DNA of 64,000 nt, from positions 1-64,000 of the forward strand of contig JAEQMT010000037.1 of assembly GCA_016722945.1 (NCBI GenBank). Reading direction: 5' to 3'. This DNA is from Desulfofustis sp. PB-SRB1. GTDB taxonomy: Bacteria; Desulfobacterota; Desulfobulbia; Desulfobulbales; Desulfocapsaceae. The notes below the pieces were generated by a model that saw nothing but the letters and a program-made list of their open reading frames with translations, was not told the DNA's origin and searched no databases. Position 1 is the stretch's first letter. Each line of letters begins with the position of its first letter. Positions 1 to 64,000 of the stretch are shown here, one piece after another. The translations under genes were made by a program, and so were the position numbers.

Positions 1-1
1 G

Positions 2-664
2 ATGGATGAATGCTTTAAACGGGAAGGCATTGATAAGATGCTGGCCAACAGGGAAATCGAAGGATTGTTCATCTCCCATGAGCATTTCGACCACTACTGG
101 GGACTTCCCGTAACCTTGAAATATGATCCCACCATTACCATCTATGTTCCCGAAGGGTTTTACCCCGAAGGCAAGCAATACGTTAAGGATGCCGGCCACA
201 AGGGGAAGCTGGTGGAAGTAAAACCAGGCTTGTGCAAGCATATTCCGGGCATGGCCAGCTATGTCTTCCCCATTCCTATTATCTGCAGGGTATACGGGGA
301 GCAGTCCCTGTATTTCAACATCAAGGACAAGGGTCTGGTATCCGTGACCGGATGTTGCCACCAGGGCATTATTCGGTTTGCCGAGACTGCCTACAATGAA
401 CTCAAATATGAGAACGACCAGTGCCACGGCATCTATGGTGGGCTGCATATTTCTCCATTTGACGACTGGGATCCCAAATATGACGATCTTGTGATCTCAC
501 TTGAGCGGTATGGGTTTGAACGCATCGGCTGCAACCACTGCACCGGCGTTCTCTGCGCCAAAAAGTTCATTACCGCAGGCTACCCGGTCATCGAAGGAAC
601 GGCCCGGTTCCGTTCCAAGGACAAAGCCTACTTGGGTAATGGGGATACCATCACCTTTGGCTGA
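2..664 (+). CDS. MBL-fold metallohydrolase, 5' end cut by window edge
   Basis: A metallo-beta-lactamase-fold hydrolase. The metal-binding motif SHEHFDH lies at residues 25-31 of the visible frame, and a later TGCCH segment (around residue 117) and GIYGGLH (around residue 144) fit further metal-ligand loops. It resembles the branch annotated as 7,8-dihydropterin-6-methyl-4-(beta-D-ribofuranosyl)-aminobenzene 5'-phosphate synthase-like proteins, which are often of unknown substrate. The family's first beta strands, normally upstream of the HxHxDH motif, are absent because the window starts here, so the ATG at position 2 is probably internal. The G3E GTPase gene follows 99 bases downstream on the same strand, so the two may be co-transcribed. 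The fold is confident; the substrate is unknown. Confidence 0.8.
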   Translation: MDECFKREGIDKMLANREIEGLFISHEHFDHYWGLPVTLKYDPTITIYVPEGFYPEGKQYVKDAGHKGKLVEVKPGLCKHIPGMASYVFPIPIICRVYGEQSLYFNIKDKGLVSVTGCCHQGIIRFAETAYNELKYENDQCHGIYGGLHISPFDDWDPKYDDLVISLERYGFERIGCNHCTGVLCAKKFITAGYPVIEGTARFRSKDKAYLGNGDTITFG

Positions 665-763
665 TGTCTGATAGCCGTTGACTTTCATGTCCCAGGCTGT
701 GCTGAGCTGTTTAATCCTCCTGTTCGGGCCTGGGACACGAAGCCTTTAAAAGAGTGAAAAGCC

Positions 764-2605
764 ATGTCAAATAACCATCTGCTGCCGGCCCGGCAGTTGA
801 ACAATCTGCTGCCCCCCTCGGTTCTGGATGATCCTGTGGAATCTTCATACGAGCTGGTCCGGGCCGTTCTCATCAGGTCCACTTATATCCCGGGGGTGCG
901 ACATACCCTGGGATGGCGGGGGATTCATGAGGTCGTGACACCCGGGTCCAGGCCAGGCAGCATCACGGCAAAAATCAACCACCGCCCCGGTGTTTTTGCC
1001 CTCCATCCGGTGGATACGGACACCGGGCAGGGCAGCCGGTTTTCCTTGAGTTATTTTCCATCCCCGGAGGAAGACCTGGTGGAATCCTTTTCCATTGAGG
1101 CAGGGATCCAGGCCCTGGCACCGGATTTCCTGGACAGGGTAAGGCAGTTCAGCAATCATCCCGACCTGACCGCCCTGTTTCACATCGGCTTTGTTGAATC
1201 TATCGTGGATGACCGGGGAATCTTTTTGTCAGTCTCTTCCTGTGACCGGCTGGGATGGGTTTCAGAGGCGGGGATTGAAGTCCAAGGCCCTGAAGGACCT
1301 GTCCAGGCAGTGGAACCCGGCGGGGTTGACCAGGATGTAAAAGCCCGTGAGCTTACCATGGATTTTTTCAGCCCCCTGGCAGCATCCGTTACCTATACCC
1401 TGGGATCCAAACCCTCCATTCTTTACACCCAGAAGAGAGGTGCCGCATCTTTGCCCGGCTTCTTTCTTAATACGCCGGAACACCGGCAGACCATGGGCTG
1501 GTTCTGCGAAAAAGAAAGGGGTGCTTCCTTTGACTGGGAAAATACCCCCATGGAACTGGTCTGGGAAAGGTCAAAACCAATTCCAAAATCCCTTGAACAT
1601 GAACTCTGGTGGACACCGGATCTTTCCGTCGGAGGCAAGAGCCTGGACAAAAAGGCCATGGGGATTACGGACAAGCCAAGATTTATCCTGCTTACCGGAT
1701 TCTTAGGTTCCGGGAAAACCAGTTTTCTGGAACATTTTATCCAGTTTCAAACCGGAGCCAACCATTTTGTGGCTGTGGTTCAGAACGAAATCGGTGAAAA
1801 AGGTCTGGATGCAAAGCTTCTGGGTGAAACCTATGCGGTTACCGAGATGGATGAAGGCTGTGTGTGCTGTTCTCTGGCCGGGAACCTTAGGGCGGCCCTT
1901 TCGGAAATCATGGACCGGTTTCAGCCCGATTTCATTGTCCTGGAAACCACGGGCCTGGCCAATCCGGCCAATATCCTGGGGGAACTCAACGATTTGAGAG
2001 ACATACTTGAGTTCTGCTCCATTACTACCCTGGTGGACAGCCGGGCCGGAAACCAGGTCCTGGATCGGTTTGAGGTGGCAAGGGACCAGGTTCGCCTGGC
2101 CGATGTCATCCTGGTCAACAAGGAAGACCTGGCCGAACCCCAAACCCATGAAGAGCTGGAAAACAAAATCCAGCGCCTCAATCCAACGGCAGACATCCAC
2201 AGAACCATTCACGGGGATATTCATCCGGGCCTGCTCTATGGGGTTAATTTCCGAAAACCGGTCAGACGACCTTTGTATTCCTCCATGGAGGGAAATACTG
2301 CCACCCATGAAAAGGAGGGCATTGAAACCCGGCTACTTAATTTTTACCAGCCTCTTGAAGAAGATAGCCTTTTAAATGCCATCCGGGAAGGGGGAGAAAA
2401 CATTCTAAGGGTCAAGGGAATTGTTGAGTTTTCAGACCAGGAAGGACCAATGGTTTTGCAGTATGCTCCGGGCACCTGCCGGGTATCGGAATTTACAGGA
2501 AAGGACAAGGGGGAGCGCTTCCTGGTCATCATTGGCCGGGATCTGGATTCCAGTTTTGACTGCAGCCCTTTATCCACCATCAATGCAGAGAGTAAATCGG
2601 CATGA
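764..2605 (+). CDS. G3E-family (CobW-type) GTPase with long N-terminal extension
   Basis: A P-loop GTPase of the G3E/CobW/COG0523 group, which act as metallochaperones or metal-insertion factors. Visible motifs are the Walker A GFLGSGKT at residues 312-319, the metal-binding CxCC (GCVCC, Cys366/Cys368/Cys369), an ETTG segment near residue 391 and the guanine-specificity NKED at 452-455. A C-terminal CobW_C-like region follows. At 613 residues it is far longer than the usual 320-400. The first ~300 residues form a domain I do not recognise. Its stop overlaps the ATG of a truncated exbB-like gene (ATGA), so the original operon probably linked this GTPase to TonB-dependent metal uptake. The metal is unknown. 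Confidence 0.85.
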   Translation: MSNNHLLPARQLNNLLPPSVLDDPVESSYELVRAVLIRSTYIPGVRHTLGWRGIHEVVTPGSRPGSITAKINHRPGVFALHPVDTDTGQGSRFSLSYFPSPEEDLVESFSIEAGIQALAPDFLDRVRQFSNHPDLTALFHIGFVESIVDDRGIFLSVSSCDRLGWVSEAGIEVQGPEGPVQAVEPGGVDQDVKARELTMDFFSPLAASVTYTLGSKPSILYTQKRGAASLPGFFLNTPEHRQTMGWFCEKERGASFDWENTPMELVWERSKPIPKSLEHELWWTPDLSVGGKSLDKKAMGITDKPRFILLTGFLGSGKTSFLEHFIQFQTGANHFVAVVQNEIGEKGLDAKLLGETYAVTEMDEGCVCCSLAGNLRAALSEIMDRFQPDFIVLETTGLANPANILGELNDLRDILEFCSITTLVDSRAGNQVLDRFEVARDQVRLADVILVNKEDLAEPQTHEELENKIQRLNPTADIHRTIHGDIHPGLLYGVNFRKPVRRPLYSSMEGNTATHEKEGIETRLLNFYQPLEEDSLLNAIREGGENILRVKGIVEFSDQEGPMVLQYAPGTCRVSEFTGKDKGERFLVIIGRDLDSSFDCSPLSTINAESKSA

Positions 2606-2748
2606 GCATCATTCAGCAGGGAAGCGTGATGATGTGGCCCCTGATCCTTTTATCCGTACCGGCCCTGGGGGTAATCATGGAGCGGTTTGTTTTTTTATTT
2701 CCCACCCATTTCCTATTTCAGAAGAACAGCCGGTCTTTGACCATGTAA
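2602..2748 (+). pseudogene. exbB/tolQ-like proton-channel gene, N-terminal fragment
   Basis: A 48-codon frame starts with an ATGA overlap on the preceding GTPase gene. It encodes MSIIQQGSVMMWPLILLSVP and then a hydrophobic stretch ending ..ERFVFLFP, typical of the first transmembrane segment of MotA/TolQ/ExbB proteins. Intact members are about 200 residues, but this frame stops at 2746-2748 and runs straight into insertion-sequence debris. It is best read as the surviving 5' end of an exbB-type gene whose remainder was lost in a rearrangement. Confidence 0.65.
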
Positions 2749-3207
2749 AACAAGCAGGGCTGTTTACCCTTTTTTTACATCCCTTGAAGGGATGCGAATG
2801 ACAACCGAAAATTGACCACTTGTGATTACCTAAAACTGACCACCCTGAATTAAACAAAAAGAAGGGTGTTGGGTACCACCCCAGTGTGGTTGTTTCCGGG
2901 GGGCAGGAGAAACTCCAGTCGCCAACGGCATCGTTTTGTATTCACCCGATTCAAGCGATTGGTCAGCATGTACGATCGGGCATGAGGGAATGGTGCTGGT
3001 TAAAGATATTGGCCTACTTGCTATGCTAAAGGGCAGAGGTTTCAATGCTTCCGACATTAAGCCTAGTTGGTGGTAGTGATAACAATATGTTGCAGCTGAT
3101 TGCCTGACGGCATCCGCTGAAATCCACGTTAAGCGCTAGCGTTGCAACTCGCGCATGAGTGAACTTCTTTATGGATGCTATTCAGGCTTGTAGTTTCGCC
3201 ACCAATC
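2749..3207. other. Gene-free junk between truncated exbB and hypothetical gene
   Basis: No convincing gene is present. At 2806-2857 the minus strand contains GGTCAGTTTTAGGTAATCAC and a nearby TGGTCAATTTTCGGTTGTCA. These repeated TGGTCA-type motifs are, from memory, characteristic of the outer ends of IS21-family elements, so this is probably a stranded element end. A 28-codon frame at 2990-3076 (+) has no recognisable homology. The rest shows no structure I can name. Confidence 0.35.
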
Positions 3208-3510
3208 TTACGGGTCATTCTCGCATTCAGCAAAACGCACCGGCGTTCTTTTCTTGGGTAGCCCAAGACGTTTTCGCCACTCGTGCCATACTTCGGCAAA
3301 AAAGAACCCTGGCGGCGCCGTCTCGATGGCCTCGATGAAGTCTTCCGTGGTGAAGTGTTTGTTCGCTAAATTCAGAAACCGTTGTTCCCCATACTGCATA
3401 ACCAGGCGAAGATAGAAGTTCTTGTCGGCAAGCACTTCCTCCACCGGCCAGCACCAGGAAAGATCTCGAGCACTCCGCTTTATCTCGTTATCTTCACACC
3501 ACCGCATCAT
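3208..3510 (-). CDS. Hypothetical protein, 100 aa
   Basis: A small soluble, slightly acidic protein starting MMRWCEDNEIKRSARDLSWC, with no signal peptide or membrane segment. The ATG at 3510 is chosen over upstream starts because GGAGAGATA precedes it at good spacing. The middle contains a run of aromatic and charged residues (HFTTEDFIEAIETAPPGFFF) and the C-terminus is basic. I do not recognise the family. It lies among mobile-element remnants next to a toxin-antitoxin fragment, so it could be cargo or part of an old TA or defence unit, but no function can be assigned. Confidence 0.5.
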   Translation of the reverse strand: MMRWCEDNEIKRSARDLSWCWPVEEVLADKNFYLRLVMQYGEQRFLNLANKHFTTEDFIEAIETAPPGFFFAEVWHEWRKRLGLPKKRTPVRFAECENDP

Positions 3511-3535
3511 TATCTCTCCAGGGTGTCTACAACGG

Positions 3536-3604
3536 ATGTTCCTAGATAATGATGCCATTACCTCTGATGGCGGGGCGCTGCTGCTCAGGGAAGTTGATGC
3601 TTGA
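3536..3604 (+). pseudogene. IS1380-family transposase N-terminal remnant
   Basis: The frame reads MFLDNDAITSDGGALLLREV followed by DA and a stop. The DGGALLLRE motif is the hallmark of the N-terminus of IS1380-family transposases, which are normally about 430-500 residues. Only this short stretch survives, lying antisense to the 5' side of the neighbouring hypothetical gene. Confidence 0.65.
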
Positions 3605-3706
3605 TCGTGCCACAGCATCGGCCACGGCTGTTTAAAAAAATGGTACGGCTCTTGCTTGCATTGCGATATAATGCATGAAAATAAAGCACAAGATGGAGGT
3701 GAAATC

Positions 3707-3961
3707 ATGCCATCAGTCACTATCAGAAACGTACCGGATGAGGTTCATCGCGCTTTGCTGGTTAGAGCCGCACAGCATGGCCGCAGCGCCGAAGCTGAAA
3801 TTCGTGAGATACTGGGACATGCCGTCCAGCCGGAAGGAAGGATTAAACTTGGTTCCTTCCTTGCCGGCATTGGTCGAAAAATCAATCTAAACGATGATGA
3901 TTTTTCGATTTTTGCGCAGAGCCGCGATAACAATCCGGCCAAACCGGTGGATTTTGAATGA
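3707..3961 (+). CDS. Ribbon-helix-helix antitoxin (FitA/StbC-like)
   Basis: An 84-residue antitoxin. The N-terminus MPSVTIRNVPDEVHRALLVR and the following GRSAEAEIREIL are the classic RHH DNA-binding fold of FitA/StbC proteins, which neutralise VapC/FitB PIN-domain RNases and autorepress their operon. The ATG at 3707 is preceded by GGAGGTGA; the upstream in-frame ATG lacks a ribosome-binding site. Its stop overlaps the ATG of the downstream toxin remnant (ATGA), as in intact modules. Since that toxin is truncated, this antitoxin is probably an orphan. Confidence 0.85.
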   Translation: MPSVTIRNVPDEVHRALLVRAAQHGRSAEAEIREILGHAVQPEGRIKLGSFLAGIGRKINLNDDDFSIFAQSRDNNPAKPVDFE

Positions 3962-4050
3962 TACTGATAGATACACATGTAATTTCGGAACCGTTGCGTC
4001 GTGCTCCCGAACTCCGTGTTATTGACTGGCTTGATGAGCGACAATTATAA
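3958..4050 (+). pseudogene. VapC/FitB PIN-domain toxin, 5' fragment
   Basis: Thirty codons starting MILIDTHVISEPLRRAPELR match the first beta strand and first acidic residue (D5) of FitB/VapC RNases, normally about 130-140 residues. The frame ends at TAA 4048-4050, exactly where IS21-like terminal sequence (AATTCCCG repeats) begins. The missing catalytic residues mean no RNase activity. The insertion disabled the toxin while leaving the antitoxin intact. Confidence 0.75.
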
Positions 4051-4280
4051 TTCCCGAGTAACGGTAATTAAAATTCCCGGTTAAACGAGGTTTGATTATT
4101 CAAATCCACGGAAGGAGGATTTGAATGATCACAGACAACCAGGTGAAGAAATTGAAACGGGAATTACAGCACGATGCCCGTCTGGAGACAGCGGCAGCAC
4201 AAGCAGGTATGGATCCTAAAACGGCACGGAAATACCGTGCCCTGGACACACTCCCCAGTGAAATCAAGGCGGCGCGGGTT
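4048..4280 (+). mobile_element. IS21-family element remnant (left end plus istA start)
   Basis: The left end carries two AATTCCCG repeats (4054-4080 region), similar to the multiple terminal repeats of IS21 elements. The beginning of istA follows. No istB and no right end are seen, so this is a stump left after deletion. Its left border coincides with the break in the vapC gene. Confidence 0.6.
4125..4277 (+). pseudogene. istA transposase N-terminal fragment
   Basis: The frame begins MITDNQVKKLKRELQHDARL and continues with AAAQAGMDPKTARKYR, the N-terminal helix-turn-helix of IS21-family IstA. Homology fades after about residue 51 (SEIKAAR), although the frame stays open to 4421 with sequence that looks unrelated. 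A GGAAGGAGG ribosome-binding site precedes the ATG. Intact IstA has about 500 residues, so this is non-functional. Confidence 0.75.
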
Positions 4281-4563
4281 GATGCTGTGTGGTGTGTGAG
4301 GGGAGTCATAACGAATGGTGCGCTCGGGCCGGTGGTACGTGTGAGAGCAGCGTCCACGTTTGCACATTCCGGATTATGCACCGCGGCGGCTCGGTGCCCG
4401 CCCGGTCTCCGGTCGCCCTAGGGGCACCCTCCGACCGGGCGGATGGAAAAAAATGACATCGTAACACAATGGATTATCTGCCATGGTATAAAGAGATTGT
4501 AATGGTGAGGAATATCGGGAAGTATAATTGTCGTTGATCGCCGGCCACATAAAGACTTTCGGA
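4281..4563. other. Non-coding flank distal to the CRISPR array
   Basis: About 280 bases lie between the istA stump and the last CRISPR repeat. Apart from the strong hairpin at 4398-4442 I see no gene. Because the array is read on the minus strand, this is its trailer side, where transcription would run out. Confidence 0.5.
4398..4442. terminator. GC-rich 10-bp hairpin beyond the array
   Basis: Perfect 10-base arms CCGCCCGGTC (4398-4407) and GACCGGGCGG (4433-4442) enclose a 25-base loop. It lies about 120 bases beyond the trailer end of the CRISPR array and could help end the pre-crRNA or the istA-side transcript. There is no T-run on the minus-strand exit side, so an intrinsic terminator role is only a guess. 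Confidence 0.35.
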
Positions 4564-7036
4564 GAAACACCCCCACGGGCGTGGGGAAGACCTCAAATAT
4601 TATCTGCTTTTTCTTTTGAAAAAAGAAACACCCCCACGGGCGTGGGGAAGACGTCAATAGCCCCAGACCACTTTTTTGCAGATAAGAAACACCCCCACGG
4701 GCGTGGGGAAGACGCAACCGGTACCCCGGAGCTGAGCCCCGAGGTGGAAACACCCCCACGGGCGTGGGGAAGACACCACCGCCTGGCCGGAGCTCACGTC
4801 CCAGTGGGAAACACCCCCACGGGCGTGGGGAAGACTCGATGGACCAGCCCATCAGGTTGAGCATGGTAGAAACACCCCCACGGGCGTGGGGAAGACTTGC
4901 ACGACTACAATTGGTGCCTGTGCAACATAGAAACACCCCCACGGGCGTGGGGAAGACAAAAAAACCGTAACCACCACCCCTCCGACCATGGAAACACCCC
5001 CACAGGCGTGGGGAAGACTTTCAAACTGTGCCGCCTCGCTTTCGTTATAGGGAAACACCCCCACGGGCGTGGGGAAGACTTCCGCCTCGATCTTAACCTT
5101 GGCCAGCTTGAGGAAACACCCCCACGGGCGTGGGGAAGACCTTTTTCTTGTTTAACCACCAGAGCAGCGGCCAGAAACACCCCCACGGGCGTGGGGAAGA
5201 CTGGCGTTTTGCCGTTCGATCAGCGGGATCATGAGAAACACCCCCACGGGCGTGGGGAAGACGTACCAAGAGTGGTTGCGCTTGCATGGCAGATAGAAAC
5301 ACCCCCACGGGCGTGGGGAAGACGAGGCGATTGAGCAGGGCTCTACCATCACCGCGGAAACACCCCCACGGGCGTGGGGAAGACGAGCCTACACATTTGA
5401 TAATCAAAAGATGTGCGGAAACACCCCCACGGGCGTGGGGAAGACGGTCTCACGGTCCGGCAGGGCGGAGACGGTAAAGAAACACCCCCACGGGCGTGGG
5501 GAAGACATCGCGCCCAGCTCCCGCACCACCTCGGGGATAGAAACACCCCCACGGGCGTGGGGAAGACGCCTTGTAGTGCTCATCCTGAGATGCTTGCAGA
5601 GAAACACCCCCACGGGCGTGGGGAAGACTTCAGGTGACTTTTGCTGCCTGATACAATCCTAGAAACACCCCCACGGGCGTGGGGAAGACAAATCATCAAA
5701 CATCACAGAATACCCTTTATAAGAAACACCCCCACGGGCGTGGGGAAGACTACCTTCAGTCGCACGAAACGCTATACGATCAGGAAACACCCCCACGGGC
5801 GTGGGGAAGACTCTACCACCTCTTGTAAATTTTGCTCATCCGGTAGAAACACCCCCACGGGCGTGGGGAAGACTACCTTCTGCATCAGTTGGATAAGTGA
5901 AACCTGGAAACACCCCACGGGCGTGGGGAAGACCCAACTGAAAAAGCTAAATCTTCATCTATCGGGGAAACACCCCCACGGGCGTGGGGAAGACTGTACA
6001 TTTCCCTATAAATCAAGGATCTAAGATAGAAACACCCCCACGGGCGTGGGGAAGACCCACACCATATCCATTGTCAGCGTTCGACTTTAGAAACACCCCC
6101 ACGGGCGTGGGGAAGACGCAACTCATCTAGATAAGTTCGATGGTATGTGGGAAACACCCCCACGGGCGTGGGGAAGACTTCATCACTAGAGCTACAGGAT
6201 ATAGATTCGTGGAAACACCCCCACGGGCGTGGGGAAGACAAATGGTGATATTGTATTTATTGGCTTTAGTCAGAAACACCCCCACGGGCGTGGGGAAGAC
6301 GCATCCTAGAATAAGATTGTGACATTAGGTATAGAAACACCCCCACGGGCGTGGGGAAGACAGTGAACACGTCCGAGGCTATGCGTCTCTCCTGGAAACA
6401 CCCCCACGGGCGTGGGGAAGACCATGCCAACAGGAGCCGACTAGACCACTATATGGAAACACCCCCACGGGCGTGGGGAAGACCCTTTTTTTGAGCTTCC
6501 TTGTCCAGATACTTTGGAAACACCCCCACGGGCGTGGGGAAGACCAAGTTATCTATCTTATCGACGAGGCACATGAGGAAACACCCCCACGGGCGTGGGG
6601 AAGACGATCCTGATCCTGATCCTGACGAAGGATGGGGAGAAACACCCCCACGGGCGTGGGGAAGACATAACCACATCTTTGCTTCCCGATGGCACTCAAG
6701 AAACACCCCCACGGGCGTGGGGAAGACTTTGTTAATTCTGTAACAGAGTAATCGCTTCTAAAGGAAACACCCCCACGGGCGTGGGGAAGACACGGCGGCG
6801 GCGCAGATACACATAGTCGCGCTGGAAACACCCCACGGGCGTGGGGAAGACAATTCCATCCCTTGTATAAATGTGTCGATTGAAGAAACACCCCCACGGG
6901 CGTGGGGAAGACTAAATTTCATCTAAGCCACCGCTTGCCGGGTAGAGAAACACCCCCACGGGCGTGGGGAAGACTTATCGCTACCTGTGGACCGGTCGGT
7001 TTTCAGGGGAAACACCCCCACGGGCGTGGGGAAGAC
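4564..7036 (-). CRISPR. Type I-E CRISPR array, 41 repeats / 40 spacers
   Basis: The repeats are 28 bases, starting GAAACACCCCCACGGGCG on the plus strand. The reverse complement begins GTCTTCCCCACGCCCG, matching the canonical I-E orientation, so the array is transcribed on the minus strand, from 7036 towards 4564. The repeat has a stable GC stem for Cas6e cleavage. I indexed 41 repeats. Exceptions to the consensus are 4991 (one G-to-A change) and the copies at 5907 and 6825, which share the same single-C deletion (27 bases). Spacers are 33 bases, except four of 34 (from 5812, 5995, 6913, 6975) and one of 36 (6728-6763). No two spacers looked alike. The variant at 4991 near the far end supports the leader being at the right. 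Confidence 0.97.
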
Positions 7037-7083
7037 AGCAACAAGTTGTCAAAGAGCAAGTACCACTCTACCACATATGGTGG
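7037..7083 (-). promoter_or_regulatory. Short CRISPR leader candidate
   Basis: Only 47 bases separate the first (leader-side) repeat from the cas2 stop codon. On the minus strand the gap reads toward the array and contains CTTTGACAACTTGTTGCT directly against the repeat. Type I-E leaders are usually at least 60 bases, so the functional leader and any array promoter probably extend into the 3' end of cas2, or the array is transcribed with the cas operon. Confidence 0.55.
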
Positions 7084-7374
7084 CTATTGTTGAGGCAACA
7101 ACTTCTCAATAACAAGCTGCAAGCCTGAAATCTTAACCATCTCTTTGGATGGTGTACCAATCTGGCGTATTTGATACCCAGGGGGCTTTGGGTTTGAATG
7201 GAATATGGTCACCCCAGCCTCTGCAGTGCAATGCTGATACAAATATTCAACAACCATTGTTGCCACCGAATCCTTGACCCCTGAAACAAAAACGTTTGGT
7301 CGCGGCTCAACAAACCACAATTTCATTCTGCCCCGTACTGCAGGGGGTAGATCATTGGCTATGACGACCAACAC
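7084..7374 (-). CDS. cas2: CRISPR-associated endoribonuclease/adaptation protein Cas2e
   Basis: A 96-residue Cas2 of the I-E type, the homodimer that scaffolds the Cas1-Cas2 integrase during spacer acquisition. The start is taken as GTG 7374, giving an N-terminus (M)LVVIANDLPPAVRGRMKLW that aligns with Cas2e, with GGAG seven bases upstream. An ATG at 7398 would add eight residues. The gene overlaps the 3' end of cas1 by about 20 bases in another frame, indicating translational coupling. It is the last cas gene and sits against the array leader. Confidence 0.9.
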   Translation of the reverse strand: MLVVIANDLPPAVRGRMKLWFVEPRPNVFVSGVKDSVATMVVEYLYQHCTAEAGVTIFHSNPKPPGYQIRQIGTPSKEMVKISGLQLVIEKLLPQQ

Positions 7375-8227
7375 GTTTATTCTCCAAAATTTTATCAATA
7401 TCCTTGGGAATCCTTTCCAACAAATCCGCCTCTATTACCCGCTTACGAAACACCTCGGAAACAAAGTGTTTTTTGTATTGGACACCCATTTCACGGGTAA
7501 GGTAAAAAGCCAGATCAATGCAAAGAAATTCCTTGTACAAATCAGCCATGTCATACACAAAAGGTAAAGGACTGCCCGAATGGACAAAGCCAATATGCGG
7601 TGAGTAGCCCAAACTATGGATTGCTGAACACAGGATTCCATAAAGTGCCGCATTGGACGCAGTCAACACCTGGTTGGTGACATCACCGAACTCAAATTTT
7701 CCCGGGGTGAATCTCCGCCCCTTCCACCCCACTCCGTATTCTTCAGCCTTCCGCTCATAAAGAGACCGCACCCTGTGCCCTTCCATCCCCATCATCTCTT
7801 TCAACGTCTTGTTGGCCAAATCCGCATCTGTGAAACGGTACTCAAACATCCTGCGTGCAACGGCCAAGGCGTCATCCTTGTCTGCGGCAAGAAGCATTTG
7901 TTTTCTCAGGTTCCTGGTATGTGCCGTTGGCGTATACCCCGCAGCATAAAAGAGAAGACTATCCTCACCCACCCAACAGATGGAACAGTTGGCCGCGGCA
8001 GCGGTTTTGACCGCCTCATGGGTCACGCTGGTCCCCGGACCGAGGAGTAGGGTGTTGATGGTGGCAACCGGTAGCCGGACGACATGCGCCTCGCAATCGA
8101 TCCATTTCACACTGGAATCATCAATTTCCAAACGGCCCCGCTCCAAATACAAAAAAGGGTAGCGGTCTTTCACTTGGGGCAGTGATTCGCGGGTTACCTT
8201 GATAAAAAGGCGCTTCTGTTCAGTCAT
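7352..8227 (-). CDS. cas1: CRISPR integrase Cas1e
   Basis: A 291-residue Cas1, the metal-dependent integrase that inserts new spacers. The catalytic triad is recognisable: Glu in GMEGHRVR, His in GFVHSG and Asp in VYDMADLYK. The length is normal for the I-E branch (about 280-310). It is encoded six bases downstream of cas5 and overlaps cas2, so it is part of the single cas operon. Nothing suggests inactivation, so adaptation should be functional. Confidence 0.95.
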   Translation of the reverse strand: MTEQKRLFIKVTRESLPQVKDRYPFLYLERGRLEIDDSSVKWIDCEAHVVRLPVATINTLLLGPGTSVTHEAVKTAAAANCSICWVGEDSLLFYAAGYTPTAHTRNLRKQMLLAADKDDALAVARRMFEYRFTDADLANKTLKEMMGMEGHRVRSLYERKAEEYGVGWKGRRFTPGKFEFGDVTNQVLTASNAALYGILCSAIHSLGYSPHIGFVHSGSPLPFVYDMADLYKEFLCIDLAFYLTREMGVQYKKHFVSEVFRKRVIEADLLERIPKDIDKILENKRVGRHSQ

Positions 8228-8233
8228 TGCATG

Positions 8234-8947
8234 TCATTCAAGCCAGTTTTGCACTGTCACCCGACGATCGCGGTATCGTTTCTCCTCACCAAACTGAACT
8301 GGAACATCATTGAGGGTAACAACCTCCCCACCGTGCTCACCCTGAAGAACCCGAAAAGCAAAGACCTTCCCCTTTTCTTTGGCAAGTCTATCTCCGGCAC
8401 CCAGAGCTTCTGCAGCTGTGGAAAACAGTCCCTGGTATATTAGCTCCGTTGGCGCGCAGCACTTGCGCCCCAGGTAGAGATCCCAAACCGGATTCTGCAG
8501 CCGGACAACCGTTGTTTGGGCCTGATTACCAGGAACCTGCAGGGCAACCCCAAAGGCCATATCCTGGAGATAGTAACGATAGGTTAATTTTGTTCCTCCG
8601 CCAACGGCTCTTGTCCCTTCACTGGTTTTTGGAATCAAGAGATTTTGCCAGGGGTCTTTGTAGTCGTACCCACTCCCCACCATATGAAAATCCCGGAGCA
8701 AGGGTTCTCGAGGTACCGGCTTGCCCTGCCCGTCTGGACGCACAAATGCAACAAGCTGCATATCAAGATCAGCAAATGAGGCAAGCAGCCCCCGCTGCGC
8801 TCCGCCAGCCCCCATTGCACAGCACAGCAAGCCAAGCACTCCTGATTTGGTGGGAAAATCCAGACTATGGCGCCTGCCGAAGCGGGAATCATACCCCCAC
8901 GCCTGGAGCGGTGCCTCTAACCAAAGCAATAGATAGGGATCAACCAT
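8234..8947 (-). CDS. cas5e: Cascade subunit Cas5e (CasD)
   Basis: A 237-residue Cas5 that holds the 5' handle of crRNA in the Cascade complex. The N-terminus MVDPYLLLWLEAPLQAWGYD and RRHSLDFPTKSGVLGLL match Cas5e (the LxAPLQAWG and PTKSGVxGLL motifs). The start overlaps the cas7 stop by one base (TGATG), typical of fixed stoichiometry in Cascade operons. Confidence 0.93.
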   Translation of the reverse strand: MVDPYLLLWLEAPLQAWGYDSRFGRRHSLDFPTKSGVLGLLCCAMGAGGAQRGLLASFADLDMQLVAFVRPDGQGKPVPREPLLRDFHMVGSGYDYKDPWQNLLIPKTSEGTRAVGGGTKLTYRYYLQDMAFGVALQVPGNQAQTTVVRLQNPVWDLYLGRKCCAPTELIYQGLFSTAAEALGAGDRLAKEKGKVFAFRVLQGEHGGEVVTLNDVPVQFGEEKRYRDRRVTVQNWLE

Positions 8948-10002
8948 CAGTACAACTCCCTGACATGACCCTGCAGATCTTCGATAAGATTGTCAATGGA
9001 GTAATCTTCATTTTCACCCCACTCATAATCCCCCTTCTTGCCAAAAAGTGAACCGGAGAGTTTTTCTTTTTTCAGCAGGTACTCTTTGAGTTTTTCTTTA
9101 CTGGGCTCAAAATACCCCCCACCCCTCTGTAGCTGAACCGGGGTTTCAAATGGCACCTGCAGCCGCTGGCCCTGGCGCACCAATATCTTGGCAAACTCCC
9201 AGGGACTGGCGCCGGACTGGGTGGTCTGTCTTGCGCTGGGCACAGCCACATAAAGGGCCTTGGTAAAGACCTCGACTGCCTGTTTGACCCCCTCCTCGTC
9301 AAGCGTGGCCCCGAGCTGCCCCAGGTCAAGACTGATGTAACGGTAATAGGTAGCGGCGTTATATTCGAGGCTTCCCATATGAGCCGAGCCCGGCTCTTCG
9401 GACAAATCATCAAGGGCAGTAAAAAATTCCACCTCGTTACTCACCCGATGGGTAGAAATGGCATGGGAAAAAGAGGCGGCAGCCTCTACGTTCAAATCAG
9501 CCGCCTTGGCCACCATCCTGCCGAACAGGGCGATATCCAGGGCATCCAGACCGGCGCAGGTATTCTTTTTTACCACCTTTGTAATCTCGGAGGTCAGCTG
9601 TTTATCGGTTAACTGGTCAAGTTCAAAACCGTGCTCCATGGCAAAAAAAGCAAAGGCATCTGCCTCATGCTGACCGATAAAGAGCAGAGTATCGTCACTG
9701 AGGACCTGAGCTATTTTCTTCGCGCAGGCTGCGGCCTTCTCGGTATCAGCACCACTTTCCTGGCACGCTTTCTCCATAAATTCAGTCACCTTTTTTGTGC
9801 GGGTGCCCAGCTTCACCCCAAAGCCAGCCAGAGCCATCCTGACCTGGCGTTTCCAACACTGGGAACTGACACGCGCCCTGGTCACCCCGCCAACCATGGC
9901 ACTCTTGGGCGCGCCCACATCATCGCGGTTGAGACAGGTCACCGGGAAAGACTGGAGGATATGGTACTCAATGCGTGTATTCATCGATGCGCTTGTCTTC
10001 AT
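8947..10002 (-). CDS. cas7e: Cascade backbone subunit Cas7e (CasC)
   Basis: A 351-residue Cas7 that forms the six-copy backbone along the crRNA. The segments RIEYHILQSFPVTCLNRDD and RARVSSQCWKR are the standard Cas7e N-terminal motifs. The start at 10002 is supported by GAGGAGA four bases upstream; an alternative ATG seven codons later (MNTRIEYH) is also possible. It lies 22 bases downstream of cas6e, not upstream of it as in the E. coli order. Confidence 0.94.
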   Translation of the reverse strand: MKTSASMNTRIEYHILQSFPVTCLNRDDVGAPKSAMVGGVTRARVSSQCWKRQVRMALAGFGVKLGTRTKKVTEFMEKACQESGADTEKAAACAKKIAQVLSDDTLLFIGQHEADAFAFFAMEHGFELDQLTDKQLTSEITKVVKKNTCAGLDALDIALFGRMVAKAADLNVEAAASFSHAISTHRVSNEVEFFTALDDLSEEPGSAHMGSLEYNAATYYRYISLDLGQLGATLDEEGVKQAVEVFTKALYVAVPSARQTTQSGASPWEFAKILVRQGQRLQVPFETPVQLQRGGGYFEPSKEKLKEYLLKKEKLSGSLFGKKGDYEWGENEDYSIDNLIEDLQGHVRELY

Positions 10003-10024
10003 TTACTCTCCTCAGGTAAATTGA

Positions 10025-10660
10025 TTACAAAAAATCGGGGACAATCTGAAGCAAACCGCAGCCAAAGGCCCGGCCCCGCCCGATTCCCCGGGAAAAACTG
10101 CTTGTAAAACGTTCCCTGTCAGTCACTTCTAGTAGGCCGTGCAGACTTGCCTGGGCCATAGTTATTTGGCGCTGCCGTTTGTCTGTGAACCGAAGCACCT
10201 CGATCCTGTCCACCTGCAGGCTTTCCCTGTGTACCTGAAACCCCCAGCTCTCTTCTGCTCGTTCACAGAACCAGCCACTAACCGCTTCCCGTCCTTTTAC
10301 CGGCACCAGTTTTCTGGTGGTACTATCTCGATAGGTCGGATTGACAATGGTCTTGAAACGGTACCGTGATGCAGCAAGGAAAACCGAAGGAATCTCCTTT
10401 GTTTCCAACCTGCCGAGGTTCCCTTCCAGCTGTGCGGCCGGAAGCCGATCCGAGAGGATAAGTACTTTTCGACCAGTGAAATCGCCGCCCTGATCCGCAT
10501 AGACGATACCACTGGAAGCTGCAGCCTGCTTCTCCTGCACGCTGCGAATATCCTCAAACAGGCTGTAGATAACTCGATGCAGGGAGTAGGGGTCGGTTAT
10601 TCTCAATCTCTTGACGGCCTTGCGGTCCAGGTGAAGAACTGAAGCATAAAGTACTGCCAT
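10025..10660 (-). CDS. cas6e: crRNA-processing endoribonuclease Cas6e (CasE)
   Basis: A 211-residue RAMP endonuclease that cuts pre-crRNA below the repeat hairpin and stays bound to the 3' stem. The N-terminal YSLHRVIYSLF holds the expected catalytic His (residue 28), and the C-terminal GIGRGRAFGCGLL is the conserved glycine-rich loop. The start at 10660 overlaps the cse2 stop (TGATG), so the longer upstream frame is rejected. The position between cse2 and cas7 differs from the classical order, where cas6e follows cas5. Confidence 0.93.
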   Translation of the reverse strand: MAVLYASVLHLDRKAVKRLRITDPYSLHRVIYSLFEDIRSVQEKQAAASSGIVYADQGGDFTGRKVLILSDRLPAAQLEGNLGRLETKEIPSVFLAASRYRFKTIVNPTYRDSTTRKLVPVKGREAVSGWFCERAEESWGFQVHRESLQVDRIEVLRFTDKRQRQITMAQASLHGLLEVTDRERFTSSFSRGIGRGRAFGCGLLQIVPDFL

Positions 10661-11196
10661 CACGCCGCCTCCTCTTCCGTGGCCTTGGAGTAAAACTCCT
10701 GGGCCCACTGGGCCTTAACCTGCTGTCCACGCCAATACATCCTCCGTAACTGATTCAAAAGCCTGACGTAATCCAAAGGGATGGAGACCCTGCTCTGAAT
10801 CAAGGTCAGCAGCGGCCTCAGGATACGGCAAGTTTCGGCGACATCCTCACAGGCCAACAGACGGCGGAGCTTTGCCTTAGCCTGGTCGCTGGTGTTACCT
10901 TCCTCATAGCAGCGGGCAATCGCCCTGCCCAGGGACATGCTCCCTTTTTGCTGTGCCTTGCTCCTGGCCATTGCCGCGGCGACTGTCGCATAGGGGAGAC
11001 GCATGTATTCTTTTTCCAGATTAATGCCTAACGCCGCCAGTGCTTCCCAACTCTGGTACTCTGTATCCGGGTTGTCTGCGCGTCGCAAGCGGGCCGCATA
11101 CCCCTTATCCGTAGCACATCGATCAAGAACCATACTTACAAAACGAGTGACACGATCCGGTGGCATATCGTTTTGGCTGATGTTTGTCTCACTCAT
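10660..11196 (-). CDS. cse2: Cascade small subunit Cse2 (CasB)
   Basis: A 178-residue alpha-helical Cse2, the two-copy small subunit that stabilises the R-loop and displaced strand. The N-terminus DRVTRFVSMVLDRCATDKGY and internal AARLRRADNPDTEYQSWEAL match the CasB family (the LRRA segment). It overlaps cas8e at the start (ATGA) and cas6e at the end, so it is translationally coupled on both sides. Confidence 0.92.
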   Translation of the reverse strand: MSETNISQNDMPPDRVTRFVSMVLDRCATDKGYAARLRRADNPDTEYQSWEALAALGINLEKEYMRLPYATVAAAMARSKAQQKGSMSLGRAIARCYEEGNTSDQAKAKLRRLLACEDVAETCRILRPLLTLIQSRVSIPLDYVRLLNQLRRMYWRGQQVKAQWAQEFYSKATEEEAA

Positions 11197-12689
11197 ATCT
11201 CTTCCCTCTTTAAGTAGTTACTGAAGTTTGGCCGGAATTGTGCCCAGCCATCCAGCTGCCGGGCTGTGTCATTTGGACAGAAATGGTCATAGGTGTTAAG
11301 GGCCGCTGCCGCAAAAATCTTCCGAAGTTTTCTTCTTTCAGTCTCTGCCTGAGTTCCCTGGTCACAGCTATCAACCAGAGCCTGAAAGTTGCTTTCACAG
11401 AGCTGCCAGAACGTACTTGTTCCCTGACTTGCCAGCTTATCCCCTTCTGCTTTCAGAGCTGTGTAATAGCCCCGTATACAGCCGTATGTTTTTTTGGAAA
11501 TATTTTCTAGTTCTCGCATCTCTTGTTGCAATTGGCCAAACCAAATCTTGTCGATATAGTTACTTTCTAACCAGACCTCTGACTCAACAAAATCATCAGT
11601 GCCTGAGACATACTGTTCACCAGCGTTACTACTCACCCGGAGCCCACCAGACCACACAGCAAAGTTTTGCAATAAACGGCGTGCACGCGGTAGTGCCTTT
11701 CGAAGCTGCAAACAATCAAAAGTACCTGTCTCATGCTCAATAAAGCTGAGCAAAGCAGGGAGTTGGCGCCATGGTCGTTTTTCCGGATCACTCCATAATA
11801 CTTTAATTTTGCTCTGAGTTGCATCCATTGCAACTGTTGGGTCAACTATCCCTTCCTGATAGTTCATATGAGCCAGCCCCTCTGAATAGTGAAGCCCCTT
11901 ATCACTCATTAAGCAAAAACGACTCAATGGCACCAGCCGTCCCATATATGACTGCTTCAACTCTTGAGCTGTTTTACAATCCTCACCCGCAGGCATAGAT
12001 TCCCAGGGAGGAAATCCAAGACCACTAGAGAACATTTCGCTGTTTCGCAGGTCACTACCCACTAGCAAATTAAGCCGAATACTCTGCAAGATCGTTTTGC
12101 CATTCACAAAACTATGCAGCAAGCCCATAAAACCTAAAGATGGGCCAGGTTTGCCGGTGGAAGGTTTACCTTTTGGATTTGATTTACCTTTATAACCTCT
12201 GGTCAAAACCACACTGTTATCCGTTTTCTTTCCCCCCATGGAAAAGCCCATCAAAAGCACTAACAGCAGAGCTTTATCCGCATCTAGTAGTTCTCTTTCT
12301 TGATTAAACTGACTCAAAACAGTGGTGTTCCCTGTTGCCACCTCCGGTAATACCGCCCCATACCTCTGCTGTTGCGCAACAGATATGGCCGGCATCTGTA
12401 AAAAGGGCCGCTCACCATAGAGATAAAAACGGTCATGCCACTTCTCCAGGTAGGCTATACACCCAGCGGCCAGAGCTGCTTCATCCAGGGCCTGCCACGC
12501 CTGTTCATCGGGAAGCTCAGTTGCCGCCTGCCCGATGGCCAAGAGCAGTTTCATGAGGGCGATCTTCTCCACCGGGTTGCCGCCAAGGGTCCGGTATTCG
12601 AAGTTGGTAAAGACCTGTCTCAGGCTCACCCGCCCCACATCAGCAACTGGTATCCAGGGCTCGTCAATCAGGTTAAATCGGTTTTCCAT
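11193..12689 (-). CDS. cas8e: Cascade large subunit Cas8e (Cse1/CasA)
   Basis: A 498-residue Cse1, which recognises the PAM and recruits Cas3. The opening FNLIDEPWIPVADVGRVSLR is the diagnostic N-terminus of the family (NLIDEPWIPV). The length is typical (480-520). Its first codons overlap the end of cas3 by 22 bases, and its stop overlaps cse2. No disruption is seen. Confidence 0.95.
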   Translation of the reverse strand: MENRFNLIDEPWIPVADVGRVSLRQVFTNFEYRTLGGNPVEKIALMKLLLAIGQAATELPDEQAWQALDEAALAAGCIAYLEKWHDRFYLYGERPFLQMPAISVAQQQRYGAVLPEVATGNTTVLSQFNQERELLDADKALLLVLLMGFSMGGKKTDNSVVLTRGYKGKSNPKGKPSTGKPGPSLGFMGLLHSFVNGKTILQSIRLNLLVGSDLRNSEMFSSGLGFPPWESMPAGEDCKTAQELKQSYMGRLVPLSRFCLMSDKGLHYSEGLAHMNYQEGIVDPTVAMDATQSKIKVLWSDPEKRPWRQLPALLSFIEHETGTFDCLQLRKALPRARRLLQNFAVWSGGLRVSSNAGEQYVSGTDDFVESEVWLESNYIDKIWFGQLQQEMRELENISKKTYGCIRGYYTALKAEGDKLASQGTSTFWQLCESNFQALVDSCDQGTQAETERRKLRKIFAAAALNTYDHFCPNDTARQLDGWAQFRPNFSNYLKREEI

Positions 12690-15361
12690 GTTCTTTCCTG
12701 TTCCTTTTTCTTTGTTCGGTAGCCAAGGTCATCATTGTACTGGATGGTATATTTTTCGTTCAACGGCGCCCCCTGGTAGCCATGTACCACTTCCGCCTCA
12801 TCCACCAGAGCCAGCCGTAGCAATGGTTCATCCCATTCTGGTCTACCCAGGTAAAAACAGTTTTGGAGAGCCAGCCTTTTCAATGTATTCATGGGAGGCG
12901 GCAAAGGTGCGTGATGGCTGCGGACACAAACCATCTCACCGGTCAATGTGACGCTCAAGTCACGCCACGCTTTTTTTTCGAGGTTGATTTTGTCCCAGGG
13001 AAGCTGCAAGTGTGCTCCATCCAGTAGAGTGATATGGGTAACTCTTTTATCCGCATCCAGATTAACCGATTTCAATAACAGTACTTCTGTGGTATCGCCC
13101 TCGTTGTAGCGGGTCTGGGCTTTTGCTTCCGGCAGGGTTTTGCCGCCCCTGGCAAGAGTTATTCTGGCCAGCTGCCGCAAAGCTTCCCTGCCTTTTCGGT
13201 CGCGACTGCCATTCTTCAATTCATAGAGCCACCGGGCCATAAGCCCTTCTTCCTCCCGTTCGATATAGGTTTCCTCGATGATCGGCCTGATATCCGCTGG
13301 GATTGTCATTTGCCTGAGGTTCCGCCAAACCTCAAGGCTGCGGCACAGCACGTAAGGGCTATAGACCCAGGCCGTATTGCCAAAACATTTGACGGGGTTT
13401 TCGACAGCTTCTTCAAGATCAGGAGCCAGGACCCAAACCTCCCGTTGAGCCTGTTGCTGCCTTGGAGTTCCCTTGTGGCGCCACAATCGGCCAATCCGCT
13501 GCAAGAGCATGTCTGATGGGCAAAATCTGGACACCAGAAAATCCGCATCGATGTCAAGAGACTGTTCCAATACCTGAGTGCCAACCAAAATACGTCCCTG
13601 TTCTCCTCGTCTGGTCCACCCCTCTTTGCCATAAAGACTTACCCAGTGGTCTTCGATTCGCTGCCGATGATTGGCAGTAAATCGAGAATGAAGGAGTCCG
13701 CAGCTGACACCTAGCTGTGCAGAGCGTGAAGCCATATCCAGGTAGCTCTCCTGGGCTTCCGCCACAGTGTTTTCTATCCACAACACCTGCTGCCCTTGTT
13801 CGGCCCGCTTCAGGGCCTCCTCTACGAGCTCTTCAAAGGCACCAGTCAATTTGATAGAAAAACTCTGGTGATCACTCACCAGAACGGGAACTTTTTTCTC
13901 GATAAGTTTTCCGTCTGCATGCCAGGACGTAATCAGAGGAAACCCCTTTTCTTGCAAAGTGGCGGCGACCAGCTCCTGTCGCCGGTCCTGGTTCAATGTG
14001 GCACTTAGGATAATCACCGTGCAATGCAGCTCCTTTAACAGCGTTACCAGAGCATCTATTATCGTCCCTGTGTAGGCGTCATAGGTGTGCACTTCATCGA
14101 GGATGACAACCTTGCCCGCCAGGCCAAATGCCCTGACAAAACCATGCCTGACATTCATGGCCGCCATCAGAGCCTGATCCAGCGTGCCGACACCAAAAGG
14201 GGCCAGCAAGCCCCGTTTTTTGAGATTGAACCACGGAAATCCAGGCTGCCCTTCTCCCCCAAGTTCTGTGTCCTGCAACCAGGCTTTTCCATGGAGCAAT
14301 AATGCTTTACGATGTGGGCAGTCTTGTTCGAGAATACTATGTAAGAACGTGTTGAATCGCTCATAAATCTTGTTTGAGGTGAGCTGGGTTGGCAGTGCAA
14401 AGTAGATGCCACTGGCCTGTTGCTGGCAAAGAAGCCGGTACGCCGCATAGAGGCCTGCCTCAGTCTTACCCGTGCCCATGGGTGCCTCAAGGACATACAC
14501 ACCCGGGCCATTTACCAACTGAAGAAAATGCTCCTGTACCGGATAAGGCTTGAATCCCTGGCCGAATACTTCATCAAAGTTCTGGTCACATTTATAGTTT
14601 GGCCCCACAAAACCAGCCATGTCAATAGCCTTGCCAATCAGATTTTTCCATTCAACAGCAGGGTCATCAAAGATGTATCCAGAACCTATCCAATCGGCGA
14701 CGGTGGTCAGGCCCGCAACAAGTCGGGCCTGCTCTGGAGATTCTATCGTAGGCCAGTCTGTTGCGAAGTGTTTCTGCATTTTCTTCAACAGAATCTCTCT
14801 TGCCTGCTGCCATGGTTTACCGCCAAAGACATCTGCTTCCGCACTGTACATGGAAACTGAGGGGCTAAAACCATGGTGCTGGCCCCCAATCTCAGGCACG
14901 AAATCACTGGCTCCCGCCGCCTCCAGCGCCACCTGAGTAACCCCGGCGTGACCATCCCAATTCCTCTCCAGAACAGGGTTGACCTCTATCGTAAAAGGGT
15001 GCTCCCCTTCCTGGAGAGTATCAGTTGCTTGCAGTAGTTTTTTTTGAAAAGTCGGAGAGACTTTGCCAATGTCATGCGCCGCAGCTACCAGTTCGGCACC
15101 CTGGGGAAAGAGAGCAAAAGAGGTGATTGCCTGAGATCGTCGCATCAACTCTTTCGCTATTTCTCCTACGATCAGGCAATGATCGAGAACCGTACGGCCA
15201 AGCCGCCTTCCAGCGACATCTGGTTGATATGTTTTTGCGTAGAACTGGGTGGGAATAGTCTTTTCGTGGGGTGGTGTTATTCTTGTTTCTTCTTTACTTC
15301 TGCGCTTTAGCATACGGGCACCCTGAAAAATGCCGTTTAGTAGACTTGGCGATAGCGACAT
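12668..15361 (-). CDS. cas3: CRISPR effector helicase-nuclease Cas3 (type I-E)
   Basis: An 897-residue Cas3 that degrades target DNA after Cascade binding. The HD nuclease domain comes first (LDHCLIVGEIAKEL with AAHDIGK near residue 93). The SF2 helicase follows, with Walker A APMGTGKTEAG near 294, the DEVH box near 422 and motif VI QRIGRLWRH near 620. The start is uncertain: ATG 15361 lacks a clear ribosome-binding site, and ATG 15313 (MLKRRSKEE) is a reasonable alternative. It is the first gene of the cas operon, and all downstream cas genes overlap or sit within about 20 bases, so a single promoter upstream of cas3 probably drives them. Confidence 0.95.
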   Translation of the reverse strand: MSLSPSLLNGIFQGARMLKRRSKEETRITPPHEKTIPTQFYAKTYQPDVAGRRLGRTVLDHCLIVGEIAKELMRRSQAITSFALFPQGAELVAAAHDIGKVSPTFQKKLLQATDTLQEGEHPFTIEVNPVLERNWDGHAGVTQVALEAAGASDFVPEIGGQHHGFSPSVSMYSAEADVFGGKPWQQAREILLKKMQKHFATDWPTIESPEQARLVAGLTTVADWIGSGYIFDDPAVEWKNLIGKAIDMAGFVGPNYKCDQNFDEVFGQGFKPYPVQEHFLQLVNGPGVYVLEAPMGTGKTEAGLYAAYRLLCQQQASGIYFALPTQLTSNKIYERFNTFLHSILEQDCPHRKALLLHGKAWLQDTELGGEGQPGFPWFNLKKRGLLAPFGVGTLDQALMAAMNVRHGFVRAFGLAGKVVILDEVHTYDAYTGTIIDALVTLLKELHCTVIILSATLNQDRRQELVAATLQEKGFPLITSWHADGKLIEKKVPVLVSDHQSFSIKLTGAFEELVEEALKRAEQGQQVLWIENTVAEAQESYLDMASRSAQLGVSCGLLHSRFTANHRQRIEDHWVSLYGKEGWTRRGEQGRILVGTQVLEQSLDIDADFLVSRFCPSDMLLQRIGRLWRHKGTPRQQQAQREVWVLAPDLEEAVENPVKCFGNTAWVYSPYVLCRSLEVWRNLRQMTIPADIRPIIEETYIEREEEGLMARWLYELKNGSRDRKGREALRQLARITLARGGKTLPEAKAQTRYNEGDTTEVLLLKSVNLDADKRVTHITLLDGAHLQLPWDKINLEKKAWRDLSVTLTGEMVCVRSHHAPLPPPMNTLKRLALQNCFYLGRPEWDEPLLRLALVDEAEVVHGYQGAPLNEKYTIQYNDDLGYRTKKKEQERTWKTDLT

Positions 15362-15528
15362 GAAGAAAGTGCTCAGGCAATGAACAGCACCCTATCACTT
15401 CGTCTTCATCAGATGCTGGGTATTTCTGTGCCGGTTATCCGCCGCTTTATAATCAATTCCACCGTTTTCTGCGCCGGTCGGGTTCCTGTCGTCAGATTGC
15501 CGCCAGCAACAAGCCGCCATAGCAATTT
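15362..15528. promoter_or_regulatory. Probable promoter region of the cas operon
   Basis: These 167 bases separate the cas3 start from the end of the older cas3 stub. They must hold the operon promoter unless transcription enters from the WYL gene. I could not pick a convincing -35/-10 pair. Confidence 0.35.
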
Positions 15529-15747
15529 TTAATCGCTAAGAGCGATACGATTCCAAAGCCACGCTATTGTGACCGCAGCAGTGTTCCCAAGCCCAGTGGG
15601 AATCGAGATAATGCGCGAAACACATTCGGTGCCATGTGCAAGATCTTCAGCTTTCTTAAGGACTGCGTTTTCCCCGCATGCAATTCGAGTTTGATAATCA
15701 TACGGGGCATAGCCGGTTGCTCTCTTAAAAAATTCAGGAAAATTCAT
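15529..15747 (-). pseudogene. N-terminal stub of a type I-G/I-U-like cas3
   Basis: A 72-residue frame starts MNFPEFFKRATGYAPYDYQT and continues with SRIISIPTGLGNTAAVTIAW and LWNR, then stops. The pattern FFxxATGxxPYxYQ followed by a PTGLGKTAA..AWLW helicase motif I is what I know from Cas3 proteins of the type I-G (formerly I-U) subtype, not I-E. The catalytic lysine of Walker A is changed (GLGNT instead of GLGKT) and the remaining ~90% of the protein is missing. The ATG at 15747 begins the homology. The stub points towards the intact I-E operon and follows the WYL regulator, as an original regulator-cas3 arrangement would. Confidence 0.7.
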
Positions 15748-15865
15748 TTTTGTTATAGGTTTTTCTGTTGACGTATGTAAATGAGAGTCACTTAGATTGA
15801 CGGTCTGTCTTACCACCACCCTACCACCCCCGCGTATCAAAAAATGATCCGGTGAGAATTATTTT

Positions 15866-16840
15866 TCATTTTTTTTTGCAGGCCTGCAACGCTTTTTCCA
15901 GGCGAGCGCATACCGCCCGGGCCAGATCCGGCGGGGCGATGACCTGCACGTCGGGGCCGTGGCGCAGGATTTCCATGACCAGTTCGCGCTGGTCGGAATA
16001 GGGCACACGCAGTTCATACCGGCCGTCGCTCAGCCAGCGGCCTTCCTGGGCGGGGTGCCACTGTTCTTCCGCCACCCAGCGGGCGCTGTGGCTGGTGAAA
16101 AGCAGCACCGCCTGGTGGTTGGGGGGGCCGGTGAAGATGCCGAACGACGAGGTCAGTTCGGCGGCCATGGTCTGGTCGTCGACTTCCGTGGCGGGGTGGT
16201 TCTGGGTGACGATATCGCTCATCCGTTCAAGAGCCATGACGCGCAGTCCGCCGCGGGTATGGCAGTAGGCGGCCAGATACCAGTTGCCCCGGTAGTAGAG
16301 CAGGCGCTGAGGTGATACGGTTCTGGTGGAAATACTGTTTTCACCCCGGCTGTGATAATTGAGTTTGAGGCGGGTGCGCTCGATAAGCGCGGTGGCGGCG
16401 GCCCGGAAGGCGAGCGGACAGCAGAGCCGGATACCGGCGCCGACAAACTGGATACGCTTGACCAGTTCGCCGGTGCTGACGCCGCGCCCGGCCAGCAGTT
16501 TTTCGATGCGCTCGCGCAGCGGCTGGAGTTCGGCCCTGAGCAGGCCCGGATCAAGGCCGCCGATCAGCTCATGAATGGCCAGCAGGGCGTGAAGTTCGGA
16601 GACATTGAACCAGAGGCCGGGAAATTCCACCTGGTCATCGTTTTTTTTGTCGAGGATATAGCCCTGATATTTCTGGCTGTAGGTAACCGGCAGGTTGTAT
16701 TCGTTGCGCAGTTTGGCAAGATAGCGCTTGACGGTGGGCAGCGAGCACTCAAGGCGGGCGGCCAGCTCTTGGGCGCTTACCGCGTAGCGGCTGCTTTGCA
16801 GGATGGCGGTAAGCTCGTAAACGCGGTCGAAGGAGGCCAT
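15866..16840 (-). CDS. WYL-domain transcriptional regulator
   Basis: A 324-residue regulator. The N-terminal DeoR/HTH_11-like winged helix (FDRVYELTAILQSSRYAVSA, then ELAARLECSLPTVKRYL) is followed by a linker and a WYL domain around residues 150-235, including SPQRLLYYRGNWYLAAYC. A WCX-like C-terminal part ends the protein. WYL domains sense nucleic acids or nucleotides, and WYL regulators often sit at CRISPR and defence loci. Here it is just upstream of the type I-G-like cas3 stub, so it probably regulated that vanished operon; it may now act on the I-E genes or only on itself. Confidence 0.9.
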   Translation of the reverse strand: MASFDRVYELTAILQSSRYAVSAQELAARLECSLPTVKRYLAKLRNEYNLPVTYSQKYQGYILDKKNDDQVEFPGLWFNVSELHALLAIHELIGGLDPGLLRAELQPLRERIEKLLAGRGVSTGELVKRIQFVGAGIRLCCPLAFRAAATALIERTRLKLNYHSRGENSISTRTVSPQRLLYYRGNWYLAAYCHTRGGLRVMALERMSDIVTQNHPATEVDDQTMAAELTSSFGIFTGPPNHQAVLLFTSHSARWVAEEQWHPAQEGRWLSDGRYELRVPYSDQRELVMEILRHGPDVQVIAPPDLARAVCARLEKALQACKKK

Positions 16841-17028
16841 GAATCAATTATCCCTGTATGAAAACATGTGAAGTCGGGACACTACTAGTGTACGAAAATT
16901 TTTTCACGCCATTAGTGCGCTGCACCATGGTCGGCGCCGCTTGTCCGGCACACGTTATTCGGAATTGAAGAAGGCGCCATTAACCCCGCTCATGGCAGAG
17001 CAGAGAGATACCATGCAGGTCTATTTTT
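16841..17028. other. Intergenic region upstream of the WYL regulator
   Basis: A gap of 188 bases between the divergent upstream side of the WYL gene and the end of the ATPase gene. It should contain the WYL promoter. An ACTAGTGTACG/ACGCCATTAGTG pair near 16886-16918 may be an imperfect operator, but this is weak. Confidence 0.3.
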
Positions 17029-18480
17029 CTACTCGTCCAGCTCTGTTTTTCCGAGCCAGTAACAGGCGAGCGGGGCCGGAATCCTTGCCCACCGCACCGG
17101 CTCAAGGCCGCGTGTCGACTCAACCTTCAAAGGGGGAGAAACGATGGAAAAATCCGCGCTATCTCTGGTGATGACATAGCCGTGCGAGACCTTACGCGCC
17201 GTGCAGAACTCGGCCAGACCTTTCAGATCTACAATGCCGGTGTTTCGAGCACAATATTTTACTTCGAAGGGGATCACCTCGCCGTGTACTTCGGCAACGA
17301 TATCGACCTCTCGGTCTTTTCTGCCGCGCCAATAGGAGAAACCAACGCTCACCGGGTAATAGCGGGCGAAGACGTGCTTGAAACATGTTGTTTCAACGGC
17401 CGCGCCAAGGGCTGTCGGGTCTTCCAACAACGTTGCCGCGGTGAGCAGCACCGAAGGGGCAATGGCGAGATCGGCCAGATAGATCTTGTAACGGGCACGC
17501 AGAATCTCTTTACCGTAGCCGAACGGCGGCACTTTATAGATCAGATGGGCCGCTTCCATCAGGTTGATGAAATTGTTGACTGTCGGCTTTTTCAACTCCA
17601 GGTTCCGACAAAGCATCTGCATGTCCATTATGCCGCCACCATGCAGGCAAAGGTAGACAAACACCTGTTCAATCTCGAGCACGCGCCGGACGCCAAAGAG
17701 CGCCGTCATGTCGCGTTTCAAGACCTTGTCGACGATATCTTCACGCAGAAGTTTCTGGGCGGCGGTAATGCTGTTCATGAGAGCAGTCTGGGGAAAGCCG
17801 CCGCGAAGTAAATATTCATGGAAATGAGCGACCATCGGCGCACTATCAGCCCCCACCCTGGCGAACTGTTCTGGTGACCAGTCAAATAGTTCAGCAAGGG
17901 AATCAAGAGCGGGAGGCGCGGGTATGTCGATCTGCTTGATATGCAGATATTCATAAAATGAAAGGGTGAAAATGCGCAGCGTATGCCAGCGGCCGACCCC
18001 TGATTCCTGTCCTTCAGTAACTAGCGGTGTCGCCGAGCCGGTCACCGCGATGCGTCGTTTTTTCTCGAAATCGACCTGGAGTTTCAGCCACGTCTGCCAA
18101 TCGGTGACAGTGTGGATTTCATCGAGAAAGAGATATTCAATCCCGCCGGTTTCCGGCTCGAACTCGCGCCACAATTTGATGAGACCATCGAGGCCGAGGG
18201 ATTTGAGCAAGGGGTGGTCAAACGTTGCATAGAGGATTTTCTCAGCACCAACGCCGTCTTCGATCAGCGCCTGGATGACCTGCAGAAAAAGCGTCGTTTT
18301 GCCAACCTGTCGAGCGCCGGTAAGCAGCAGTGCCCGCGGCGCCGGGGGTGATTGCATCCACCTGAAAATATAATCAAACACGGGCCGCCGCCAGGTGGGG
18401 AGATCGGCCGGTGAGGAGCCGCGCCACCAGGGATTGTAATGGCGAAGCACCGTGATGAATTCAGACGAGGAAGCGATCAT
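17029..18480 (-). CDS. AAA_14/DUF4143 family ATPase
   Basis: A 483-residue ATPase of the widespread AAA_14 + DUF4143 type. Walker A (LLTGARQVGKTTLF) lies near residue 57, Walker B in EYLFLDEIHTV near residue 115, and a sensor-like VTGSATPL follows. The C-terminal DUF4143 half contains a restriction-endonuclease-like segment (DREVDIVAEVHGEVIPFEVKY). These proteins are common, often in variable regions, and their cellular role is not settled. The ATG at 18480 is preferred over an upstream TTG. A short palindrome lies just upstream (18505-18523). It is monocistronic. Confidence 0.88.
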   Translation of the reverse strand: MIASSSEFITVLRHYNPWWRGSSPADLPTWRRPVFDYIFRWMQSPPAPRALLLTGARQVGKTTLFLQVIQALIEDGVGAEKILYATFDHPLLKSLGLDGLIKLWREFEPETGGIEYLFLDEIHTVTDWQTWLKLQVDFEKKRRIAVTGSATPLVTEGQESGVGRWHTLRIFTLSFYEYLHIKQIDIPAPPALDSLAELFDWSPEQFARVGADSAPMVAHFHEYLLRGGFPQTALMNSITAAQKLLREDIVDKVLKRDMTALFGVRRVLEIEQVFVYLCLHGGGIMDMQMLCRNLELKKPTVNNFINLMEAAHLIYKVPPFGYGKEILRARYKIYLADLAIAPSVLLTAATLLEDPTALGAAVETTCFKHVFARYYPVSVGFSYWRGRKDREVDIVAEVHGEVIPFEVKYCARNTGIVDLKGLAEFCTARKVSHGYVITRDSADFSIVSPPLKVESTRGLEPVRWARIPAPLACYWLGKTELDE

Positions 18481-18504
18481 GAAAATACCCAAAAGTGCAT
18501 ATTA

Positions 18505-18523
18505 AGGTAATCATACTTTACCT
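18505..18523. promoter_or_regulatory. Palindrome upstream of the ATPase gene
   Basis: AGGTAA (18505-18510) and TTACCT (18518-18523) are separated by seven bases, about 25 bases before the ATPase start codon. The position suits an operator or a 5' UTR hairpin. No regulator is evident. Confidence 0.3.
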
Positions 18524-18681
18524 AAAATATCATTTTAAAGATAATTTTCTCCTTTCGCCACAAAAATCGCACAGATTGGGAGATTATACGCTGCCGTCAA
18601 GCACAGCTGTTTTCCATCGCTGCTGAAAAGGTTCTAGACAATGCTAAAATAAAAGACCTGAGAACCCCGCCTCGCTACTCC

Positions 18682-18843
18682 TGATAGAATCGTAAAAACA
18701 TCTATCACCGTCATGGTGGAGCTGACCCGAAATCGACAATCACTTGAAATTACTGGATTCCCGCTGCAGCCTGCCCTTGAGTGTTGTTATCGAGGGCGGG
18801 AATGACGTTAGCAAGCAAGATCAGGGTTTTTACGAATTCATCA
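18682..18843 (+). repeat. MITE-like repeat, copy A
   Basis: A 162-base element beginning TGATAGAATCGTAAAAAC and ending GTTTTTACGAATTCATCA, imperfect inverted termini. The interior has GGATTCCCGC ... GCGGGAATGACG, which pairs into a long hairpin. It shares its sequence with the copies at 20330, 23401 and 30021 (inverted). A few bases upstream (18644-18665) is a decayed half of the other repeat family (AAAATAAAAGACCTGA). Its last three bases read TGA on the minus strand and are the stop codon of the response regulator. Confidence 0.85.
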
Positions 18844-19515
18844 CTCCTGCAGGGCGTAGCCGATGCCCCGGTGGGTGATGATGGGGTCGAGGTCGGGGCG
18901 GATGGTTTTGAGCTTGGCGCGGATGTTTTTGATATGGGCGTCGACGGTGCGGTCCATGCTTGCCTGCGGTTCTTCCCAGGCGAGGTTCATCAGTTGTTCA
19001 CGGGAAAAGACCCGGCCCGGATGGTCGATAAGCACGGCGAGCAGGTTGAACTCGTAGCGCGACAGGGCCAGCGGTGTGCCGCAAAATTCAATTCGCTGTC
19101 TGGGTTGATCCAGGCTGAACAATGAAACCGGCTCGTCAGCGCTGGAATCTCTGCCGGTGCGGCGCAGCACCGCCTTGACCCGGGCGGCCAGCTCGCGGGG
19201 GCTGAACGGTTTGACCACGTAGTCATCGGCGCCGATCTCAAGACCCACCACCCGGTCGATCTCATCGGAGCGGGCGGTGAGAAAGATAATGGGCACCGAC
19301 GAATGGGCGCGCACCTGCCGGCACACCTCGATACCGTCGATATCGGGCAGGCCGATATCAAGAACAATCAGGTCGATGTGCTGTTGGGCCAGCTCGTCCG
19401 CCACCGCGCCGCCGGTAGTAACGCGCAGGGTTGTGCAGCCGTTGGTCTGCAGGGCGTAATCGATGGTATCGGCGATGGCCGGCTCATCTTCGACGATGAG
19501 GATACGTGGTTTCAT
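18841..19515 (-). CDS. OmpR-family response regulator, CreB-like
   Basis: A 224-residue two-component regulator. The receiver domain has Asp53 as phosphoacceptor (VLDIGLPD), an acidic pocket (VEDEP) and Lys102 (VVKPFSPREL). The C-terminal winged helix ends HRGIGYALQE. It resembles CreB (GLPDIDGIEVCRQ, TARSDEIDRVVGLEIGADDY, then a C-terminal DRTVDAHIKNIRAKL). No sensor kinase is adjacent, so it is an orphan here. It lies 54 bases downstream of the exosortase gene on the same strand and is probably co-transcribed with it. Its stop codon is provided by MITE-like copy A, so the C-terminus may have been reset by that insertion. Confidence 0.88.
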   Translation of the reverse strand: MKPRILIVEDEPAIADTIDYALQTNGCTTLRVTTGGAVADELAQQHIDLIVLDIGLPDIDGIEVCRQVRAHSSVPIIFLTARSDEIDRVVGLEIGADDYVVKPFSPRELAARVKAVLRRTGRDSSADEPVSLFSLDQPRQRIEFCGTPLALSRYEFNLLAVLIDHPGRVFSREQLMNLAWEEPQASMDRTVDAHIKNIRAKLKTIRPDLDPIITHRGIGYALQE

Positions 19516-19569
19516 AGATGGTTATCTGTTGTTCCCGGCACAGGGTGTCGAGGCGTGTGGGTGATTATT

Positions 19570-20307
19570 TTACGATCCTTTTATCGAGCGAGGTATCAGC
19601 GTCACCACAAGCCCCGGCAGGCTGAGTGCGCCGCTTAGCAGCACAACGGTGGTCGCGTGCCGGGTGAAGGCGGCCACGTCGCTGAGAAAATTGCCGGTAA
19701 CCAGCGGCGCCCCCAGGGTAATCAGCAGATACCCGGCCGGCGGCACCAGCCACCAGGCCCAGGGTGGCGGCGCCCACCCGGTGGCATTTGCCACCGGCGC
19801 TCGTCTTTTTAGTATAACCGATACCCACCAGAACAGACAGAGCAGACTGCCGTAGTAGATAACCACCCCGCCGATGAGATGGGCCAGCTCAGCAGTGAAA
19901 CGGGTGCCATAGATATCAAGATGATGCAATTCGATCAAGAGCCGGATGCGCAGGGTATTGACCATCAGCGTCGCCGCAAAGACCGCCGGCAGGGCCGCCG
20001 CTATCCAGCCCAGCTGCGCGATGGGGGAACGAAACCCCCAGACGCCGCGCAGCCCCACGGCGCAGAAGGCGACGATCAGAAAATTGATGCCGGCGCACGA
20101 CGGTGCGATCACCGCGTTGTGAGTGGCGTCGATCCAGCCTAGCCCGCTTTCACGGACAAAGTGCAGATCAGACACCATGTTTATCAGGGCGGCGGTGGGC
20201 GCCAGAATCCAGTCAAGTTCCTTACCGGAGGCGGCGCCGTATGTCTTCTTCAACCACAGGGCCGGGGCGACGATGGCCAGGATGGAGATGATGAGTCGTG
20301 TTTTCAT
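19570..20307 (-). CDS. xrtK: Exosortase K-like membrane protease/transpeptidase
   Basis: A 245-residue polytopic membrane protein with the exosortase/archaeosortase catalytic signature: Cys71 in IAPSCAGINFL, Arg120 in MVNTLRIR and His143 in ELAHLIGG. Exosortases cleave C-terminal PEP-CTERM-like sorting tails and hand the protein to the cell envelope. The size and form fit the XrtK group, which tends to serve one neighbouring substrate. Upstream in the same direction, past a MITE-like repeat, is a VIT/vWA protein with a sorting-like C-terminus. AAGGTGATATC precedes the start. The subtype name is from memory. Confidence 0.82.
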   Translation of the reverse strand: MKTRLIISILAIVAPALWLKKTYGAASGKELDWILAPTAALINMVSDLHFVRESGLGWIDATHNAVIAPSCAGINFLIVAFCAVGLRGVWGFRSPIAQLGWIAAALPAVFAATLMVNTLRIRLLIELHHLDIYGTRFTAELAHLIGGVVIYYGSLLCLFWWVSVILKRRAPVANATGWAPPPWAWWLVPPAGYLLITLGAPLVTGNFLSDVAAFTRHATTVVLLSGALSLPGLVVTLIPRSIKGS

Positions 20308-20329
20308 GATATCACCTTATGATGGTGTC

Positions 20330-20481
20330 GTAAAAACCCCAATTACGGTCATTGTGGAGTTGAATCGAAATCCATAATTATCTGAAATTACTGGATTCCC
20401 GCTGCAGCCTGCCCTTGAGTGTTGTTATCGAGGGCGGGAATGACGGTGGCAAGCAAATTTGAGGTTTTTACGAATTCATCA
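20330..20481 (+). repeat. MITE-like repeat, copy B
   Basis: A 152-base copy of the same element, with ends TGATGGTGTCGTAAAAACC and GGTTTTTACGAATTCATCA. It lies between the exosortase gene and its putative substrate gene, separating what would otherwise be one operon. The remaining ~85 bases up to 20567 show nothing. Confidence 0.88.
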
Positions 20482-20567
20482 CCTTGTGGGCCTGCTGTTT
20501 TTTCACATTGTGGCGGGGACCGATTATGGCGCGATCCCCGCGCCTGTAGAGTCCACCCTCTGTTTTA

Positions 20568-22565
20568 TTACCTCATTGACACCTTCGATCTGCGCCTCAA
20601 AAGTACAAAACCGAGCGCCACCAGCAGCATCCCGGCGATATGGGCCAGTGACGGTTCGGAATAATTGCGTATAGATTTGCCGACGGCGAGGTTGGAGACC
20701 CCTTTGGGCAGCGGCAGTGGCTGTTTGACATCGGTTGCCTGGCCGTCCGGGTTACGAACGATCTCATCGACTGCCACAAATGAGGTGAATTTTGTCAGCA
20801 GGTTATAGGTCAAGCCAAGAGAGACGATCCGGCGCCTGAGTTCATCATCATGAGCACCGCTGATATAATCGGAAATGCGGGCGATACGAGAGCGTGCCCA
20901 GAGGTAGCCAAGCGCCGGGTTATCCGGCCCGGAAGGCCCATCACCAAATGAAACGGTGCTATCGTAGCTCCCGCCGGCGGTGGCGCCGGTCAGGGTCAGG
21001 GTTGCCTCGCTGGTCGCCCCACGCCACTTGCCATAGACCAGAATGGGTCGGGCCGCAAAGAGATCGGCAATGGCGGCGGGCTCCACATCGTAGAGTTCGA
21101 CACCTGATGAGCTGAGCGCGATATCGGTGAGCAGCGGCGTCGAAATATACTCTTTGAACCGGGCCGCCGTCCCGGGCGCCTGGGCCGGTTCGGTGACCAC
21201 GAACGGATAGCCACGCCCGGCCCGGGCCATGCCCTCGATCAGGTAGCGGTTGACGCCGCTGCCGATCCCGAATGTAAAGACGTTGGTGTGGCCCAGATTT
21301 TTCTCGACCTCCTCAAATACCGAACGCTCCCCGTTAATGTAGCCGTCGGTGACGATTACCAGCGAACGTGACACGCCCTCGGCCCGCGGCAGGGCCATGG
21401 CGCGGCGCATGGCGGTAAGCAGTTTGGTACCGCCGCCGCCGTCCTGATCGTTGATAAACTCAATCGCCCTGTTGATCTGCGTGGTGGTGGCCGGCAGTGA
21501 GGCAGGGGCCAGGATATTGGCGGTACCGGCAAACAGCAGGACATTGAAGCTGTCCTCGGCCCGCAACCCGCCAAGCAGCCGCTGCATCAATTTTTTGGTG
21601 GTGTTGAGGGGAAACCCGTGCATGGACCCGGACACATCCACCACGAAGATGTACTCACGTGGGGGTATCTGCTCAGGTGTTACCCGCTCGGGCGGCTGCG
21701 CCATCAGCAGGAAGAAATTTTCGTCCTCGCCCTGATGGAGCAGCAGACCAGTGGAAATGGCCGCGCCGGCCAGCTGATAACGGACGATCACGTCGCGGTC
21801 ACCGCCAAACTCATGACCATCGGCGAGTTCGATGCGGGCACGCTGGGCGGTGTCAAAGGTGATGGTCGTATCGTGGCTGGGGCTGGTGACCTTTGCGATA
21901 TCCATGCCGGCGTTAATGGCCATGGTGATGGAAAAATCGGTACGGGGCTCTGAATCTTCACGCAGATACGGGTTGGCGACCCAGCGCTCATCCGGGGCAC
22001 TGGTGTCGGCGGGCAGATTTGAATAGCGCGGCCCCACCACGGTGGGATAGACGAATTCATAGACGCCCTCGGCGGGAATGAGCAGTTCGGTGTAGCGCAG
22101 TTCCACGGTAAGGTTGTCGCCGGGCATGATGTTCGCCACCTCCATGGAAAAGACGTTGGGCCGTTTCTGGGCCAGCAGCGAAGCGCTTTTGCCCGCCTTC
22201 TTGGCGGCTTCGAAAATCTGTCTGGCCGCCTCCTTCTCCTTGATTTTTGCGGTTATCAGCCGCTCGCCGATGCGCATCTTCATGCCGTGCACCGCCGCCC
22301 GGGTGGAACCGGGAAAGATGTAGCTGCCGTTGATGGGTGCCGCTCCGTTATTTTCGTAGTACTGGGTCACCTTCACGTCGGCAATCACCCCGCTGATGGT
22401 CACCTCCACCTTGGTGTCTTTCAGGGGAAACTGCTCCGCCGACGGTTCATCGCCCGCTACGAAAAAGTAGGGGGAAAGGGTTTGCTGATCCGCATTGGCC
22501 AGGCCGGGGCCCGCCGTAATCACTACCACCGCGCATATCGTCCACAACAGTTTTACCGCATCCAT
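20568..22565 (-). CDS. VIT + vWA domain envelope protein, putative exosortase substrate
   Basis: A 665-residue secreted protein. A signal peptide (LLWTICAVVVITAGPGLANA) is followed by a VIT domain (roughly residues 35-165; compare inter-alpha-trypsin inhibitor heavy chains). A von Willebrand A domain follows, with the MIDAS motif VDVSGSMHG near residue 308. The C-terminus ends with YSEPSLAHIAGMLLVALGFV and a RRR cluster, the Pro/hydrophobic/basic layout of a sorting tail. It is related to the family I know as marine proteobacterial sortase targets. ATG 22565 is chosen because AAGGAGGGG precedes it. With the exosortase downstream, it is probably anchored or released at the outer surface. Confidence 0.87.
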   Translation of the reverse strand: MDAVKLLWTICAVVVITAGPGLANADQQTLSPYFFVAGDEPSAEQFPLKDTKVEVTISGVIADVKVTQYYENNGAAPINGSYIFPGSTRAAVHGMKMRIGERLITAKIKEKEAARQIFEAAKKAGKSASLLAQKRPNVFSMEVANIMPGDNLTVELRYTELLIPAEGVYEFVYPTVVGPRYSNLPADTSAPDERWVANPYLREDSEPRTDFSITMAINAGMDIAKVTSPSHDTTITFDTAQRARIELADGHEFGGDRDVIVRYQLAGAAISTGLLLHQGEDENFFLLMAQPPERVTPEQIPPREYIFVVDVSGSMHGFPLNTTKKLMQRLLGGLRAEDSFNVLLFAGTANILAPASLPATTTQINRAIEFINDQDGGGGTKLLTAMRRAMALPRAEGVSRSLVIVTDGYINGERSVFEEVEKNLGHTNVFTFGIGSGVNRYLIEGMARAGRGYPFVVTEPAQAPGTAARFKEYISTPLLTDIALSSSGVELYDVEPAAIADLFAARPILVYGKWRGATSEATLTLTGATAGGSYDSTVSFGDGPSGPDNPALGYLWARSRIARISDYISGAHDDELRRRIVSLGLTYNLLTKFTSFVAVDEIVRNPDGQATDVKQPLPLPKGVSNLAVGKSIRNYSEPSLAHIAGMLLVALGFVLLRRRSKVSMR

Positions 22566-22689
22566 ACTCCCCTCCTTGTGGGTTGAATTGTTCGACAAGA
22601 GATTATGGACAAGAGATAGCAGCCGTTCGTGAAGCAGGTATGAACAGACGGTGAAAAGTGTGTGAAAAGGGGGTTGCGGCGAAAACCAA

Positions 22690-22710
22690 GTAATACTATA
22701 CTTGTATTAC
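22690..22710. promoter_or_regulatory. Operator palindrome of the AbrB/VapC module
   Basis: GTAATAC (22690-22696) and GTATTAC (22704-22710) form an inverted repeat around TATACTT, overlapping a likely -10 region 20-40 bases before the antitoxin start. AbrB/MazE-type antitoxins autorepress by binding such sites, so this is the probable operator. Confidence 0.6.
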
Positions 22711-22732
22711 CGTCTCTAAAGGAGGATACGTG

Positions 22733-22993
22733 ATGCGAGTCACCATGAAAGGACAGGTTACCATACCAAAAGATGTACGCGAGATTTTAGGAATCACTCC
22801 TGAAACAGATGTAGATTTTCAAGAAGAAAACGGTAAATTCTACATTGTAAAGACCTCACCTGACAAGCCCAAAAAGAAATTTGCCAGACTGCGTGGGATC
22901 GCCACCGCGAACATGAGCACCGATGAAATATTGGGTCTTACCAGAGAGAAAAATGAGGTTGGCCAGAATGGCCATTGTGCAGGGTCCCCATGA
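22733..22993 (+). CDS. AbrB/SpoVT-type antitoxin
   Basis: An 86-residue protein with the swapped-hairpin AbrB DNA-binding domain at the N-terminus (MRVTMKGQVTIPKDVREILG), followed by a tail that would wrap the toxin (TSPDKPKKKFARLRG). It binds the operator upstream and neutralises the downstream PIN toxin. AAAGGAGG precedes the ATG; a GTG three bases earlier is also possible. Its stop overlaps the toxin start (ATGA). Confidence 0.9.
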   Translation: MRVTMKGQVTIPKDVREILGITPETDVDFQEENGKFYIVKTSPDKPKKKFARLRGIATANMSTDEILGLTREKNEVGQNGHCAGSP

Positions 22994-23397
22994 ACGGTGT
23001 GCTCATCGACTCGTGCGTGCTGCTCGATCTCTTTACCAATGATCCGAAGTGGCGCCACTGGTCGGAAAACACCCTCGAGCAGTACAGCCGGACCAACACC
23101 CTGTACATCAATGCAATCGTTTACACCGAAGTCTCGATCGGCTTTAACAAAATCGAGGAGACTGAATCAGCAATTGGACACATAGGCGCCAAGGTTCTTG
23201 AAATTCCCCGGGAGGCACTGTTTCTTGCCGGTAAAATATTTCTGCAATACAGGAGAAACAGGGGCACGGCGCCCAACGTCCTGCCCGACTTTTTTATCGG
23301 TGCTCATGCAACGATCTCTTCGTTTGCTCTCATGACACGAGACACCGAGAAGTATACAACCTACTACCCAAATCTTAGGCTCATTTCACCTTCGTAA
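22990..23397 (+). CDS. vapC: VapC-type PIN-domain toxin RNase
   Basis: A 135-residue PIN-domain ribonuclease, complete in length. The first acidic catalytic residue is in MNGVLIDSCVLLDLFTND, the conserved Glu in AIVYTEVSIGF, and later acidic positions in PNVLPDFFIGAHA and MTRDTEKY. It is translationally coupled to the AbrB antitoxin and should be active. A MITE-like repeat begins three bases after its stop. Confidence 0.9.
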   Translation: MNGVLIDSCVLLDLFTNDPKWRHWSENTLEQYSRTNTLYINAIVYTEVSIGFNKIEETESAIGHIGAKVLEIPREALFLAGKIFLQYRRNRGTAPNVLPDFFIGAHATISSFALMTRDTEKYTTYYPNLRLISPS

Positions 23398-23400
23398 AAG

Positions 23401-23561
23401 TGATGGCATCGTAAAAACCCAATTACGGTCATTGTGGAGCTGAGCCGAAATCCATAATCATTTGAAATCACTGGATTCCCGCTGCAGCCTGCCCTTGAGT
23501 GTTGTTATCGAGGGCGGGAATGACGGCAGCAAGCAATGTTGAGGTTTTTACGAATTCATCA
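23401..23561 (+). repeat. MITE-like repeat, copy C
   Basis: A 161-base copy running from TGATGGCATCGTAAAAACC to GGTTTTTACGAATTCATCA. It fills the gap between the converging vapC and the acyltransferase fusion gene, where its internal hairpin could serve as a bidirectional terminator. Confidence 0.88.
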
Positions 23562-23575
23562 ATCGTTCGGCATCA

Positions 23576-26500
23576 TCAATTTCTGAGTTTCGTATATTCA
23601 GCGGAAATGTCGTGCGTCGCCAGTACATCCCGGGCTACCTCACGTTGCAACGCTTTATAATCGATCTTGCCGGTGCCAAGCAGCGGCAACTCGTCGATTC
23701 GCACCACCTTGCTTATCCAGTGCAGTGATGAGAGCCCTCCGGTACGGATGGCCCGGTTAATCTCATCGAGTTCAACATCAAAGGTGGTGAAAAGCACCAG
23801 TTCGGGGTGTGCCTCATCTCCTGCTGATTCCACTGCCAGACAGGGGCCGTCGCTGCACCGGTCGGCAAAATGGTCACCGAGCAGCGCCTCGATGGCGGGC
23901 AGGGAGATCATCTCGCCCGCTTTTTTGACAAACCGCTTCAGCCGTCCCGCAAAAACCAGCACACCGTCCTCTACCACCACCAGATCACCGGTCTTGTACC
24001 ACTGTTTGCCCAGAAGATAGACAAAGGGAGATGAATCGTGCCCGCCACCATAGCCGGCAAAGACATTCGGCCCGGCAACCAGCAGCATGCCCCGTTCTCC
24101 CGGCGCCAGCACCTCGTGCGTTTCGGGATGAACGATCAGTGTTTCCATGGACGGCATTACCCTTCCGATCGTTCCCGGCCGGGGCTGTTCCGGATTGTTA
24201 ATGCTTACCAGGGGGGAACATTCGGTTATTCCATAGCCTTCACACAGGACCGCGTCCGGGCAGTGGTGTTGAAACTGTCTGTATACATCGGCGGGACATG
24301 CCTCCGCCCCGGTGAAGACGAGGCGCAGGGAGGTAAGAGCGCCGGGATGTGCGGCATGCATCATGTTCTTTATGAAGGCAGGGGTTCCCACCGTGACAGT
24401 GATGGCAAAATCATCCACCATGGCGGCGATCTGGGCGCCCTGGGTAGGATCAGGCTGATAGGCGGTAGGCAGCCCCAGACACAAGGGCATCACCTGGGTG
24501 CCGGAAAAACCCAGTGAATGAAAGGGAGGCAGCATGCCCAGCAGCCGATCACCACGGGTAAAGGTGATCGCTTCGGCAAAATCGGCCAGGTTGGCCATGA
24601 TGTTGCGGTGGCTCAAGGGCACTACCTTGGGCGCCGCTTCGGAGCCACTGGTGAACAGAATCACCGCGGTTTCGCTGATTGGTGTTGCGGCCAGCCGGCG
24701 GGGCATAAACCGCGCCTGAACCACCCCTGTAAGCTTGCGGGTGAAGCTCATGGCCGCCGCCCTCCGATCAAGCAGAAACCAGTCAACCGCCAGGCGATCC
24801 GCATTGATACCGTAGCGGCCAAGCCGTCCCACCAGTTGAGAAGCACTGATAATCGTCGAGACCTTCGCCGTCCGCAGGCAATGGCGCAGATTCCTCTCCC
24901 CCACCGTCCAGTTGATCATCACCGGCGTCTTGCCGCTATACATAACGCTCAGCCAGGCGATGACCGAGGCCACCGAGGCGGGGAGCATGATACCGATCCG
25001 TTCGTCCTTCAGCCGTTTTATCTGAGGCAACAGGACAAAGACCGTGGTCAGCAGGTCACGATATGTCTTCACACCGCTGCGCCGATCCGCGACGATGGGC
25101 TGATCCGGCATGGCGACAGCCTGATTGAGGATGATTTCGGCCAGATTGTCCCCAGCTGCCGGATGCAACCGTTGCCGGCCGCGCTCGGCAAACCAGCGGC
25201 GAGATATCGGCACCGAGGCGGCCGTATCGGTAAGTCCAGCCTGGCCGGCGGCGGCCGCGATCCAGTGGGCCACGCGTGTCAGGTCTTCGGTCTGTTCCGC
25301 GGCAACGCCATAGGTCTGCTCGACCCAGACTGCCAGCTCAAGGGCGCTCAGGCTGTCAAGGCCCAGATCAGCCATGACCAGATCGCTTTCACGTACCGCG
25401 TCAACCCCAGCCAGCTCGGCGACTTTAGCCATCACCTGATCTTTTATCGTGGTATCGATGGATGCAGTATCGGGCGGAGAAGCAGTTCGTGCGCCTTCAG
25501 CCCTCACCTGCCCGGCGGCGCGCCGCCACCGGTAGTAGGGTACCTGAGTGCACGGCTCGTTCGGTTCGTTGTAGAACTGCTCCAGGAAAGTGTTGATACT
25601 CCTCTTGTCTGCGTGACGGGGAAAATCAGCCTGTTCTATGAACTCTATGGTAACCGGTCGTTTTGGCGTGAAAAAGAACCCGCCGGCAAGCAGGTGCAGC
25701 AGGTGTCTGCCCACATCGCGCAGCAGAGCCGGCGGTTTTCCCGACGCCCAGCTGAAACTGCTGCCCCACAGGCCGGTGGTCCGTACCAGGACGATGCGGG
25801 CATCCGGGGCATGGCTGAGAATCGTTGCGGTTCCGGAATTACCGCCGACAATCTCGCGACCGCTGCGATAGAGCCGGCCGGCCGGATAGAACAATAGGTG
25901 CTCACCGTTGTTCAGCGCCTCACCGGCACGGCGCAGGGCGGCCTCGGTCTGCTGACGCACACCCCGCCCATCGCGGCCTACATCTGGAATCTCAATAGCG
26001 TTGATGGCACGCAGGACATGACGGACGAGAGGTTTGCGGGCCTGATGCACATCTGAGACGGGACGTGGTGCAAATCCGTTTTGCATAAGCGTCGTGCCCA
26101 CCAGAACCGGGTCGATCAGGGCCGGGTGGTTGGGCAGAAAGATGATACCGCGCTCATCATCGCCACGTTCAATGTGATCGAGCCCTTTGATGGTAAGCTG
26201 GTAGCGTCGCCGCACCAGCAGGCTAAGAGCCGATGCCGCACCGCGCAGAGCCAATCGGCCAAGCATCCCACGGCGCCCGCCCCTTTCTGAACGGGCGGCC
26301 AGAATGAAAAGTGGTGCAATAGTGATACAGATGATTCCCATACCAAACAGCAGCACCGACGGGAGACCCAGCGGCTGCGCCACGCTGTAAAGATAACCGG
26401 CACCGAGAATAGCGGAAAAAGAGACGAAATTGGAGGCGCTGATGATCCGTCCCTTGTCGACGGCGGCGGGCCTGGTCTGAATGAAACTGGCCACCGGGAT

Positions 26501-27532
26501 GATGAAGATGCCGCCGGCGACTCCCGCCGCAAACAAACCGCCAAAGGTGACGGCGATACGAACCGACTCAGGCAGCAGGGAGCCCGCCCACGGCGCCAGC
26601 ATACCTGCGCCCATGCAGGCCGTGGCCGGCGCCAGCAATCGTTGCCAGGAGCAGGTCCGGCTGATTCGGGCGGCAACCATGGAGCCCAGGCAGACCCCCG
26701 CCATCAGAGCCACCGACATCATACTGGTGGCGGTGCGGGAGAGTCCCAACTCCGACAATCCCAGGGTGTTGATGACAAGCAGGGAACCTGAAGCAACAAA
26801 ATAGAAAAAGGCATCAGCCAGAACCGCTACCAGCAGTGGTCGGTCATGCTTTAAGCCAATCACATCCTTGAGGCTCTGAATCGGCCCCAGCCACGGAAAT
26901 GGCCGCGATGCCCCGGCCGGTGAGCGCCTGGCCACTCCAAACGATGTGATGATTCCCAGCAGGGCGATGAGCAGGACGGCGCCCGCCACCAGCAGCCGGC
27001 CAAAGGGGATGGTGAGTTCATACCAGTGTTGATCAAGACCGATGCCCGCCAGGGCGGTGCCGGCCAGCACCGCCGAGGTGGTGGCCACCTTGAGCATGGC
27101 ATTGGCGGTGGGAACGAAATGCTCGGGATAGAGCTCGGGGATGGAGCCGTTCAAGGCCGGACTGAACAAGGTGGATTGCAGCGCCATTAAAAAGACCATG
27201 GCAAGGATGCAGGGCCAGTTCAGGGTGATGATGCCGTAGGCGCCGATAGCCATGGCCGCCAGTTCCAGCAGTTTGACGCCGATTACCACATTGCGCTTGG
27301 CAAACCGGTCGGCCAGCCAGCCGCCCCAGGCGGAAAAGAGGATAAAGGGCAGGGCAAAGAGCACCGTTGCGCTTCCCTGCAGGCCGGCAAGGCCCGCTCC
27401 CACGGCCAGGAGCAGGGCCGCCTGTTTGAAGAAGTTATCGTTGAAAACGCCCAGGAAATAGGTGGTCGCCATGGCCGCAAAAGGTGCTCGGGCCGCCTTG
27501 ATCTGTTTTGCATCGGTTTGTCCGGTATCCAT
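23576..27532 (-). CDS. MFS transporter-PlsC acyltransferase-ACP-acyl ligase fusion (LplT/Aas-like)
   Basis: A 1318-residue multidomain protein. Residues ~20-410 are a 12-helix MFS domain like lysophospholipid flippase LplT (ATTYFLGVFNDNFFKQAA). Residues ~440-650 are a PlsC-type acyltransferase with NHPALID near 467 and FYPAGRLYRSG near 547. A phosphopantetheine-attachment domain lies near 700-770 (DLGLDSLSALEL, Ser near 727). The C-terminal ~520 residues are an AMP-forming acyl ligase (VILFTSGSEAAPKVVPLS near 960, then YKTGDLVVVEDG). It combines in one chain the flipping and re-acylation of lysophospholipids done by LplT and Aas in E. coli, plus a built-in acyl carrier. It is monocistronic. 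Confidence 0.9.
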   Translation of the reverse strand: MDTGQTDAKQIKAARAPFAAMATTYFLGVFNDNFFKQAALLLAVGAGLAGLQGSATVLFALPFILFSAWGGWLADRFAKRNVVIGVKLLELAAMAIGAYGIITLNWPCILAMVFLMALQSTLFSPALNGSIPELYPEHFVPTANAMLKVATTSAVLAGTALAGIGLDQHWYELTIPFGRLLVAGAVLLIALLGIITSFGVARRSPAGASRPFPWLGPIQSLKDVIGLKHDRPLLVAVLADAFFYFVASGSLLVINTLGLSELGLSRTATSMMSVALMAGVCLGSMVAARISRTCSWQRLLAPATACMGAGMLAPWAGSLLPESVRIAVTFGGLFAAGVAGGIFIIPVASFIQTRPAAVDKGRIISASNFVSFSAILGAGYLYSVAQPLGLPSVLLFGMGIICITIAPLFILAARSERGGRRGMLGRLALRGAASALSLLVRRRYQLTIKGLDHIERGDDERGIIFLPNHPALIDPVLVGTTLMQNGFAPRPVSDVHQARKPLVRHVLRAINAIEIPDVGRDGRGVRQQTEAALRRAGEALNNGEHLLFYPAGRLYRSGREIVGGNSGTATILSHAPDARIVLVRTTGLWGSSFSWASGKPPALLRDVGRHLLHLLAGGFFFTPKRPVTIEFIEQADFPRHADKRSINTFLEQFYNEPNEPCTQVPYYRWRRAAGQVRAEGARTASPPDTASIDTTIKDQVMAKVAELAGVDAVRESDLVMADLGLDSLSALELAVWVEQTYGVAAEQTEDLTRVAHWIAAAAGQAGLTDTAASVPISRRWFAERGRQRLHPAAGDNLAEIILNQAVAMPDQPIVADRRSGVKTYRDLLTTVFVLLPQIKRLKDERIGIMLPASVASVIAWLSVMYSGKTPVMINWTVGERNLRHCLRTAKVSTIISASQLVGRLGRYGINADRLAVDWFLLDRRAAAMSFTRKLTGVVQARFMPRRLAATPISETAVILFTSGSEAAPKVVPLSHRNIMANLADFAEAITFTRGDRLLGMLPPFHSLGFSGTQVMPLCLGLPTAYQPDPTQGAQIAAMVDDFAITVTVGTPAFIKNMMHAAHPGALTSLRLVFTGAEACPADVYRQFQHHCPDAVLCEGYGITECSPLVSINNPEQPRPGTIGRVMPSMETLIVHPETHEVLAPGERGMLLVAGPNVFAGYGGGHDSSPFVYLLGKQWYKTGDLVVVEDGVLVFAGRLKRFVKKAGEMISLPAIEALLGDHFADRCSDGPCLAVESAGDEAHPELVLFTTFDVELDEINRAIRTGGLSSLHWISKVVRIDELPLLGTGKIDYKALQREVARDVLATHDISAEYTKLRN

Positions 27533-27938
27533 TGTCGCCTCCGTATATACATAGGTGTGCAGAGTTGATACCGGTTGAGCATTTTATGTGCCAGCCAACC
27601 ACTTTATAAAAAGTAAAACAAAAACAAATAGTTAAAAATTCAGCCACGTCAGAAAAATGGAAATTGAGGACAAAAAAAGAATATAAATCAAGCAAAAAAT
27701 GAACATCTGGGGCCAACAAAATAGGCACGTTGCGTACAACGATCTCGTTCTCATCCGGAAGGGTCGCACTCCAGCGCGACCACACGAATGAGACAGGAAA
27801 AAGAGCAGTAGAAGAAAAATCTTGTTGGAGAAAAGGATCAGCCGTTCATTGCACCCTCGACGGCTATACAGATGTTACGCGACTCGAGCCCGCAACACGC
27901 TCTTGTCCAGAAGCCGGCACAAGCCCCGGAGCCCGCGA
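27533..27938. other. Intergenic region, about 400 bases
   Basis: Upstream of the fusion gene on the minus strand is a 100-base A/T-rich stretch (27600-27710) that probably holds its promoter. I see no gene, repeat or RNA here; the open frames lack ribosome-binding sites and homology. Confidence 0.4.
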
Positions 27939-28436
27939 TCAGTCCATGGGTACGACGGCGTACCCCTGCGCCTGATAGCCGATCATGGCGACGTACCCGT
28001 TGGTGACGATCTCGATTTCCGGCAATGCATCGGCTACCTCAATTTCTCGAGCGGTAGCGGCGATTCTGCACTGCTCCAAACTGAGGCCGGCGTCGGCAAG
28101 CATCTTGATGTGTGTCTGAATCTGCTCTTTGATGTCCACTTCGTCTTCAATGACGTAATAATCTTCCACCGTTACGTAACGCGAGGCCCCACCCCGAAAA
28201 CCTGCCACCGCCGTTACCGAAACGCCGCTTTCCACAAGATCGTCGATGGTGCGCTCGATGAGTTTGAGCCGTTTGAGCAGCAAGGCGGGATCACCCACAT
28301 TGACATCGAAATAGACCTTCACTTCATCTACCCCCCGCACTCCGTCTCCATGAGATGCAGCGGGAGCACTCACGGCAATACCAGCCGCGATGAAAACAGC
28401 CGTCATGAGAGATGAAACAGCAAGGATTATCCGCAT
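27939..28436 (-). CDS. Secreted DsrE-like protein
   Basis: A 165-residue protein with a signal peptide (MRIILAVSSLMTAVFIAAGI ending in an alanine-rich cleavage site) and a DsrE/F-like fold (VKVYFDVNVGDPALLLKRLK, then VAGFRGGASRYV). DsrE-fold proteins handle sulfur or sulfane groups, but the conserved active Cys of DsrE is not obvious; the only visible Cys is in LEQCRIAAT, at a position plausible for the family. The ATG at 28436 follows AAGGAGGTG; the longer upstream frame is rejected. It is probably periplasmic and co-transcribed with the small secreted protein upstream. Confidence 0.78.
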   Translation of the reverse strand: MRIILAVSSLMTAVFIAAGIAVSAPAASHGDGVRGVDEVKVYFDVNVGDPALLLKRLKLIERTIDDLVESGVSVTAVAGFRGGASRYVTVEDYYVIEDEVDIKEQIQTHIKMLADAGLSLEQCRIAATAREIEVADALPEIEIVTNGYVAMIGYQAQGYAVVPMD

Positions 28437-28450
28437 GACAACACCTCCTT

Positions 28451-28801
28451 TCAACATCCAAGGTCCAGCAATTTTTCGATTTTAACGGCCTCGTTGCGCC
28501 CGTCATGCACAAAATACCAGACCTTTATATCCTGTTTCTCGCTGAGGTCGTCAATGGTATTCATGTTCTTCAGGATGGTATCCGGGCCAAAGTGGATGGT
28601 TATCCGCTTACCCTTAAGCGGCCTTACGATAACGGCGTTTTCAGAGCCGTCAATCTCGCTGACCAGCCCACGCAGATATATCGGTTCAGTGCTGGAGCGC
28701 TGCATGTCCACATCATCAGCGGCAACAGCGGCTGTTTGCATAAGCAACAGAACCAGGGCCAGGATAACGAGTGCAATTGACTTGCTATGTAGGTTTTTCA
28801 T
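28451..28801 (-). CDS. Small secreted hypothetical protein, 116 aa
   Basis: The N-terminal signal peptide (SIALVILALVLLLMQTAAVA) is followed by a ~90-residue beta-rich domain (IYLRGLVSEIDGSENAVIVR, then TIHFGPDTIL and KVWYFVHDGRNEAVKIEKLL). The layout suggests a small OB-like periplasmic domain, but I do not recognise the family. GGAG lies five bases before ATG 28801. The DsrE-like gene follows 14 bases downstream, so the two likely form an operon. Confidence 0.7.
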   Translation of the reverse strand: MKNLHSKSIALVILALVLLLMQTAAVAADDVDMQRSSTEPIYLRGLVSEIDGSENAVIVRPLKGKRITIHFGPDTILKNMNTIDDLSEKQDIKVWYFVHDGRNEAVKIEKLLDLGC

Positions 28802-28977
28802 ATAAGCTCCAGGAAAGTGATTTTTCCGCGGGCGAGTGGACGAACATCACCTGAAACAACGGTTATAACCTTCGCCTTATTGTCAAGAGAGCGAGCAGGA
28901 CGCGCTTCACAAGATGCTTGCCAAAGCGGGCCGCATTTGATTTGAATGGGCGCCCCGGAAACGTTTCGCAGGTTCCA

Positions 28978-29688
28978 ATGAAAACGAACAGACACCACAC
29001 CGTCAAACAATTCATGGCCGGCAGCCGCCAGGCCCTGCCCATTGTTCTTGGCTATCTGCCGGTAGCTTTTGCCTACGGGGTGCTGGCCCAGAAAAGCGGG
29101 TTGAACGGCATCAACGCCATCGGCATGTCGATCATCGTCTTTGCCGGCAGCGCCCAGCTGATCGGCGCGGCCATGTTCGCGGCGGGCGCATCACCGGCGG
29201 CGCTGATCGTCACCACCTTTTTAGTCAACCTTCGCCATCTGCTCATGTCGGCCGCCCTGGCGCCCAAGCTTAGCGGCTGGAAAAAACATCACCTCGCCCT
29301 ATTCGGCTATGAGTTGACCGATGAGACCTTTGCCCTGCACACCATGCGCATGGCTCGCGCCATCCCGCCGATGGCCGAGACCTTCGGGGTGAACGTCACC
29401 GCCCAGTGTTCCTGGGTGGCCGGCAGCATCATCGGCTTTTTCGCCGGCGGCCGGATCACCCAGGTGGAAGCCATCGGCCTCGACTACGCCCTGCCGGCCA
29501 TGTTTATCGCCCTGCTCGTGCCGCAACTCATCACTGCCTCCCATCTGGCGGCGGCAGCCCTGGCCGGGGCATTGTCGACCGTATTGTATCTGGCCGGTCT
29601 GTCCCAATCTCATGTCATCGCCGCCACCATTATCGGGGCGAGCGCCGGACTCTGGATCGAATCATGGATCAGACCCAGATCTTCCTGA
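28978..29688 (+). CDS. azlC: AzlC-family branched-chain amino acid exporter subunit
   Basis: A 236-residue membrane protein with the AzlC signature GSRQALPIVLGYLPVAFAYG and NLRHLLMSAALAP. Together with AzlD it exports branched-chain amino acids or related compounds (BrnFE/YgaZH family). ATG 28978 matches the family start. AzlD begins inside the last codons (25-base overlap), so the two are coupled. Confidence 0.9.
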   Translation: MKTNRHHTVKQFMAGSRQALPIVLGYLPVAFAYGVLAQKSGLNGINAIGMSIIVFAGSAQLIGAAMFAAGASPAALIVTTFLVNLRHLLMSAALAPKLSGWKKHHLALFGYELTDETFALHTMRMARAIPPMAETFGVNVTAQCSWVAGSIIGFFAGGRITQVEAIGLDYALPAMFIALLVPQLITASHLAAAALAGALSTVLYLAGLSQSHVIAATIIGASAGLWIESWIRPRSS

Positions 29689-29987
29689 CAATCTGCGGTA
29701 TGGGGGCGGTCACTTATCTGCCGCGCGTCCTCCCCATGCTGATTCTCTCCGGCCGCACCCTGCCCCACTGGCTGGTGCGCTGGCTCAGCTATCTGCCGGC
29801 CACCGTGCTGGCCGCCCTGCTCATCCCCTCGCTGTTGTGCCGGAACGCAGAGCTGTCGATTACCGCCGACAATCTCTATCTGCTGGCGGCTATCCCCACC
29901 GTTATTGTCGCCTGGCGCGGGCGCAGCTTTTTCGGCACCATCGCCTTCGGCATGGTTCTGGTGGCGTTGCTGAGGTACCTGTTATGA
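29664..29987 (+). CDS. azlD: AzlD-family exporter subunit
   Basis: A 107-residue, three- to four-helix partner of AzlC. The motif CGMGAVTYLPRVLPMLILSG near the N-terminus is typical. The true start is ATG 29664 (MDQTQIFLTI), not the earlier ATG of the same frame. Normal length; no sign of damage. Confidence 0.9.
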   Translation: MDQTQIFLTICGMGAVTYLPRVLPMLILSGRTLPHWLVRWLSYLPATVLAALLIPSLLCRNAELSITADNLYLLAAIPTVIVAWRGRSFFGTIAFGMVLVALLRYLL

Positions 29988-30020
29988 TGACTTCGGAAAA
30001 ACTTCGGCCAAGGTGAAAAA

Positions 30021-30183
30021 TGATGAGTTCGTAAAAACCTCAAAATTGCTTGCTACCGTCATTCCCGCCCTCGATAACAACACTCAAGGGCAGGCTGCAG
30101 CGGGAATCCAGTGATTTCAATTAATGATGGATGTTGGGTCAATTCCGCCAATGACGGGCATATAAGTTTTTACGAAAGCATCA
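30021..30183 (-). repeat. MITE-like repeat, copy D (inverted)
   Basis: A 163-base copy in the opposite orientation to A-C (TGATGAGTTCGTAAAAACC ... GTTTTTACGAAAGCATCA). It carries the same long loop between the GTCATTCCCGC and GCGGGAATCC arms. It sits between the converging azlD and glutaryl-CoA dehydrogenase genes. Confidence 0.88.
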
Positions 30184-30196
30184 AAAAATATCCCGA

Positions 30197-31381
30197 TCAC
30201 CGAAATGCGGACAGGCCGGTGATTTCCTGGCCGATGATGAGTTCATGGATATCATGGGTGCCCTCGTAGGTGAGCACCGACTCAAGATTGGCGGCGTGCC
30301 GCATAACCGGATACTCGCCCATGATACCGTTGGCCCCAAGAATGGTGCGGGCATTGCGGCAGATGGCAAGGGCGGTGGCAACGCTGTTCATCTTGGCCAT
30401 GGAGATTCTGGCGGCGGTGGCGGCGCCGCGCTCTTTGAGGCGCCCGAGCTGGAAGACAAGCAGCTGGGCGGTGGTGAGCGCGGTCACCATCTCCACCAGC
30501 TTTTTCTGCTGGAGCTGAAAGGAACCGATGGGCCGGTCGAACTGGACCCGCTCGCCGGCGTAGGCAAGAGCCGTCTGATAACAGTGTTCGGCGCCACCCA
30601 GCACCCCCCAGGCAATCCCGTAGCGGGCCTGATTGAGACATGAGAGTGGCCCCTTGAGGCCGACCGCGCCGGCAAGCAGGGACTGCTCTTCGTCCACCAC
30701 CACGTTATTGAGCACCAGCTCGGAGGTGACCGAGGCGCGCAGGCTCCATTTGTTCTTCATGCGCACCGTCGAAAAGCCGGGTGTGTCCGTTTCCACCAGA
30801 AAGCCGCGAATGCCCTCTTCGGTGCGTGCCCAGATCAGCGCCAGCTGGGCGATGGAGCCGTTGGTGATCCACATCTTGGCGCCGTTGATAAGCCAGCTCC
30901 CATCGTTTTGGCGCACCGCGCGGGTACGCATGCCGGAGGGATTGGAGCCGAAATCGGGCTCGGTCAACCCGAAACAGCCGATCACCTCACCGGTGGCCAG
31001 CCGCGGCAGCCAGCGCTCCTTCTGCTGCTCACTGCCATAGGCGTAAATCGGATACATCACCAGCGAACCCTGCACCGAGGCAAGACTGCGCAGGGCCGAA
31101 TCGCCGCGCTCCAGCTCATACATGAGCAGCCCGTAGCCGGTGGCGGAAAGCCCAGCGCACCCGTAGCGCGCCGGCAGGGTTGGACCGAAAAAGCCCAACT
31201 CACCCATGGGCGGGATCAGCTGGGCGGGAAAGGACTCGGTCTGAGCGTGCGCGTCGATTACCGGCAGGACCTTCTCGTTGACGAATTCCCGCGCTGTCTG
31301 CCGGACAAGCCGCTCCTCATCGCTCAGATCCGCCTCGATATCGAGAAAATCAGTCAGGTGCGGGGAGGTGTCGGCGTTCAT
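30197..31381 (-). CDS. gcdH: Glutaryl-CoA dehydrogenase-like acyl-CoA dehydrogenase
   Basis: A 394-residue FAD enzyme of the GCDH branch: SLVMYPIYAYGSEQQKERWL, then GCFGLTEPDFGSNPSGM and the catalytic base in SVLTYEGTHDIH near residue 373. GCDH oxidises glutaryl-CoA to crotonyl-CoA (decarboxylating) or to glutaconyl-CoA in some sulfate reducers; the sequence alone does not tell which. It would feed crotonyl-CoA to the PHA and butyrate enzymes nearby. It is monocistronic, with electron-transfer flavoprotein genes not in the window. Confidence 0.87.
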   Translation of the reverse strand: MNADTSPHLTDFLDIEADLSDEERLVRQTAREFVNEKVLPVIDAHAQTESFPAQLIPPMGELGFFGPTLPARYGCAGLSATGYGLLMYELERGDSALRSLASVQGSLVMYPIYAYGSEQQKERWLPRLATGEVIGCFGLTEPDFGSNPSGMRTRAVRQNDGSWLINGAKMWITNGSIAQLALIWARTEEGIRGFLVETDTPGFSTVRMKNKWSLRASVTSELVLNNVVVDEEQSLLAGAVGLKGPLSCLNQARYGIAWGVLGGAEHCYQTALAYAGERVQFDRPIGSFQLQQKKLVEMVTALTTAQLLVFQLGRLKERGAATAARISMAKMNSVATALAICRNARTILGANGIMGEYPVMRHAANLESVLTYEGTHDIHELIIGQEITGLSAFR

Positions 31382-31717
31382 CCAGCCAGCTTACCGGAAA
31401 AACTGTTTTTTGAAAGGTAAAAAAAGAATAAGCTTAGGCTGGATCAAGGGCGACATTTAAAAAATACTTACAAGCGCATACCAAGAAAGCAGCGGCGGCG
31501 ATTGATTGCCCTGCCAGCCGCCGAAACATCTATTGCGGGCATTGAAAAGCTCATTGAAAACCGGTGTCGAACAGGGTAGGATTGGCACGTTATACCTTTA
31601 ATCTACTGATCCTCCGGCGCGTATCGCGGATAACGGCCCGGCGGACGGTCTATCATCTACTTCATGAGTAAGATATAGGTATGCGGTTTTGCTCGTGAGC
31701 AATGGGGGGAGGTCACT
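31382..31717. promoter_or_regulatory. Divergent promoter region, gcdH / nfnAB
   Basis: About 335 bases between divergent genes. They should contain promoters for both, but I see no clear consensus boxes and no conserved RNA. The nfnA ribosome-binding site GGGGGGAGG lies at 31704-31712. Confidence 0.4.
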
Positions 31718-32554
31718 ATGTTTACCATCGTCAGACGCGAGGAAATGGCTCAGGGAACCGTTATTCTCAACGAAATCGAGGCGCCGCTCATCGCCAGAAA
31801 GGCCAAGCCGGGGCAATTCGTCATCCTCAAGGCCGGCGAGGACGGCGAGCGCATCCCGCTTACCATGGCCGAGACCGATCCCGACAAGGGCACCATCACC
31901 ATTATCTATATGGTAGTCGGCAAGTCCACCGCAATATTCAGAGATCTGGCGGTGGGCGACGGCTACCAGGACGTCATCGGCCCGCTGGGCAAGCCCACCC
32001 ATCTGGAGAAGGTTGGCAAGGTAATCTGCGTGGGCGGCGGCACCGGGGTGGCGGTGCTGCATCCCATCACCCGGGCGATGAAGGATGTGGGCAACGAGGT
32101 GGTCTGCATCATCGGCGCCCGCACCAAGGATCTGCTGATTCTCGAGGATCAGATGCGTGGCGCCTCCCATGACCTGCGGCTGTGTACCGACGACGGCTCG
32201 TACGGTCATCACGGCTTTGTCACCGAGGTGATGAAGGAGGTACTGGACGAGGGCGGGGTCAAACAGGTAGTGGCTATCGGCCCGGTACCGATGATGAAGG
32301 CGGTGAGCACTATTACCAAGGAGTACCAGGTGCCTACCCTGGTGAGCCTCAACCCGATCATGGTGGACGGTACCGGTATGTGCGGCGGCTGCCGGGTAAG
32401 TGTCGGCGGCGAAACCAAGTTCGCCTGCGTGGACGGTCCCGAGTTCGACGGCCATCAGGTGGATTTCGACGAGCTTAATCTGCGCCTGCGCGCCTATCTT
32501 GCCGACGAGAAGAAGTGCCACGAGGATTATTGCACCATCAGAGATGCGCGGTAG
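31718..32554 (+). CDS. nfnA: NfnA-type ferredoxin-NADP+ reductase subunit alpha
   Basis: A 278-residue FAD/NAD-binding subunit with a C-terminal [2Fe-2S] cluster. The FAD-binding RIPLTMAETD is near residue 48, the nucleotide-binding GGGTGVAVLHP near 110, and the cluster ligands in GTGMCGGCRVSVGG..CVDG near 225-240. In NfnAB this subunit takes NADH electrons and exchanges them through flavin bifurcation with NADPH and ferredoxin. It could also be called SudB, sulfide dehydrogenase/dihydroorotate dehydrogenase-like. nfnB follows 50 bases downstream. Confidence 0.88.
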   Translation: MFTIVRREEMAQGTVILNEIEAPLIARKAKPGQFVILKAGEDGERIPLTMAETDPDKGTITIIYMVVGKSTAIFRDLAVGDGYQDVIGPLGKPTHLEKVGKVICVGGGTGVAVLHPITRAMKDVGNEVVCIIGARTKDLLILEDQMRGASHDLRLCTDDGSYGHHGFVTEVMKEVLDEGGVKQVVAIGPVPMMKAVSTITKEYQVPTLVSLNPIMVDGTGMCGGCRVSVGGETKFACVDGPEFDGHQVDFDELNLRLRAYLADEKKCHEDYCTIRDAR

Positions 32555-32604
32555 CCATTGGTGGTGTTGCAACCATATTCAGCCGTTTACGGAGGGAGGA
32601 AATA

Positions 32605-34017
32605 ATGGCCGAAAAAGCAGCTAAACAAACGAAAAACCCGCGGGTACCCATGCCCGAACAGGAACCGCGGATCCGGGCCCGCAATTTTCTCGAGGTACCC
32701 ACCGGTTACACCGCCAAAATGGCCCAGGACGAAGCGGCCCGGTGCCTGCAGTGCAAAAAACCCGGCTGTGTTGATGGATGTCCGGTAAGCGTTGATATCC
32801 CCGGCTTTATCGATCTCATGGCCCAGGGCGACATGACCGGGGCGATCCGCAACCTGTGGGGCAAAAACGCCCTGCCGGCGGTGTGCGGCCGGGTATGCCC
32901 GCAGGAGATCCAGTGCGAGGGTAAATGTATTCTCGGCAAAAAGGGCGAACCGGTTGCCATCGGCAATCTGGAACGCTACTGCGCCGACTATGAACGGCAG
33001 TACGGCACCGGCGAGCTGCCCCCGAAACAGCCGGCCACCGGCAAGAGGGTTGCGGTAATCGGCTCTGGTCCGTCGGGACTGACGGTGGCGGGCGATCTTA
33101 TCGTCAAAGGCCATGACGTCACCATTTACGAGGCGTTTCACAAGCCGGGCGGGGTACTTATTTATGGTATTCCGGAATTTCGGCTGCCCAAGGAGATCGT
33201 CGCCCAGGAGGTCAACTTCCTCGAACGCCTCGGCGTCAGGGTGGAGTGCAACGCCGTGGTGGGTCGTACCGTATCATTGGACGAGCTGTTTGCGGAGGGC
33301 TATGACGCCATCTACATCGGGGTGGGCGCCGGGCTGCCGCGCTTTATGAATATCGAGGGCGAAAACCTGGTGGGGATTCTCTCCGCCAACGAGTATCTGA
33401 CCCGGGCCAACCTCATGAAGGCCTACAAGTTCCCCGATGTGGACACCCCCATCCCCATGGGCAAAAACGTGGTGGTGCTGGGCGCCGGTAACGTCGCCAT
33501 GGACGCGGCCCGCACCGCCATGCGGCTGGGCGCCGAGTCGGTAAAAATCGTCTACCGCCGCTCACGCGAGGAGATGCCCGCCCGTAAGGCGGAGATTCAT
33601 CATGCCGAGGAAGAGGGCATCGAGATGTTCCTACTCACCAACCCTACCCGCTATCTGGGTAATGACGAGGGGCGTCTCACCGGTATGGAGTGTCTGCGCA
33701 TGGAGCTGGGCGAACCGGACGACTCCGGCCGGCGGCGACCGGTGGCAATTGACGGCTCTGAATTTCAGCTGGAGTGCGATCTCTGTATCGTCGCCGTGGG
33801 CTCCGGGGCCAACCCACTGCTTACCAGCGAGACGCCGGATATGAAGCTGAACCGATGGGGTTACATCGATGCCGATGAAAAAAACGGTAAGACCACCAAA
33901 AAAGGGGTATGGGCCGGCGGCGATATCGTCACCGGCGCCGCCACCGTCATCCTGGCCATGGGAGCGGGGCGGCTAGCGGCCGACTCGATGCACGACTATC
34001 TGACTCTGGGCTGGTAG
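32605..34017 (+). CDS. nfnB: NfnB-type bifurcating transhydrogenase subunit beta (GltD-like)
   Basis: A 470-residue flavoprotein. The N-terminal [4Fe-4S] domain has CLQCKKPGCVDGCP and CGRVCPQEIQCEGKC. The bifurcating-FAD/NADPH part has VAVIGSGPSGLTVAGD near residue 152 and VVVLGAGNVAMDAA near 290, ending GGDIVTGAATVILAMGAGRL. It is annotated elsewhere as homotetrameric glutamate synthase GltA, but pairing with NfnA indicates the NADH-dependent reduced ferredoxin:NADP+ oxidoreductase. ATG 32605 is preceded by GGAGGGAGG; an upstream ATG in frame is rejected. It supplies or consumes NADPH for the reductases of the PHA island. Confidence 0.9.
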   Translation: MAEKAAKQTKNPRVPMPEQEPRIRARNFLEVPTGYTAKMAQDEAARCLQCKKPGCVDGCPVSVDIPGFIDLMAQGDMTGAIRNLWGKNALPAVCGRVCPQEIQCEGKCILGKKGEPVAIGNLERYCADYERQYGTGELPPKQPATGKRVAVIGSGPSGLTVAGDLIVKGHDVTIYEAFHKPGGVLIYGIPEFRLPKEIVAQEVNFLERLGVRVECNAVVGRTVSLDELFAEGYDAIYIGVGAGLPRFMNIEGENLVGILSANEYLTRANLMKAYKFPDVDTPIPMGKNVVVLGAGNVAMDAARTAMRLGAESVKIVYRRSREEMPARKAEIHHAEEEGIEMFLLTNPTRYLGNDEGRLTGMECLRMELGEPDDSGRRRPVAIDGSEFQLECDLCIVAVGSGANPLLTSETPDMKLNRWGYIDADEKNGKTTKKGVWAGGDIVTGAATVILAMGAGRLAADSMHDYLTLGW

Positions 34018-34053
34018 ATACCATCAACAAGAATCTTACAGGAGAAACAGGTT

Positions 34054-34212
34054 ATGGACAAATGGGTATGTAAATTGTGCGGCTATGTATATGACCCCGC
34101 CGAAGGTGATCCCGGCAGCGGGGTTGCCCCCGGCACTGCCTGGGATGATGTACCGGATAGCTGGGCATGTCCCATCTGCGGGGCATCCAAAGAGGATTTC
34201 GAAAAAGAGTAG
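34054..34212 (+). CDS. Rubredoxin
   Basis: A 52-residue rubredoxin. The two iron-binding pairs are CKLCGY (residues 6-9) and CPICGA (39-42), with the usual [20 protein letters not shown] start. A one-electron carrier in the cytoplasm, often serving oxygen or peroxide reduction in anaerobes. GGAGAAACAG precedes ATG 34054 and the gene follows nfnB by 36 bases, so it is probably in the same transcript, which ends at the hairpin just downstream. Confidence 0.95.
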
Positions 34213-34222
34213 ACGGACCGCG

Positions 34223-34254
34223 GCGGGAAGGGTTTTCATTGCCCTTCCCGCTTT
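34223..34254. terminator. Intrinsic terminator between rubredoxin and mnmH
   Basis: Arms GCGGGAAGGG (34223-34232) and CCCTTCCCGC (34242-34251) with a nine-base loop, followed by TTTCT. It ends the nfnAB-rubredoxin transcript; the opposite strand ends in mnmH, so it may work both ways. Confidence 0.8.
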
Positions 34255-34288
34255 CTGAGCGCAAATTCACTAACGATCTTTTTCTGTA

Positions 34289-35392
34289 TTAACCATCGCC
34301 ATAGCGGGTGGCAAGAAATTCCCGCACTCCGGCACAATCACCCCGGCACACGATCGGCGCCGTTTTCCTGGCAACCTGGTAGTCATACATTGGATCGTAA
34401 TACTCCCGCAGAAGACGTTCAATCCATGCTTCATGGCGGGACGCGTCGCCGCTCATGCGTTGATGGCGACAGGCATCGTCCAGAAGAGCGGTGATCTGAG
34501 TGGTGCGCACCCCGCCCAACCGTTTAGAGATGCGGTTCAGGGCCTTGTGGATGTCGGCACGCCACCGGGACTCCGCCGCTTCATCGCCAAGCCGGCGGCG
34601 ATATATCTGCTGTGCCGCCGTTACATACTCGGCAAAGATGCGTCGCACGCGCTCATCCATGGGCGCCTCCAGCAGCACCATGTCGCCTGAGGCGAACCAG
34701 TCGGCAAGCTGTGCGGGAAGATAACAGCGGCCGATATGCTTGCCCTCGTCTTCGACGATGATGAAGGTGGCGCCAAGCCGGTCATGCTTGATCAGTTGGG
34801 CCGCCAGCCGGTTTTCGAAATCGGCCTGGCTGGGCTGCTCGTCGAGGTGGCGGCCAAAGGCTGAACCGCGATGATTGGCCAGGGCCTCGAGATCGACCCC
34901 ATTACTCAGAGTGACCAGCAACTCGGTTTTCCCCACCCCGGTTCGTCCCCCCAGCAGCACCGGTTTCATGTGGTTCCCGGGATGCTCCAAGCGCTCCAGG
35001 AAGAAGGTGCGCAGTGCCTTGTAGCCGCCCGCAATGCGAGCTATGTCGACACCGGCCTCAGCCAGCCACTTTTGCGCGATCGTTGAGCGCAGGCCACCGC
35101 GGGCACAGTAAAAACAGGCATTTGGGTGGTTTTTGGCGATGTTGCGCCACCGCTCAATGAGCTTGTGCCTGAGCGCCCCACTGATCAGATTTTCACCAAG
35201 GGCAACGGCCGCCGAGGACCCTTCCTGTTTATAGGTGATTCCCACCAGGCGGCGCTGTTCGTCGTCCAAGAGCGGTGCATTGACACTGTGTGGCACCGCC
35301 CCCGCCCCGAACTCCACCGGCGCCCGCACGTCGATCAATACCCGCTCTTCACCAATCAATGCGCCAAAATCATCTTCCGTGACGATACTCAC
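34289..35392 (-). CDS. mnmH: tRNA 2-selenouridine synthase
   Basis: An enzyme of ~367 residues with an N-terminal rhodanese domain (IDVRAPVEF; active Cys in FYCARGGLRS) and a C-terminal P-loop domain (LLGGRTGVGKTELL). It converts 2-thiouridine at tRNA wobble position 34 to 2-selenouridine, using selenophosphate and a geranylated intermediate. I start it at GTG 35392, giving MSIVTEDDFGALIGEERVLI, with GGAG six bases upstream. The longer frame to 35497 reads into a MITE-like repeat (its LDSRFRGNDE is repeat-encoded) and is unlikely to be translated. Its presence implies selenium use in this organism. Confidence 0.88.
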   Translation of the reverse strand: MSIVTEDDFGALIGEERVLIDVRAPVEFGAGAVPHSVNAPLLDDEQRRLVGITYKQEGSSAAVALGENLISGALRHKLIERWRNIAKNHPNACFYCARGGLRSTIAQKWLAEAGVDIARIAGGYKALRTFFLERLEHPGNHMKPVLLGGRTGVGKTELLVTLSNGVDLEALANHRGSAFGRHLDEQPSQADFENRLAAQLIKHDRLGATFIIVEDEGKHIGRCYLPAQLADWFASGDMVLLEAPMDERVRRIFAEYVTAAQQIYRRRLGDEAAESRWRADIHKALNRISKRLGGVRTTQITALLDDACRHQRMSGDASRHEAWIERLLREYYDPMYDYQVARKTAPIVCRGDCAGVREFLATRYGDG

Positions 35393-35424
35393 CACCTGCT
35401 CCAATCGGCTCCCATTAGTAATGT

Positions 35425-35559
35425 TGATGAATTCGCAAAAACCTTGAAATTGCTTGCTTTCGTCATTCCCGCGAAAGCGGGAATCCAGTAATTTCAATTG
35501 ATTATGAATTTCGGGTCAACTCCACCATAACGGTAACAGGGGTTTTTACGAGAGCATCA
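35425..35559 (-). repeat. MITE-like repeat, copy E (short-loop form)
   Basis: A 135-base element, TGATGAATTCGCAAAAACC to GGTTTTTACGAGAGCATCA, containing the compact hairpin CATTCCCGC-GAAA-GCGGGAATCC. Copies A-D have a long loop at this site. It lies immediately upstream of mnmH and extends an open frame into it, so it probably holds or interrupts the mnmH promoter region. Confidence 0.8.
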
Positions 35560-35563
35560 ATAT

Positions 35564-35698
35564 TGACGAATTCGCAAATACCTCGAAAATGCTATCTCTG
35601 GTCATTACCATGAAAGATCAAATCAATTGATTTCAGTAATTTATATATTTCCGATCTACTCCGGCACGAAAGAAACAGGAGGTATTTCAAGCGCATCA
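35564..35698 (-). repeat. MITE-like repeat, copy F (decayed)
   Basis: A degenerate neighbour of copy E, starting TGACGAATTCGCAAATACC and ending TATTTCAAGCGCATCA. The central hairpin has been lost (AAAGATCAAATC). It is probably an old insertion or tandem duplicate. Confidence 0.55.
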
Positions 35699-35845
35699 AT
35701 TACCGCCCGTGTAAGAAATACGTCAGTATTACAGGGTATTATCTTCTCACCATTTCCGCCAAGATTTTTTCGGCGGATAAGAGCGACCGCTCAGGCGTCG
35801 CGAACTCGCCCAACAGGGAAGTCATTACGGATAAGGAGTTCACCC

Positions 35846-36022
35846 ATGACCAAACCAATCAAAACATCCCCCACCGAACTGGGCCAGGAACTGGCCAAAA
35901 TCGAATTCTCCCTGAATTACAACGATGCCCGTGAAGATTTTACTATTTTACTATTGCGCCTCACCAGCCTACAAAAAATCATTGCCGACAAAATCAGCGG
36001 TATCAAGCGGCCGGACAACTAA
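35846..36022 (+). CDS. Small hypothetical protein, 58 aa
   Basis: The frame MTKPIKTSPTELGQELAKIE continues with a helical segment (REDFTILLLRLTSLQKIIADK). ATAAGGAG precedes the ATG at good spacing. There is no signal peptide, and the family is not recognised. It sits alone between repeats; it could be a real small protein but might be chance. Confidence 0.45.
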   Translation: MTKPIKTSPTELGQELAKIEFSLNYNDAREDFTILLLRLTSLQKIIADKISGIKRPDN

Positions 36023-36029
36023 TGTCTCA

Positions 36030-36120
36030 GGGGTCAGGTCTTTTATTTTGGTGTTTTTAATTGGTGTAAGCTCTCAGACCATCAAATTGGCAAAAACACC
36101 AAAATAAAAGACCTGACCCC
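36030..36120 (-). repeat. 92-bp palindromic repeat, solo copy 1
   Basis: Starts GGGGTCAGGTCTTTTATTTT and ends with its inverse, with ~29-base near-perfect inverted arms around a 30-base centre containing CTCTCAGACC. It matches the copy at 44178 in the opposite orientation and the copy split by the insertion sequence at 60757-62819. It lies between a small plus-strand gene and the converging thiolase gene, where the stem plus T-runs would terminate transcription from both sides. Confidence 0.88.
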
Positions 36121-36127
36121 ATGACTC

Positions 36128-37420
36128 TTAACTGAGCTTCTCGACGATCATCGCCATCCCCATGCCACCACCGATACACATACTGATCAATCCGAGTCGG
36201 ACATCCTCGCGCTGCATGTAATGCATGCCGGTCACCACCTGGCGGGCGCCGGTGCAGCCGATGGGGTGGCCGATGGAAATCCCGCTGCCCACCTGATTCG
36301 GCTTGTCGTAGGGGATGCCAAGCTCTTTCATACAGCCGATGGCCTGTGCCGCAAACGCCTCGTTCAGCTCAATCACGTCGATGTCGCCGATCTCAAGACC
36401 GGTCCTGGCCAGCACCGTACGAATTGCCGGCACCGGTCCCAGACCCATGTAAGCCGGGTCCAGTCCGCCCGAGGCAAACCCTTTGATGGCAAGCAGCGGG
36501 GTGAGGCCCAGCTCATCAGCCTTGCGCCGAGACATAACGAGTACCGCCGCGGCGGCATCGTTGATGCCCGAGGCGTTGCCCGCGGTAACCGTGCCGTCCT
36601 TGGCAAACACCGGTCGAAGCCGCGCCATCTTCTCCATATTGGTTTCCATGGGACGCTCATCGGTGGCAAAGATCACCTCGCCCTTTCTCGTCTTCAGCTT
36701 TACGGGTACGATTTCATCGGCAAACAGGCCGCCGGCAATGGCATCCAGGGCGCGCCTGTGACTCATCACACTGAGCTCATCCTGCTCGGTTCGACTGATG
36801 TCACACATGGCCACGATGTTTTCGGCGGTAATGCCCATGTGGTAGCCGTAAAAGATTTCATATAGCCCGTCAAACACCATCAGATCGGTCACCTCACCGG
36901 CGCCGCTCACCTCCATGCGATAGCCCCAGCGTCCCTTTGGCAGGGAAAACGGCACCATGGACATGTTTTCCATACCACCGGCGATAATTGCCTCAGCTTC
37001 GCCGGTCATGATCGCCGAAGCCGCCAGGGTAATGGCCTTGAGCCCTGAACCGCATACCTTGTTGATGCTGAAGGCGGGTGTCTCCTTGGTGATGCCGGCC
37101 CGGATCATGGCCTGGCGGGCCGGATTCTGTCCCTGGCCGGCCTGCAGGACGTTGCCCATGATAACCTCATCGATGGCAACCGGTGTAGCACTTTCATCCC
37201 ATCCCGACCCATCTTCCTCAATGGGTATCAGTCCCTGATCGCGCAGTTTGTCCGGTACCCCGGCCCGCATTGCCTCACTCAATATTGGTCGCGCTCCGGC
37301 CCGTTCCAGGGCCGCTCTGATCACCGTACTCCCCAGTTCTACCACCGGCGTATCCTTAAGGGCGCCGCCAAAGTTACCCACCGCGGTACGGGCGCCGCTG
37401 ACAATTACCGCCTGTTCCAT
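36128..37420 (-). CDS. Acetyl-CoA acetyltransferase (thiolase)
   Basis: A 430-residue thiolase. The nucleophile is Cys123 (INKVCGSGLKAI), the His site is in GHPIGCTGAR and the second Cys in SMCIGGGMGMA. It condenses two acetyl-CoA into acetoacetyl-CoA for PHA synthesis or runs in reverse for butyrate oxidation. Between residues ~44 and 80 it has about 35 extra residues (from RPILSEAMRAG to DESATP) compared with the usual 393-residue PhaA/AtoB. I recall such an insertion in thiolases of sulfate reducers. GGGAGGGATC precedes the ATG. It is monocistronic. Confidence 0.9.
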   Translation of the reverse strand: MEQAVIVSGARTAVGNFGGALKDTPVVELGSTVIRAALERAGARPILSEAMRAGVPDKLRDQGLIPIEEDGSGWDESATPVAIDEVIMGNVLQAGQGQNPARQAMIRAGITKETPAFSINKVCGSGLKAITLAASAIMTGEAEAIIAGGMENMSMVPFSLPKGRWGYRMEVSGAGEVTDLMVFDGLYEIFYGYHMGITAENIVAMCDISRTEQDELSVMSHRRALDAIAGGLFADEIVPVKLKTRKGEVIFATDERPMETNMEKMARLRPVFAKDGTVTAGNASGINDAAAAVLVMSRRKADELGLTPLLAIKGFASGGLDPAYMGLGPVPAIRTVLARTGLEIGDIDVIELNEAFAAQAIGCMKELGIPYDKPNQVGSGISIGHPIGCTGARQVVTGMHYMQREDVRLGLISMCIGGGMGMAMIVEKLS

Positions 37421-37685
37421 GCTGATCCCTCCCGGAATTGTTGTATTTGTTGTGTTTGTGGAATTAAGCTATTCATCTTCTCTTGATTCTACGACTGCTC
37501 TGTTCCATTTTGATGACATTTTTATTAGAATATGGCTGCCTGGGTTCGGTTATAAATGACAACGTTTTGCCAGTAAATCACCGACCAGATCTTGCCAAGG
37601 GCATACCTCATACTTTAGTGTTACGTCATCGGCTTTGGTAAAATGAACCATCCGGTATGCAGATAACTTCAGTCAAGAGATAAAT

Positions 37686-38627
37686 ATGGCGTCCCCGAAA
37701 CTTGATCAGAATCTGCAGAGGTGGCTTGATAACTACAATCAGCTGCTGGCCGCGTGGCGTGCCAAGGGGGTGGATCTGACCCCCGAAATGGCCCGGGACG
37801 GTCTGGCGACGCTTACCACTTCTCATGTGACCACGTCGCCGTCGGTGGCAATGGTAATGGATGAACCATTGGTGGTGGATGGTCGATCAATCAGTCTGCG
37901 CATCTATCATCCGGCCCCGGACAAAAGATGCGGGGTCATCATCTATCTGCACGGCGGCGGCCATATGGCAGGCAGCGTTACCGTCTATGACCCGATCTGT
38001 CGCAAACTGGCCGTTGCCGCCAACCATATCGTCATCTCGGTTGACTATAGACTGGCGCCGGAACATCCCTACCCGGCCGGTCTCAAAGATGCAGCCGCGG
38101 TGATTTCGCACTATCGCTCACTTCTGGCCACATTAAATATCGACTATTCAGAGCGGCTGGTGGTGGCCGGCGACAGCGCCGGGGGTGCCATGAGTGCCAC
38201 CATGGCGCACCGGTTCCAGGATGATGACGCCACGGTAATCGACAAACTGATCCTCATCTACCCAAGCCTTGATTATACCATGAGCCACCCCTCCATCGAC
38301 GAGCTTGCCGACGGGTATCTTTTGGAGCGTGAGCGCATTGCATGGTATTTTGCTCGCTATTTTCAGGATTATAACGATCGACGCGGTGCATCCCCGCTTT
38401 TTATGGATATCAGCCCTTCCTTTCCCGCCACCCTTGTCTGTACTGCCGGTTTCTGCCCCCTGCGCGATGAGGGCTTCGCCTATGTCGGGCGGCTGGAAAA
38501 AAATGGTAATAGCGTCGTCCATCACCACTACCCGGGTATGATCCACGCTTTTTTGAACCTCGAAGATATCGTTGCTGATCAGTGCAGTTCCCTCTACGAA
38601 AGAATCGGCAAGTTTCTTGCCACCTGA
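37686..38627 (+). CDS. HSL-type alpha/beta hydrolase (esterase/lipase)
   Basis: A 313-residue hormone-sensitive-lipase-family hydrolase. The oxyanion HGGG lies at 89-92 (YLHGGGHMAG) and the nucleophile Ser164 in AGDSAGG; the acid is probably Asp in CPLRDEG, and the His is in GMIHAF. The DYRLAPEHPYPAG motif is characteristic. There is no signal peptide, so it is cytoplasmic. Its position next to the PHA genes suggests a hydroxyacid oligomer or acyl ester substrate, but this is a guess. Confidence 0.88.
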   Translation: MASPKLDQNLQRWLDNYNQLLAAWRAKGVDLTPEMARDGLATLTTSHVTTSPSVAMVMDEPLVVDGRSISLRIYHPAPDKRCGVIIYLHGGGHMAGSVTVYDPICRKLAVAANHIVISVDYRLAPEHPYPAGLKDAAAVISHYRSLLATLNIDYSERLVVAGDSAGGAMSATMAHRFQDDDATVIDKLILIYPSLDYTMSHPSIDELADGYLLERERIAWYFARYFQDYNDRRGASPLFMDISPSFPATLVCTAGFCPLRDEGFAYVGRLEKNGNSVVHHHYPGMIHAFLNLEDIVADQCSSLYERIGKFLAT

Positions 38628-39068
38628 GAACCCGCATGTTCATCCGTTTTGCTTTTGCGCAACGCAACAAAAATCTCGCCAGTCCCTCAGGCTGCACCGC
38701 TATTTCTTACATTAAATTCCCGTTTGCGGTAGGGCACCAGCACAAACATACACCATGGGAAATGCTATTAAAGTCTATAACTAATTGATATAATAATTTA
38801 ATTTTTCTTCACAAATTGTATCTTCTGTCTGATTCAGAAGTGTTGAGAGTTCATCATCGCCACCGTGATGCTTCACCATACCTCCCCGCTAAGCGCCATG
38901 AAAAAAAATTGTGCAGCGCAACATTTTTTCCTTGACGCGGCCTCTCACGTGTTTTATTTTTGGCCCATCGATGGCGAGGTGCCATCTAAAAAAAATGGTG
39001 TGTAAAACACACCGGCGGACTTAATACGTCGCACAACCAAAGAGACTATTGACAAAAGGAGAAGAAAA
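38628..39068. promoter_or_regulatory. Phasin upstream region with promoter candidate
   Basis: A 440-base gap. TTGACG (38932-38937), a 17-base spacer and TATTTT (38955-38960) form the best promoter candidate for the phasin. Two small hairpins follow in the leader: ATGGC/GCCAT near 38970 and GGTGTGT/ACACACC near 38996-39013. GGAGAA precedes the start codon. No other gene is seen. Confidence 0.45.
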
Positions 39069-39329
39069 ATGGAAACTGCACAATTCGCAAAGCAAAGCCT
39101 GGCGTTTCAGAAGACCATGTTCGAAAACAGCTTCAACGCCATGATCATGGCCCAGGATCAGACCGAGAAGATGCTGCACAGCTATCTCGACAAACTGCCC
39201 TGGGTAACTGTTGAGGGTAAGGACTCGCTGCAGAAATCCATCGACATGGCCAAGCAGGCCCGTGATGACTTCAGAAAAGCAGTGGAAGAGGGTTTTTCCA
39301 AGTTTGAATCAATGATGGAAGAAAAGTAA
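39069..39329 (+). CDS. Phasin-family PHA granule protein
   Basis: An 86-residue amphipathic helical protein (METAQFAKQSLAFQKTMFEN, then KSIDMAKQARDDFRKAVEEG), typical of short phasins that coat PHA granules. It resembles the N-terminal part of the longer phasin at 45014 (shared FDNSF/FENSF and HSYLDKLPW/GYLRYFPW patterns). A strong hairpin separates it from the PhaC-like gene, so it may be made in excess. Confidence 0.8.
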   Translation: METAQFAKQSLAFQKTMFENSFNAMIMAQDQTEKMLHSYLDKLPWVTVEGKDSLQKSIDMAKQARDDFRKAVEEGFSKFESMMEEK

Positions 39330-39350
39330 TACAGACAACACTGCACTACT

Positions 39351-39380
39351 ATGCCGGTCGGGTTCTTGCCCGACCGGCAT
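39351..39380. terminator. Stable hairpin between phasin and PhaC-like gene
   Basis: A 12-base perfect stem, ATGCCGGTCGGG (39351-39362) with CCCGACCGGCAT (39369-39380), and a six-base loop. No T-run follows, so it is more likely an attenuator or a 3' stabiliser that favours phasin mRNA over the downstream gene than a full terminator. Confidence 0.55.
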
Positions 39381-39419
39381 ATGTGCATTCACCACCACTT
39401 GACCAAGGAGAGCCCACCG

Positions 39420-40940
39420 ATGGAGCAACCTTTCGCGGCACTGGAGAACTGGAACAAGACCATGCTCGCCCCGGCCACCGCCGTCCTCTATTTCACCGAA
39501 GGCATGGCAACCTATGGCGAAGAGTTTCTCAAACCCTTTCTCAACGCCACCCAGACCTTTGCTAACGTCGAGGCGAAACGGTTCTTCTACCGCTCACCGG
39601 AGGAGAACTGGCAAAGCTATACCAAGCTGCTGCAACTCAACCTCGACCTGCTCTCCCGCTACTCCACCGGCGCCGTCAAAACCCTGGGGCAATATAACAA
39701 ATTAGAGCTGAGCCGTTTTTTGAGCGCCTGGCACGAGGCCCTGATTGAGGTCAACGCCGCTACCCTGGGCGATTATTTTTCCAACCAGGAAACGGTGTTG
39801 CGCCGGGTCGTCTCCGAGTTTCCCCAGACCATTAAGGCGATCGAACCCGAGTACGGCTTTCACTTCGAGCGTCACCCCGGCAGCCTGGTCCATGAGACAC
39901 CGCGCTTTGAGCTGCGCCAGGTATTTCCCCACGATGATGGGGTTGAGATCGATGACCGCCTCAAGCCGATCTTCATCATTCCCCCCTTCGTCCTCGGCGC
40001 CAATATTCTCGCCTTTCTTCCCGGCGAAAAGAAGAGCTACGCGCACAGCTTCGCCAATCGGGGGATTCCCACCTATATTCGGATCATGAAGCCGATTCAT
40101 GAGAATGAAGCGGTGCAGACCATGACCCTGGAAGACGATGCCGAGGATACCCGGTTGTTCTGCGAAATTCTCAGCAAAAAACATAAGCTGCCGGTTACTT
40201 TGAACGGCTACTGCCAGGGCGGTTTCAGCTCAGTGTGCAATATCTTATCGGGTAAACTGGACGGATTGGTGGACGCCCTGATTACCTGCGTCGCGCCCAT
40301 GGACGGGACACGGAGCAAAGGACTTGGTAAATTCCTCCACGATCTGCCGGCCGAGTTCAACGATCTTGCCTACGGCACCAAAACACTGGCCAACGGCAAC
40401 CTCATCGCCGACGGCGATCTGATGGGATGGATCTACAAGCTGAAATCAATCGAGGAGTCGGGGCCGCTGATTGCCTATTTTAAAGACATCATGATGCTCA
40501 CCGACCGCAAAGACCGGCCGGCCACCATCAACAAGACTGTAGCCGCCCTCAATTACTGGCTGCAAAACGAGCGCTCCGATCTGCCCATGTCGGTAACCGA
40601 AATGAGTTTTCGCTCCTACAATATCCCCGTTACCGCGAACGGCGATCTACCCATCACCATGTTCGGCAAGCAGCTCAACTTCAAGGGTATCACCGAGCGC
40701 AACATACCCTGGCTACTCTGCTACGGGATACGTGATGACCTGGTGGAAAAAGAGGTTTCCACGGCGCCGCTGGATTTTGTCGACGCCGAGGTGAGCCCCT
40801 TTCCCAAGGGGCATGTGGCCATTGCCACCTCATGGTCACACCCCAATTCGGACTGCCCCTTAGACGGCAGGTTCGGGCCGGAAAACTTCCGCGGGCCCGT
40901 CAAGTTTCACCTGGATCTCAACGAGGAATTGAGGAAATAA
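39420..40940 (+). CDS. PhaC-like alpha/beta hydrolase with Cys nucleophile
   Basis: A 506-residue protein. The N-terminal ~150 residues are helical and reminiscent of PhaE or the N-terminal part of class I PhaC. The alpha/beta-hydrolase core follows, with the lipase-like box NGYCQGG (Cys265) that marks PHA synthases and their relatives; a candidate His is in FPKGHVAIATSW. It is clearly different from the class III PhaC at 42099. It may be a second synthase or an intracellular depolymerase-like protein. AAGGAG lies nine bases before ATG 39420; the upstream in-frame ATG is inside the preceding hairpin. Confidence 0.75.
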   Translation: MEQPFAALENWNKTMLAPATAVLYFTEGMATYGEEFLKPFLNATQTFANVEAKRFFYRSPEENWQSYTKLLQLNLDLLSRYSTGAVKTLGQYNKLELSRFLSAWHEALIEVNAATLGDYFSNQETVLRRVVSEFPQTIKAIEPEYGFHFERHPGSLVHETPRFELRQVFPHDDGVEIDDRLKPIFIIPPFVLGANILAFLPGEKKSYAHSFANRGIPTYIRIMKPIHENEAVQTMTLEDDAEDTRLFCEILSKKHKLPVTLNGYCQGGFSSVCNILSGKLDGLVDALITCVAPMDGTRSKGLGKFLHDLPAEFNDLAYGTKTLANGNLIADGDLMGWIYKLKSIEESGPLIAYFKDIMMLTDRKDRPATINKTVAALNYWLQNERSDLPMSVTEMSFRSYNIPVTANGDLPITMFGKQLNFKGITERNIPWLLCYGIRDDLVEKEVSTAPLDFVDAEVSPFPKGHVAIATSWSHPNSDCPLDGRFGPENFRGPVKFHLDLNEELRK

Positions 40941-41004
40941 CCCCTTACCTCAATGCTGTCGCGCAATAATTTCCGGCATTTCCGGTGGGGGATTGTGCGG
41001 TGTT

Positions 41005-42063
41005 CTAGAACCAGGCCTTGTGGCCCCAGATCTCTTCTTCCAGACTCTGCTTGTCCTTCTGCAGTTCCAGGTAGAGTGAGGCATTCTGGATGGCAAGTCC
41101 GCATTGCCGCGCTATGGAATTCATCAATTGCACGTCGTAGTTGGTTACCATCCGTTTGCGATCGCTGTAAAGCCCCATCACGCCGATGGGCGTATCCTTG
41201 ACGGTAATGGGCAGATGCAGCATGGAGATTATCCCTTCCGCCTGCCGCTCCTGCTGGTAATCCAGATCGGATTCCTGAATATCTTCAACCAGTTCGATGC
41301 GGTTTTGCAGCACCGCCCGCATCCGCCGCGTACTCACCTCTCCCTTGTTCAGGTAGTTCTCGCTGAGCCCGTAGCTGGCAACCAGTTTAAGTTTGTTTGA
41401 ATCAGAATCCAGCAGCCGGATGGAAACCCCCAGCAGTTCGAAGGCATCGGTGATCTCAGAGGTCATCAGGTGCAGCACCACCTTGATATCAAGAGATGAG
41501 TTGAGATGCTCGGCAACACGGGCCAGCAGTTCGATATCTCGTTTGATGCGATACTCCTGATGGGCACGCAGGATGGCGATTCCGCCCTGATCCGCCAATC
41601 CCCTGAGAAAATCGATCTCCATGGCGCTGAAATCGCGAGGCTCGGCAGTGTAAAGCGCCAAAATGCCAATAGGATCCCGTTCGGCAACTACCGGCACCAC
41701 CAGCAGCGAGGCAATGCCCTCCTTCTTTTTCGCCTCATGATTCTCCAACCGTGGATCGGTGGTGGCATCTTTTGCCGCCAGATACCCACCCTGTTCCATG
41801 ATATCTTTGGTAATGTCACGTCCCTGAGACGGGCCGGTATGGATATAATCATCGGAGAGGCCAATCTTCGCAACGGGATAGAATAATCCGTCGATATCGC
41901 TGCGGCTGCGAATCAGAAACAGCGAGCACGCCTTGGCCTGCATAACTTCCACGGCGCTCTTGACGATCAAATCCAGAATCTGTTCGCGGTCGGTACTGTT
42001 CTGGATTGTCTTGATAATGTTACAGAACGTCCTGAAATAATCCTCACTCTTGGTAATCATCAT
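41005..42063 (-). CDS. Tandem GAF-domain protein
   Basis: A 352-residue protein of two GAF domains (residues ~20-165 and ~190-335) and no output domain. GAF1 contains ASLLVVPVVAERDPIGILAL and GAF2 contains ISMLHLPITVKDTPIGVMGL. The C-terminus is a short coiled coil (LYLELQKDKQSLEEEIWG). It probably binds a small ligand or cofactor and signals through protein contact. It is encoded 36 bases downstream of phaC on the same strand, so may be part of the phaE-phaC transcript and sense conditions for storage. Confidence 0.83.
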   Translation of the reverse strand: MMITKSEDYFRTFCNIIKTIQNSTDREQILDLIVKSAVEVMQAKACSLFLIRSRSDIDGLFYPVAKIGLSDDYIHTGPSQGRDITKDIMEQGGYLAAKDATTDPRLENHEAKKKEGIASLLVVPVVAERDPIGILALYTAEPRDFSAMEIDFLRGLADQGGIAILRAHQEYRIKRDIELLARVAEHLNSSLDIKVVLHLMTSEITDAFELLGVSIRLLDSDSNKLKLVASYGLSENYLNKGEVSTRRMRAVLQNRIELVEDIQESDLDYQQERQAEGIISMLHLPITVKDTPIGVMGLYSDRKRMVTNYDVQLMNSIARQCGLAIQNASLYLELQKDKQSLEEEIWGHKAWF

Positions 42064-42098
42064 GGGGCGACTCCGCGGGTTATATTTACAAGGAATTG

Positions 42099-43175
42099 TT
42101 AATTGTCTCGTTCATGAAGCCAGGCTGCAATTTTCGGGGCAAAATCACGCTGATATTTGGAACTCACGTATATACCGATATGGCCGGTATTGAAGCAGAT
42201 GTCCTCCTTATCGTCAGAACCGATCATCGAAGTGAAGGTCTCGCATGCCTCGGGCGGCACCAAGTGGTCGAACCTACCATAAAAATTCAACACCGGCATG
42301 GTGATATTGGAAAGATCCACCCGCTCGCCGTCAATTTCCAGTTTTGACTGAATGAGCAGGTTTTTCTTGTAGAAATTGATGATGAACTCCTTGAAGGTAG
42401 CGGCGGGCACATCGGGGCTGTCAAAAATCCATTTTTCCATGCGGACAAAATTTTCCACGTAGTCCTTATTGTCGATATTCTGAAGAAAACCGACGTATTT
42501 ATCAATCATCAAGCGAGCCGGGTTAAGCAGGAGAAACCCCAGATTCATAACCTCACCCGGCATATTGGAGTAAATATCGCCGAGGACGTGGGCATCGGTA
42601 TGTTTCATCCAGATGTTGAGCAGTCCCTTGTCAGTGTCAAAATTCGTCGGGGTGACGGTGGTCACCAGGTTTTTCACCTTTTCCCGGTGCAGGGCGCTGT
42701 AGATCACGGAAAAGACCCCGCCCATACAGATGCCCATGATATTGAGCTGACCGATCTGATGGCGGGCCAGGATGAAATCGACAATACCAGCGATATAGCC
42801 GTTCACATGATCGCCGATGGTCTGAAACTGATCCTTGCGGGTGGGATACCCCCAGTCGACCATGTACACCTCAACCCCCTGGTTCAGCAGTGTCTCCACG
42901 ACACTGCGGCGGGGTTGGAGATCGAGCATGGTCTCCCGGTTGATCAACGCATAGATCACCAGCAATGGATGCTTGAAACGCACCTTCTCCGGCACGTAGT
43001 GTTTGAGCTTGACCCGGTCTTCCTGGTAGACGGTCTCATACGGGGTGACCGAAATATCGGTGCTCAGCTCACTGGTGAGCACTGAAGTCGCTTTCTTGAA
43101 CCGGCTCCTGGCCGATTTACTGTCTTCGCCGAGGTTTTTGAGAATAAGATCGACGGGAATACTAACCTGGCTCAT
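42099..43175 (-). CDS. phaC: Class III polyhydroxyalkanoate synthase PhaC
   Basis: A 358-residue synthase catalytic subunit, the usual class III size. The nucleophile is Cys150 (IMGICMGGVFS), the acid Asp303 (YGRFDHLVPPE) and the base His332 (NTGHIGIYVS). It polymerises (R)-3-hydroxyacyl-CoA at the granule surface together with PhaE, encoded 22 bases upstream on the same strand. All catalytic residues are present. Confidence 0.95.
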   Translation of the reverse strand: MSQVSIPVDLILKNLGEDSKSARSRFKKATSVLTSELSTDISVTPYETVYQEDRVKLKHYVPEKVRFKHPLLVIYALINRETMLDLQPRRSVVETLLNQGVEVYMVDWGYPTRKDQFQTIGDHVNGYIAGIVDFILARHQIGQLNIMGICMGGVFSVIYSALHREKVKNLVTTVTPTNFDTDKGLLNIWMKHTDAHVLGDIYSNMPGEVMNLGFLLLNPARLMIDKYVGFLQNIDNKDYVENFVRMEKWIFDSPDVPAATFKEFIINFYKKNLLIQSKLEIDGERVDLSNITMPVLNFYGRFDHLVPPEACETFTSMIGSDDKEDICFNTGHIGIYVSSKYQRDFAPKIAAWLHERDN

Positions 43176-43197
43176 CTGCTTGCCCCCAGAGTATGAT

Positions 43198-44145
43198 TCA
43201 ACCTGCGTCCGGCAGCGCCTGCTGCTGTTTCAGGGTTTCCACCTGGCGCGAGAGGATGCGAACCTTCTTCTTTAATTCATGAAGATCGCGGTACAACTCA
43301 TCCATTTCCCTGCTGGTGGGGATTTTGAGATCTTTAATAAAGACATCGGTCACATCCTGCTTCACCGTTTTATACTCGGCTAGTGATTGAATAAAGTTAT
43401 TCATAACCTGAGTGTACTCCGGTGACTTCAAAAGCTCCATGTAGTGACCTTCAAGTACTTTGACCCATTCGCCGTAGAGCTTTTTATAATCGTCGACGAA
43501 CTCTCCTCTTTCCAGCATCTCCTTCGTCTTTTCCTGCATGACCAGATTGGTCTTTTCAAACGGCAGGTAAAACAGATACATGAGTTCCAGCAAGTGAGAG
43601 TTATAGATGTTGGATTTATCGAATAACTGGCTGACCCGCTCGTGGAACTCGCGGGGCAGCCCGATCTTCGGGATCTTCATATATTTCTGAAATTCCGACC
43701 GATACCACTCGCGCATAGATTCAAAAGCGCCGTGATCAAGCTCGTCGAAATTATAGGCCTTGGTATGCTCGCTTGCCTTGGCAAAGCTGTTTACCAACTG
43801 GGCCTGCAACTCGGTGAAATGCTCAAATGATTCTCCCGTCGCCTGGACGAATGCTTCCGCCAGACTGCTTACCCCTTTGTTAAGCGCTTCCTGATTTTCG
43901 GGCGCCCCCAGCAGCCGCATGAAGGCAAGAAAATTATTGAACGAGGTTTCCCACGACCGATACGTCCGATACTTCTCTTCGCCAGCGGCAGGTGCGGCAT
44001 GAGAGAAATCAAAAGAAAACGGAGGCGGTTGCGAGGAGACACCGGGAGAATGCGCACCGATAGTCTGCCAGAACTGGGCGGCTGTGTCGAGCCACGCCGT
44101 ATATAATCGGGCCATGTCAGGGGAATTATTGGTGGTATCCGTCAT
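43198..44145 (-). CDS. phaE: Class III PHA synthase subunit PhaE
   Basis: A 315-residue helical partner of PhaC. The family is poorly conserved, but the length, the W-rich central part (GEWVKVLEGHYMELLKSPEY) and the C-terminal coiled coil (DELYRDLHELKKKVRILSRQ) fit PhaE. It directly precedes phaC. A palindromic repeat separates it from phaR. Confidence 0.87.
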   Translation of the reverse strand: MTDTTNNSPDMARLYTAWLDTAAQFWQTIGAHSPGVSSQPPPFSFDFSHAAPAAGEEKYRTYRSWETSFNNFLAFMRLLGAPENQEALNKGVSSLAEAFVQATGESFEHFTELQAQLVNSFAKASEHTKAYNFDELDHGAFESMREWYRSEFQKYMKIPKIGLPREFHERVSQLFDKSNIYNSHLLELMYLFYLPFEKTNLVMQEKTKEMLERGEFVDDYKKLYGEWVKVLEGHYMELLKSPEYTQVMNNFIQSLAEYKTVKQDVTDVFIKDLKIPTSREMDELYRDLHELKKKVRILSRQVETLKQQQALPDAG

Positions 44146-44177
44146 GGCAGTTTTCCTTCCTCCATATGTAAAATGAG

Positions 44178-44270
44178 TGGGGTCAGGTCTTTTATTTTGG
44201 TGTTTTTGCCAATTTTACGGTCTGAGAGTCTACACAAATTAAAAACACCAAAATAAAAGACCTGACCCCA
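44178..44270 (+). repeat. 92-bp palindromic repeat, solo copy 2
   Basis: A 93-base element, TGGGGTCAGGTCTTTTATTT to its inverse, with centre ACGGTCTGAGAGTCTACACA. It is inserted between phaR and phaE and could uncouple their expression by terminating transcription. The near-identical arms of this and copy 1 indicate recent spread. Confidence 0.9.
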
Positions 44271-44276
44271 TTGGTT

Positions 44277-44708
44277 CTACTTCTTTTTGCTAAACATATT
44301 CATGGCTTCGAGATCCTTGATCGTTTTCTCGGCAAGGCTGGAAAAATCCATCCCCATATCAAGGTACACATTGACCTGATCATCCATGGTTTTTCGGTAG
44401 ATCAAATAATTCTCCATGGTTTTTTCCAGATAGTTTTCAAAAAACTCATGCAGCAGATTCTCCCCAAACTGAATCACCAGGTGAAGCAGAGACACCGGTA
44501 GCAATCCCTGATTCTTCTTGGCCTTGTCCATGATAATCTGGGTAAGCACCAGGGCGGTAACATCCTCACCGCTGGTCACATCCTGAACCTCTACCCGGTT
44601 GCCGGCTCGAATCATGTCGGCTACGTCGGCAATGGTGACATAGCTGCTCATTTTAGTATCATAGAGCCGCCTGTTCGGATATTTTTTGATTAGGATTTTG
44701 TTTTCCAT
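44277..44708 (-). CDS. phaR: PHA synthesis repressor PhaR
   Basis: A 143-residue regulator. The N-terminal DNA-binding domain (ILIKKYPNRRLYDTKMSSYV, then TIADVADMI) is diagnostic of PhaR/PHB accumulation regulators. The rest is the PHA-binding part (FFENYLEKTMENYL). PhaR represses phasin genes until it binds nascent granules. The start at 44708 (MENKIL) matches the family; a GTG 15 bases upstream is less likely. It is apparently encoded upstream of phaE. Confidence 0.92.
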   Translation of the reverse strand: MENKILIKKYPNRRLYDTKMSSYVTIADVADMIRAGNRVEVQDVTSGEDVTALVLTQIIMDKAKKNQGLLPVSLLHLVIQFGENLLHEFFENYLEKTMENYLIYRKTMDDQVNVYLDMGMDFSSLAEKTIKDLEAMNMFSKKK

Positions 44709-45013
44709 GGGGAACGGGCTCACTGGCCGTCCGGCGGCCGCTCTTGGCCTTTAAAATCGGTGAAATTCTCGCCACTTTAAAGGTTATTGTCGCTGTAGCG
44801 CCTTGTCAATTGACTTATCAGCTTGAAATACCTATAAATTTAAAATTAGGAAATGGAAATGCTTAACTTGCGAAAAAATAACCATTTCTTTATGTACCGG
44901 TACCCTGTTTAGCCTTGACAGCAGATTACCTCTTATATTTACTGGGGTTGATAAGAAAGGTTCCGATTTTCAGCAGATGTATTCCCGATTATCTCATTAC
45001 GGAGCAGACAGTT
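44709..45013. promoter_or_regulatory. Divergent promoter region, phaR / phasin
   Basis: About 300 A/T-rich bases between divergent phaR and the PhaF-like phasin. PhaR operators would be expected here, but I could not define a motif. An open frame from 44915 runs into the phasin gene without a good ribosome-binding site. Confidence 0.4.
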
Positions 45014-45643
45014 ATGGATACGACACGCTTGGCATTACAGATGATCGCTATACAGAAGGCGATTTTTGACAACTCCTTCATGAGTATGGTGGTCATGCAG
45101 AATTACACGCAAAATATGATGGAAGGCTATTTGCGCTATTTCCCATGGTTAACTCAGTCCCACAAGAAACCGCTCATGGCATCGCTGGAGCAAATCAAAC
45201 AGGCACGCGCGGCATATAAGCAGAGTGTCGATCAGAGTTTCGCTCAACTAGAAGAAATGTTGTATCACAAACAAACACCCACACCGCCCGTGCCGGCTGA
45301 TCCTGAACCTGCCAAAACCGCGGAACCAGCCAAAAGCGAACCGGCCGCCGCGGCACCAAAACCAAAAGCAGCCCCAGCCAGTGCGCCTGCTCAGGAGCCC
45401 ACACACACTCCATCGGCGGAGTCGGCACCTGCCGCTTCCGCCTCCCCCAAAAAACCTGCCGCCCCGCGCAAGCGAGCCACTCCGGCCAAAAAAACAGCTG
45501 CAAAAATAACTGAAAGCGCTACCAAATCCGCACCCCCTAAAAAAGCTGCACCAAAGCGGACAGCGGCAAAGAAAACAACACCGGCTACACGACGCACCAC
45601 CAAAACCGCGGCAGCAAAAACCGGCGATGAAACAGCCTCATAG
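45014..45643 (+). CDS. Phasin with Lys/Ala/Pro-rich histone-like tail (PhaF-like)
   Basis: A 209-residue two-part protein. Residues ~1-90 are a phasin helix region (MDTTRLALQMIAIQKAIFDN). Residues ~95-209 are a low-complexity Ala/Pro/Lys tail with repeated PKKAAPKR/AKKTT-type blocks like histone H1. In pseudomonads PhaF this layout ties granules to the nucleoid and helps share them at division. GGAG precedes ATG 45014; the longer upstream frame is rejected. Confidence 0.82.
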   Translation: MDTTRLALQMIAIQKAIFDNSFMSMVVMQNYTQNMMEGYLRYFPWLTQSHKKPLMASLEQIKQARAAYKQSVDQSFAQLEEMLYHKQTPTPPVPADPEPAKTAEPAKSEPAAAAPKPKAAPASAPAQEPTHTPSAESAPAASASPKKPAAPRKRATPAKKTAAKITESATKSAPPKKAAPKRTAAKKTTPATRRTTKTAAAKTGDETAS

Positions 45644-45731
45644 CATCCTTGCTAATAACCTGGTATCTTGTAGTGTTTGAAATGAAACGGTTCAACCACT
45701 ACACAAGATAAAATAGAAAAGGAGAGAAACT

Positions 45732-46517
45732 ATGCTGAACATAGAAGGCGCGGTGGCGGTTATCACCGGCGGCAGCGGCGGCATCGGTATGGCCCTGGCG
45801 CAGACGTGGATTAACCGAGGCGGTCGCGCGGTCATTGCCGATATCAACAAAGAGGCGCTGGCACGCGCTAAAGAGGTATTGGGCGATCAGGCCGAGACCT
45901 TTGTCTGCAACGTCACTACGGAAGAGGACAACGCCGCCCTGGCGGCCTTTGCCATCGAGAAGATGGGAGCCATCAACCTGGTAGCGCCCTTTGCCGGCAT
46001 CATCAAGGACGGCATGATGGTTTCACCTGATCGGGAAACGGGCAAGGTGACCCGGAAAATGGCCCTGGGTGATTTTCAACTGGTTATCGACATCAATCTC
46101 ACCGGCGTCTTTCTCACCATGCGGGAATGCGCCGAGCAGATGATCAACAACAACTGCAAAGGTCTGATCTGTCTGGTCTCTTCCACCGGCTCCCTGGGCA
46201 CCGCCGGCCAGATCAACTACTCCTCCACCAAGGCCGCCATGAGTGTCATGCCCAAAGTCGTCACCGCCGAATTCTTCCGGCGTAATCTCGCCGACAAGAT
46301 CCGCTGCGTCGCCATCGCCCCCGGCTATGTCGGCACCGATATGGTAAAGAATATGAACCAGAAGGCCCTGGACCGGATCATCGGTGAGGTTCCCATCGGT
46401 CGTCTGGTGGAGCCCGAAGAGGTAGCGACACTGGCCTGCGACATTTACCAGAACGAGGCCCTGGCCGGTGAGACCTTCTTCATCCACGGCGGCCTGCGGC
46501 TCGGTTCGCGAGGGTAA
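45732..46517 (+). CDS. SDR-family 3-oxoacyl reductase (FabG/PhaB-like)
   Basis: A 261-residue short-chain dehydrogenase. The cofactor motif GGSGGIGMA lies near residue 13, the catalytic Ser in CLVSSTGSLG, and the catalytic pair in NYSSTKAAM (YxxxK). The Asp after beta2 (IADINKE) suggests preference for NAD(H) over NADPH. By context it could reduce acetoacetyl-CoA to 3-hydroxybutyryl-CoA for PhaC. AGGAGAG precedes ATG 45732. A terminator follows. Confidence 0.87.
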   Translation: MLNIEGAVAVITGGSGGIGMALAQTWINRGGRAVIADINKEALARAKEVLGDQAETFVCNVTTEEDNAALAAFAIEKMGAINLVAPFAGIIKDGMMVSPDRETGKVTRKMALGDFQLVIDINLTGVFLTMRECAEQMINNNCKGLICLVSSTGSLGTAGQINYSSTKAAMSVMPKVVTAEFFRRNLADKIRCVAIAPGYVGTDMVKNMNQKALDRIIGEVPIGRLVEPEEVATLACDIYQNEALAGETFFIHGGLRLGSRG

Positions 46518-46546
46518 ATTCCTTACCAGGTATCTGTGGTATCGCC

Positions 46547-46576
46547 GCGGCGCCTCCCACCGGAGGCGCCGCTTTT
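46547..46576 (+). terminator. Intrinsic terminator after SDR gene
   Basis: Arms GCGGCGCCTCC (46547-46557) and GGAGGCGCCGC (46562-46572) with a four-base loop, followed directly by TTTT. Confidence 0.9.
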
Positions 46577-46880
46577 ATGTTGACTGCCGCACGCCGCTCA
46601 GGCTACATTGCATCTCTGATATCAATCTTCTTGGTCCTGGGCAACCTGATAATTGACCTTGTCGAACCACCATTTTATCAGCAATGACGGCTGGCCGGAA
46701 GGATGTGGATGTTGAAAGAGCGCAGTAAATATCTATTGGCAGCAGGCAATCAGCGTTTGTCTGAGGAATAATTAGCCCATGGATACAGACAAGTTCTCAA
46801 GGACAAGTAAGATTGCCGTGCCTTCAGAGCACCTGCATCCAGCCGCTATTTTAAATCAACTTTGCAAGGAGGCAACTGGT
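46577..46880. other. Intergenic region before the Rap1a/Tai-like gene
   Basis: About 300 bases without a gene; it should hold the promoter for the small secreted protein. An open frame from 46779 lacks a ribosome-binding site. No repeat was seen. Confidence 0.4.
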
Positions 46881-47279
46881 ATGAATATCAATTATTTTTT
46901 GAAGAGTTTTGTCCTTTCTACAACTGTTTTTCTGATGACAGCCTCATCTGTACTGGCCCTTGAGGAGCAGGATTATCACTTCTTGAGTACGCAAGATCTC
47001 TACGACCTCTGCTCTGCTCCGGTGGACCACGGTGATTTCCCCACGGCAATTTACGCATGTAGGGGATTCATTGCGGGAGCAGTGCAATATCATAATGGTG
47101 TCAGTAACTTAAATAAAATGCCACGTTTGATCTGTTATCCCGATGGCACCACTCTTAAAGATGGTGAGAATGCATTTATTGCCTGGGCTGAAGCACATAA
47201 AGACAACGAGGATTTGATGAGTGAGCTTCCCGTGAAAGGCTTGGTAAGAGCATTGTCAGAGGCATACCCTTGTAAATAA
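46881..47279 (+). CDS. Secreted Rap1a/Tai-like immunity-type protein
   Basis: A 132-residue protein with a signal peptide (FLKSFVLSTTVFLMTASSVL, cleaved near ALA). The mature domain has Cys in LYDLCSAP, YACRGFIAGA, PRLICYPDG and a terminal YPCK, so two periplasmic disulfides are likely. The CxGFIxGA core recalls the Rap1a/Tai family, which includes immunity proteins against type VI amidase effectors but also many stand-alone members. No effector gene is adjacent. AAGGAGG lies at 46866-46872, fixing the ATG at 46881. Confidence 0.7.
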   Translation: MNINYFLKSFVLSTTVFLMTASSVLALEEQDYHFLSTQDLYDLCSAPVDHGDFPTAIYACRGFIAGAVQYHNGVSNLNKMPRLICYPDGTTLKDGENAFIAWAEAHKDNEDLMSELPVKGLVRALSEAYPCK

Positions 47280-47285
47280 ACAACA

Positions 47286-47308
47286 GAGCTCGTTCACAAG
47301 ACGAGCTC
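47286..47308. terminator. Small hairpin between two secreted-protein genes
   Basis: GAGCTCGT (47286-47293) and ACGAGCTC (47301-47308) with a seven-base loop. It has no T-run and may be an attenuator. Confidence 0.4.
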
Positions 47309-47330
47309 GTTCAACTCCGTGGAGAATGAA

Positions 47331-47558
47331 ATGAGAGCATTATGTATAGCTTCGATTCTGGCCCTTCTTATCATGACGGGCTGTGGAGATACAACCGCAT
47401 CTCGCAGCCTTAGCGGCAGTGCAATGGGGGCGGCGGCAGGTGGGCTGATTGGCTCCATGTCGGGAAGTTTTGGCACAGGTGCGGCCATCGGTGCCGGTGT
47501 CGGCCTTGTTGGCGGATATTTGGATGATCAGTACAAAAAAGGAAATATCGATTTTTAA
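47331..47558 (+). CDS. Glycine-zipper lipoprotein
   Basis: A 75-residue outer-membrane-type lipoprotein: signal and lipobox LLIMTGC (Cys near residue 18), then a glycine-zipper segment (GSAMGAAAGGLIGSMSGSFG and GAAIGAGVGLVGGYLDDQ). Such proteins insert in or span the outer membrane. GGAG precedes ATG 47331. Function unknown. Confidence 0.8.
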   Translation: MRALCIASILALLIMTGCGDTTASRSLSGSAMGAAAGGLIGSMSGSFGTGAAIGAGVGLVGGYLDDQYKKGNIDF

Positions 47559-47785
47559 GCCTGTTCCGCACACTTTCTGGCGGGCAATCGGGGAAACCGC
47601 GCCCTCAACCGATTGCCTGCCAGTTGTAGTACCCCAAGAGGCCATCAAAGTAAGCCGCTGACTGGAGCATAGAGAAGATGATTTCCAGCGCAGCCAAGCT
47701 GTTGGACAGTGGATAATAAACCATTGATACAGATCGGGTCAGCAGAACGAGGGGGGAACTCGTCCCCCGGCTCATAGATGCTTTC
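47559..47785. other. Convergent intergenic region
   Basis: About 225 bases between the converging lipoprotein and Fic-like genes. No strong hairpin or gene was found. Confidence 0.35.
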
Positions 47786-48448
47786 TCATAGCTCCGATAT
47801 CAGTTCCGGATTACCCTGGGCCTGAAGAAATTTGGCGAAGTTCTTCTTGATCTTGGGCAGCTTGAACATCGATTTTACTGATCCTTTCTTGGTCATTTTG
47901 GCCAGGGTGGACGGGTTAAAATACCCCTTGGCGTTATCAACCGTAAGAACAAACGGCGGCTTGCTGTCACTTACCATGATGTGGCTCATCAGCAGGGCGC
48001 CGGTCCGGTGATTGCCCTCCCAGAAGAGCTGGGGGACGCTGATGCCCAGAATATAGACGCCGGCGGCTCGTTTCCAGGGTGTATCCTTTTTGTGGTTGTC
48101 ATGCCACTTGCGGATATGCTTGATGGAAAAGGTCTTTTGCGAATAGAAGCGCTCGATGGTCGCCTCGATGTGCTTGCTATAATCCTCACGCATTTTGGGG
48201 TCGGTGCCGCACAGCACGATATGGTTTAATTCCAGCAGATGCTCCACTTCAGCGCGCCGCAGGGGGTTGATGCGTTTGCGCAGGAGGTAATTGACGTACT
48301 CGTAGCCGGCCAGCATATTCTCGACGATAAAATCCTCCAGCGGCTCACGGCGCATGAACAAGGTCTCGTTGATCTTGTCGAAATTGCGCTGCACGGCGCG
48401 CAGTAACGCCTCGACGTTCTCTATGTCTACCTGATAGATAATTGTCAA
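47786..48448 (-). CDS. Fic-like protein with altered active-site motif
   Basis: A 220-residue Fic/Doc-fold protein. The motif region reads PQLFWEGNHRTGALLMSHIM. Aligned to HPFx(D/E)GNGRxxR, the Phe, acidic, Gly-Asn and first Arg are kept. The catalytic His is Gln140, the second Gly is His147 and the second Arg is Ala151, so normal AMPylation is not expected. The neighbouring region PPFVLTVDNAKGYFNPS belongs to a subgroup I recall from deltaproteobacteria. The start is TTG 48448, preceded by GAGGT. It lies 61 bases downstream of phaJ on the same strand. Confidence 0.75.
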   Translation of the reverse strand: MTIIYQVDIENVEALLRAVQRNFDKINETLFMRREPLEDFIVENMLAGYEYVNYLLRKRINPLRRAEVEHLLELNHIVLCGTDPKMREDYSKHIEATIERFYSQKTFSIKHIRKWHDNHKKDTPWKRAAGVYILGISVPQLFWEGNHRTGALLMSHIMVSDSKPPFVLTVDNAKGYFNPSTLAKMTKKGSVKSMFKLPKIKKNFAKFLQAQGNPELISEL

Positions 48449-48509
48449 TGCGCTTACCTCTTGCCGGCCGCTCCGGCGATCATATAGCTCCCGCCGATCA
48501 CCCCCGGCT

Positions 48510-48929
48510 CTACCTTTTGGGCGGGCTTACCAATGCCTCACCATCAACCACCAGGGTGCCGTGCTGGTTGGTGCAGGTGGTGCGCAGAACCACCCGTTTT
48601 TTGTCGGTGATAATGTCGATTACCTCGGCGGTAGCGGTGATGGTATCGCCGATCCGGGCCGGCGCCAGAAACTTCACCTCCTGCTTGATGTAAATGGATC
48701 CCGGCCCCGGTAGATAGCAGCCGATGACGGTGGAGATGAAGCCGGCCAGCAAGATGCCGTGCGCGATCCGGCCCTTGAAGGCAGTACCGGCGGCGTACTC
48801 CTCGTTGATGTGAAAAGGGTTCAGATCGCCGGTCACACCGGCAAAGAGATAGATATCCGCCTCTGAAATGGTCTTGCTGAAACTGGCCGTCTCGCCAACG
48901 TTTAACTGAGCTATCGTTTTTCCGTTCAT
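48510..48929 (-). CDS. phaJ: MaoC-type (R)-specific enoyl-CoA hydratase PhaJ
   Basis: A 139-residue hot-dog-fold hydratase with the catalytic Asp/His in GDLNPFHINEEYA and the FKGRIAHGILLAG helix. It hydrates crotonyl-CoA and other enoyl-CoAs to (R)-3-hydroxyacyl-CoA, the PHA synthase substrate, linking fatty acid or glutarate degradation to storage. GGAGG precedes the ATG. It is closely related to the MaoC domain of the fusion at 52183 (for example SGDMNPTHLSDEYA). Confidence 0.88.
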   Translation of the reverse strand: MNGKTIAQLNVGETASFSKTISEADIYLFAGVTGDLNPFHINEEYAAGTAFKGRIAHGILLAGFISTVIGCYLPGPGSIYIKQEVKFLAPARIGDTITATAEVIDIITDKKRVVLRTTCTNQHGTLVVDGEALVSPPKR

Positions 48930-48958
48930 GTAATCCTCCTATTGCAAAGTTTTAGAGA

Positions 48959-49122
48959 TGATTCTCTCGTAAAAAGTCGGACTTGCAGCTAAAGATGGCT
49001 AAGTAAAAACACAGCTATACTAGGAGTAGTGGTCATTTTGACCTCGCAGGCGTACAGCTGGTACGTCGAGAAGTCAAAATGATCCCACGACGACGTAGAG
49101 CGAAGTTTTTACGACGCCATCA
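48959..49122 (-). repeat. MITE-like element, divergent type G
   Basis: A 164-base element with TGATTCTCTCGTAAAAAG at one end and GTTTTTACGACGCCATCA at the other, the same termini as copies A-F, but an unrelated interior. The interior has its own hairpins: CATTTTGAC/GTCAAAATG around 49032-49081 and CGTAC/GTACG within. It overlaps the end of a ZIP-like gene fragment and supplies that frame's last ~18 codons and stop. Confidence 0.7.
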
Positions 49123-49328
49123 GAGATGATTGCCGCGATAAAGCCGAGCAGGGTGGCAAAGCCGACAATGGAGCCGCCCTTGAAGTAGGCCTCCGGCATC
49201 ATGGTCTGGGCGATCATGGTCAGCATGGCGCCGGCTGCAATACCTTCCACCAGGGCAAACATAAACGGTTCCGCATCGTGAATAAAGACATTGCCGATGG
49301 TGAAGGCCTTTATGGCCAGCGCATCCAT
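49074..49328 (-). pseudogene. ZIP-type metal transporter, C-terminal fragment
   Basis: An 84-codon frame. FALVEGIAAGAMLTMIAQTM and PEAYFKGGSIVGFATLLGF resemble transmembrane segments 7-8 of ZIP-family metal transporters, normally 250 or more residues. The start lacks a ribosome-binding site and everything upstream is missing. The last residues (ISDGVVKTSLYVVVGSF) are read from the repeat element G. It is therefore a fragment damaged at both ends. Confidence 0.65.
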
Positions 49329-49383
49329 TGGCTAAGCGCCATTATGAGTGAGAGAAGATCAACAACTATCAGGGTCGCCGCCG

Positions 49384-50142
49384 CTATCCCATGATTTCCA
49401 CGCCGGTGTCGATGGGGTAGATCATGGCGGTTATGGAGCGATTTTCCAGCACGCTGACGGCAAGATCGGCGATATCTTCGTTGCGGACATTGGTTTTTAG
49501 CGGCGAGCGCAGCTTTTCACGCTCAAGAATCTCCAGGCTGTTGCCAACCTTGCTGATGGAGTAGGTGGGAACAAACCCGGGCGAAATGGCGTTGACCCGG
49601 ATGCGTTTGGCGTTGCCCAGTGATTCGGCCAGTCCCCTGACAATTGATTCCAGACCAGCCTTGGCCGCCCCCACCATATTCAGTCCCGGCACCGCGAAAC
49701 GGCTCCAGCGCAGGGTCAAGGCGAGAATGGAGGCGTCCTCTTTGAGCACCTCGAGCAGACCGCCGGACAACTCCACCAGGGAAAAGGCACCCACCCGAAT
49801 CGCATCGGTAAATTCCTCCCAGCTGATATCCGCCAGGTTCATGCCCAGCTTGGCGCCGTGCGCGGTGGAATAAGAGATACCATGCACCAATGCGTCCAAT
49901 TGCAGGTTCTGATCTTTTACGGCGCTCACGAAGGCGTCCAGATCTTCGTCTTGGCGGGCGTCATAGGCAAACATCGAGCGAAATCCGATGGCATCGGCCA
50001 CCCGCTTGACGCCCGCATAGGTAGTTTCATCCTGATAGGTGGCTACAATGTCGTAGCCGGCGCTTTTGAGCTCGGCGGCAATGGCCGTACAGACGCTCTG
50101 TTCGTCTCTGATACCCACCACCAATGCGGTTTTACGCTCCAT
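49384..50142 (-). CDS. FabI-like paralogue lacking the catalytic tyrosines
   Basis: A 252-residue enoyl-ACP-reductase-family protein. The cofactor-binding N-terminus (KTALVVGIRDEQSVCTAIAA) is kept. In the active-site stretch the usual Y..YxxxxxxK becomes LTLRWSRFAVPGLNMVGAAK: Lys is kept but both tyrosines (equivalents of E. coli FabI Tyr146 and Tyr156) are replaced. It may be a different reductase, a binding protein or a regulatory partner of the intact paralogue encoded just upstream. GGAG precedes ATG 50142; a TTG two codons earlier is less likely. Confidence 0.85.
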   Translation of the reverse strand: MERKTALVVGIRDEQSVCTAIAAELKSAGYDIVATYQDETTYAGVKRVADAIGFRSMFAYDARQDEDLDAFVSAVKDQNLQLDALVHGISYSTAHGAKLGMNLADISWEEFTDAIRVGAFSLVELSGGLLEVLKEDASILALTLRWSRFAVPGLNMVGAAKAGLESIVRGLAESLGNAKRIRVNAISPGFVPTYSISKVGNSLEILEREKLRSPLKTNVRNEDIADLAVSVLENRSITAMIYPIDTGVEIMG

Positions 50143-50165
50143 TGTCAATCTCCTTGATAAACCGG

Positions 50166-50930
50166 TTATTCCGGATCGACCCTGATAGTGGCACTGGCTC
50201 CGCAGTCCACCAGATATACCACGCCGTTTATGGACGGGTTGGTGATGACCTCCACCGCCATGGTACCGATATCCTCCAACTCCGCCGTATGGCCCAGCGG
50301 ACTGGCATCAGAGGCCACTTTGAGCAGGTTGCTGAACCCCTTGATGCCGCTTCCCGCCCGGGTCATCACCGGCCCCGGCGACAGGGCGTTGACGCGAATA
50401 CCCTTACCGCCCAGTTCACTGGCCAAGCCGCGCACCAGTGATTCGAGAATTGACTTGACCGGCCCCATCATGTTGTATCCCTCAACGGCAAGATGCGAAC
50501 CGATATACGACAGGGTGAGGACACTGCTGCCGGGATTGAGGACATCGGCCTTGATCAGGGCGGAGACGATCTCAACCATGGAAAAGGCCGATACCCGGGT
50601 GGATTGTTTGAAACTCTCCCACGACACCTCGTGCAGATCTTTTTTTATCTCCGAGGCAAAGGCGATCCCGTGGACAAAGGCGTCCAGCCTGAGGCTGTTC
50701 TCCCGCAGGTAGGCAATTACGGCCTGCAGTTGATCATCGTTGCCCACCACATAGGGAAAGAGTTTTTCCACCCCCAGTTCATCGGTCACCTCTCTGACGT
50801 AAGGCAGCGCCTTGTCGTTGAGGTAGGTGGGGATAATGTTGTAACCGGCGCCATACAATTGTTCGGCAATACCGGCGCTGATGCTGTCCTTGTTGGCAAT
50901 ACCGATTACCAATGCGTTTTTCCGGCGCAT
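50166..50930 (-). CDS. Enoyl-ACP/enoyl-CoA reductase, FabI-like
   Basis: A 254-residue FabI-type SDR with the active-site pair intact (VEGYNMMGPVKSILES, Tyr and Lys) and the preceding Tyr in LSYIGSHLAV. It uses NAD(P)H to reduce an enoyl thioester. In this cluster, next to acetate kinase and PTA, the substrate may be an enoyl-CoA rather than acyl carrier protein. The tyrosine-less paralogue follows 23 bases downstream. GAGGTG precedes the start. Confidence 0.87.
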   Translation of the reverse strand: MRRKNALVIGIANKDSISAGIAEQLYGAGYNIIPTYLNDKALPYVREVTDELGVEKLFPYVVGNDDQLQAVIAYLRENSLRLDAFVHGIAFASEIKKDLHEVSWESFKQSTRVSAFSMVEIVSALIKADVLNPGSSVLTLSYIGSHLAVEGYNMMGPVKSILESLVRGLASELGGKGIRVNALSPGPVMTRAGSGIKGFSNLLKVASDASPLGHTAELEDIGTMAVEVITNPSINGVVYLVDCGASATIRVDPE

Positions 50931-50961
50931 AGTGACACCTCTGAATTAAAAAATCAGTTTG

Positions 50962-52164
50962 CTAGACGGTAACATCGCCCAGCAGTACGTCTCTGGTATG
51001 AGTGGCGATCATCAACTCCTCATTGGTGGGAATAACCATAACCGCAATCTTGCTTTGCGGTCTGCTAATGAGTGTCTCTCCACGCCCGTTTGCCGCCTCA
51101 TCAAGCTCGATGCCGAGCCAGGAAGCAACATCGCAGACGCGCTGGCGAATTTCCGGTGAGTGCTCGCCGATACCGGCGGTAAAGATAAGTCCGTCAAGTC
51201 CGCCCAGAGCAGCGGTCAGCGAACCGATCTCGCGACCGATCCGGTAGACGAAAATCTCAATCGCCTCTTTGGCACGGGGATCTTCACTGGCAAGCAGAAC
51301 CCGCATGTCGTTGCTGATACCAGATATCCCCAAGAGTCCGGAGCGTTTGTAGAGCAGATCGGCGATCTCGTCGCCGCTCATCTGTTTTTCCTGCAGCAGA
51401 TAGAGCACCACGCCCGGATCGAGATTGCCGGGTCGCGTCCCCATGACAAGACCATCCATGGCGGAAAATCCCATGGTGGAGGCGACGCTGACTCCGATAT
51501 TGAGTCCGCACATGCTCACCCCGTTGCCCAGATGAGCGACAATAACGCGGCCATTGGCAAGTTCGGGGGCGAGTTCAGGCAACCGTCGGGCAATGTACTC
51601 ATACGACAAACCGTGAAACCCGTAACGACGCACCCCCTCCTCGCTCAGTTCATACGGCAGCGCAAAGGTCTGCGCCTCGGGCGGGTTGGTGCGATGAAAG
51701 GCGGTATCGAAACAGGCCACCTGCTCGATGTCGCCGCTCATCTGCAAGATCGTTCTGATGGAGCTGAGATTGTGCGGCTGGTGCAGCGGCGCCAGGACGA
51801 TGAATTGTTCCAGCTCAGCAAGTACCTGATCATCGACCTTGACGGGCCGGCTGTAGAAGGGGCCGCCATGCACCACCCGGTGGCCGACACCGCGCAGCTC
51901 CAGGCCCAACTCAAGTCGTCTGGCGCGAATCCAGTCGATGAGTTCCTCCATCAGGTGCTCGTGGCCGGAACTCGCCCCCTGTTCGAATTGTTTTTCATCG
52001 ATAACAAGGCCGTCGCCATCTTTGGCCTTGAACTTCGGCGCAGTGCCGATCCCTTCGATCTGGCCGGAAAAGATCAGTCGCATCTCCTCTTGTTCGATCT
52101 GGTCGAACAGGGAAAACTTGATGCTCGATGAGCCGCTGTTGATTACCGAAATGCATCCACTCAT
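50962..52164 (-). CDS. ackA: Acetate/propionate/butyrate kinase
   Basis: A 400-residue ASKHA-fold acyl kinase. N-terminal INSGSSSIKFSLF, then GHRVVHGG, FDTAFHRTNPP, RRYGFHGLSYEYI, VAHLGNGVSMC and FTAGIGEHSPEIR are the AckA signatures. It makes ATP from acyl-phosphate, or the reverse. It is encoded 18 bases downstream of the phosphotransacetylase fusion, its natural partner. CGGAG precedes the ATG. Confidence 0.94.
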   Translation of the reverse strand: MSGCISVINSGSSSIKFSLFDQIEQEEMRLIFSGQIEGIGTAPKFKAKDGDGLVIDEKQFEQGASSGHEHLMEELIDWIRARRLELGLELRGVGHRVVHGGPFYSRPVKVDDQVLAELEQFIVLAPLHQPHNLSSIRTILQMSGDIEQVACFDTAFHRTNPPEAQTFALPYELSEEGVRRYGFHGLSYEYIARRLPELAPELANGRVIVAHLGNGVSMCGLNIGVSVASTMGFSAMDGLVMGTRPGNLDPGVVLYLLQEKQMSGDEIADLLYKRSGLLGISGISNDMRVLLASEDPRAKEAIEIFVYRIGREIGSLTAALGGLDGLIFTAGIGEHSPEIRQRVCDVASWLGIELDEAANGRGETLISRPQSKIAVMVIPTNEELMIATHTRDVLLGDVTV

Positions 52165-52182
52165 GAAACGCTCCGAGATAAT

Positions 52183-53583
52183 TTAGGCTTTTACCGATTG
52201 AGCCGCGGTGCGCCGGGCAAAGGCAACCGCCGTGGCCACCGCGCAGGAGGCCAGCCGCGCCTTGGGAGTGTCGGCCCGGCTGGTGAGGATCACCGGTACC
52301 CGGGCGCCCACCACGATACCGGCGGCATCAGCGTCGATCAGATACTGCATCTGTTTTGCCATCATATTGCCCGCTTCCAGATCGGGCACCACGAAAATAT
52401 CGGCTACGCCGGCCACCTCCGATTTGATCCCCTTGATCATGGCGGCCTCTTTGGAGATGGCGTTGTCAAAGGCCAGCGGGCCGTCAAGAATGGCGCCGGT
52501 GATCTGGCCGCGATCAGCCATCTTGCAGAGTGATGCCGCCTCCATGGTAGAGGGAATCTTCGGGTTGATCGTCTCCACCGCCGACAGGATGGCAACTTTC
52601 GGCACCTCTATACCCAGGGAATGAGCCAGATCGATGGCGTTCTGGACGATATGATACTTGTCTTCCAGGGTCGGGTAGATATTGATCGCCGCATCGGTGA
52701 CGAACAGCGGTCGCGGGTAGGTGGGCACATCCATAATAAAGACGTGGCTGATCCGTGCAGCGGTGCGCAGACCGGTTTCTTTTTTCAGAATCGCCGACAT
52801 GAATTCATCGGTGTGCAGACTGCCCTTCATGATCGCCTCGGCGGCGCCACCGCGGCACAGGGCCACCGCCTCGGCGGCGGAGGCGTGGGAATGAGGCGTG
52901 TCGATCAGCTCATAGGGGCTGATATCGATGCCATGTTCATCCGCCACCCGCTGGATACGGTCTCTCGGCCCCACCAGGATGGGACGGATAATACTCTCTT
53001 TGGCCGCATCAATGGTTCCCCGCAGTGCGGTTTCGCTGCACGGGTGGGTAGAGGCCACGGCAATCGGCTCCCAGTCCCTGACCCGGGCGATAAGATCGCT
53101 GAATACGGTACGGGCGTGATACCTCAGATCCTCGAGGTCGATGCCCTCACCGGTGGCCTTAACAGATGGCGCAATCACCTCGGCAACACCCGTGATAATG
53201 AGCTCGCCGCGTTGATTCTCCACCCGGCAGTCAAAAATAACCGATCGATCCTCGGCTCTTTTTCCTGTGACCCTCACCGTTACCGTCACCGTGTCATCAA
53301 GATCAATTGAACCATGAAAATTGAGCTGCTGGGAACGATATACCGTGCCCGGCCCCGGCAGATCATTACCAAGAAGGCTGGAGATCAGGGCGCCGCCCCA
53401 CATGGAATGGCCGGAGACCTTTTGCCGCTCAAGCAGCATCTGGGCATATTCATCGCTTAAATGGGTGGGATTCATATCACCGCTGATCACGGCGAACATA
53501 TCGACATCGCGTTTGGTCAGGGCACGCTGCGTGGTGGCGGAATCGCCGACCCTGATCTCATCAAATAGCTTGTTGGTGATCAT
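52183..53583 (-). CDS. MaoC enoyl-CoA hydratase-phosphate acyltransferase fusion
   Basis: A 466-residue bifunctional protein. Residues ~1-140 form a MaoC hot-dog domain (SGDMNPTHLSDEYAQ, then GGALISSLLGNDLPGPGT). Residues ~165-460 form a phosphate acetyl/butyryltransferase (EAIMKGSLHTDEFMSAILKK and GAILDGPLAFDNAISKEAA). The first half can hydrate enoyl-CoA; the second swaps CoA for phosphate, feeding the adjacent kinase. Such fusions are known in proteobacteria with PHA/acetyl-phosphate clusters. Confidence 0.92.
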   Translation of the reverse strand: MITNKLFDEIRVGDSATTQRALTKRDVDMFAVISGDMNPTHLSDEYAQMLLERQKVSGHSMWGGALISSLLGNDLPGPGTVYRSQQLNFHGSIDLDDTVTVTVRVTGKRAEDRSVIFDCRVENQRGELIITGVAEVIAPSVKATGEGIDLEDLRYHARTVFSDLIARVRDWEPIAVASTHPCSETALRGTIDAAKESIIRPILVGPRDRIQRVADEHGIDISPYELIDTPHSHASAAEAVALCRGGAAEAIMKGSLHTDEFMSAILKKETGLRTAARISHVFIMDVPTYPRPLFVTDAAINIYPTLEDKYHIVQNAIDLAHSLGIEVPKVAILSAVETINPKIPSTMEAASLCKMADRGQITGAILDGPLAFDNAISKEAAMIKGIKSEVAGVADIFVVPDLEAGNMMAKQMQYLIDADAAGIVVGARVPVILTSRADTPKARLASCAVATAVAFARRTAAQSVKA

Positions 53584-53691
53584 GGCTGAACTCGCTTAGA
53601 GGTGCGGGGGTATCTGATTCACTATCTATTTGAACCACACTAAGAGGGTTGGATTTGTATTTGGTTGGATGGGCAATAAAAACCCACTTCA

Positions 53692-55674
53692 TCATGACCG
53701 ACGCAGCGCCCGCCGCGCCTCGGCGCGGCTGTCGTAGATATGTGCCGAGACCTCATGACTCTCCAGGGCCTGGCCCAGTTTCTTACGGACAAAGGTGGAG
53801 GTGGTATACCTGGTTACGCCGAGATAGAACCGCGCCACCAGTGCTGCCACCATGTCGCTGTAGCGATCGATCAGCTCCTCGCTGATGGAAAAATTGTCAT
53901 AGTTGATAATGGCGTATACCTTTCGATTGAGTGGGACAAGCATCTGCTCCACCGTTTGCCTGATGGCGTCGATGGTTTCGGGCCTGTTCACCGTCATCCC
54001 CTCGAAATTGACAAAGAAGAGATTTTCTTCCGCGTTATAACTATACCGCTCAGTCAGCGGCAGGGTGAGCAGCTCATTCTTCAACCCCATGGGCTCATCT
54101 CTAAAGATGCGCTCATCCATTTTTTTTGGATCGCCCTCGATCACCGGCGCAAAATCCATATGGGCAAGGATATCACGTTCGATATCGACGCCCGGCGCCA
54201 CCTCGATAAGCCGCATGCCTTTTGTGGTGAGGGAGAATACGCAGCGTTCGGTAATGTAGAGAACCGGCTGACCGATTTTCAGGGCATACGCGCCGCTGAA
54301 GGTGACATGCTCAACCTGCCCAACAAACTTGCGAATTTTTCCCTCCTGGACAATCACCAGCCGTCCAGCTTCGATCCGTGTCTTCAGTCCGGCAGCGGTG
54401 AAGGTACCGACAAACACCACAGCCTTGGCGTTCTGGCTGATATTGATGAAGCCGCCGGCGCCCGCCAGTTTGGGACCGAACCTGCTGACGTTAAGGTTGC
54501 CCGCCTGATCACTCTGGGCGAGGCCGAGAAAGGCCACATCCAGACCACCGCCATCGTAGAAATCGAATTGGCTGGGCTGATCGATAATTGCCTGGGTGTT
54601 TACCGCCGCGCCGAAATTAAGCCCGCCGGCGGGGATTCCGCCGATCACTCCCGGCTCCGCGGTCAGGGTGATGAGATCGAGGATCTTTTCCTCGTTGGCG
54701 ACGTTGGCGACCCCTTCCGGCATGCCGATACCCAGGTTCACCACGGCGTTGACCGGCAGTTCGAAGGCGGCCCGGCGGGCGATGATCTTACGCTCGTCAA
54801 GAGCCATGGGCGCCAATGAATGCACCGGCACCCGGATCTCGGCGCTGAAAGCCGGATTGTACTGCTCGGCAAAGGTCTGCCAGTGATGTTCCGGCGTAGA
54901 AGTAACGATGCAGTCCACCAGCACGCCGGGTATTTTTACGTGTTTGGCGGGCAGGGTATCGCGCTCGGCGACCCGCTCCACCTGTACTATCACGAAACCC
55001 CCGGAATTCTTAGCGGCCACCGCGATGGCCAATGATTCCAGGGTCAGCGCCTCCTTTTCCATGGTGACGTTGCCGTGCAGATCAGCGGTGGTACCGCGCA
55101 GGATGGCAACATGGATGGGAAAGGTCTTGTAGGCCAGATAGAGCCTGCCGTCAAACTCGATGGTCTCAACCAGATCATCGGTGGTTCGTTCATTGAGCTT
55201 GCCGCCGCCGTGGCGCGGGTCGACGAAGGTTTCAAGCCCCACCGTGGTAATGGTGCGCGGCTTGCCGGCGCCGATATCGCGGTAGAGGTGCGAGATCACC
55301 CCTTGCGGCAGGTTGTAGGCCTCGATCTTGTTGTCCAGAGCCAGGGCCTGGAGTTTCGGCACCAATCCCCAGTGGCCGCCGATCACCCGCTTAATTAGAC
55401 CAGGCCGGCCGAAATGATTGAGCCCCCGCTCCACCCCGTCGCCCTGGCCGGCGGCATACACCAGGGTGAGATCGCGCGGCCCGCCATTGGCTAAAAAATG
55501 GTCTTCCACGGCAATGGCGATTTTTTCAGCAAAGCCGATGCCGACGAAGCCGCCGGTGGCAATGGTGTCGCCATCTCTGATGACGGCAACCGCCTCGGCG
55601 GCGGAAACCACCTTGTTTTTCGGTGCGGACCGGGAAGACAAAAACGGATGATCTACTGAATGTGCGGTGTCCAT
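53692..55674 (-). CDS. Acyl-CoA:carboxylate CoA-transferase with C-terminal extension
   Basis: A 660-residue family I CoA-transferase with alpha and beta parts fused ([12 protein letters not shown] near 41; [13 protein letters not shown] near 313). The catalytic Glu is residue 340 ([10 protein letters not shown]). It resembles propionate/acetate CoA-transferases, usually about 520 residues; the last ~130 residues (from roughly 530) are an added domain I do not recognise. It moves CoA among acetate, propionate, butyrate or acetoacetate, linking free acids to the PHA pool. No clear ribosome-binding site is seen for ATG 55674. Confidence 0.88.
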
Positions 55675-55876
55675 ACTATTCTTTATCTTGAATGTTATAT
55701 CCTTGAACCTACATACTGGTAATGGACTCGCAAAATGTCCACATTCGTTACGCCGGAGCTACCCCGGCACCCATAAGAGACCTTACTTACAAAACTCCCG
55801 CCGAATAGTACCCTTGAGCGGTGTAACCGAGGACGGAAATGAAAGCAAATGCAAGGTCAGGGCTATTCCGACGTTA
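55675..55876. other. Intergenic region, about 200 bases
   Basis: Lies between the CoA-transferase start and the end of the DUF3141 gene on the same strand. No gene or strong hairpin; it could hold a secondary promoter. Confidence 0.35.
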
Positions 55877-58024
55877 TCACAATGTAAGTACCGCTTTAAT
55901 GCGGTCTAGCAGTTGCTGCTCCTGCTTGTCGATCTGCATATTGGCGGCGGCGATACTGTTGGCGATCTCGAACACCTCTTCCCGGTCACTTTTTTTGGGC
56001 AGTAATGCAGGAAGGGCATCAATGGCCTGGTGCAGGTCATGCTCCACCAGGGCCGCCTGTTCCTTGGTGATCCGTTTGAGATCGGCAGGCTTGAGGTGCT
56101 TGAGCCGGTCATTGGTCTGAATGATCATCTGGGCGACGGCGTACTCACGCTGATCGATGCTGCCGTCGGCGCCGGCCACCGCCAGGACGATGCGCACCAC
56201 CGCCGCGGCAAAGCCGCCCTTGACCATGGCGTCCGCCCACAACGCCTCTTCAAGTTTTGCCGTAGGCCGTTGCTCTGTTACCGGGGCGGTTCGCTGTTCG
56301 CCAAACGAGTGGCTGCCGAACAGGGTTTTCATCCAGGAATTTTCATACATGAACTTAAACAGCTTCTCGTCAGCGGCGTCACGCTTGTCGCAATAGCGAT
56401 CAAGCATGGCCTGGATGGCTGAAGAACAATCCTTCTCCCAGGCCATAAAGGAATTGTCGACAGCGGCCGGGCGCCGCTGCTGTTTGACCTGATTGGCCAG
56501 ATAGCTCAGGGGCCACATCCAGGGATTGAGATCGGAAAACATGTAACGTTGAACGCGCAGCGGATGGAGCTGACGCACCGTCTCAGCCACCCAGTCGTTG
56601 GTCATCATCCGCACCCAGGGGCTGCCGAAGGTGAGGTAGAGGCGGTCGTTGAAGCGGGATACGGCGGCCACCGAATCGAAGGCGGTTTCGTCATCGAGAC
56701 CGTCGTCGAGTTCGAGAATGTCTGTCATGGTACGTTCATGAAATTCCACCTGCTGACCGGCGCCCACCTTATCACCCTCGATAATCACCATCTCGTAGAG
56801 ACCGGGGGCAAGGTATTCGATCATGTCCACCGTACCGATAATAGCGGTATGCTCCTTGCGGGCCACCTTGGAGCCCACGAAAATGCCGAGATGACCGATC
56901 TTGGGATGGACGATATAGACGATCACCTGGCCGTTTCGCTTGATCTCATCAACCGTCTCATACACTTTGTAAATCCAGTTAAGCGCCTGCTGTGGCGGGG
57001 TGATGTTGTCGCCGGCGGAGGCAAAGACGACAATGGGATCCTTGAAGTTCTTCAGGTTGACCGCCTTATCTTCAGAAAGACGCAGGGTGCCCTGCTCCAG
57101 CTCGTTGCCCACGAAGAGTGAGTCGACGATGAAATGCACCTCCTCGCGGTTCATCTTGAAAAAACCGCCCCACCACTTTTCGAAGCTGAGATAGCGCTCT
57201 TCTTCCGTGTCGACGTTGGCCCAGACGTTGTATTGCTTGGTCCAGAGGGTGTTGGCCGGATTCAGATCTTCAAAGTTGGAGACCAGATGGGCGCCGTCGA
57301 AGATCCCATTGCCCAGATCGCAGAACAGCGAAGTCAGCCAGACGCCACCCACCAGACCGCCACGGTAGCGCATCGGATTGGCACCATCAACACCGCCCCA
57401 GTAGGACAAGGGAGAACCGTTAAACACCATGGGGCCGGTAACGTCGGGGCGATCCGCGCCGATCAGCGCCGTTGCCCAGCCGGCCTGACAATTGCCGATG
57501 ACCGCCGGCGGTTCGGCTTCGGGGTGACGGCGATTCACCTCTTCTAAAAAGGCGACTTCGGCGGCCTGCACATCGGCCATGGTCTGGCCCGGCTCAGGCT
57601 CGGGAAAAAACATCACGAAATAGACTGGATGACCGGCGTTAAGGGCGACGCCGATTTGTGAGTCGAGCTTCGAGCCGCCGATCCCCGGGCCGTGTCCGGC
57701 ACGTGGATCGATCACCACAATGGGCCGTTTTCCCGGGTCGATTTCAGGTGGTTCAGAAGCATCACCGGCACCGCCGGTGATGCGTACCACGGCATAATTC
57801 ACCGGGCGCGTGAAGGTGCGTCCGTCCAGCACCATTTCATAATCAAAAACAAGCACCGGCGGCTGCCCGGCCTTGACGTGGTCAAGATACATATTACCGC
57901 GTTTGTGCATAATTTCAGTAAACAAAGCGGCGCGCTGCCACCAGTCCACCGCATACTCGGCGGCGTCCTGGATCAGATTTTCACGCCCCCAGAAATAATT
58001 ATACCCGTTGTATGCTTTCATCAT
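55877..58024 (-). CDS. DUF3141 alpha/beta-hydrolase protein (PhaC-related)
   Basis: A 715-residue protein of the DUF3141 family, distant PHA-synthase relatives. The nucleophile elbow is VIGNCQAGWAT (Cys179), with a candidate acid in FASAGDNITPPQQA and base in VHPKIGHLGIFVG. The last ~130 residues (from about 590) are a TerB-like helical region (GADGSIDQREYAVAQMIIQT). It is the first gene of the CoA-transferase/PTA/AckA/FabI run and, from memory, accompanies pta-ackA-fabI in other proteobacteria. ATG 58024 is chosen because GGAG precedes it. Activity is unknown. Confidence 0.85.
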   Translation of the reverse strand: MMKAYNGYNYFWGRENLIQDAAEYAVDWWQRAALFTEIMHKRGNMYLDHVKAGQPPVLVFDYEMVLDGRTFTRPVNYAVVRITGGAGDASEPPEIDPGKRPIVVIDPRAGHGPGIGGSKLDSQIGVALNAGHPVYFVMFFPEPEPGQTMADVQAAEVAFLEEVNRRHPEAEPPAVIGNCQAGWATALIGADRPDVTGPMVFNGSPLSYWGGVDGANPMRYRGGLVGGVWLTSLFCDLGNGIFDGAHLVSNFEDLNPANTLWTKQYNVWANVDTEEERYLSFEKWWGGFFKMNREEVHFIVDSLFVGNELEQGTLRLSEDKAVNLKNFKDPIVVFASAGDNITPPQQALNWIYKVYETVDEIKRNGQVIVYIVHPKIGHLGIFVGSKVARKEHTAIIGTVDMIEYLAPGLYEMVIIEGDKVGAGQQVEFHERTMTDILELDDGLDDETAFDSVAAVSRFNDRLYLTFGSPWVRMMTNDWVAETVRQLHPLRVQRYMFSDLNPWMWPLSYLANQVKQQRRPAAVDNSFMAWEKDCSSAIQAMLDRYCDKRDAADEKLFKFMYENSWMKTLFGSHSFGEQRTAPVTEQRPTAKLEEALWADAMVKGGFAAAVVRIVLAVAGADGSIDQREYAVAQMIIQTNDRLKHLKPADLKRITKEQAALVEHDLHQAIDALPALLPKKSDREEVFEIANSIAAANMQIDKQEQQLLDRIKAVLTL

Positions 58025-58212
58025 TGTTCTCTCCGGCAATATGTATAGCGACTCGAAAACACCTTGATTGCAGCAAGGGTAATACTAAAATCTATGGGGG
58101 TGTGTTAAATTACCGTTAAAGTTGGCTAACGGCTGTAGGTGAGAAACGGGATAAATCGATGGATTTCGGCGGGGCGCCTCGCTTTTGCGCTGTTGGCGGG
58201 GCAGGATTAAGG

Positions 58213-58530
58213 TTACCCCGCTTTCATTTGTTCATAATGGCGCAGCCGCTGTTCCAGCTGGTTGATCCGCTCCAACAACTCAAGCACCACCCCGCAACCG
58301 CTGAGGTTGACGCCGAGATCATTTCGCAGACGCATGATCTTCCTGATCCGTCCCACCACGCTGTCTTCAAAAAGCGGCTCGGGCTGGGCCACGTGCGGAT
58401 CGATCAGGCCCATCACGAAGAGGCGGCGAACCAGCTCTGGATGAAGGCCGGCAACGCGGCTCACCTCGTAGACGGTAAGCAGGGTTCGCCCGTGAATTTG
58501 CTCATAGATAACCACCTCATGATTTCGCAT
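58213..58530 (-). CDS. cbpM: CbpM-like modulator of DnaJ-family CbpA
   Basis: A 105-residue MerR-fold-like protein (LLTVYEVSRVAGLHPELVRR, then a C-terminal coiled coil LLERINQLEQRLRHYEQMK). CbpM binds the J-domain of CbpA and blocks it. ATG 58530 (MRNHEVVIYE) lies 14 bases inside the end of cbpA, so the two are translationally coupled. The longer upstream frame of this ORF is antisense-like noise and is rejected. Confidence 0.85.
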   Translation of the reverse strand: MRNHEVVIYEQIHGRTLLTVYEVSRVAGLHPELVRRLFVMGLIDPHVAQPEPLFEDSVVGRIRKIMRLRNDLGVNLSGCGVVLELLERINQLEQRLRHYEQMKAG

Positions 58531-59524
58531 GGCTTGTCCCTCTCTGCGGCTGTGTGTCGCGTGGATTGAAGCGTGACGTTTCGGCCAGTTCGGTGAACAA
58601 ACGGCGCTCTTCATCGGAGAGTTTCGTGGGCATCCTGATCTCCAGTTCGACCGTGAGATCGCCCGGATCACCATTACGACCGGGAATGCCCTTGCCGCGC
58701 AGACGCAGCCGGCGCCCGTTCTGAGATCCCTTGGGTACGGTGAGATTAACCGACCCCTCCACCGTCTGTACCGTAACCCGAGTACCCAGGGCCGCCTCCC
58801 ACGGCGAAATCGCCACTTTGGTATAGAGATCACGGCCATTTACGGTAAAGCGCGGGTCGGTGTTGATGGTGATGCGCAGCAATAGATCGCCGGCGGCACC
58901 GCCGCCGGCCCCCTGCTCGCCCTGGCCGGCAAGCCGGATTACCGAGCCGTCGGTAATCCCTTTAGGAATCTTGACATTGAGCGTCTTGGTGACCGGCCGA
59001 ACCTGACCACCGGCATCGGTTTCGTAATGCTGCAGGGAAATAGCCCGGCTTGCCCCGTGATAGACATCCCGCAGACTTACCGTGATTTCCGCCTCATGCG
59101 AACGCCCGGGCTGCTGGTAACCGAAATTCACACCCTGATCACCCCTGAATCCGCCACCGAAGAAGCTCTTGAAAAAATCGCTGAAATCAGCCGACTGCTC
59201 AAATCCTTCGCCGGTGGAATAGCGAAAGGATTGGGAAAATCCATCCGGCCCACCGCTCGGCCTGAATCCACCCGCGGTGCCGGCCTGTTGGTGAAACCCG
59301 CCCTGCTGCCAGTCTTTGCCGTAGGTATCGTAGAGTTTTCTTTTTTCCGGATCCTTAAGCACCTCGTAGGCCTCGTTGATCCGTTTGAAGGTGTCTTCCG
59401 CCGATTCCTCCTTGTTGACGTCCGGATGGTATTTCCTGGCAAGTTTCCGATAGGCGCGCTGCACCTCGTCGGCGCCGGCATCCCTTTTCACCCCAAGAAT
59501 TTTATAATAGTCTTGAAATTCCAT
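58517..59524 (-). CDS. cbpA: DnaJ-family co-chaperone CbpA
   Basis: A 335-residue class II J-protein. The J-domain is at residues 1-70 with the HPD motif (YHPDVNKEE). A Gly/Phe-rich linker (70-135, for example FFKSFFGGGFRGDQ) is followed by two beta-sandwich substrate domains (LNVKIPKGITDGSVIRLAGQ). There is no zinc finger, unlike DnaJ. It works with DnaK on unfolded proteins. Slightly longer than E. coli CbpA (306). Confidence 0.93.
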   Translation of the reverse strand: MEFQDYYKILGVKRDAGADEVQRAYRKLARKYHPDVNKEESAEDTFKRINEAYEVLKDPEKRKLYDTYGKDWQQGGFHQQAGTAGGFRPSGGPDGFSQSFRYSTGEGFEQSADFSDFFKSFFGGGFRGDQGVNFGYQQPGRSHEAEITVSLRDVYHGASRAISLQHYETDAGGQVRPVTKTLNVKIPKGITDGSVIRLAGQGEQGAGGGAAGDLLLRITINTDPRFTVNGRDLYTKVAISPWEAALGTRVTVQTVEGSVNLTVPKGSQNGRRLRLRGKGIPGRNGDPGDLTVELEIRMPTKLSDEERRLFTELAETSRFNPRDTQPQRGTSHAKS

Positions 59525-59831
59525 TCTCTCACCCGTTTACCAGCCAAAAACCCCACCATGATTGATACAGCCCAACTCTTATCACGGGCCTCCCGACTGT
59601 CCCCACCTCACTGCCGCATCATAATACGGCGGTGGATAAAAGCAACAGCACTGACCAGATCGGTGAAGGCGGGCACCGTTCATTACTTTTTAGATATTTT
59701 AATAAATAGTAATAATTAAATTATTAAAAAATTCAATTTTTATCTATTGACATGAAATTTATAGTAATTAATTTTGCAACATGAAAGTAAAAATACCGCA
59801 TCCGCGGTCAATACAACAAATGGAGGGTGTT
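59525..59831. promoter_or_regulatory. Divergent region cbpA / hsp20 with promoter candidate
   Basis: The half next to hsp20 (59690-59790) is very A/T-rich. TTGACA (59747-59752) with a 16-base spacer to TAATTT (59769-59774) is the best promoter candidate for hsp20. No sigma-32-like box or CIRCE palindrome was found, so heat control is not evident from the DNA. Confidence 0.4.
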
Positions 59832-60278
59832 ATGTGGAATAACTGGAATGAAGTGGACAGGATGTTCGGCGCCATGAATGTGCTGAGAAATCATTTCAAC
59901 AATCTCAATAGCGATTTTGAGAGACCGCTTGGTGTCAATTTCGGCTGGCGCAACATGGACAGAACGCCGCTCACCAACATGGTTGACAACGGCGACCATC
60001 TTCAGATCGTGGCCGAAGTCCCCGGCATGAGCAAGGATGATCTGAACATCAAGATCCAGGGCAACTACCTTGAAATTGGCGGCAAACGTGAAGTCAAGGC
60101 GCCTGAGGGATATAGGGTGCATCGCTCCGAGCGCGGCGCCACCTCGTTTACACGCAGCTTTACCCTGCCATCCGAGATCAATGTGGAGAAGGTCGAGGCA
60201 TCTCTTGAAAGCGGCATGCTGACCCTTACCCTGCCCAAGGCTGAAGCCGCAAGGGCCAAACAGATTACCATCAACTAA
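59832..60278 (+). CDS. Small heat-shock protein Hsp20, copy 1
   Basis: A 148-residue alpha-crystallin-domain chaperone that forms oligomers and holds unfolding proteins. The core domain runs from about residue 45 (VDNGDHLQIVAEVPGMSKDD) to 140, with the GxLTLTLPK motif (ESGMLTLTLPKAEAA). GGAGG precedes ATG 59832; earlier in-frame ATGs are not supported. The second hsp20 follows 23 bases downstream. Confidence 0.93.
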   Translation: MWNNWNEVDRMFGAMNVLRNHFNNLNSDFERPLGVNFGWRNMDRTPLTNMVDNGDHLQIVAEVPGMSKDDLNIKIQGNYLEIGGKREVKAPEGYRVHRSERGATSFTRSFTLPSEINVEKVEASLESGMLTLTLPKAEAARAKQITIN

Positions 60279-60301
60279 AACATATTGTGGAGGAGTAGAT
60301 C

Positions 60302-60691
60302 ATGAATGAACAGAACCAAGTCGCCACACGCGAACAGACCACCCCGGTTCAGACTGCCAAAAGGATGCGGGTCGTCGCACCGCTTGTGGATATCTATGAA
60401 AACGAAGATGAACTGCTGCTGCAGGCCGACGTACCCGGTGTTGCCAAGGAAGATGTAAATGTTCGGGTGGATAACGGCACCCTGACGGTCTCCGCCACCC
60501 GCCGCGTCAATGGCGACGGTAACGCCCAGTGGCTGGAGTTTGGCGAGGCCGAGTACCGGCGCAGCTTTTCAGTGCCGCAGACCATCGCGGTGGACAAGGT
60601 GCGGGCCGAACTCAAAGACGGTGTGCTGACCCTGCACCTGCCCAAATCCGAATCCGCCAAACCCAAGCAAATCGAGATTAAGGCAGTATAA
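60302..60691 (+). CDS. Small heat-shock protein Hsp20, copy 2
   Basis: A 129-residue Hsp20. Alpha-crystallin domain VAPLVDIYENEDELLLQADV to the C-terminal KDGVLTLHLPKSESAKP. The arrangement of two adjacent, divergent Hsp20 proteins recalls IbpA/IbpB-like pairs that co-assemble. GGAGGAG precedes the ATG. An intrinsic terminator follows. Confidence 0.93.
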   Translation: MNEQNQVATREQTTPVQTAKRMRVVAPLVDIYENEDELLLQADVPGVAKEDVNVRVDNGTLTVSATRRVNGDGNAQWLEFGEAEYRRSFSVPQTIAVDKVRAELKDGVLTLHLPKSESAKPKQIEIKAV

Positions 60692-60713
60692 AAACAACAT
60701 AGCCCATCACCAC

Positions 60714-60746
60714 AAGGCGGAACGTCACCAGCGTTCCGCCTTTTTT
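60714..60746 (+). terminator. Intrinsic terminator after the hsp20 pair
   Basis: AAGGCGGAACG (60714-60724) pairs with CGTTCCGCCTT (60732-60742) over a seven-base loop, followed by TTTT. The split palindromic repeat begins eleven bases later. Confidence 0.92.
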
Positions 60747-60810
60747 ATAATTGCAGTGGGGTCAGGTCTTTTATTTTGGTGTTTTTTCGCCTTTATCGTC
60801 TACACATGTA

Positions 60811-62776
60811 CTTGGGTTTGCGGTCAGTAGGCACAAAATCGGTCGAATTCACTCCATTAGATAAGTCAAAATCGCTAAATTTCAACAACATATATCGAGC
60901 CAAATGTCAGGTGTGAGCTGAAATATGTAGGCACACGAATTGTATTTATTTCCTTGCATTAGCTGTCTATACATGCTATTTACGTAAGCATGTACCTGAG
61001 AACAACAAAACGCACCAACAAAGATGGCTCGGTCGTCGAGTACTTTCAGATTGCCCACAACGAGCGCCATCCAAAGACTCGCAAACCGGTCGCCAAAATC
61101 ATCCATAACTTTGGTAGAGCCGACCAACTTGACCGTCTTGAACTGGTACGACTGTGTCGATCTATCGCCAGGGTCTGTGGGTTGCATATCTCTGATCCAT
61201 TGGCTGAAGACGTGTTGCTACCAGAGGGAGAAGCAATAGGTATACCGCCTGATCTGAAGATCAAGCAAACGTTTGCTCTGGGGTGCCCGTTGGTCATTGA
61301 GACCCTATGGGAACGGCTCGGTTTGAAAAAGACGCTCAATAGTATTGAACAGGCAACCGGTAGTCAAGTTCCTTACGAACGAGCAATTCTGGCCATGGTC
61401 GCTAACCGATTATGTGACCCCGAATCCAAACTCGGGGTATGGGACCGCTGGCTGTCCACCGTCTACCTGCCTTCTTGTGCAAGCCTCAGGCTCAGGCATA
61501 TGTATGAAGCGATGGACCTGCTTCACGCCAATATCGATACCATTGAACAAACCGTGTTTTTCAACACGGCCAACCTTTTCAACCTGGAGGTCGATCTGAT
61601 CTTTTACGATACGACGACCGCTTCTTTCCAGGTCGATGCTGAAGACCATTCTGAAGCCGACCCCAACGCCACATTACGTAAATTTGGCCGTTGTAAAGAA
61701 GGCGGTTGGGCACCGCAGGTCGTCGTTGCTCTGGCGGTGACCCGCGATGGTATCCCGGTGCGTAGTTGGGTGTTGCCGGGTAATACCGCCGATGTCACAA
61801 CGGTAGAAAAAGTTCGCGCCGATCTCAGAGGCTGGAACTTGGGTCGGGCAATGTTTGTCGCCGATGCGGGGATGAACTCCGAAGATAACCGCGTTGAACT
61901 GGCCAAAGCTTGTGGGAAATATCTTCTGGCCTGTCGTATGGCCAGTATCTCTGAAATCAATTTGAAGGTTCTCAGTAAACGTGGCCGCTACACCAAATTT
62001 AAGGATAACCTCTATGCCAAGGAGATCATCGTCGGCGATGGTGAGAGGCGGAGGCGTTACATCCTCTGTTATAACCCCAAACAAGCGCAAAGGCAGCGGA
62101 GCCACAGACAGCTAATAATCGAGCTGCTTGAAGCTGAGTTGGCCACGCACAAGGATCACTCAGCAACTGCCCAGTGGGCTATTGAATTGTTGGCATCACG
62201 CCGTTTCAAGAAATATCTGCGAACCACCAAAGGTGGCCTCATTCGTATTGACCGGGCTGCCGTTGGTAAGGCGGCAAAGTATGATGGAAAATGGGTAATT
62301 GAAACCAACGACGATACCATTAGTCTCGAGGATGCGGCGTGCGGTTACAAGAGTCTGATGGTGATCGAGCGTTGTTTCCGCTCGTTGAAACGTACCCAGA
62401 TAAAGATGGTGCCGATGTACCACTGGGCCTCCCGAAGGATTGTGAGTCATGTCAAAATTTGCGTACTGGCCTTGCTTATCGAACGGATCGCTGAAATGAC
62501 CTGCGGCATGTCGTGGCACCATATCCAGCGAAATTTGGAGACACTGCAGATCACAGAATTTTTTGATTTAAAGTATCGTGTGCTTATGCGCAACGAAGTG
62601 ACAACAGAGGCAAGAAACATATTAAAATCATTAAAGATAAAGGTACCAAAGCAGCTCATACACGCGGAAAAAACAGCTTGAATTTGTAGACACACGCCGA
62701 ATCTTGCTATGCATCGCATAACCACCAACAGCAATGGTTTGCGGTGATTCATGTACTTACAGACCGCAAACCCAAG
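60811..62776 (+). mobile_element. IS1634-family insertion sequence, intact
   Basis: A 1966-base element. The ends are inverted repeats starting CTTGGGTTTGCGGTC (60811 onward; inverse GACCGCAAACCCAAG ending at 62776), with further partial matches inwards. A 5-base direct repeat, ATGTA, flanks it (60806-60810 and 62777-62781), the target duplication. It contains one full-length transposase gene. Confidence 0.88.
60990..62681 (+). CDS. IS1634-family DDE transposase
   Basis: A 563-residue transposase, full length for the family. The N-terminus MYLRTTKRTNKDGSVVEYFQ and the DDE residues in DLIFYDTTTASF (first Asp), AMFVADAGMNSE (second Asp) and the YKSLMVIERCFRSLKRTQIK region (Glu) are present. 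The frame is uninterrupted, so the element may be active. Confidence 0.92.
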   Translation: MYLRTTKRTNKDGSVVEYFQIAHNERHPKTRKPVAKIIHNFGRADQLDRLELVRLCRSIARVCGLHISDPLAEDVLLPEGEAIGIPPDLKIKQTFALGCPLVIETLWERLGLKKTLNSIEQATGSQVPYERAILAMVANRLCDPESKLGVWDRWLSTVYLPSCASLRLRHMYEAMDLLHANIDTIEQTVFFNTANLFNLEVDLIFYDTTTASFQVDAEDHSEADPNATLRKFGRCKEGGWAPQVVVALAVTRDGIPVRSWVLPGNTADVTTVEKVRADLRGWNLGRAMFVADAGMNSEDNRVELAKACGKYLLACRMASISEINLKVLSKRGRYTKFKDNLYAKEIIVGDGERRRRYILCYNPKQAQRQRSHRQLIIELLEAELATHKDHSATAQWAIELLASRRFKKYLRTTKGGLIRIDRAAVGKAAKYDGKWVIETNDDTISLEDAACGYKSLMVIERCFRSLKRTQIKMVPMYHWASRRIVSHVKICVLALLIERIAEMTCGMSWHHIQRNLETLQITEFFDLKYRVLMRNEVTTEARNILKSLKIKVPKQLIHAEKTA

Positions 62777-62932
62777 ATGTAAACTTTCTAAAAACACCAA
62801 AATAAAAGACCTGACCCCATCAACCATTCGAGTTTGAAAAGTTTTGCTTTGCGGTCATTACCTTCCACCGGTATTATCAACACGATATTCTTTTCGCTGA
62901 ACCTTTCCATCCAACATAACGGAGATTGCACC

Positions 62933-63862
62933 ATGAAGTTTTCCGCCTTTATGTTTCAGCTAATCCTGGTGAGCATCGTTTTCACCATAGCGGGCAACGC
63001 CTTTGGTCAGCAATCCGAGCGACCGGTGATCGTCGCCTCCACCACCCAGATCGCCGATTTTGCCCGTCAGGTTGCCGGAGATCGGGCCGTGGTTCATTCA
63101 ATCCTGGCGCCGGGCGCAGACCCACACACCTATCAGCCCACTCCCGATGATGTTCAGATCGTCCTGGGCGCTGATCTCTGCCTGGAAAACGGTATGCATC
63201 TGGAAGGCAAAAACTGGATGGCGACCCTGGCCCGCGATGCCGGCAAACCGCTGGTCACCGTTACCGACGGGATCAAGCCGCTGACCATCGAGGAAGAAGA
63301 ACAGAGCATCGCCGACCCGCATGCCTGGTTCTCGCCACGCAACGTTGCCGTCTACGTCAACAATATCGTGGGCGCCGTCGGCGCCATTGATCCCGATAAC
63401 CTGACCGAATACCAAGCGCGGGCTACCTTGTTTTTGCAGCAACTGCGGGTGCTGGACGGCTGGATCCGTGAGCAGGTGAACCGCATCCCGACCCAGCGCC
63501 GCATCCTGGTGACCACCCACGACGCCTTCAACTATTTCTGCCGTGAATACAAGTTTAACGAAAATAACGATTTTCTCTCCATCGCGCCGGTGGGCTGGTC
63601 TACCGGGGCCGAAGTCGGCGGCGGCATGACCCCTGAGCGGCGGCGCCTGGTGGTGCAGTCCATCAGGGAGAGCGGTGCCCCGGCCATCTTCGTGGAAACT
63701 ACCATCAACCCCAAGCAGATTCGCGAAATCGCCAGGGAAACCGGGGTCACCATCGGCGGTGAACTCTACTCCGATTCCATGGGCGAGAAGGGGACCGCCG
63801 GTGAGACCTACATCGGTATGATGCGGGAAAACGTCCTGCTCATGGTGGGCGCCCTGAAGTAA
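62933..63862 (+). CDS. Metal ABC transporter substrate-binding protein (ZnuA/MntA-like)
   Basis: A 309-residue cluster A-I solute-binding protein for Zn2+ or Mn2+. A signal peptide (FQLILVSIVFTIAGNAFG) is followed by the metal ligands: His in GADPHTYQPTPDD and DPHAWFSP, a third in TTHDAFNYF, and an acidic ligand in the C-terminal GELYSDSMG. The absence of a long His-rich loop slightly favours manganese. ATG 62933 is selected (GGAG upstream, signal peptide directly after). The next gene starts within its stop codon (TAATG), so an operon continues beyond the window. Confidence 0.9.
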   Translation: MKFSAFMFQLILVSIVFTIAGNAFGQQSERPVIVASTTQIADFARQVAGDRAVVHSILAPGADPHTYQPTPDDVQIVLGADLCLENGMHLEGKNWMATLARDAGKPLVTVTDGIKPLTIEEEEQSIADPHAWFSPRNVAVYVNNIVGAVGAIDPDNLTEYQARATLFLQQLRVLDGWIREQVNRIPTQRRILVTTHDAFNYFCREYKFNENNDFLSIAPVGWSTGAEVGGGMTPERRRLVVQSIRESGAPAIFVETTINPKQIREIARETGVTIGGELYSDSMGEKGTAGETYIGMMRENVLLMVGALK

Positions 63863-64000
63863 TGCGCTTTGTCCTTGTCACCCTTATCTGGCTGGTGATC
63901 GTCGGCGGCCTTAAGCTCTATACCGAGCGCCGTGATACCGCCCTGGCTCGTTCACCCTGGCAACCGGTTGCTGAAATCATGGCGATGGGGACGTTTGCCC
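63862..64000 (+). CDS. Membrane-anchored protein, 5' part only
   Basis: An open frame begins MRFVLVTLIWLVIVGGLKLY and continues with TERRDTALARSPWQPVAEIM to the window edge. The N-terminus is a signal anchor or signal peptide. The ATG overlaps the last base of the stop of the metal-binding protein gene (TAATG), so it belongs to the same operon. The family is not recognisable from 46 residues. Confidence 0.6.
   Translation, partial: MRFVLVTLIWLVIVGGLKLYTERRDTALARSPWQPVAEIMAMGTFA

Follow-up and report, generated by a model that had tools for sequence, protein, structure and literature searches.

Organization of the locus

The window, as we call the whole stretch of 64,000 nt from Desulfofustis sp. 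PB-SRB1 analysed here, carries on its minus strand a gene for a WYL transcriptional regulator. A 72-codon ORF (hereafter the stub) lies 118 nt behind it and, after another 167 nt, the cas3 gene of a type I-E operon begins (Table 1). The regulator displays the wHTH, WYL and WCX architecture of defence-linked WYL regulators and was also recognized by the PADLOC profile for CRISPR-associated WYL proteins (2e-36). The I-E operon is complete, with seven genes over the curated NCBIfam cut-offs and cas3 scored by PADLOC Cas3e, and is accompanied by a CRISPR array. A first-pass annotation of this DNA had placed an intact operon, in the same direction, about 170 bases past the stub, as is indeed found.

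Table 1. Coordinates of the features of the WYL-cas locus in the window
Feature	Position	Strand	Evidence or remark
WYL transcriptional regulator (HTH_11 + WYL + WCX), 324 aa	15866-16840	-	Pfam WYL 1.5e-19, WCX 2e-17, HTH_11 7.4e-8
Putative WYL operator GGATCA-ttttt-TGATAC	15834-15850	-	15 nt after the WYL stop; gap-5 palindrome search
TAGGGT, degenerate -10-like element	15818-15823	-	Position common to relatives
Left junction, last base common to the window and contig C16	15810		blastn C16:3536-13408 = window 15810-25662, 98.5%
Truncated cas3 of type I-G (first ~70 codons), left from the replaced operon	15529-15747	-	TIGR02621 2.6e-12
Type I-E cas3, 897 aa	12668-15361	-	PADLOC Cas3e 4.4e-156
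cse1/casA	11193-12689	-	TIGR02547 1.1e-54
cse2/casB	10660-11196	-	TIGR02548 2e-20
cas6e/casE	10025-10708	-	TIGR01907 8.5e-43
cas7e/casC	8947-10002	-	TIGR01869 1.2e-90
cas5e/casD	8234-8947	-	TIGR01868 2.4e-50
cas1e	7352-8227	-	TIGR03638 5.9e-98
cas2e	7084-7398	-	TIGR01873 6.7e-29; ORF as listed, true start possibly further in
CRISPR array	4564-7036		41 repeats of 28 nt (GAAACACCCCCACGGGCGTGGGGAAGAC), 40 spacers

Comparison of the array spacers with the stub, the WYL flank and a Cas9-encoding contig (see below) gave matches of chance length only (13-18 nt), and targeting of one system by another through these spacers was rejected on this basis.

A remnant of a type I-G Cas3

The only curated NCBIfam model matched by the 72-aa stub peptide is that of type I-G Cas3 (TIGR02621, 46.4 bits, model positions 1-56 of 854), far beyond chance, and its best PADLOC models are those of Cas3g (2.7e-11). 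The motifs of this peptide had initially been read as type I-G/I-U, with a search against subtype-specific Cas3 profiles suggested as a check; these profiles bear the reading out, I-G being the best and not I-E or I-C. No Pfam match was obtained for the stub in a profile search and nothing relevant in a PDB search, and a scan of genome contigs with the 72-aa query, which is too short a peptide, returned no confirmed relatives.

The best full-length relative of the stub is the N-terminus of the Cas3g of L009/L060 (genome G096), from another family of the same order as the window organism, with 61% identity over 70 aa; the next best are 34-44% identical. Homology to the L060 Cas3g stops at stub residue 70, indicating that it was a junction, and not a point stop, that truncated the gene. 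The ORF consists of about 70 codons of Cas3g, then a few codons of other sequence, then the stop. Thus, the initial description as 72 codons of Cas3 ending in a stop was right in its coordinates and wrong in taking all of them for Cas3. The stub includes the N-terminal helicase start with the I-G subfamily motif I but, with 72 aa and 46.4 bits, falls short of a full-length Cas3g (helicase and HD nuclease, >400 bits). Its sequence identifies it as a remnant of a type I-G Cas3 rather than as a member of the family.

Several features fit a decaying remnant. The Walker-A lysine is replaced by an asparagine in the stub (GNT) while GKT is present in all 11 of the other Cas3g in our set for which the motif was recovered. 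No Shine-Dalgarno-like sequence was seen before the stub, at a place where the L060 cas3g has AGGAGGT. A search for a complete type I-G operon elsewhere in the genome found no full-length Cas3g, and the window itself keeps nothing of such an operon except the Cas3 N-terminus. One could alternatively regard the stub as a functional small gene under selection, coding for a regulatory or decoy peptide with the ATPase N-terminus of Cas3g. The frame is open over its 72 codons, 28 of the 55 codon differences from L060 are synonymous, and a Cas3-family N-terminal piece of similar length precedes the new cas3 in another locus, L128 (see below). Nevertheless, the loss of a lysine kept in every other recovered motif, the loss of the ribosome-binding site and the occurrence of a stub of this kind in only 1 of the 82 loci compared below, with none on contig C16, make such a function improbable.

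Type I-G as resident and type I-E as newcomer

The arrangement predicted by the first-pass annotation for a relative, a WYL gene heading a full I-G operon, is that of L009/L060, where the order is WYL - HIRAN ORF - Cas3g - Cas8g - Csb1 - Csb2 - Cas4/1 - Cas2 - array. The WYL protein of L009/L060 is 62% identical to that of the window and the Cas3g N-terminus 61%, while the array repeat differs from the window repeat. In the WYL tree, built from 81 proteins, the window protein clusters with those of L060 and L061 (95*), both located ahead of I-G genes.

The I-E proteins point elsewhere. Identities of Cas3, Cse1, Cas7, Cas5 and Cas1 are respectively 50, 44, 54, 61 and 74% with L074, and 51, 55, 55, 61 and 73% with L112, compared to 38% or less with all other I-E loci of the set, including the WYL cousin L062. 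The WYL proteins of L074 and L112 are only 50% and 43% identical to the window WYL. The GC content is 62% in the WYL gene, 57% upstream and 51.5% in the I-E operon. Since WYL and stub lead to L060, the I-E proteins to L074 and L112, and GC content differs, we take WYL and stub as residents and the I-E operon as a newcomer. A replacement of I-G by I-E leaving the old regulator and a stub, as first proposed, is supported by the subtype of the stub, the L009/L060 arrangement and this mismatch between WYL and I-E; the peptide has no better match among I-E, I-C or non-Cas proteins, and it does form a gene start in a relative.

WYL genes of the same family also head the I-E operons of L074, L112 and L062, and the regulator might therefore belong to the I-E operon and have travelled with it, the I-G fragment being an unrelated insertion. 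We consider this very unlikely: the WYL and stub on one side and the I-E proteins on the other have different closest relatives, the WYL tree contradicts it, there is an 11-point GC gap between the WYL gene and the operon, and contig C16 has the WYL gene and its flank but not the I-E operon.

Two further observations concern the genes behind WYL in relatives. A small ORF with a HIRAN domain (PF08797) and a Tat-like signal lies between the WYL and cas genes of many of them, whichever the CRISPR type (L009:11066-11542 and L128:11110-11496; similar ORFs were identified by eye in L012, L014, L082, L090, L121 and L134), and is absent from the window. Behind the WYL gene closest to that of the window, Cas3g and Cas8g are fused in a protein of 1245 aa (L061:1729-5463).

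A second contig with the same WYL flank

Contig C16 of the same assembly corresponds to window positions 15810-25662 over 9.9 kb at 98.5% identity, with 61 gap events relative to the window, 46 of them in genes. The match extends 8 nt beyond the -10-like element that follows WYL; from there C16 continues with a type II-B Cas9: the Cas9b profile matched over the RuvC and HNH regions (5.5e-137 and 1.7e-21), in two pieces of a frameshifted gene. C16 therefore shares the WYL gene and its flank with the window, but neither the stub nor the I-E operon. The contig is error-rich and no other II-B Cas9 was found among 395 genomes of the phylum, so its junction could be a chimera. C16 probably represents a second strain in the population, an artefact being possible for this contig alone, and we do not lean on it by itself.

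The same suspicion can be raised for the window, as two unrelated contigs falsely joined at the WYL-cas boundary by binning or assembly: the genome is a draft of 71 contigs with 3.8% contamination, and CRISPR regions assemble badly. This is hardly credible for a contig of 240 kb with ORFs intact across the junction, where the stub is itself a biological join with a lost lysine and a lost ribosome-binding site. Moreover, the same pattern recurs in many independent genomes, including those of the cultured Nitrosomonas Nm33, Nm34, Nm44 and Nm45. Judged from these sequences, the WYL gene is the fixed element of the site, with varying CRISPR systems behind it.

The rest of a II-B locus was sought in the assembly and not found, the other Cas1 genes having a different context. 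By eye and by Cas1 profile, they fall in a separate type III-like (Cmr) CRISPR locus on C45, at about 387-398 kb, and at a position on C41, about 15.5 kb, where Cas1 stands alone.

Exchange of CRISPR types behind WYL in relatives

A scan of 84,980 species genomes by WYL alignment yielded 80 relatives, giving with the window and C16 a set of 82 loci. Downstream systems, labelled by similarity to proteins that were in part profile-tested, were I-G in 16 loci, I-C in 15, I-E in 13, I-F in 11 and II-B in 1, the remainder being BREX (1), other defence (3) and unassigned (22, many of them truncated by contig ends). The same WYL family is thus found next to I-C, I-E, I-F, I-G, II-B, BREX and HKD+Snf2 systems. 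The WYL tree tracks host groups. CRISPR type, on the same tree, requires 45 changes compared to a mean of 49.7 for shuffled labels, a scatter almost like that of the shuffles.

Closely related loci are more direct. Nitrosomonas L116 (I-E), L111 (I-F) and L134 (I-C) have six to eight upstream genes in common, 82-98% identical at the amino acid level. Five to eight left-flank genes are common to the Desulfocapsaceae loci L074 (I-E), L071/L064/L066 (I-C), L068 (I-F) and L073 (I-E), and nine upstream genes to Methylotenera L123 (I-F) and L128 (I-C). The same left flank also leads to I-G in L092 and L097 and to I-E in L099, or to I-E in L085 and I-C in L089. Different CRISPR types behind the same left flanks, at orthologous sites, prove exchange.

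DNA homology spans the WYL flank, the WYL gene and a palindrome behind it, and then usually ends within about 0-150 nt. It ended at most 160 nt past the WYL stop in 92% of 95 locus pairs of different type, pairs which overlap and are not independent. Examples are L071/L074 (+75/+72), L068/L071 (+52/+61), C16/window (+55/+56) and L092/L099 (+121/+123). However, homology also often stops early in same-type pairs (median +42.5), and part of this early loss is therefore ordinary intergenic divergence. The flank synteny of close pairs is stronger evidence than the positions where homology ends. The junction is also not always at the operator, as homology extends 0.7-1.9 kb past WYL in the BREX-like relatives, Nitrosomonas L116/L134 and Methylotenera. 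As to the right border, none was found common to the loci compared; acs, examined as a common right flank of the Desulfocapsaceae loci, was rejected since it adjoins the array only in L064/L152 and lies elsewhere in five relatives.

In a WYL subclade (L075, L077, L079, L080 and L081), the regulator is followed by a conserved ORF of about 214 aa. What comes next is BREX in some cases and an HKD+Snf2 helicase system or other genes in the rest. Homology in this subclade stops after the ORF, to which the swap point has thus shifted.

A second scar was observed in Methylotenera L128. Here, a frame starting with MMVTFVSQ corresponds to the first ~60 residues of Cas2-3f (80% identity), is preceded by an intact cas1f and runs directly into the I-C cas3; its relative L123 has a full I-F operon at the same place. 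By its sequence, L128 is an analogous scar, where the left junction once more lies near the start of the former cas3-family gene. A preferred breakpoint cannot be claimed from two cases. Taken together, the locus is a recurrent exchange site and not the product of a single event.

Palindrome and promoter-like element behind WYL

Closely following the WYL stop is a palindrome of consensus GGNTCA-N5-TGANCC, in many loci at +5 to +35 and in some overlapping the stop codon. A score of at least 12 of 13 at gap 5 was reached in 35 of the 82 loci, compared to 0.07% for shuffled sequences and 0.9% for the ends of other ORFs from these loci. No palindrome above background (score 9) was present in 21 of the 82, and 3 loci score 8. 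The window palindrome is mismatched in its right arm (TGATAC). The palindrome precedes I-C, I-E, I-F, I-G, II-B, BREX and other systems. Upstream of WYL no palindrome rose above background, and autoregulation through such a site was rejected.

Relatives carry a -10-like element (TATGAT, TAGGAT or TATAAT), most often 10-11 nt behind the palindrome. A TATGAT-like element with 5-6 matches was found in 17 of 43 cases against about 5% of shuffles; the TAGGGT box of the window is weak. We infer that WYL binds the palindrome. The regulator may also control the incoming cas operon, which is made likelier by a palindrome kept before every kind of operon.

A proposed docking site for CRISPR-Cas operons

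CRISPR types move between genomes, and both the landing place and the regulation of an incoming operon are poorly understood. In the present locus, both the landing place and the putative control element are defined at single-base resolution: they consist of the WYL gene already in place and of a short palindrome. We propose that WYL and the following ~60 nt, with palindrome and promoter-like element, would constitute a fixed regulatory docking site for the exchange of whole CRISPR-Cas operons. In the ancestor of the window lineage, a type I-G operon would have stood behind WYL, an arrangement still seen in L060. A type I-E operon with its array would then have replaced it, the new left junction falling inside codon ~70 of the old cas3 and creating the stub, while in a co-occurring strain (C16) the same WYL would have received a II-B Cas9 with a junction just past the promoter-like element. 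Such exchange would need only a left crossover in the common WYL-side DNA and any recombination on the right. The evidence consists of the locus anatomy, the stub subtype, the phylogenetic mismatch, the common left flanks, the junction positions and the conserved palindrome. We hold the account as a whole, with a fixed WYL docking site, an I-G operon replaced by I-E and the stub as a scar, to be highly probable.

With regulator and operator staying put, each incoming operon would come under the same control. WYL would sit on the palindrome, which would overlap the cas promoter in its -35 region. The I-E operon would be expressed from the promoter at this site. By analogy with BrxR and Sll7009 (see below), the protein is most likely a repressor, released upon infection or DNA damage.

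The proposal can be extended, with about even chances of being right, to a universal adaptor in Proteobacteria and Desulfobulbales. WYL, its GGNTCA-N5-TGANCC operator and the promoter would place any subtype (I-C, I-E, I-F, I-G, II-B) and some other defence systems under regulation at once, crossovers would take place in the regulator DNA, and exchange would occur within populations of one species. The WYL-palindrome module is a candidate for a universal switch controlling five CRISPR subtypes, and offers a testable explanation for CRISPR subtype being so poor a guide to descent. Searching for such modules is a way to locate CRISPR exchange sites, and scars like the Cas3g stub serve to date and order the exchanges.

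Relation to known systems

Several of these elements have precedents, namely WYL regulators linked to defence, mosaic defence islands and, for BrxR, operators made of inverted repeats 5 bp apart. The BrxR family consists of WYL regulators found with BREX and in defence islands (Picton et al. 2022, PMC9122601; Luyten et al. 2022, PMC9122589); BrxR is a repressor whose binding sites are 11-bp inverted repeats separated by a 5-bp spacer, and the genes behind brxR are mosaic (PMC9122601, PMC9122589). In its gene arrangement the present locus resembles it, as an HTH-WYL regulator precedes defence systems that are interchangeable. It differs in the position of the site: the box studied for BrxR precedes brxR, and another precedes brxA, whereas here the palindrome lies behind the WYL stop and before the CRISPR operon. 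The cargo differs as well, since whole CRISPR-Cas operons of 4-5 subtypes are exchanged at the same chromosomal position.

Sll7009 is described as a WYL negative regulator of a type I-D CRISPR locus in Synechocystis (Hein et al. 2013, via PMC4012209 and PMC9122601). The likeness lies in a WYL regulator dedicated to one cas operon; in these citing accounts Sll7009 concerns one subtype in one strain with no exchange described, in contrast to the exchange among subtypes seen here. In the parts consulted of Makarova et al. 2014 (PMC4012209), wHTH-WYL proteins are predicted to control CRISPR-Cas operons upon infection ligands, and neither an operator nor a site-specific subtype exchange, both proposed here, is given for this class. 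As for the lost system, the stub is the Cas3 N-terminus of an operon of the GSU0051-54 kind, in type I-G (formerly I-U); L009 has the full set and the window only that N-terminus. A literature search that covered few subscription journals returned no account of WYL and its operator as a fixed exchange site of CRISPR subtypes.

Other features of the contig and of related loci

Proteins of the BRO-N family are encoded inside or beside the CRISPR operons of some of the relatives (L128:12573-13430 and ORFs in L046-L049). On the window contig, a dispersed repeat of ~163 bp, with copies 80-92% alike, occurs in at least 7 places and in both orientations (copies include 18682-18844, 20320-20482, 23401-23564 and 30021-30183); its appearance is that of a small repeat of mobile or regulatory nature.

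What the first reader, a model, noticed from the sequence alone, without database searches (positions are those of the whole stretch)
49384..50930. Tandem FabI paralogues, one without its catalytic tyrosines
The upstream copy has YIG..YNMMGPVK as expected. The downstream copy has LRW..LNMVGAAK, losing both Tyr while keeping Lys and the cofactor site. Retention as a tight pair suggests a heteromer or a new reaction.
Basis: seen in the sequence. Interest (0 to 1): 0.55.

Follow-up and report, generated by a model that had tools for sequence, protein, structure and literature searches.

The report
FabI reductase with tyrosine-less partner gene
Two neighbouring genes of sulfate-reducer-type bacteria encode an apparently working enoyl reductase and a conserved sister protein that has lost the catalytic tyrosines, probably a non-catalytic partner subunit rather than a decaying copy.

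Summary
On the minus strand, FabI1 (50166-50930) keeps Tyr146, Tyr156 and Lys163 (E. coli FabI numbering). FabI2 (49384-50148; likely ATG at 50142, 23 nt after FabI1) has Leu146, Trp148 and Leu156 but keeps Lys163 and the cofactor residue Asp64. The Tyr loss is not unique to this genome and shows no decay. All ten full-length FabI2 (this one and nine others, 61-70% identical to it) lack both tyrosines (Phe/Leu at 156) and carry Trp148. Each lies beside a FabI1. Usable dN/dS values of the closest genomes are low and alike in both genes (0.05-0.11). FabI1 and FabI2 are sister clades. FabI1 has its own loss: Asp64 is missing in 10 of 10. In five of ten genomes the pair follows a MaoC-phosphotransacylase fusion and an acetate-type kinase; in three it stands without them. 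In FabI2 the cofactor site and presumed interface helices are conserved above average, the substrate pocket is not. The best reading is a hetero-oligomeric enoyl-thioester reductase with a pseudoenzyme subunit, perhaps crotonyl-CoA to butyryl-CoA in the kinase-linked loci. Assembly, substrate and activity are untested. Precedent for the kind: BbsCD.

The parts
50166..50930 (-). FabI1: FabI-type enoyl-thioester reductase with Y146, Y156, K163; lacks Asp64
49384..50148 (-). FabI2: paralogue without both tyrosines; LRW/LN motif, Lys163 and Asp64 kept; probable true start ATG at 50142
50962..52164 (-). acetate/propionate family kinase, upstream of FabI1
   Evidence: TIGR00016 375 bits against cut-off 293; same order in 5 of 10 pair loci
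52183..53583 (-). MaoC-type hydratase fused to phosphotransacetylase/butyrylase
   Evidence: PRK08190 693 bits against cut-off 282; PF01515 and PF01575
53692..55674 (-). CoA-transferase (FadX-like, below that family's cut-off), upstream neighbour
55877..58039 (-). DUF3141 + TerB protein; homologues lie by the pair in G542, G543, G799 and by the FabI2 fragment of G727
48510..48929 (-). stand-alone MaoC-type hydratase, downstream neighbour
   Evidence: PF01575
45732..46517 (+). FabG/PhaB-like SDR; a 72% identical homologue lies directly after FabI2 in G542
42099..44723 (-). class III PHA synthase PhaC, PhaE and PHA regulator PhaR
   Evidence: PhaC TIGR01836 401 bits, over its cut-off; PhaE and PhaR by Pfam over cut-off

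Best explanation
FabI1 and FabI2 come from one duplication and most likely form a hetero-oligomeric NAD(P)H-dependent enoyl-thioester reductase. FabI1 is the catalytic subunit. FabI2 is a pseudoenzyme subunit: it still binds the dinucleotide but cannot use it efficiently, because both tyrosines are gone, Trp replaces Gly148 and Phe203 is lost. It would stabilise or regulate FabI1 through the shared helical interface. In the loci with the MaoC-phosphotransacylase and kinase, the most likely step is crotonyl-CoA to butyryl-CoA, in a route from (R)-3-hydroxybutyryl-CoA (PHB store) via crotonyl-CoA, butyryl-CoA and butyryl-phosphate to butyrate plus ATP. Shown here: residues, pairing, sister relation, purifying selection, neighbourhood. 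Inferred: assembly, inactivity of FabI2, substrate and pathway direction.
For: Tyr146/Tyr156 lost and Trp148 present in 10 of 10 full-length FabI2; Lys163 and Asp64 kept in 10 of 10. FabI1 keeps Y146, Y156, K163 in 10 of 10. In 242 genomes, FabI2 hits (E<=1e-40) in 9 and FabI1 hits (E<=1e-50) in 8; all 8 have both, adjacent, and the ninth is a FabI2 fragment at a contig end. One more pair (G799) appeared in a wider sample (9 of 389 genomes with FabI2). FabI1 and FabI2 are each one clade and sisters, 100/99. dN/dS of the closest genomes: FabI1 0.051-0.093, FabI2 0.060-0.106. In FabI2 the cofactor columns (0.85, p 0.005) and the helices aE (0.81, p 0.020) and aF (0.82, p 0.016) are conserved above the gene average, the substrate columns are not (0.76, p 0.20); helix aE is not specially conserved in FabI1 (p 0.63) or ordinary FabI (p 0.48). 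The windows where FabI1 and FabI2 most resemble each other in excess of ordinary FabI all lie in or beside helix aE. InhA Y158F, the equivalent change, cuts catalysis and misdirects protonation (passages of PMC6222099). Operon and PHA cluster.
Against: No direct evidence of contact. The shared aE substitutions may only predate the duplication. Of the 16 shared-derived columns, 4 are in aE (110, 118, 122, 126) and 1 in aF, no clear excess over chance by my own arithmetic. The region sets rest on recalled FabI structure and were not corrected for multiple tests. InhA Y158F keeps some activity, so Tyr loss alone does not prove inactivity. Three of ten pairs lack the kinase operon within the fetched stretch, so the butyrate route cannot be the common denominator; and the transferase and kinase pass acetate-type, not butyrate-type, cut-offs. 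Loss of Asp64 in FabI1 is awkward for a plain catalytic subunit.
Confidence: 0.52

Rival explanations
1. FabI2 catalyses a different NAD(P)-dependent reaction on a neighbouring intermediate, with a new active site around Arg147, Trp148 and Lys163.
For: Trp148 10 of 10, Arg147 9 of 10, Val159 10 of 10, Ser93 10 of 10, cofactor site kept; long FabI2 stem of 1.53 changes per column.
Against: Substrate-pocket columns of FabI2 are not conserved above the gene average (0.76 against 0.69, p 0.20), unlike FabI1 (0.91, p 0.010); residue 147 is Asn in G637; position 203 varies (S/R/T).
Confidence: 0.15
2. FabI2 is a slow but working enoyl reductase acting as its own homomer; Phe/Leu156 is tolerated and the pair divides substrates.
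For: InhA Y158F retains partial activity by releasing a covalent adduct that decays (passages read in PMC6222099).
Against: Tyr146, Gly148 and Phe203 are lost as well. Strict adjacency of the two genes is not required by this reading.
Confidence: 0.12
3. FabI2 is a separate redox sensor or regulator that binds NAD(H) and acts on something other than FabI1.
For: Cofactor columns conserved (0.85, p 0.005); substrate site changed.
Against: No added domain in a protein of ordinary FabI length; always directly next to FabI1 where the contig allows a view.
Confidence: 0.08
4. FabI2 is a decaying duplicate.
For: Loss of both tyrosines.
Against: Ten full-length open orthologues with the same kind of replacements; omega 0.060-0.106 in the least saturated comparisons.
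Confidence: 0.03
5. The pair is the cells' general enoyl-ACP reductase for fatty acid synthesis (compatible with a heteromer).
For: In G713, G693 and G728 the next best E. coli-FabI matches are remote SDRs, there is no FabV-type hit, and FabK-type hits are below the family cut-off.
Against: 218 of 242 related genomes have no FabI match at E<=1e-25, so absence of another FabI says little in this group; FabK-type proteins match in 9 of the 10 genomes searched (G727 among them, G799 not).
Confidence: 0.1

Closest known systems
FabI / InhA enoyl-ACP reductases (E. coli FabI, NP_415804.1)
   Same: Sequence family, SDR cofactor site, length; FabI1 keeps Tyr146, Tyr156, Lys163 and is 38% identical to E. 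coli FabI.
   Different: FabI2 lacks both tyrosines, Gly148 and Phe203; FabI1 lacks Asp64 and has a shortened loop after residue 96. FabI as known is a homotetramer (recalled).
BbsCD, (alpha-hydroxybenzyl)succinyl-CoA dehydrogenase of anaerobic toluene degradation
   Same: Two SDR subunits of anaerobes, one an inactive pseudoenzyme in a heterotetramer (title of von Horsten et al., FEBS J., seen in the reference list of PMC10818641; details recalled).
   Different: A 3-hydroxyacyl-CoA dehydrogenase, not a FabI-type enoyl reductase; not compared by sequence here.
MaoC-Pta / acetate kinase / FabI operon of Legionella adelaidensis (NZ_LR134418.1)
   Same: Same upstream functions in the same order, followed by a FabI; MaoC-Pta 49%, kinase 40% identical to the window's.
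   Different: One FabI only, with both tyrosines and Asp64; it falls in another FabI clade than FabI1/FabI2.
Human HSD17B8/CBR4 3-ketoacyl-ACP reductase
   Same: SDR heterotetramer of two unlike subunits (recalled; the one paper listed was not read).
   Different: FabG-type reaction; not compared here.

Membership tests
FabI enoyl-ACP reductase (FabI1) | FabI-type SDR by sequence | tested here: met
   PF13561 189 bits; solved FabI structures E 1e-41
FabI enoyl-ACP reductase (FabI1) | active-site residues Y146, Y156, K163 | tested here: met
   10 of 10 FabI1
FabI enoyl-ACP reductase (FabI1) | Asp64 of the adenine pocket | tested here: not met
   absent in 10 of 10; present in 23 of 23 comparison proteins
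FabI enoyl-ACP reductase (FabI1) | NCBIfam FabI equivalog cut-off | tested here: not met
   best 213 bits against cut-off 337
FabI enoyl-ACP reductase (FabI1) | enoyl-thioester reductase activity | not testable with these tools
   needs an assay
FabI enoyl-ACP reductase (FabI2) | catalytic Tyr156 (and Tyr146) | tested here: not met
   0 of 10 full-length orthologues have either
FabI enoyl-ACP reductase (FabI2) | cofactor site: Gly13, Ser19, Asp64, Lys163, Thr194 | tested here: met
   all kept in the 9 full-length orthologues tabulated; Gln40 kept in 8 of those 9 (Glu in G542)
FabI enoyl-ACP reductase (FabI2) | enoyl-thioester reductase activity | not testable with these tools
   needs an assay
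SDR heteromer with pseudoenzyme subunit (BbsCD-like) | paralogous SDR genes kept together, one without the catalytic Tyr | tested here: met
SDR heteromer with pseudoenzyme subunit (BbsCD-like) | the two subunits assemble | not testable with these tools
   monomer predictions were of low confidence (mean pLDDT 56 and 55) and the structure tool predicts no complexes
Butyrate-forming Ptb-Buk route | phosphotransbutyrylase and butyrate kinase | tested here: inconclusive
   transferase passes PRK11890 (phosphate acetyltransferase) but not TIGR02706 (phosphate butyryltransferase, 331 against 410); kinase passes TIGR00016 ackA, not butyrate kinase

The most novel reading that the evidence does not exclude
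An obligate hetero-oligomeric enoyl-CoA reductase with reciprocal specialisation: FabI1 keeps the catalytic residues but has given up Asp64 of its adenine pocket, while FabI2 keeps a fuller dinucleotide site but no catalysis. FabI2 would act as the NAD(H)-sensing half that gates FabI1, making PHB-to-butyrate energy conservation respond to redox state.
Probability: 0.14. Interest if true: 0.72.

Novelty: new variant of a known kind. Interest (0 to 1): 0.5.

Why it matters
FabI is a well-studied drug-target family, described as homomeric (recalled). A lineage in which it works only with a tyrosine-less partner would give a natural test of what the tyrosines and the tetramer interface do. The operon also suggests a PHB-to-butyrate route with ATP gain in sulfate-reducer-type bacteria. 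In searches on FabI heteromers, tyrosine-less enoyl-ACP reductases and this operon's set of functions, judged from the listings alone, I saw no title on such a pair; only open-licence papers are held, so this is weak evidence of absence.

Tried and rejected
Decay was rejected by dN/dS and by orthologues. 'Sole fatty-acid reductase' was tested by looking for FabI, FabK and FabV in ten genomes (G000, G542, G543, G544, G637, G693, G713, G728, G754, G727) and weakened, where most relatives lack FabI as well. The FabK-like genes examined did not sit in an evident fab cluster, judged only from ORF layout and N-termini. AlphaFold models of FabI1 and FabI2 had mean pLDDT 55-56 on four-row alignments and are not used; no fold search was run. 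The 16 shared-derived columns are not clearly concentrated in the interface helices; only the sliding-window comparison points there. Many pairwise dS values were saturated or not computable (dS -1); only G693/G713/G728 and a few others are usable. Rows dropped: I left out G693 (near copy of G728), G754 (partial FabI1), the G727 fragment and the divergent L004; also L003 and L168 (FabG-like); the residue counts keep G693 and G754. An NCBIfam scan of the start of L003 hit an unrelated neighbour gene and was of no use. Papers: PMC9260719, PMC6222099 and PMC10818641 were read as passages; all others only as search listings. The aE/aF helix limits, the cofactor and substrate residue sets and the FabI homotetramer are recalled. 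What organism G000 is could not be named; the relatives named by record title are Desulfobacterales MAGs.

Full report
WHAT IS THERE. Two adjacent minus-strand genes encode FabI-type SDR proteins. FabI1 (50166-50930) is upstream; FabI2 (49384-50148) follows. The listed FabI2 start is TTG, but an in-frame ATG at 50142 behind AAGGAG is likelier, leaving 23 nt between the genes. Upstream on the same strand lie an acetate/propionate-family kinase (50962-52164), a MaoC-hydratase/phosphotransacylase fusion (52183-53583), a CoA-transferase and a DUF3141/TerB protein. On the other side, a few kb away, is a class III PHA cluster (PhaC, PhaE, PhaR at 42099-44723).

RESIDUES. By alignment to E. coli FabI (L094), FabI1 has Tyr146, Tyr156 and Lys163; FabI2 has Leu146, Arg147, Trp148, Leu156 and Lys163.

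IS IT CONSERVED? A scan of genome contigs with FabI2 gave three relatives, 66-70% identical, all in records titled Desulfobacterales MAGs, each with FabI1 next to it. A profile of the four FabI2 found 9 of 242 genomes near the first of these and 9 of 389 in a sample of its class (the samples overlap). FabI1 was found in 8 of the same 242: the same genomes except G727, where only a FabI2 fragment at a contig end is visible. In all there are ten genomes with both genes (G000, G542, G543, G544, G637, G693, G713, G728, G754, G799; FabI1 of G754 is cut by the contig end). Among the ten full-length FabI2, Y146 is lost in 10 of 10 (Leu 9, Phe 1), Y156 in 10 of 10 (Phe 9, Leu 1, this window), and Trp148 is in 10 of 10, Lys163 in 10 of 10, Asp64 in 10 of 10. 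FabI1 keeps Y146, Y156 and K163 in 10 of 10 but lacks Asp64 in 10 of 10, with V, K, A, E and Q each twice; 23 of 23 comparison proteins have Asp there. So the tyrosine loss is old and fixed, and FabI1 carries its own less obvious loss.

WHERE IT IS NOT. With FabI2 as query, no orthologue appeared in the window genome's own kin: 144 relatives (best hit outside the own genome 32% identity, E 6e-26) and 257 genomes of its class (2 at E<=1e-25: itself and that same hit). Among 297 genomes of its phylum, 37 had E<=1e-25 matches, the listed ones outside the own genome being at most 36% identical; the nine of these that I aligned carry Tyr156. The pair in this genome may therefore have been gained by transfer, or the 240,708-base contig may be misbinned (completeness 97.62, contamination 3.83). 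I did not settle this.

HISTORY AND SELECTION. In a 43-row maximum-likelihood tree FabI1 and FabI2 are each one clade (FabI2 100/100, FabI1 96/92) and sisters (100/99), with a long FabI2 stem (1.53 changes per column). The program warned of long branches meeting, so the sister relation carries that caveat. dN/dS between the closest genomes (G693, G713, G728) is 0.051-0.093 for FabI1 and 0.060-0.106 for FabI2. Most wider comparisons are saturated. FabI2 is under purifying selection.

NEIGHBOURHOOD. MaoC-phosphotransacylase and kinase lie before FabI1 in 5 of 10 genomes (G000, G542, G543, G637, G799). They are absent from the roughly 8 kb fetched on each side in 3 of 10 (G693, G713, G728), where neighbours include ecotin in two and a PAP2 protein in one. 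In G544 the stretch of about 1 kb before the contig end holds no kinase, and in G754 the contig ends inside FabI1. The unit that is kept is thus the pair itself, not the operon. DUF3141 homologues also accompany the pair or fragment in G542, G543, G799 and G727.

HOW IT MAY WORK. In FabI2 the cofactor columns are conserved above the gene average (0.85, p 0.005), as are helices aE (0.81, p 0.020) and aF (0.82, p 0.016); the substrate columns are not (0.76, p 0.20). In FabI1 cofactor and substrate columns are both conserved (0.93 and 0.91), helix aE is not. The region in and beside helix aE (E. coli about 104-142) is where FabI1 and FabI2 most resemble each other in excess of ordinary FabI (0.45-0.52 against 0.20-0.29 in the twelve top windows), sharing W110, R118, F122 and E126. 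In SDR tetramers aE and aF form a main subunit interface (recalled). I read this as a partner subunit that binds cofactor and FabI1 but no longer needs a substrate pocket. The limits: residue sets are recalled, p values are uncorrected, and common ancestry before the duplication could give the same shared helix. InhA with the corresponding Tyr-to-Phe change took about 3 h to consume its NADH where wild type took about 1 min at the enzyme amounts used, and it released a covalent adduct (passages of PMC6222099); so Phe156 alone would make FabI2 slow rather than certainly dead.

PATHWAY. In the kinase-linked loci the gene set would suit (R)-3-hydroxybutyryl-CoA -> crotonyl-CoA (MaoC) -> butyryl-CoA (FabI1/FabI2) -> butyryl-phosphate -> butyrate + ATP. 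The transferase and kinase score above cut-off as acetate-type, not butyrate-type, families, so acetyl or propionyl substrates remain possible. A Legionella adelaidensis plasmid has the same order with a single ordinary FabI, so the kinase operon does not need FabI2 everywhere.

COMPARISON. FabI1 looks like a FabI by sequence and active site; it fails two membership tests (Asp64, equivalog cut-off). FabI2 is FabI-derived but lacks the defining catalytic tyrosine, so it should not be called an enoyl-ACP reductase. The kind of arrangement, an SDR heteromer with an inactive subunit, is known from BbsCD (reference title seen). I know of none in the FabI family, and the listings of searches show none by title.

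VERDICT. Real, conserved and not decaying; most likely a pseudoenzyme partner subunit. Interest 0.5.

Noticed in passing
window 50166-50930 and FabI1 orthologues: FabI1 has lost Asp64 of the adenine pocket in 10 of 10 genomes, with variable replacements, while keeping the catalytic residues.
   Followed up: partly
242 genomes related to G713: 218 of 242 have no match to E. coli FabI at E<=1e-25; which enoyl-ACP reductase these bacteria use is not clear from this work.
   Followed up: partly
window 55877-58039: A DUF3141 protein with a TerB domain and weak PhaC similarity; homologues lie beside the FabI pair or fragment in G542, G543, G799 and G727.
   Followed up: no
window 47786-48448: Fic/DOC-domain protein (PF02661 just over its cut-off); a 45% identical homologue also lies near the FabI2 fragment in G727.
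   Followed up: no
window 60990-62681: DDE transposase a few kb beyond the operon, possibly bearing on how the region was gained.
   Followed up: no
G000 contig C15 (window): The pair is absent from the other class-mates searched (257 genomes) but present in Desulfobacterales MAGs; transfer or misbinning not resolved.
   Followed up: partly
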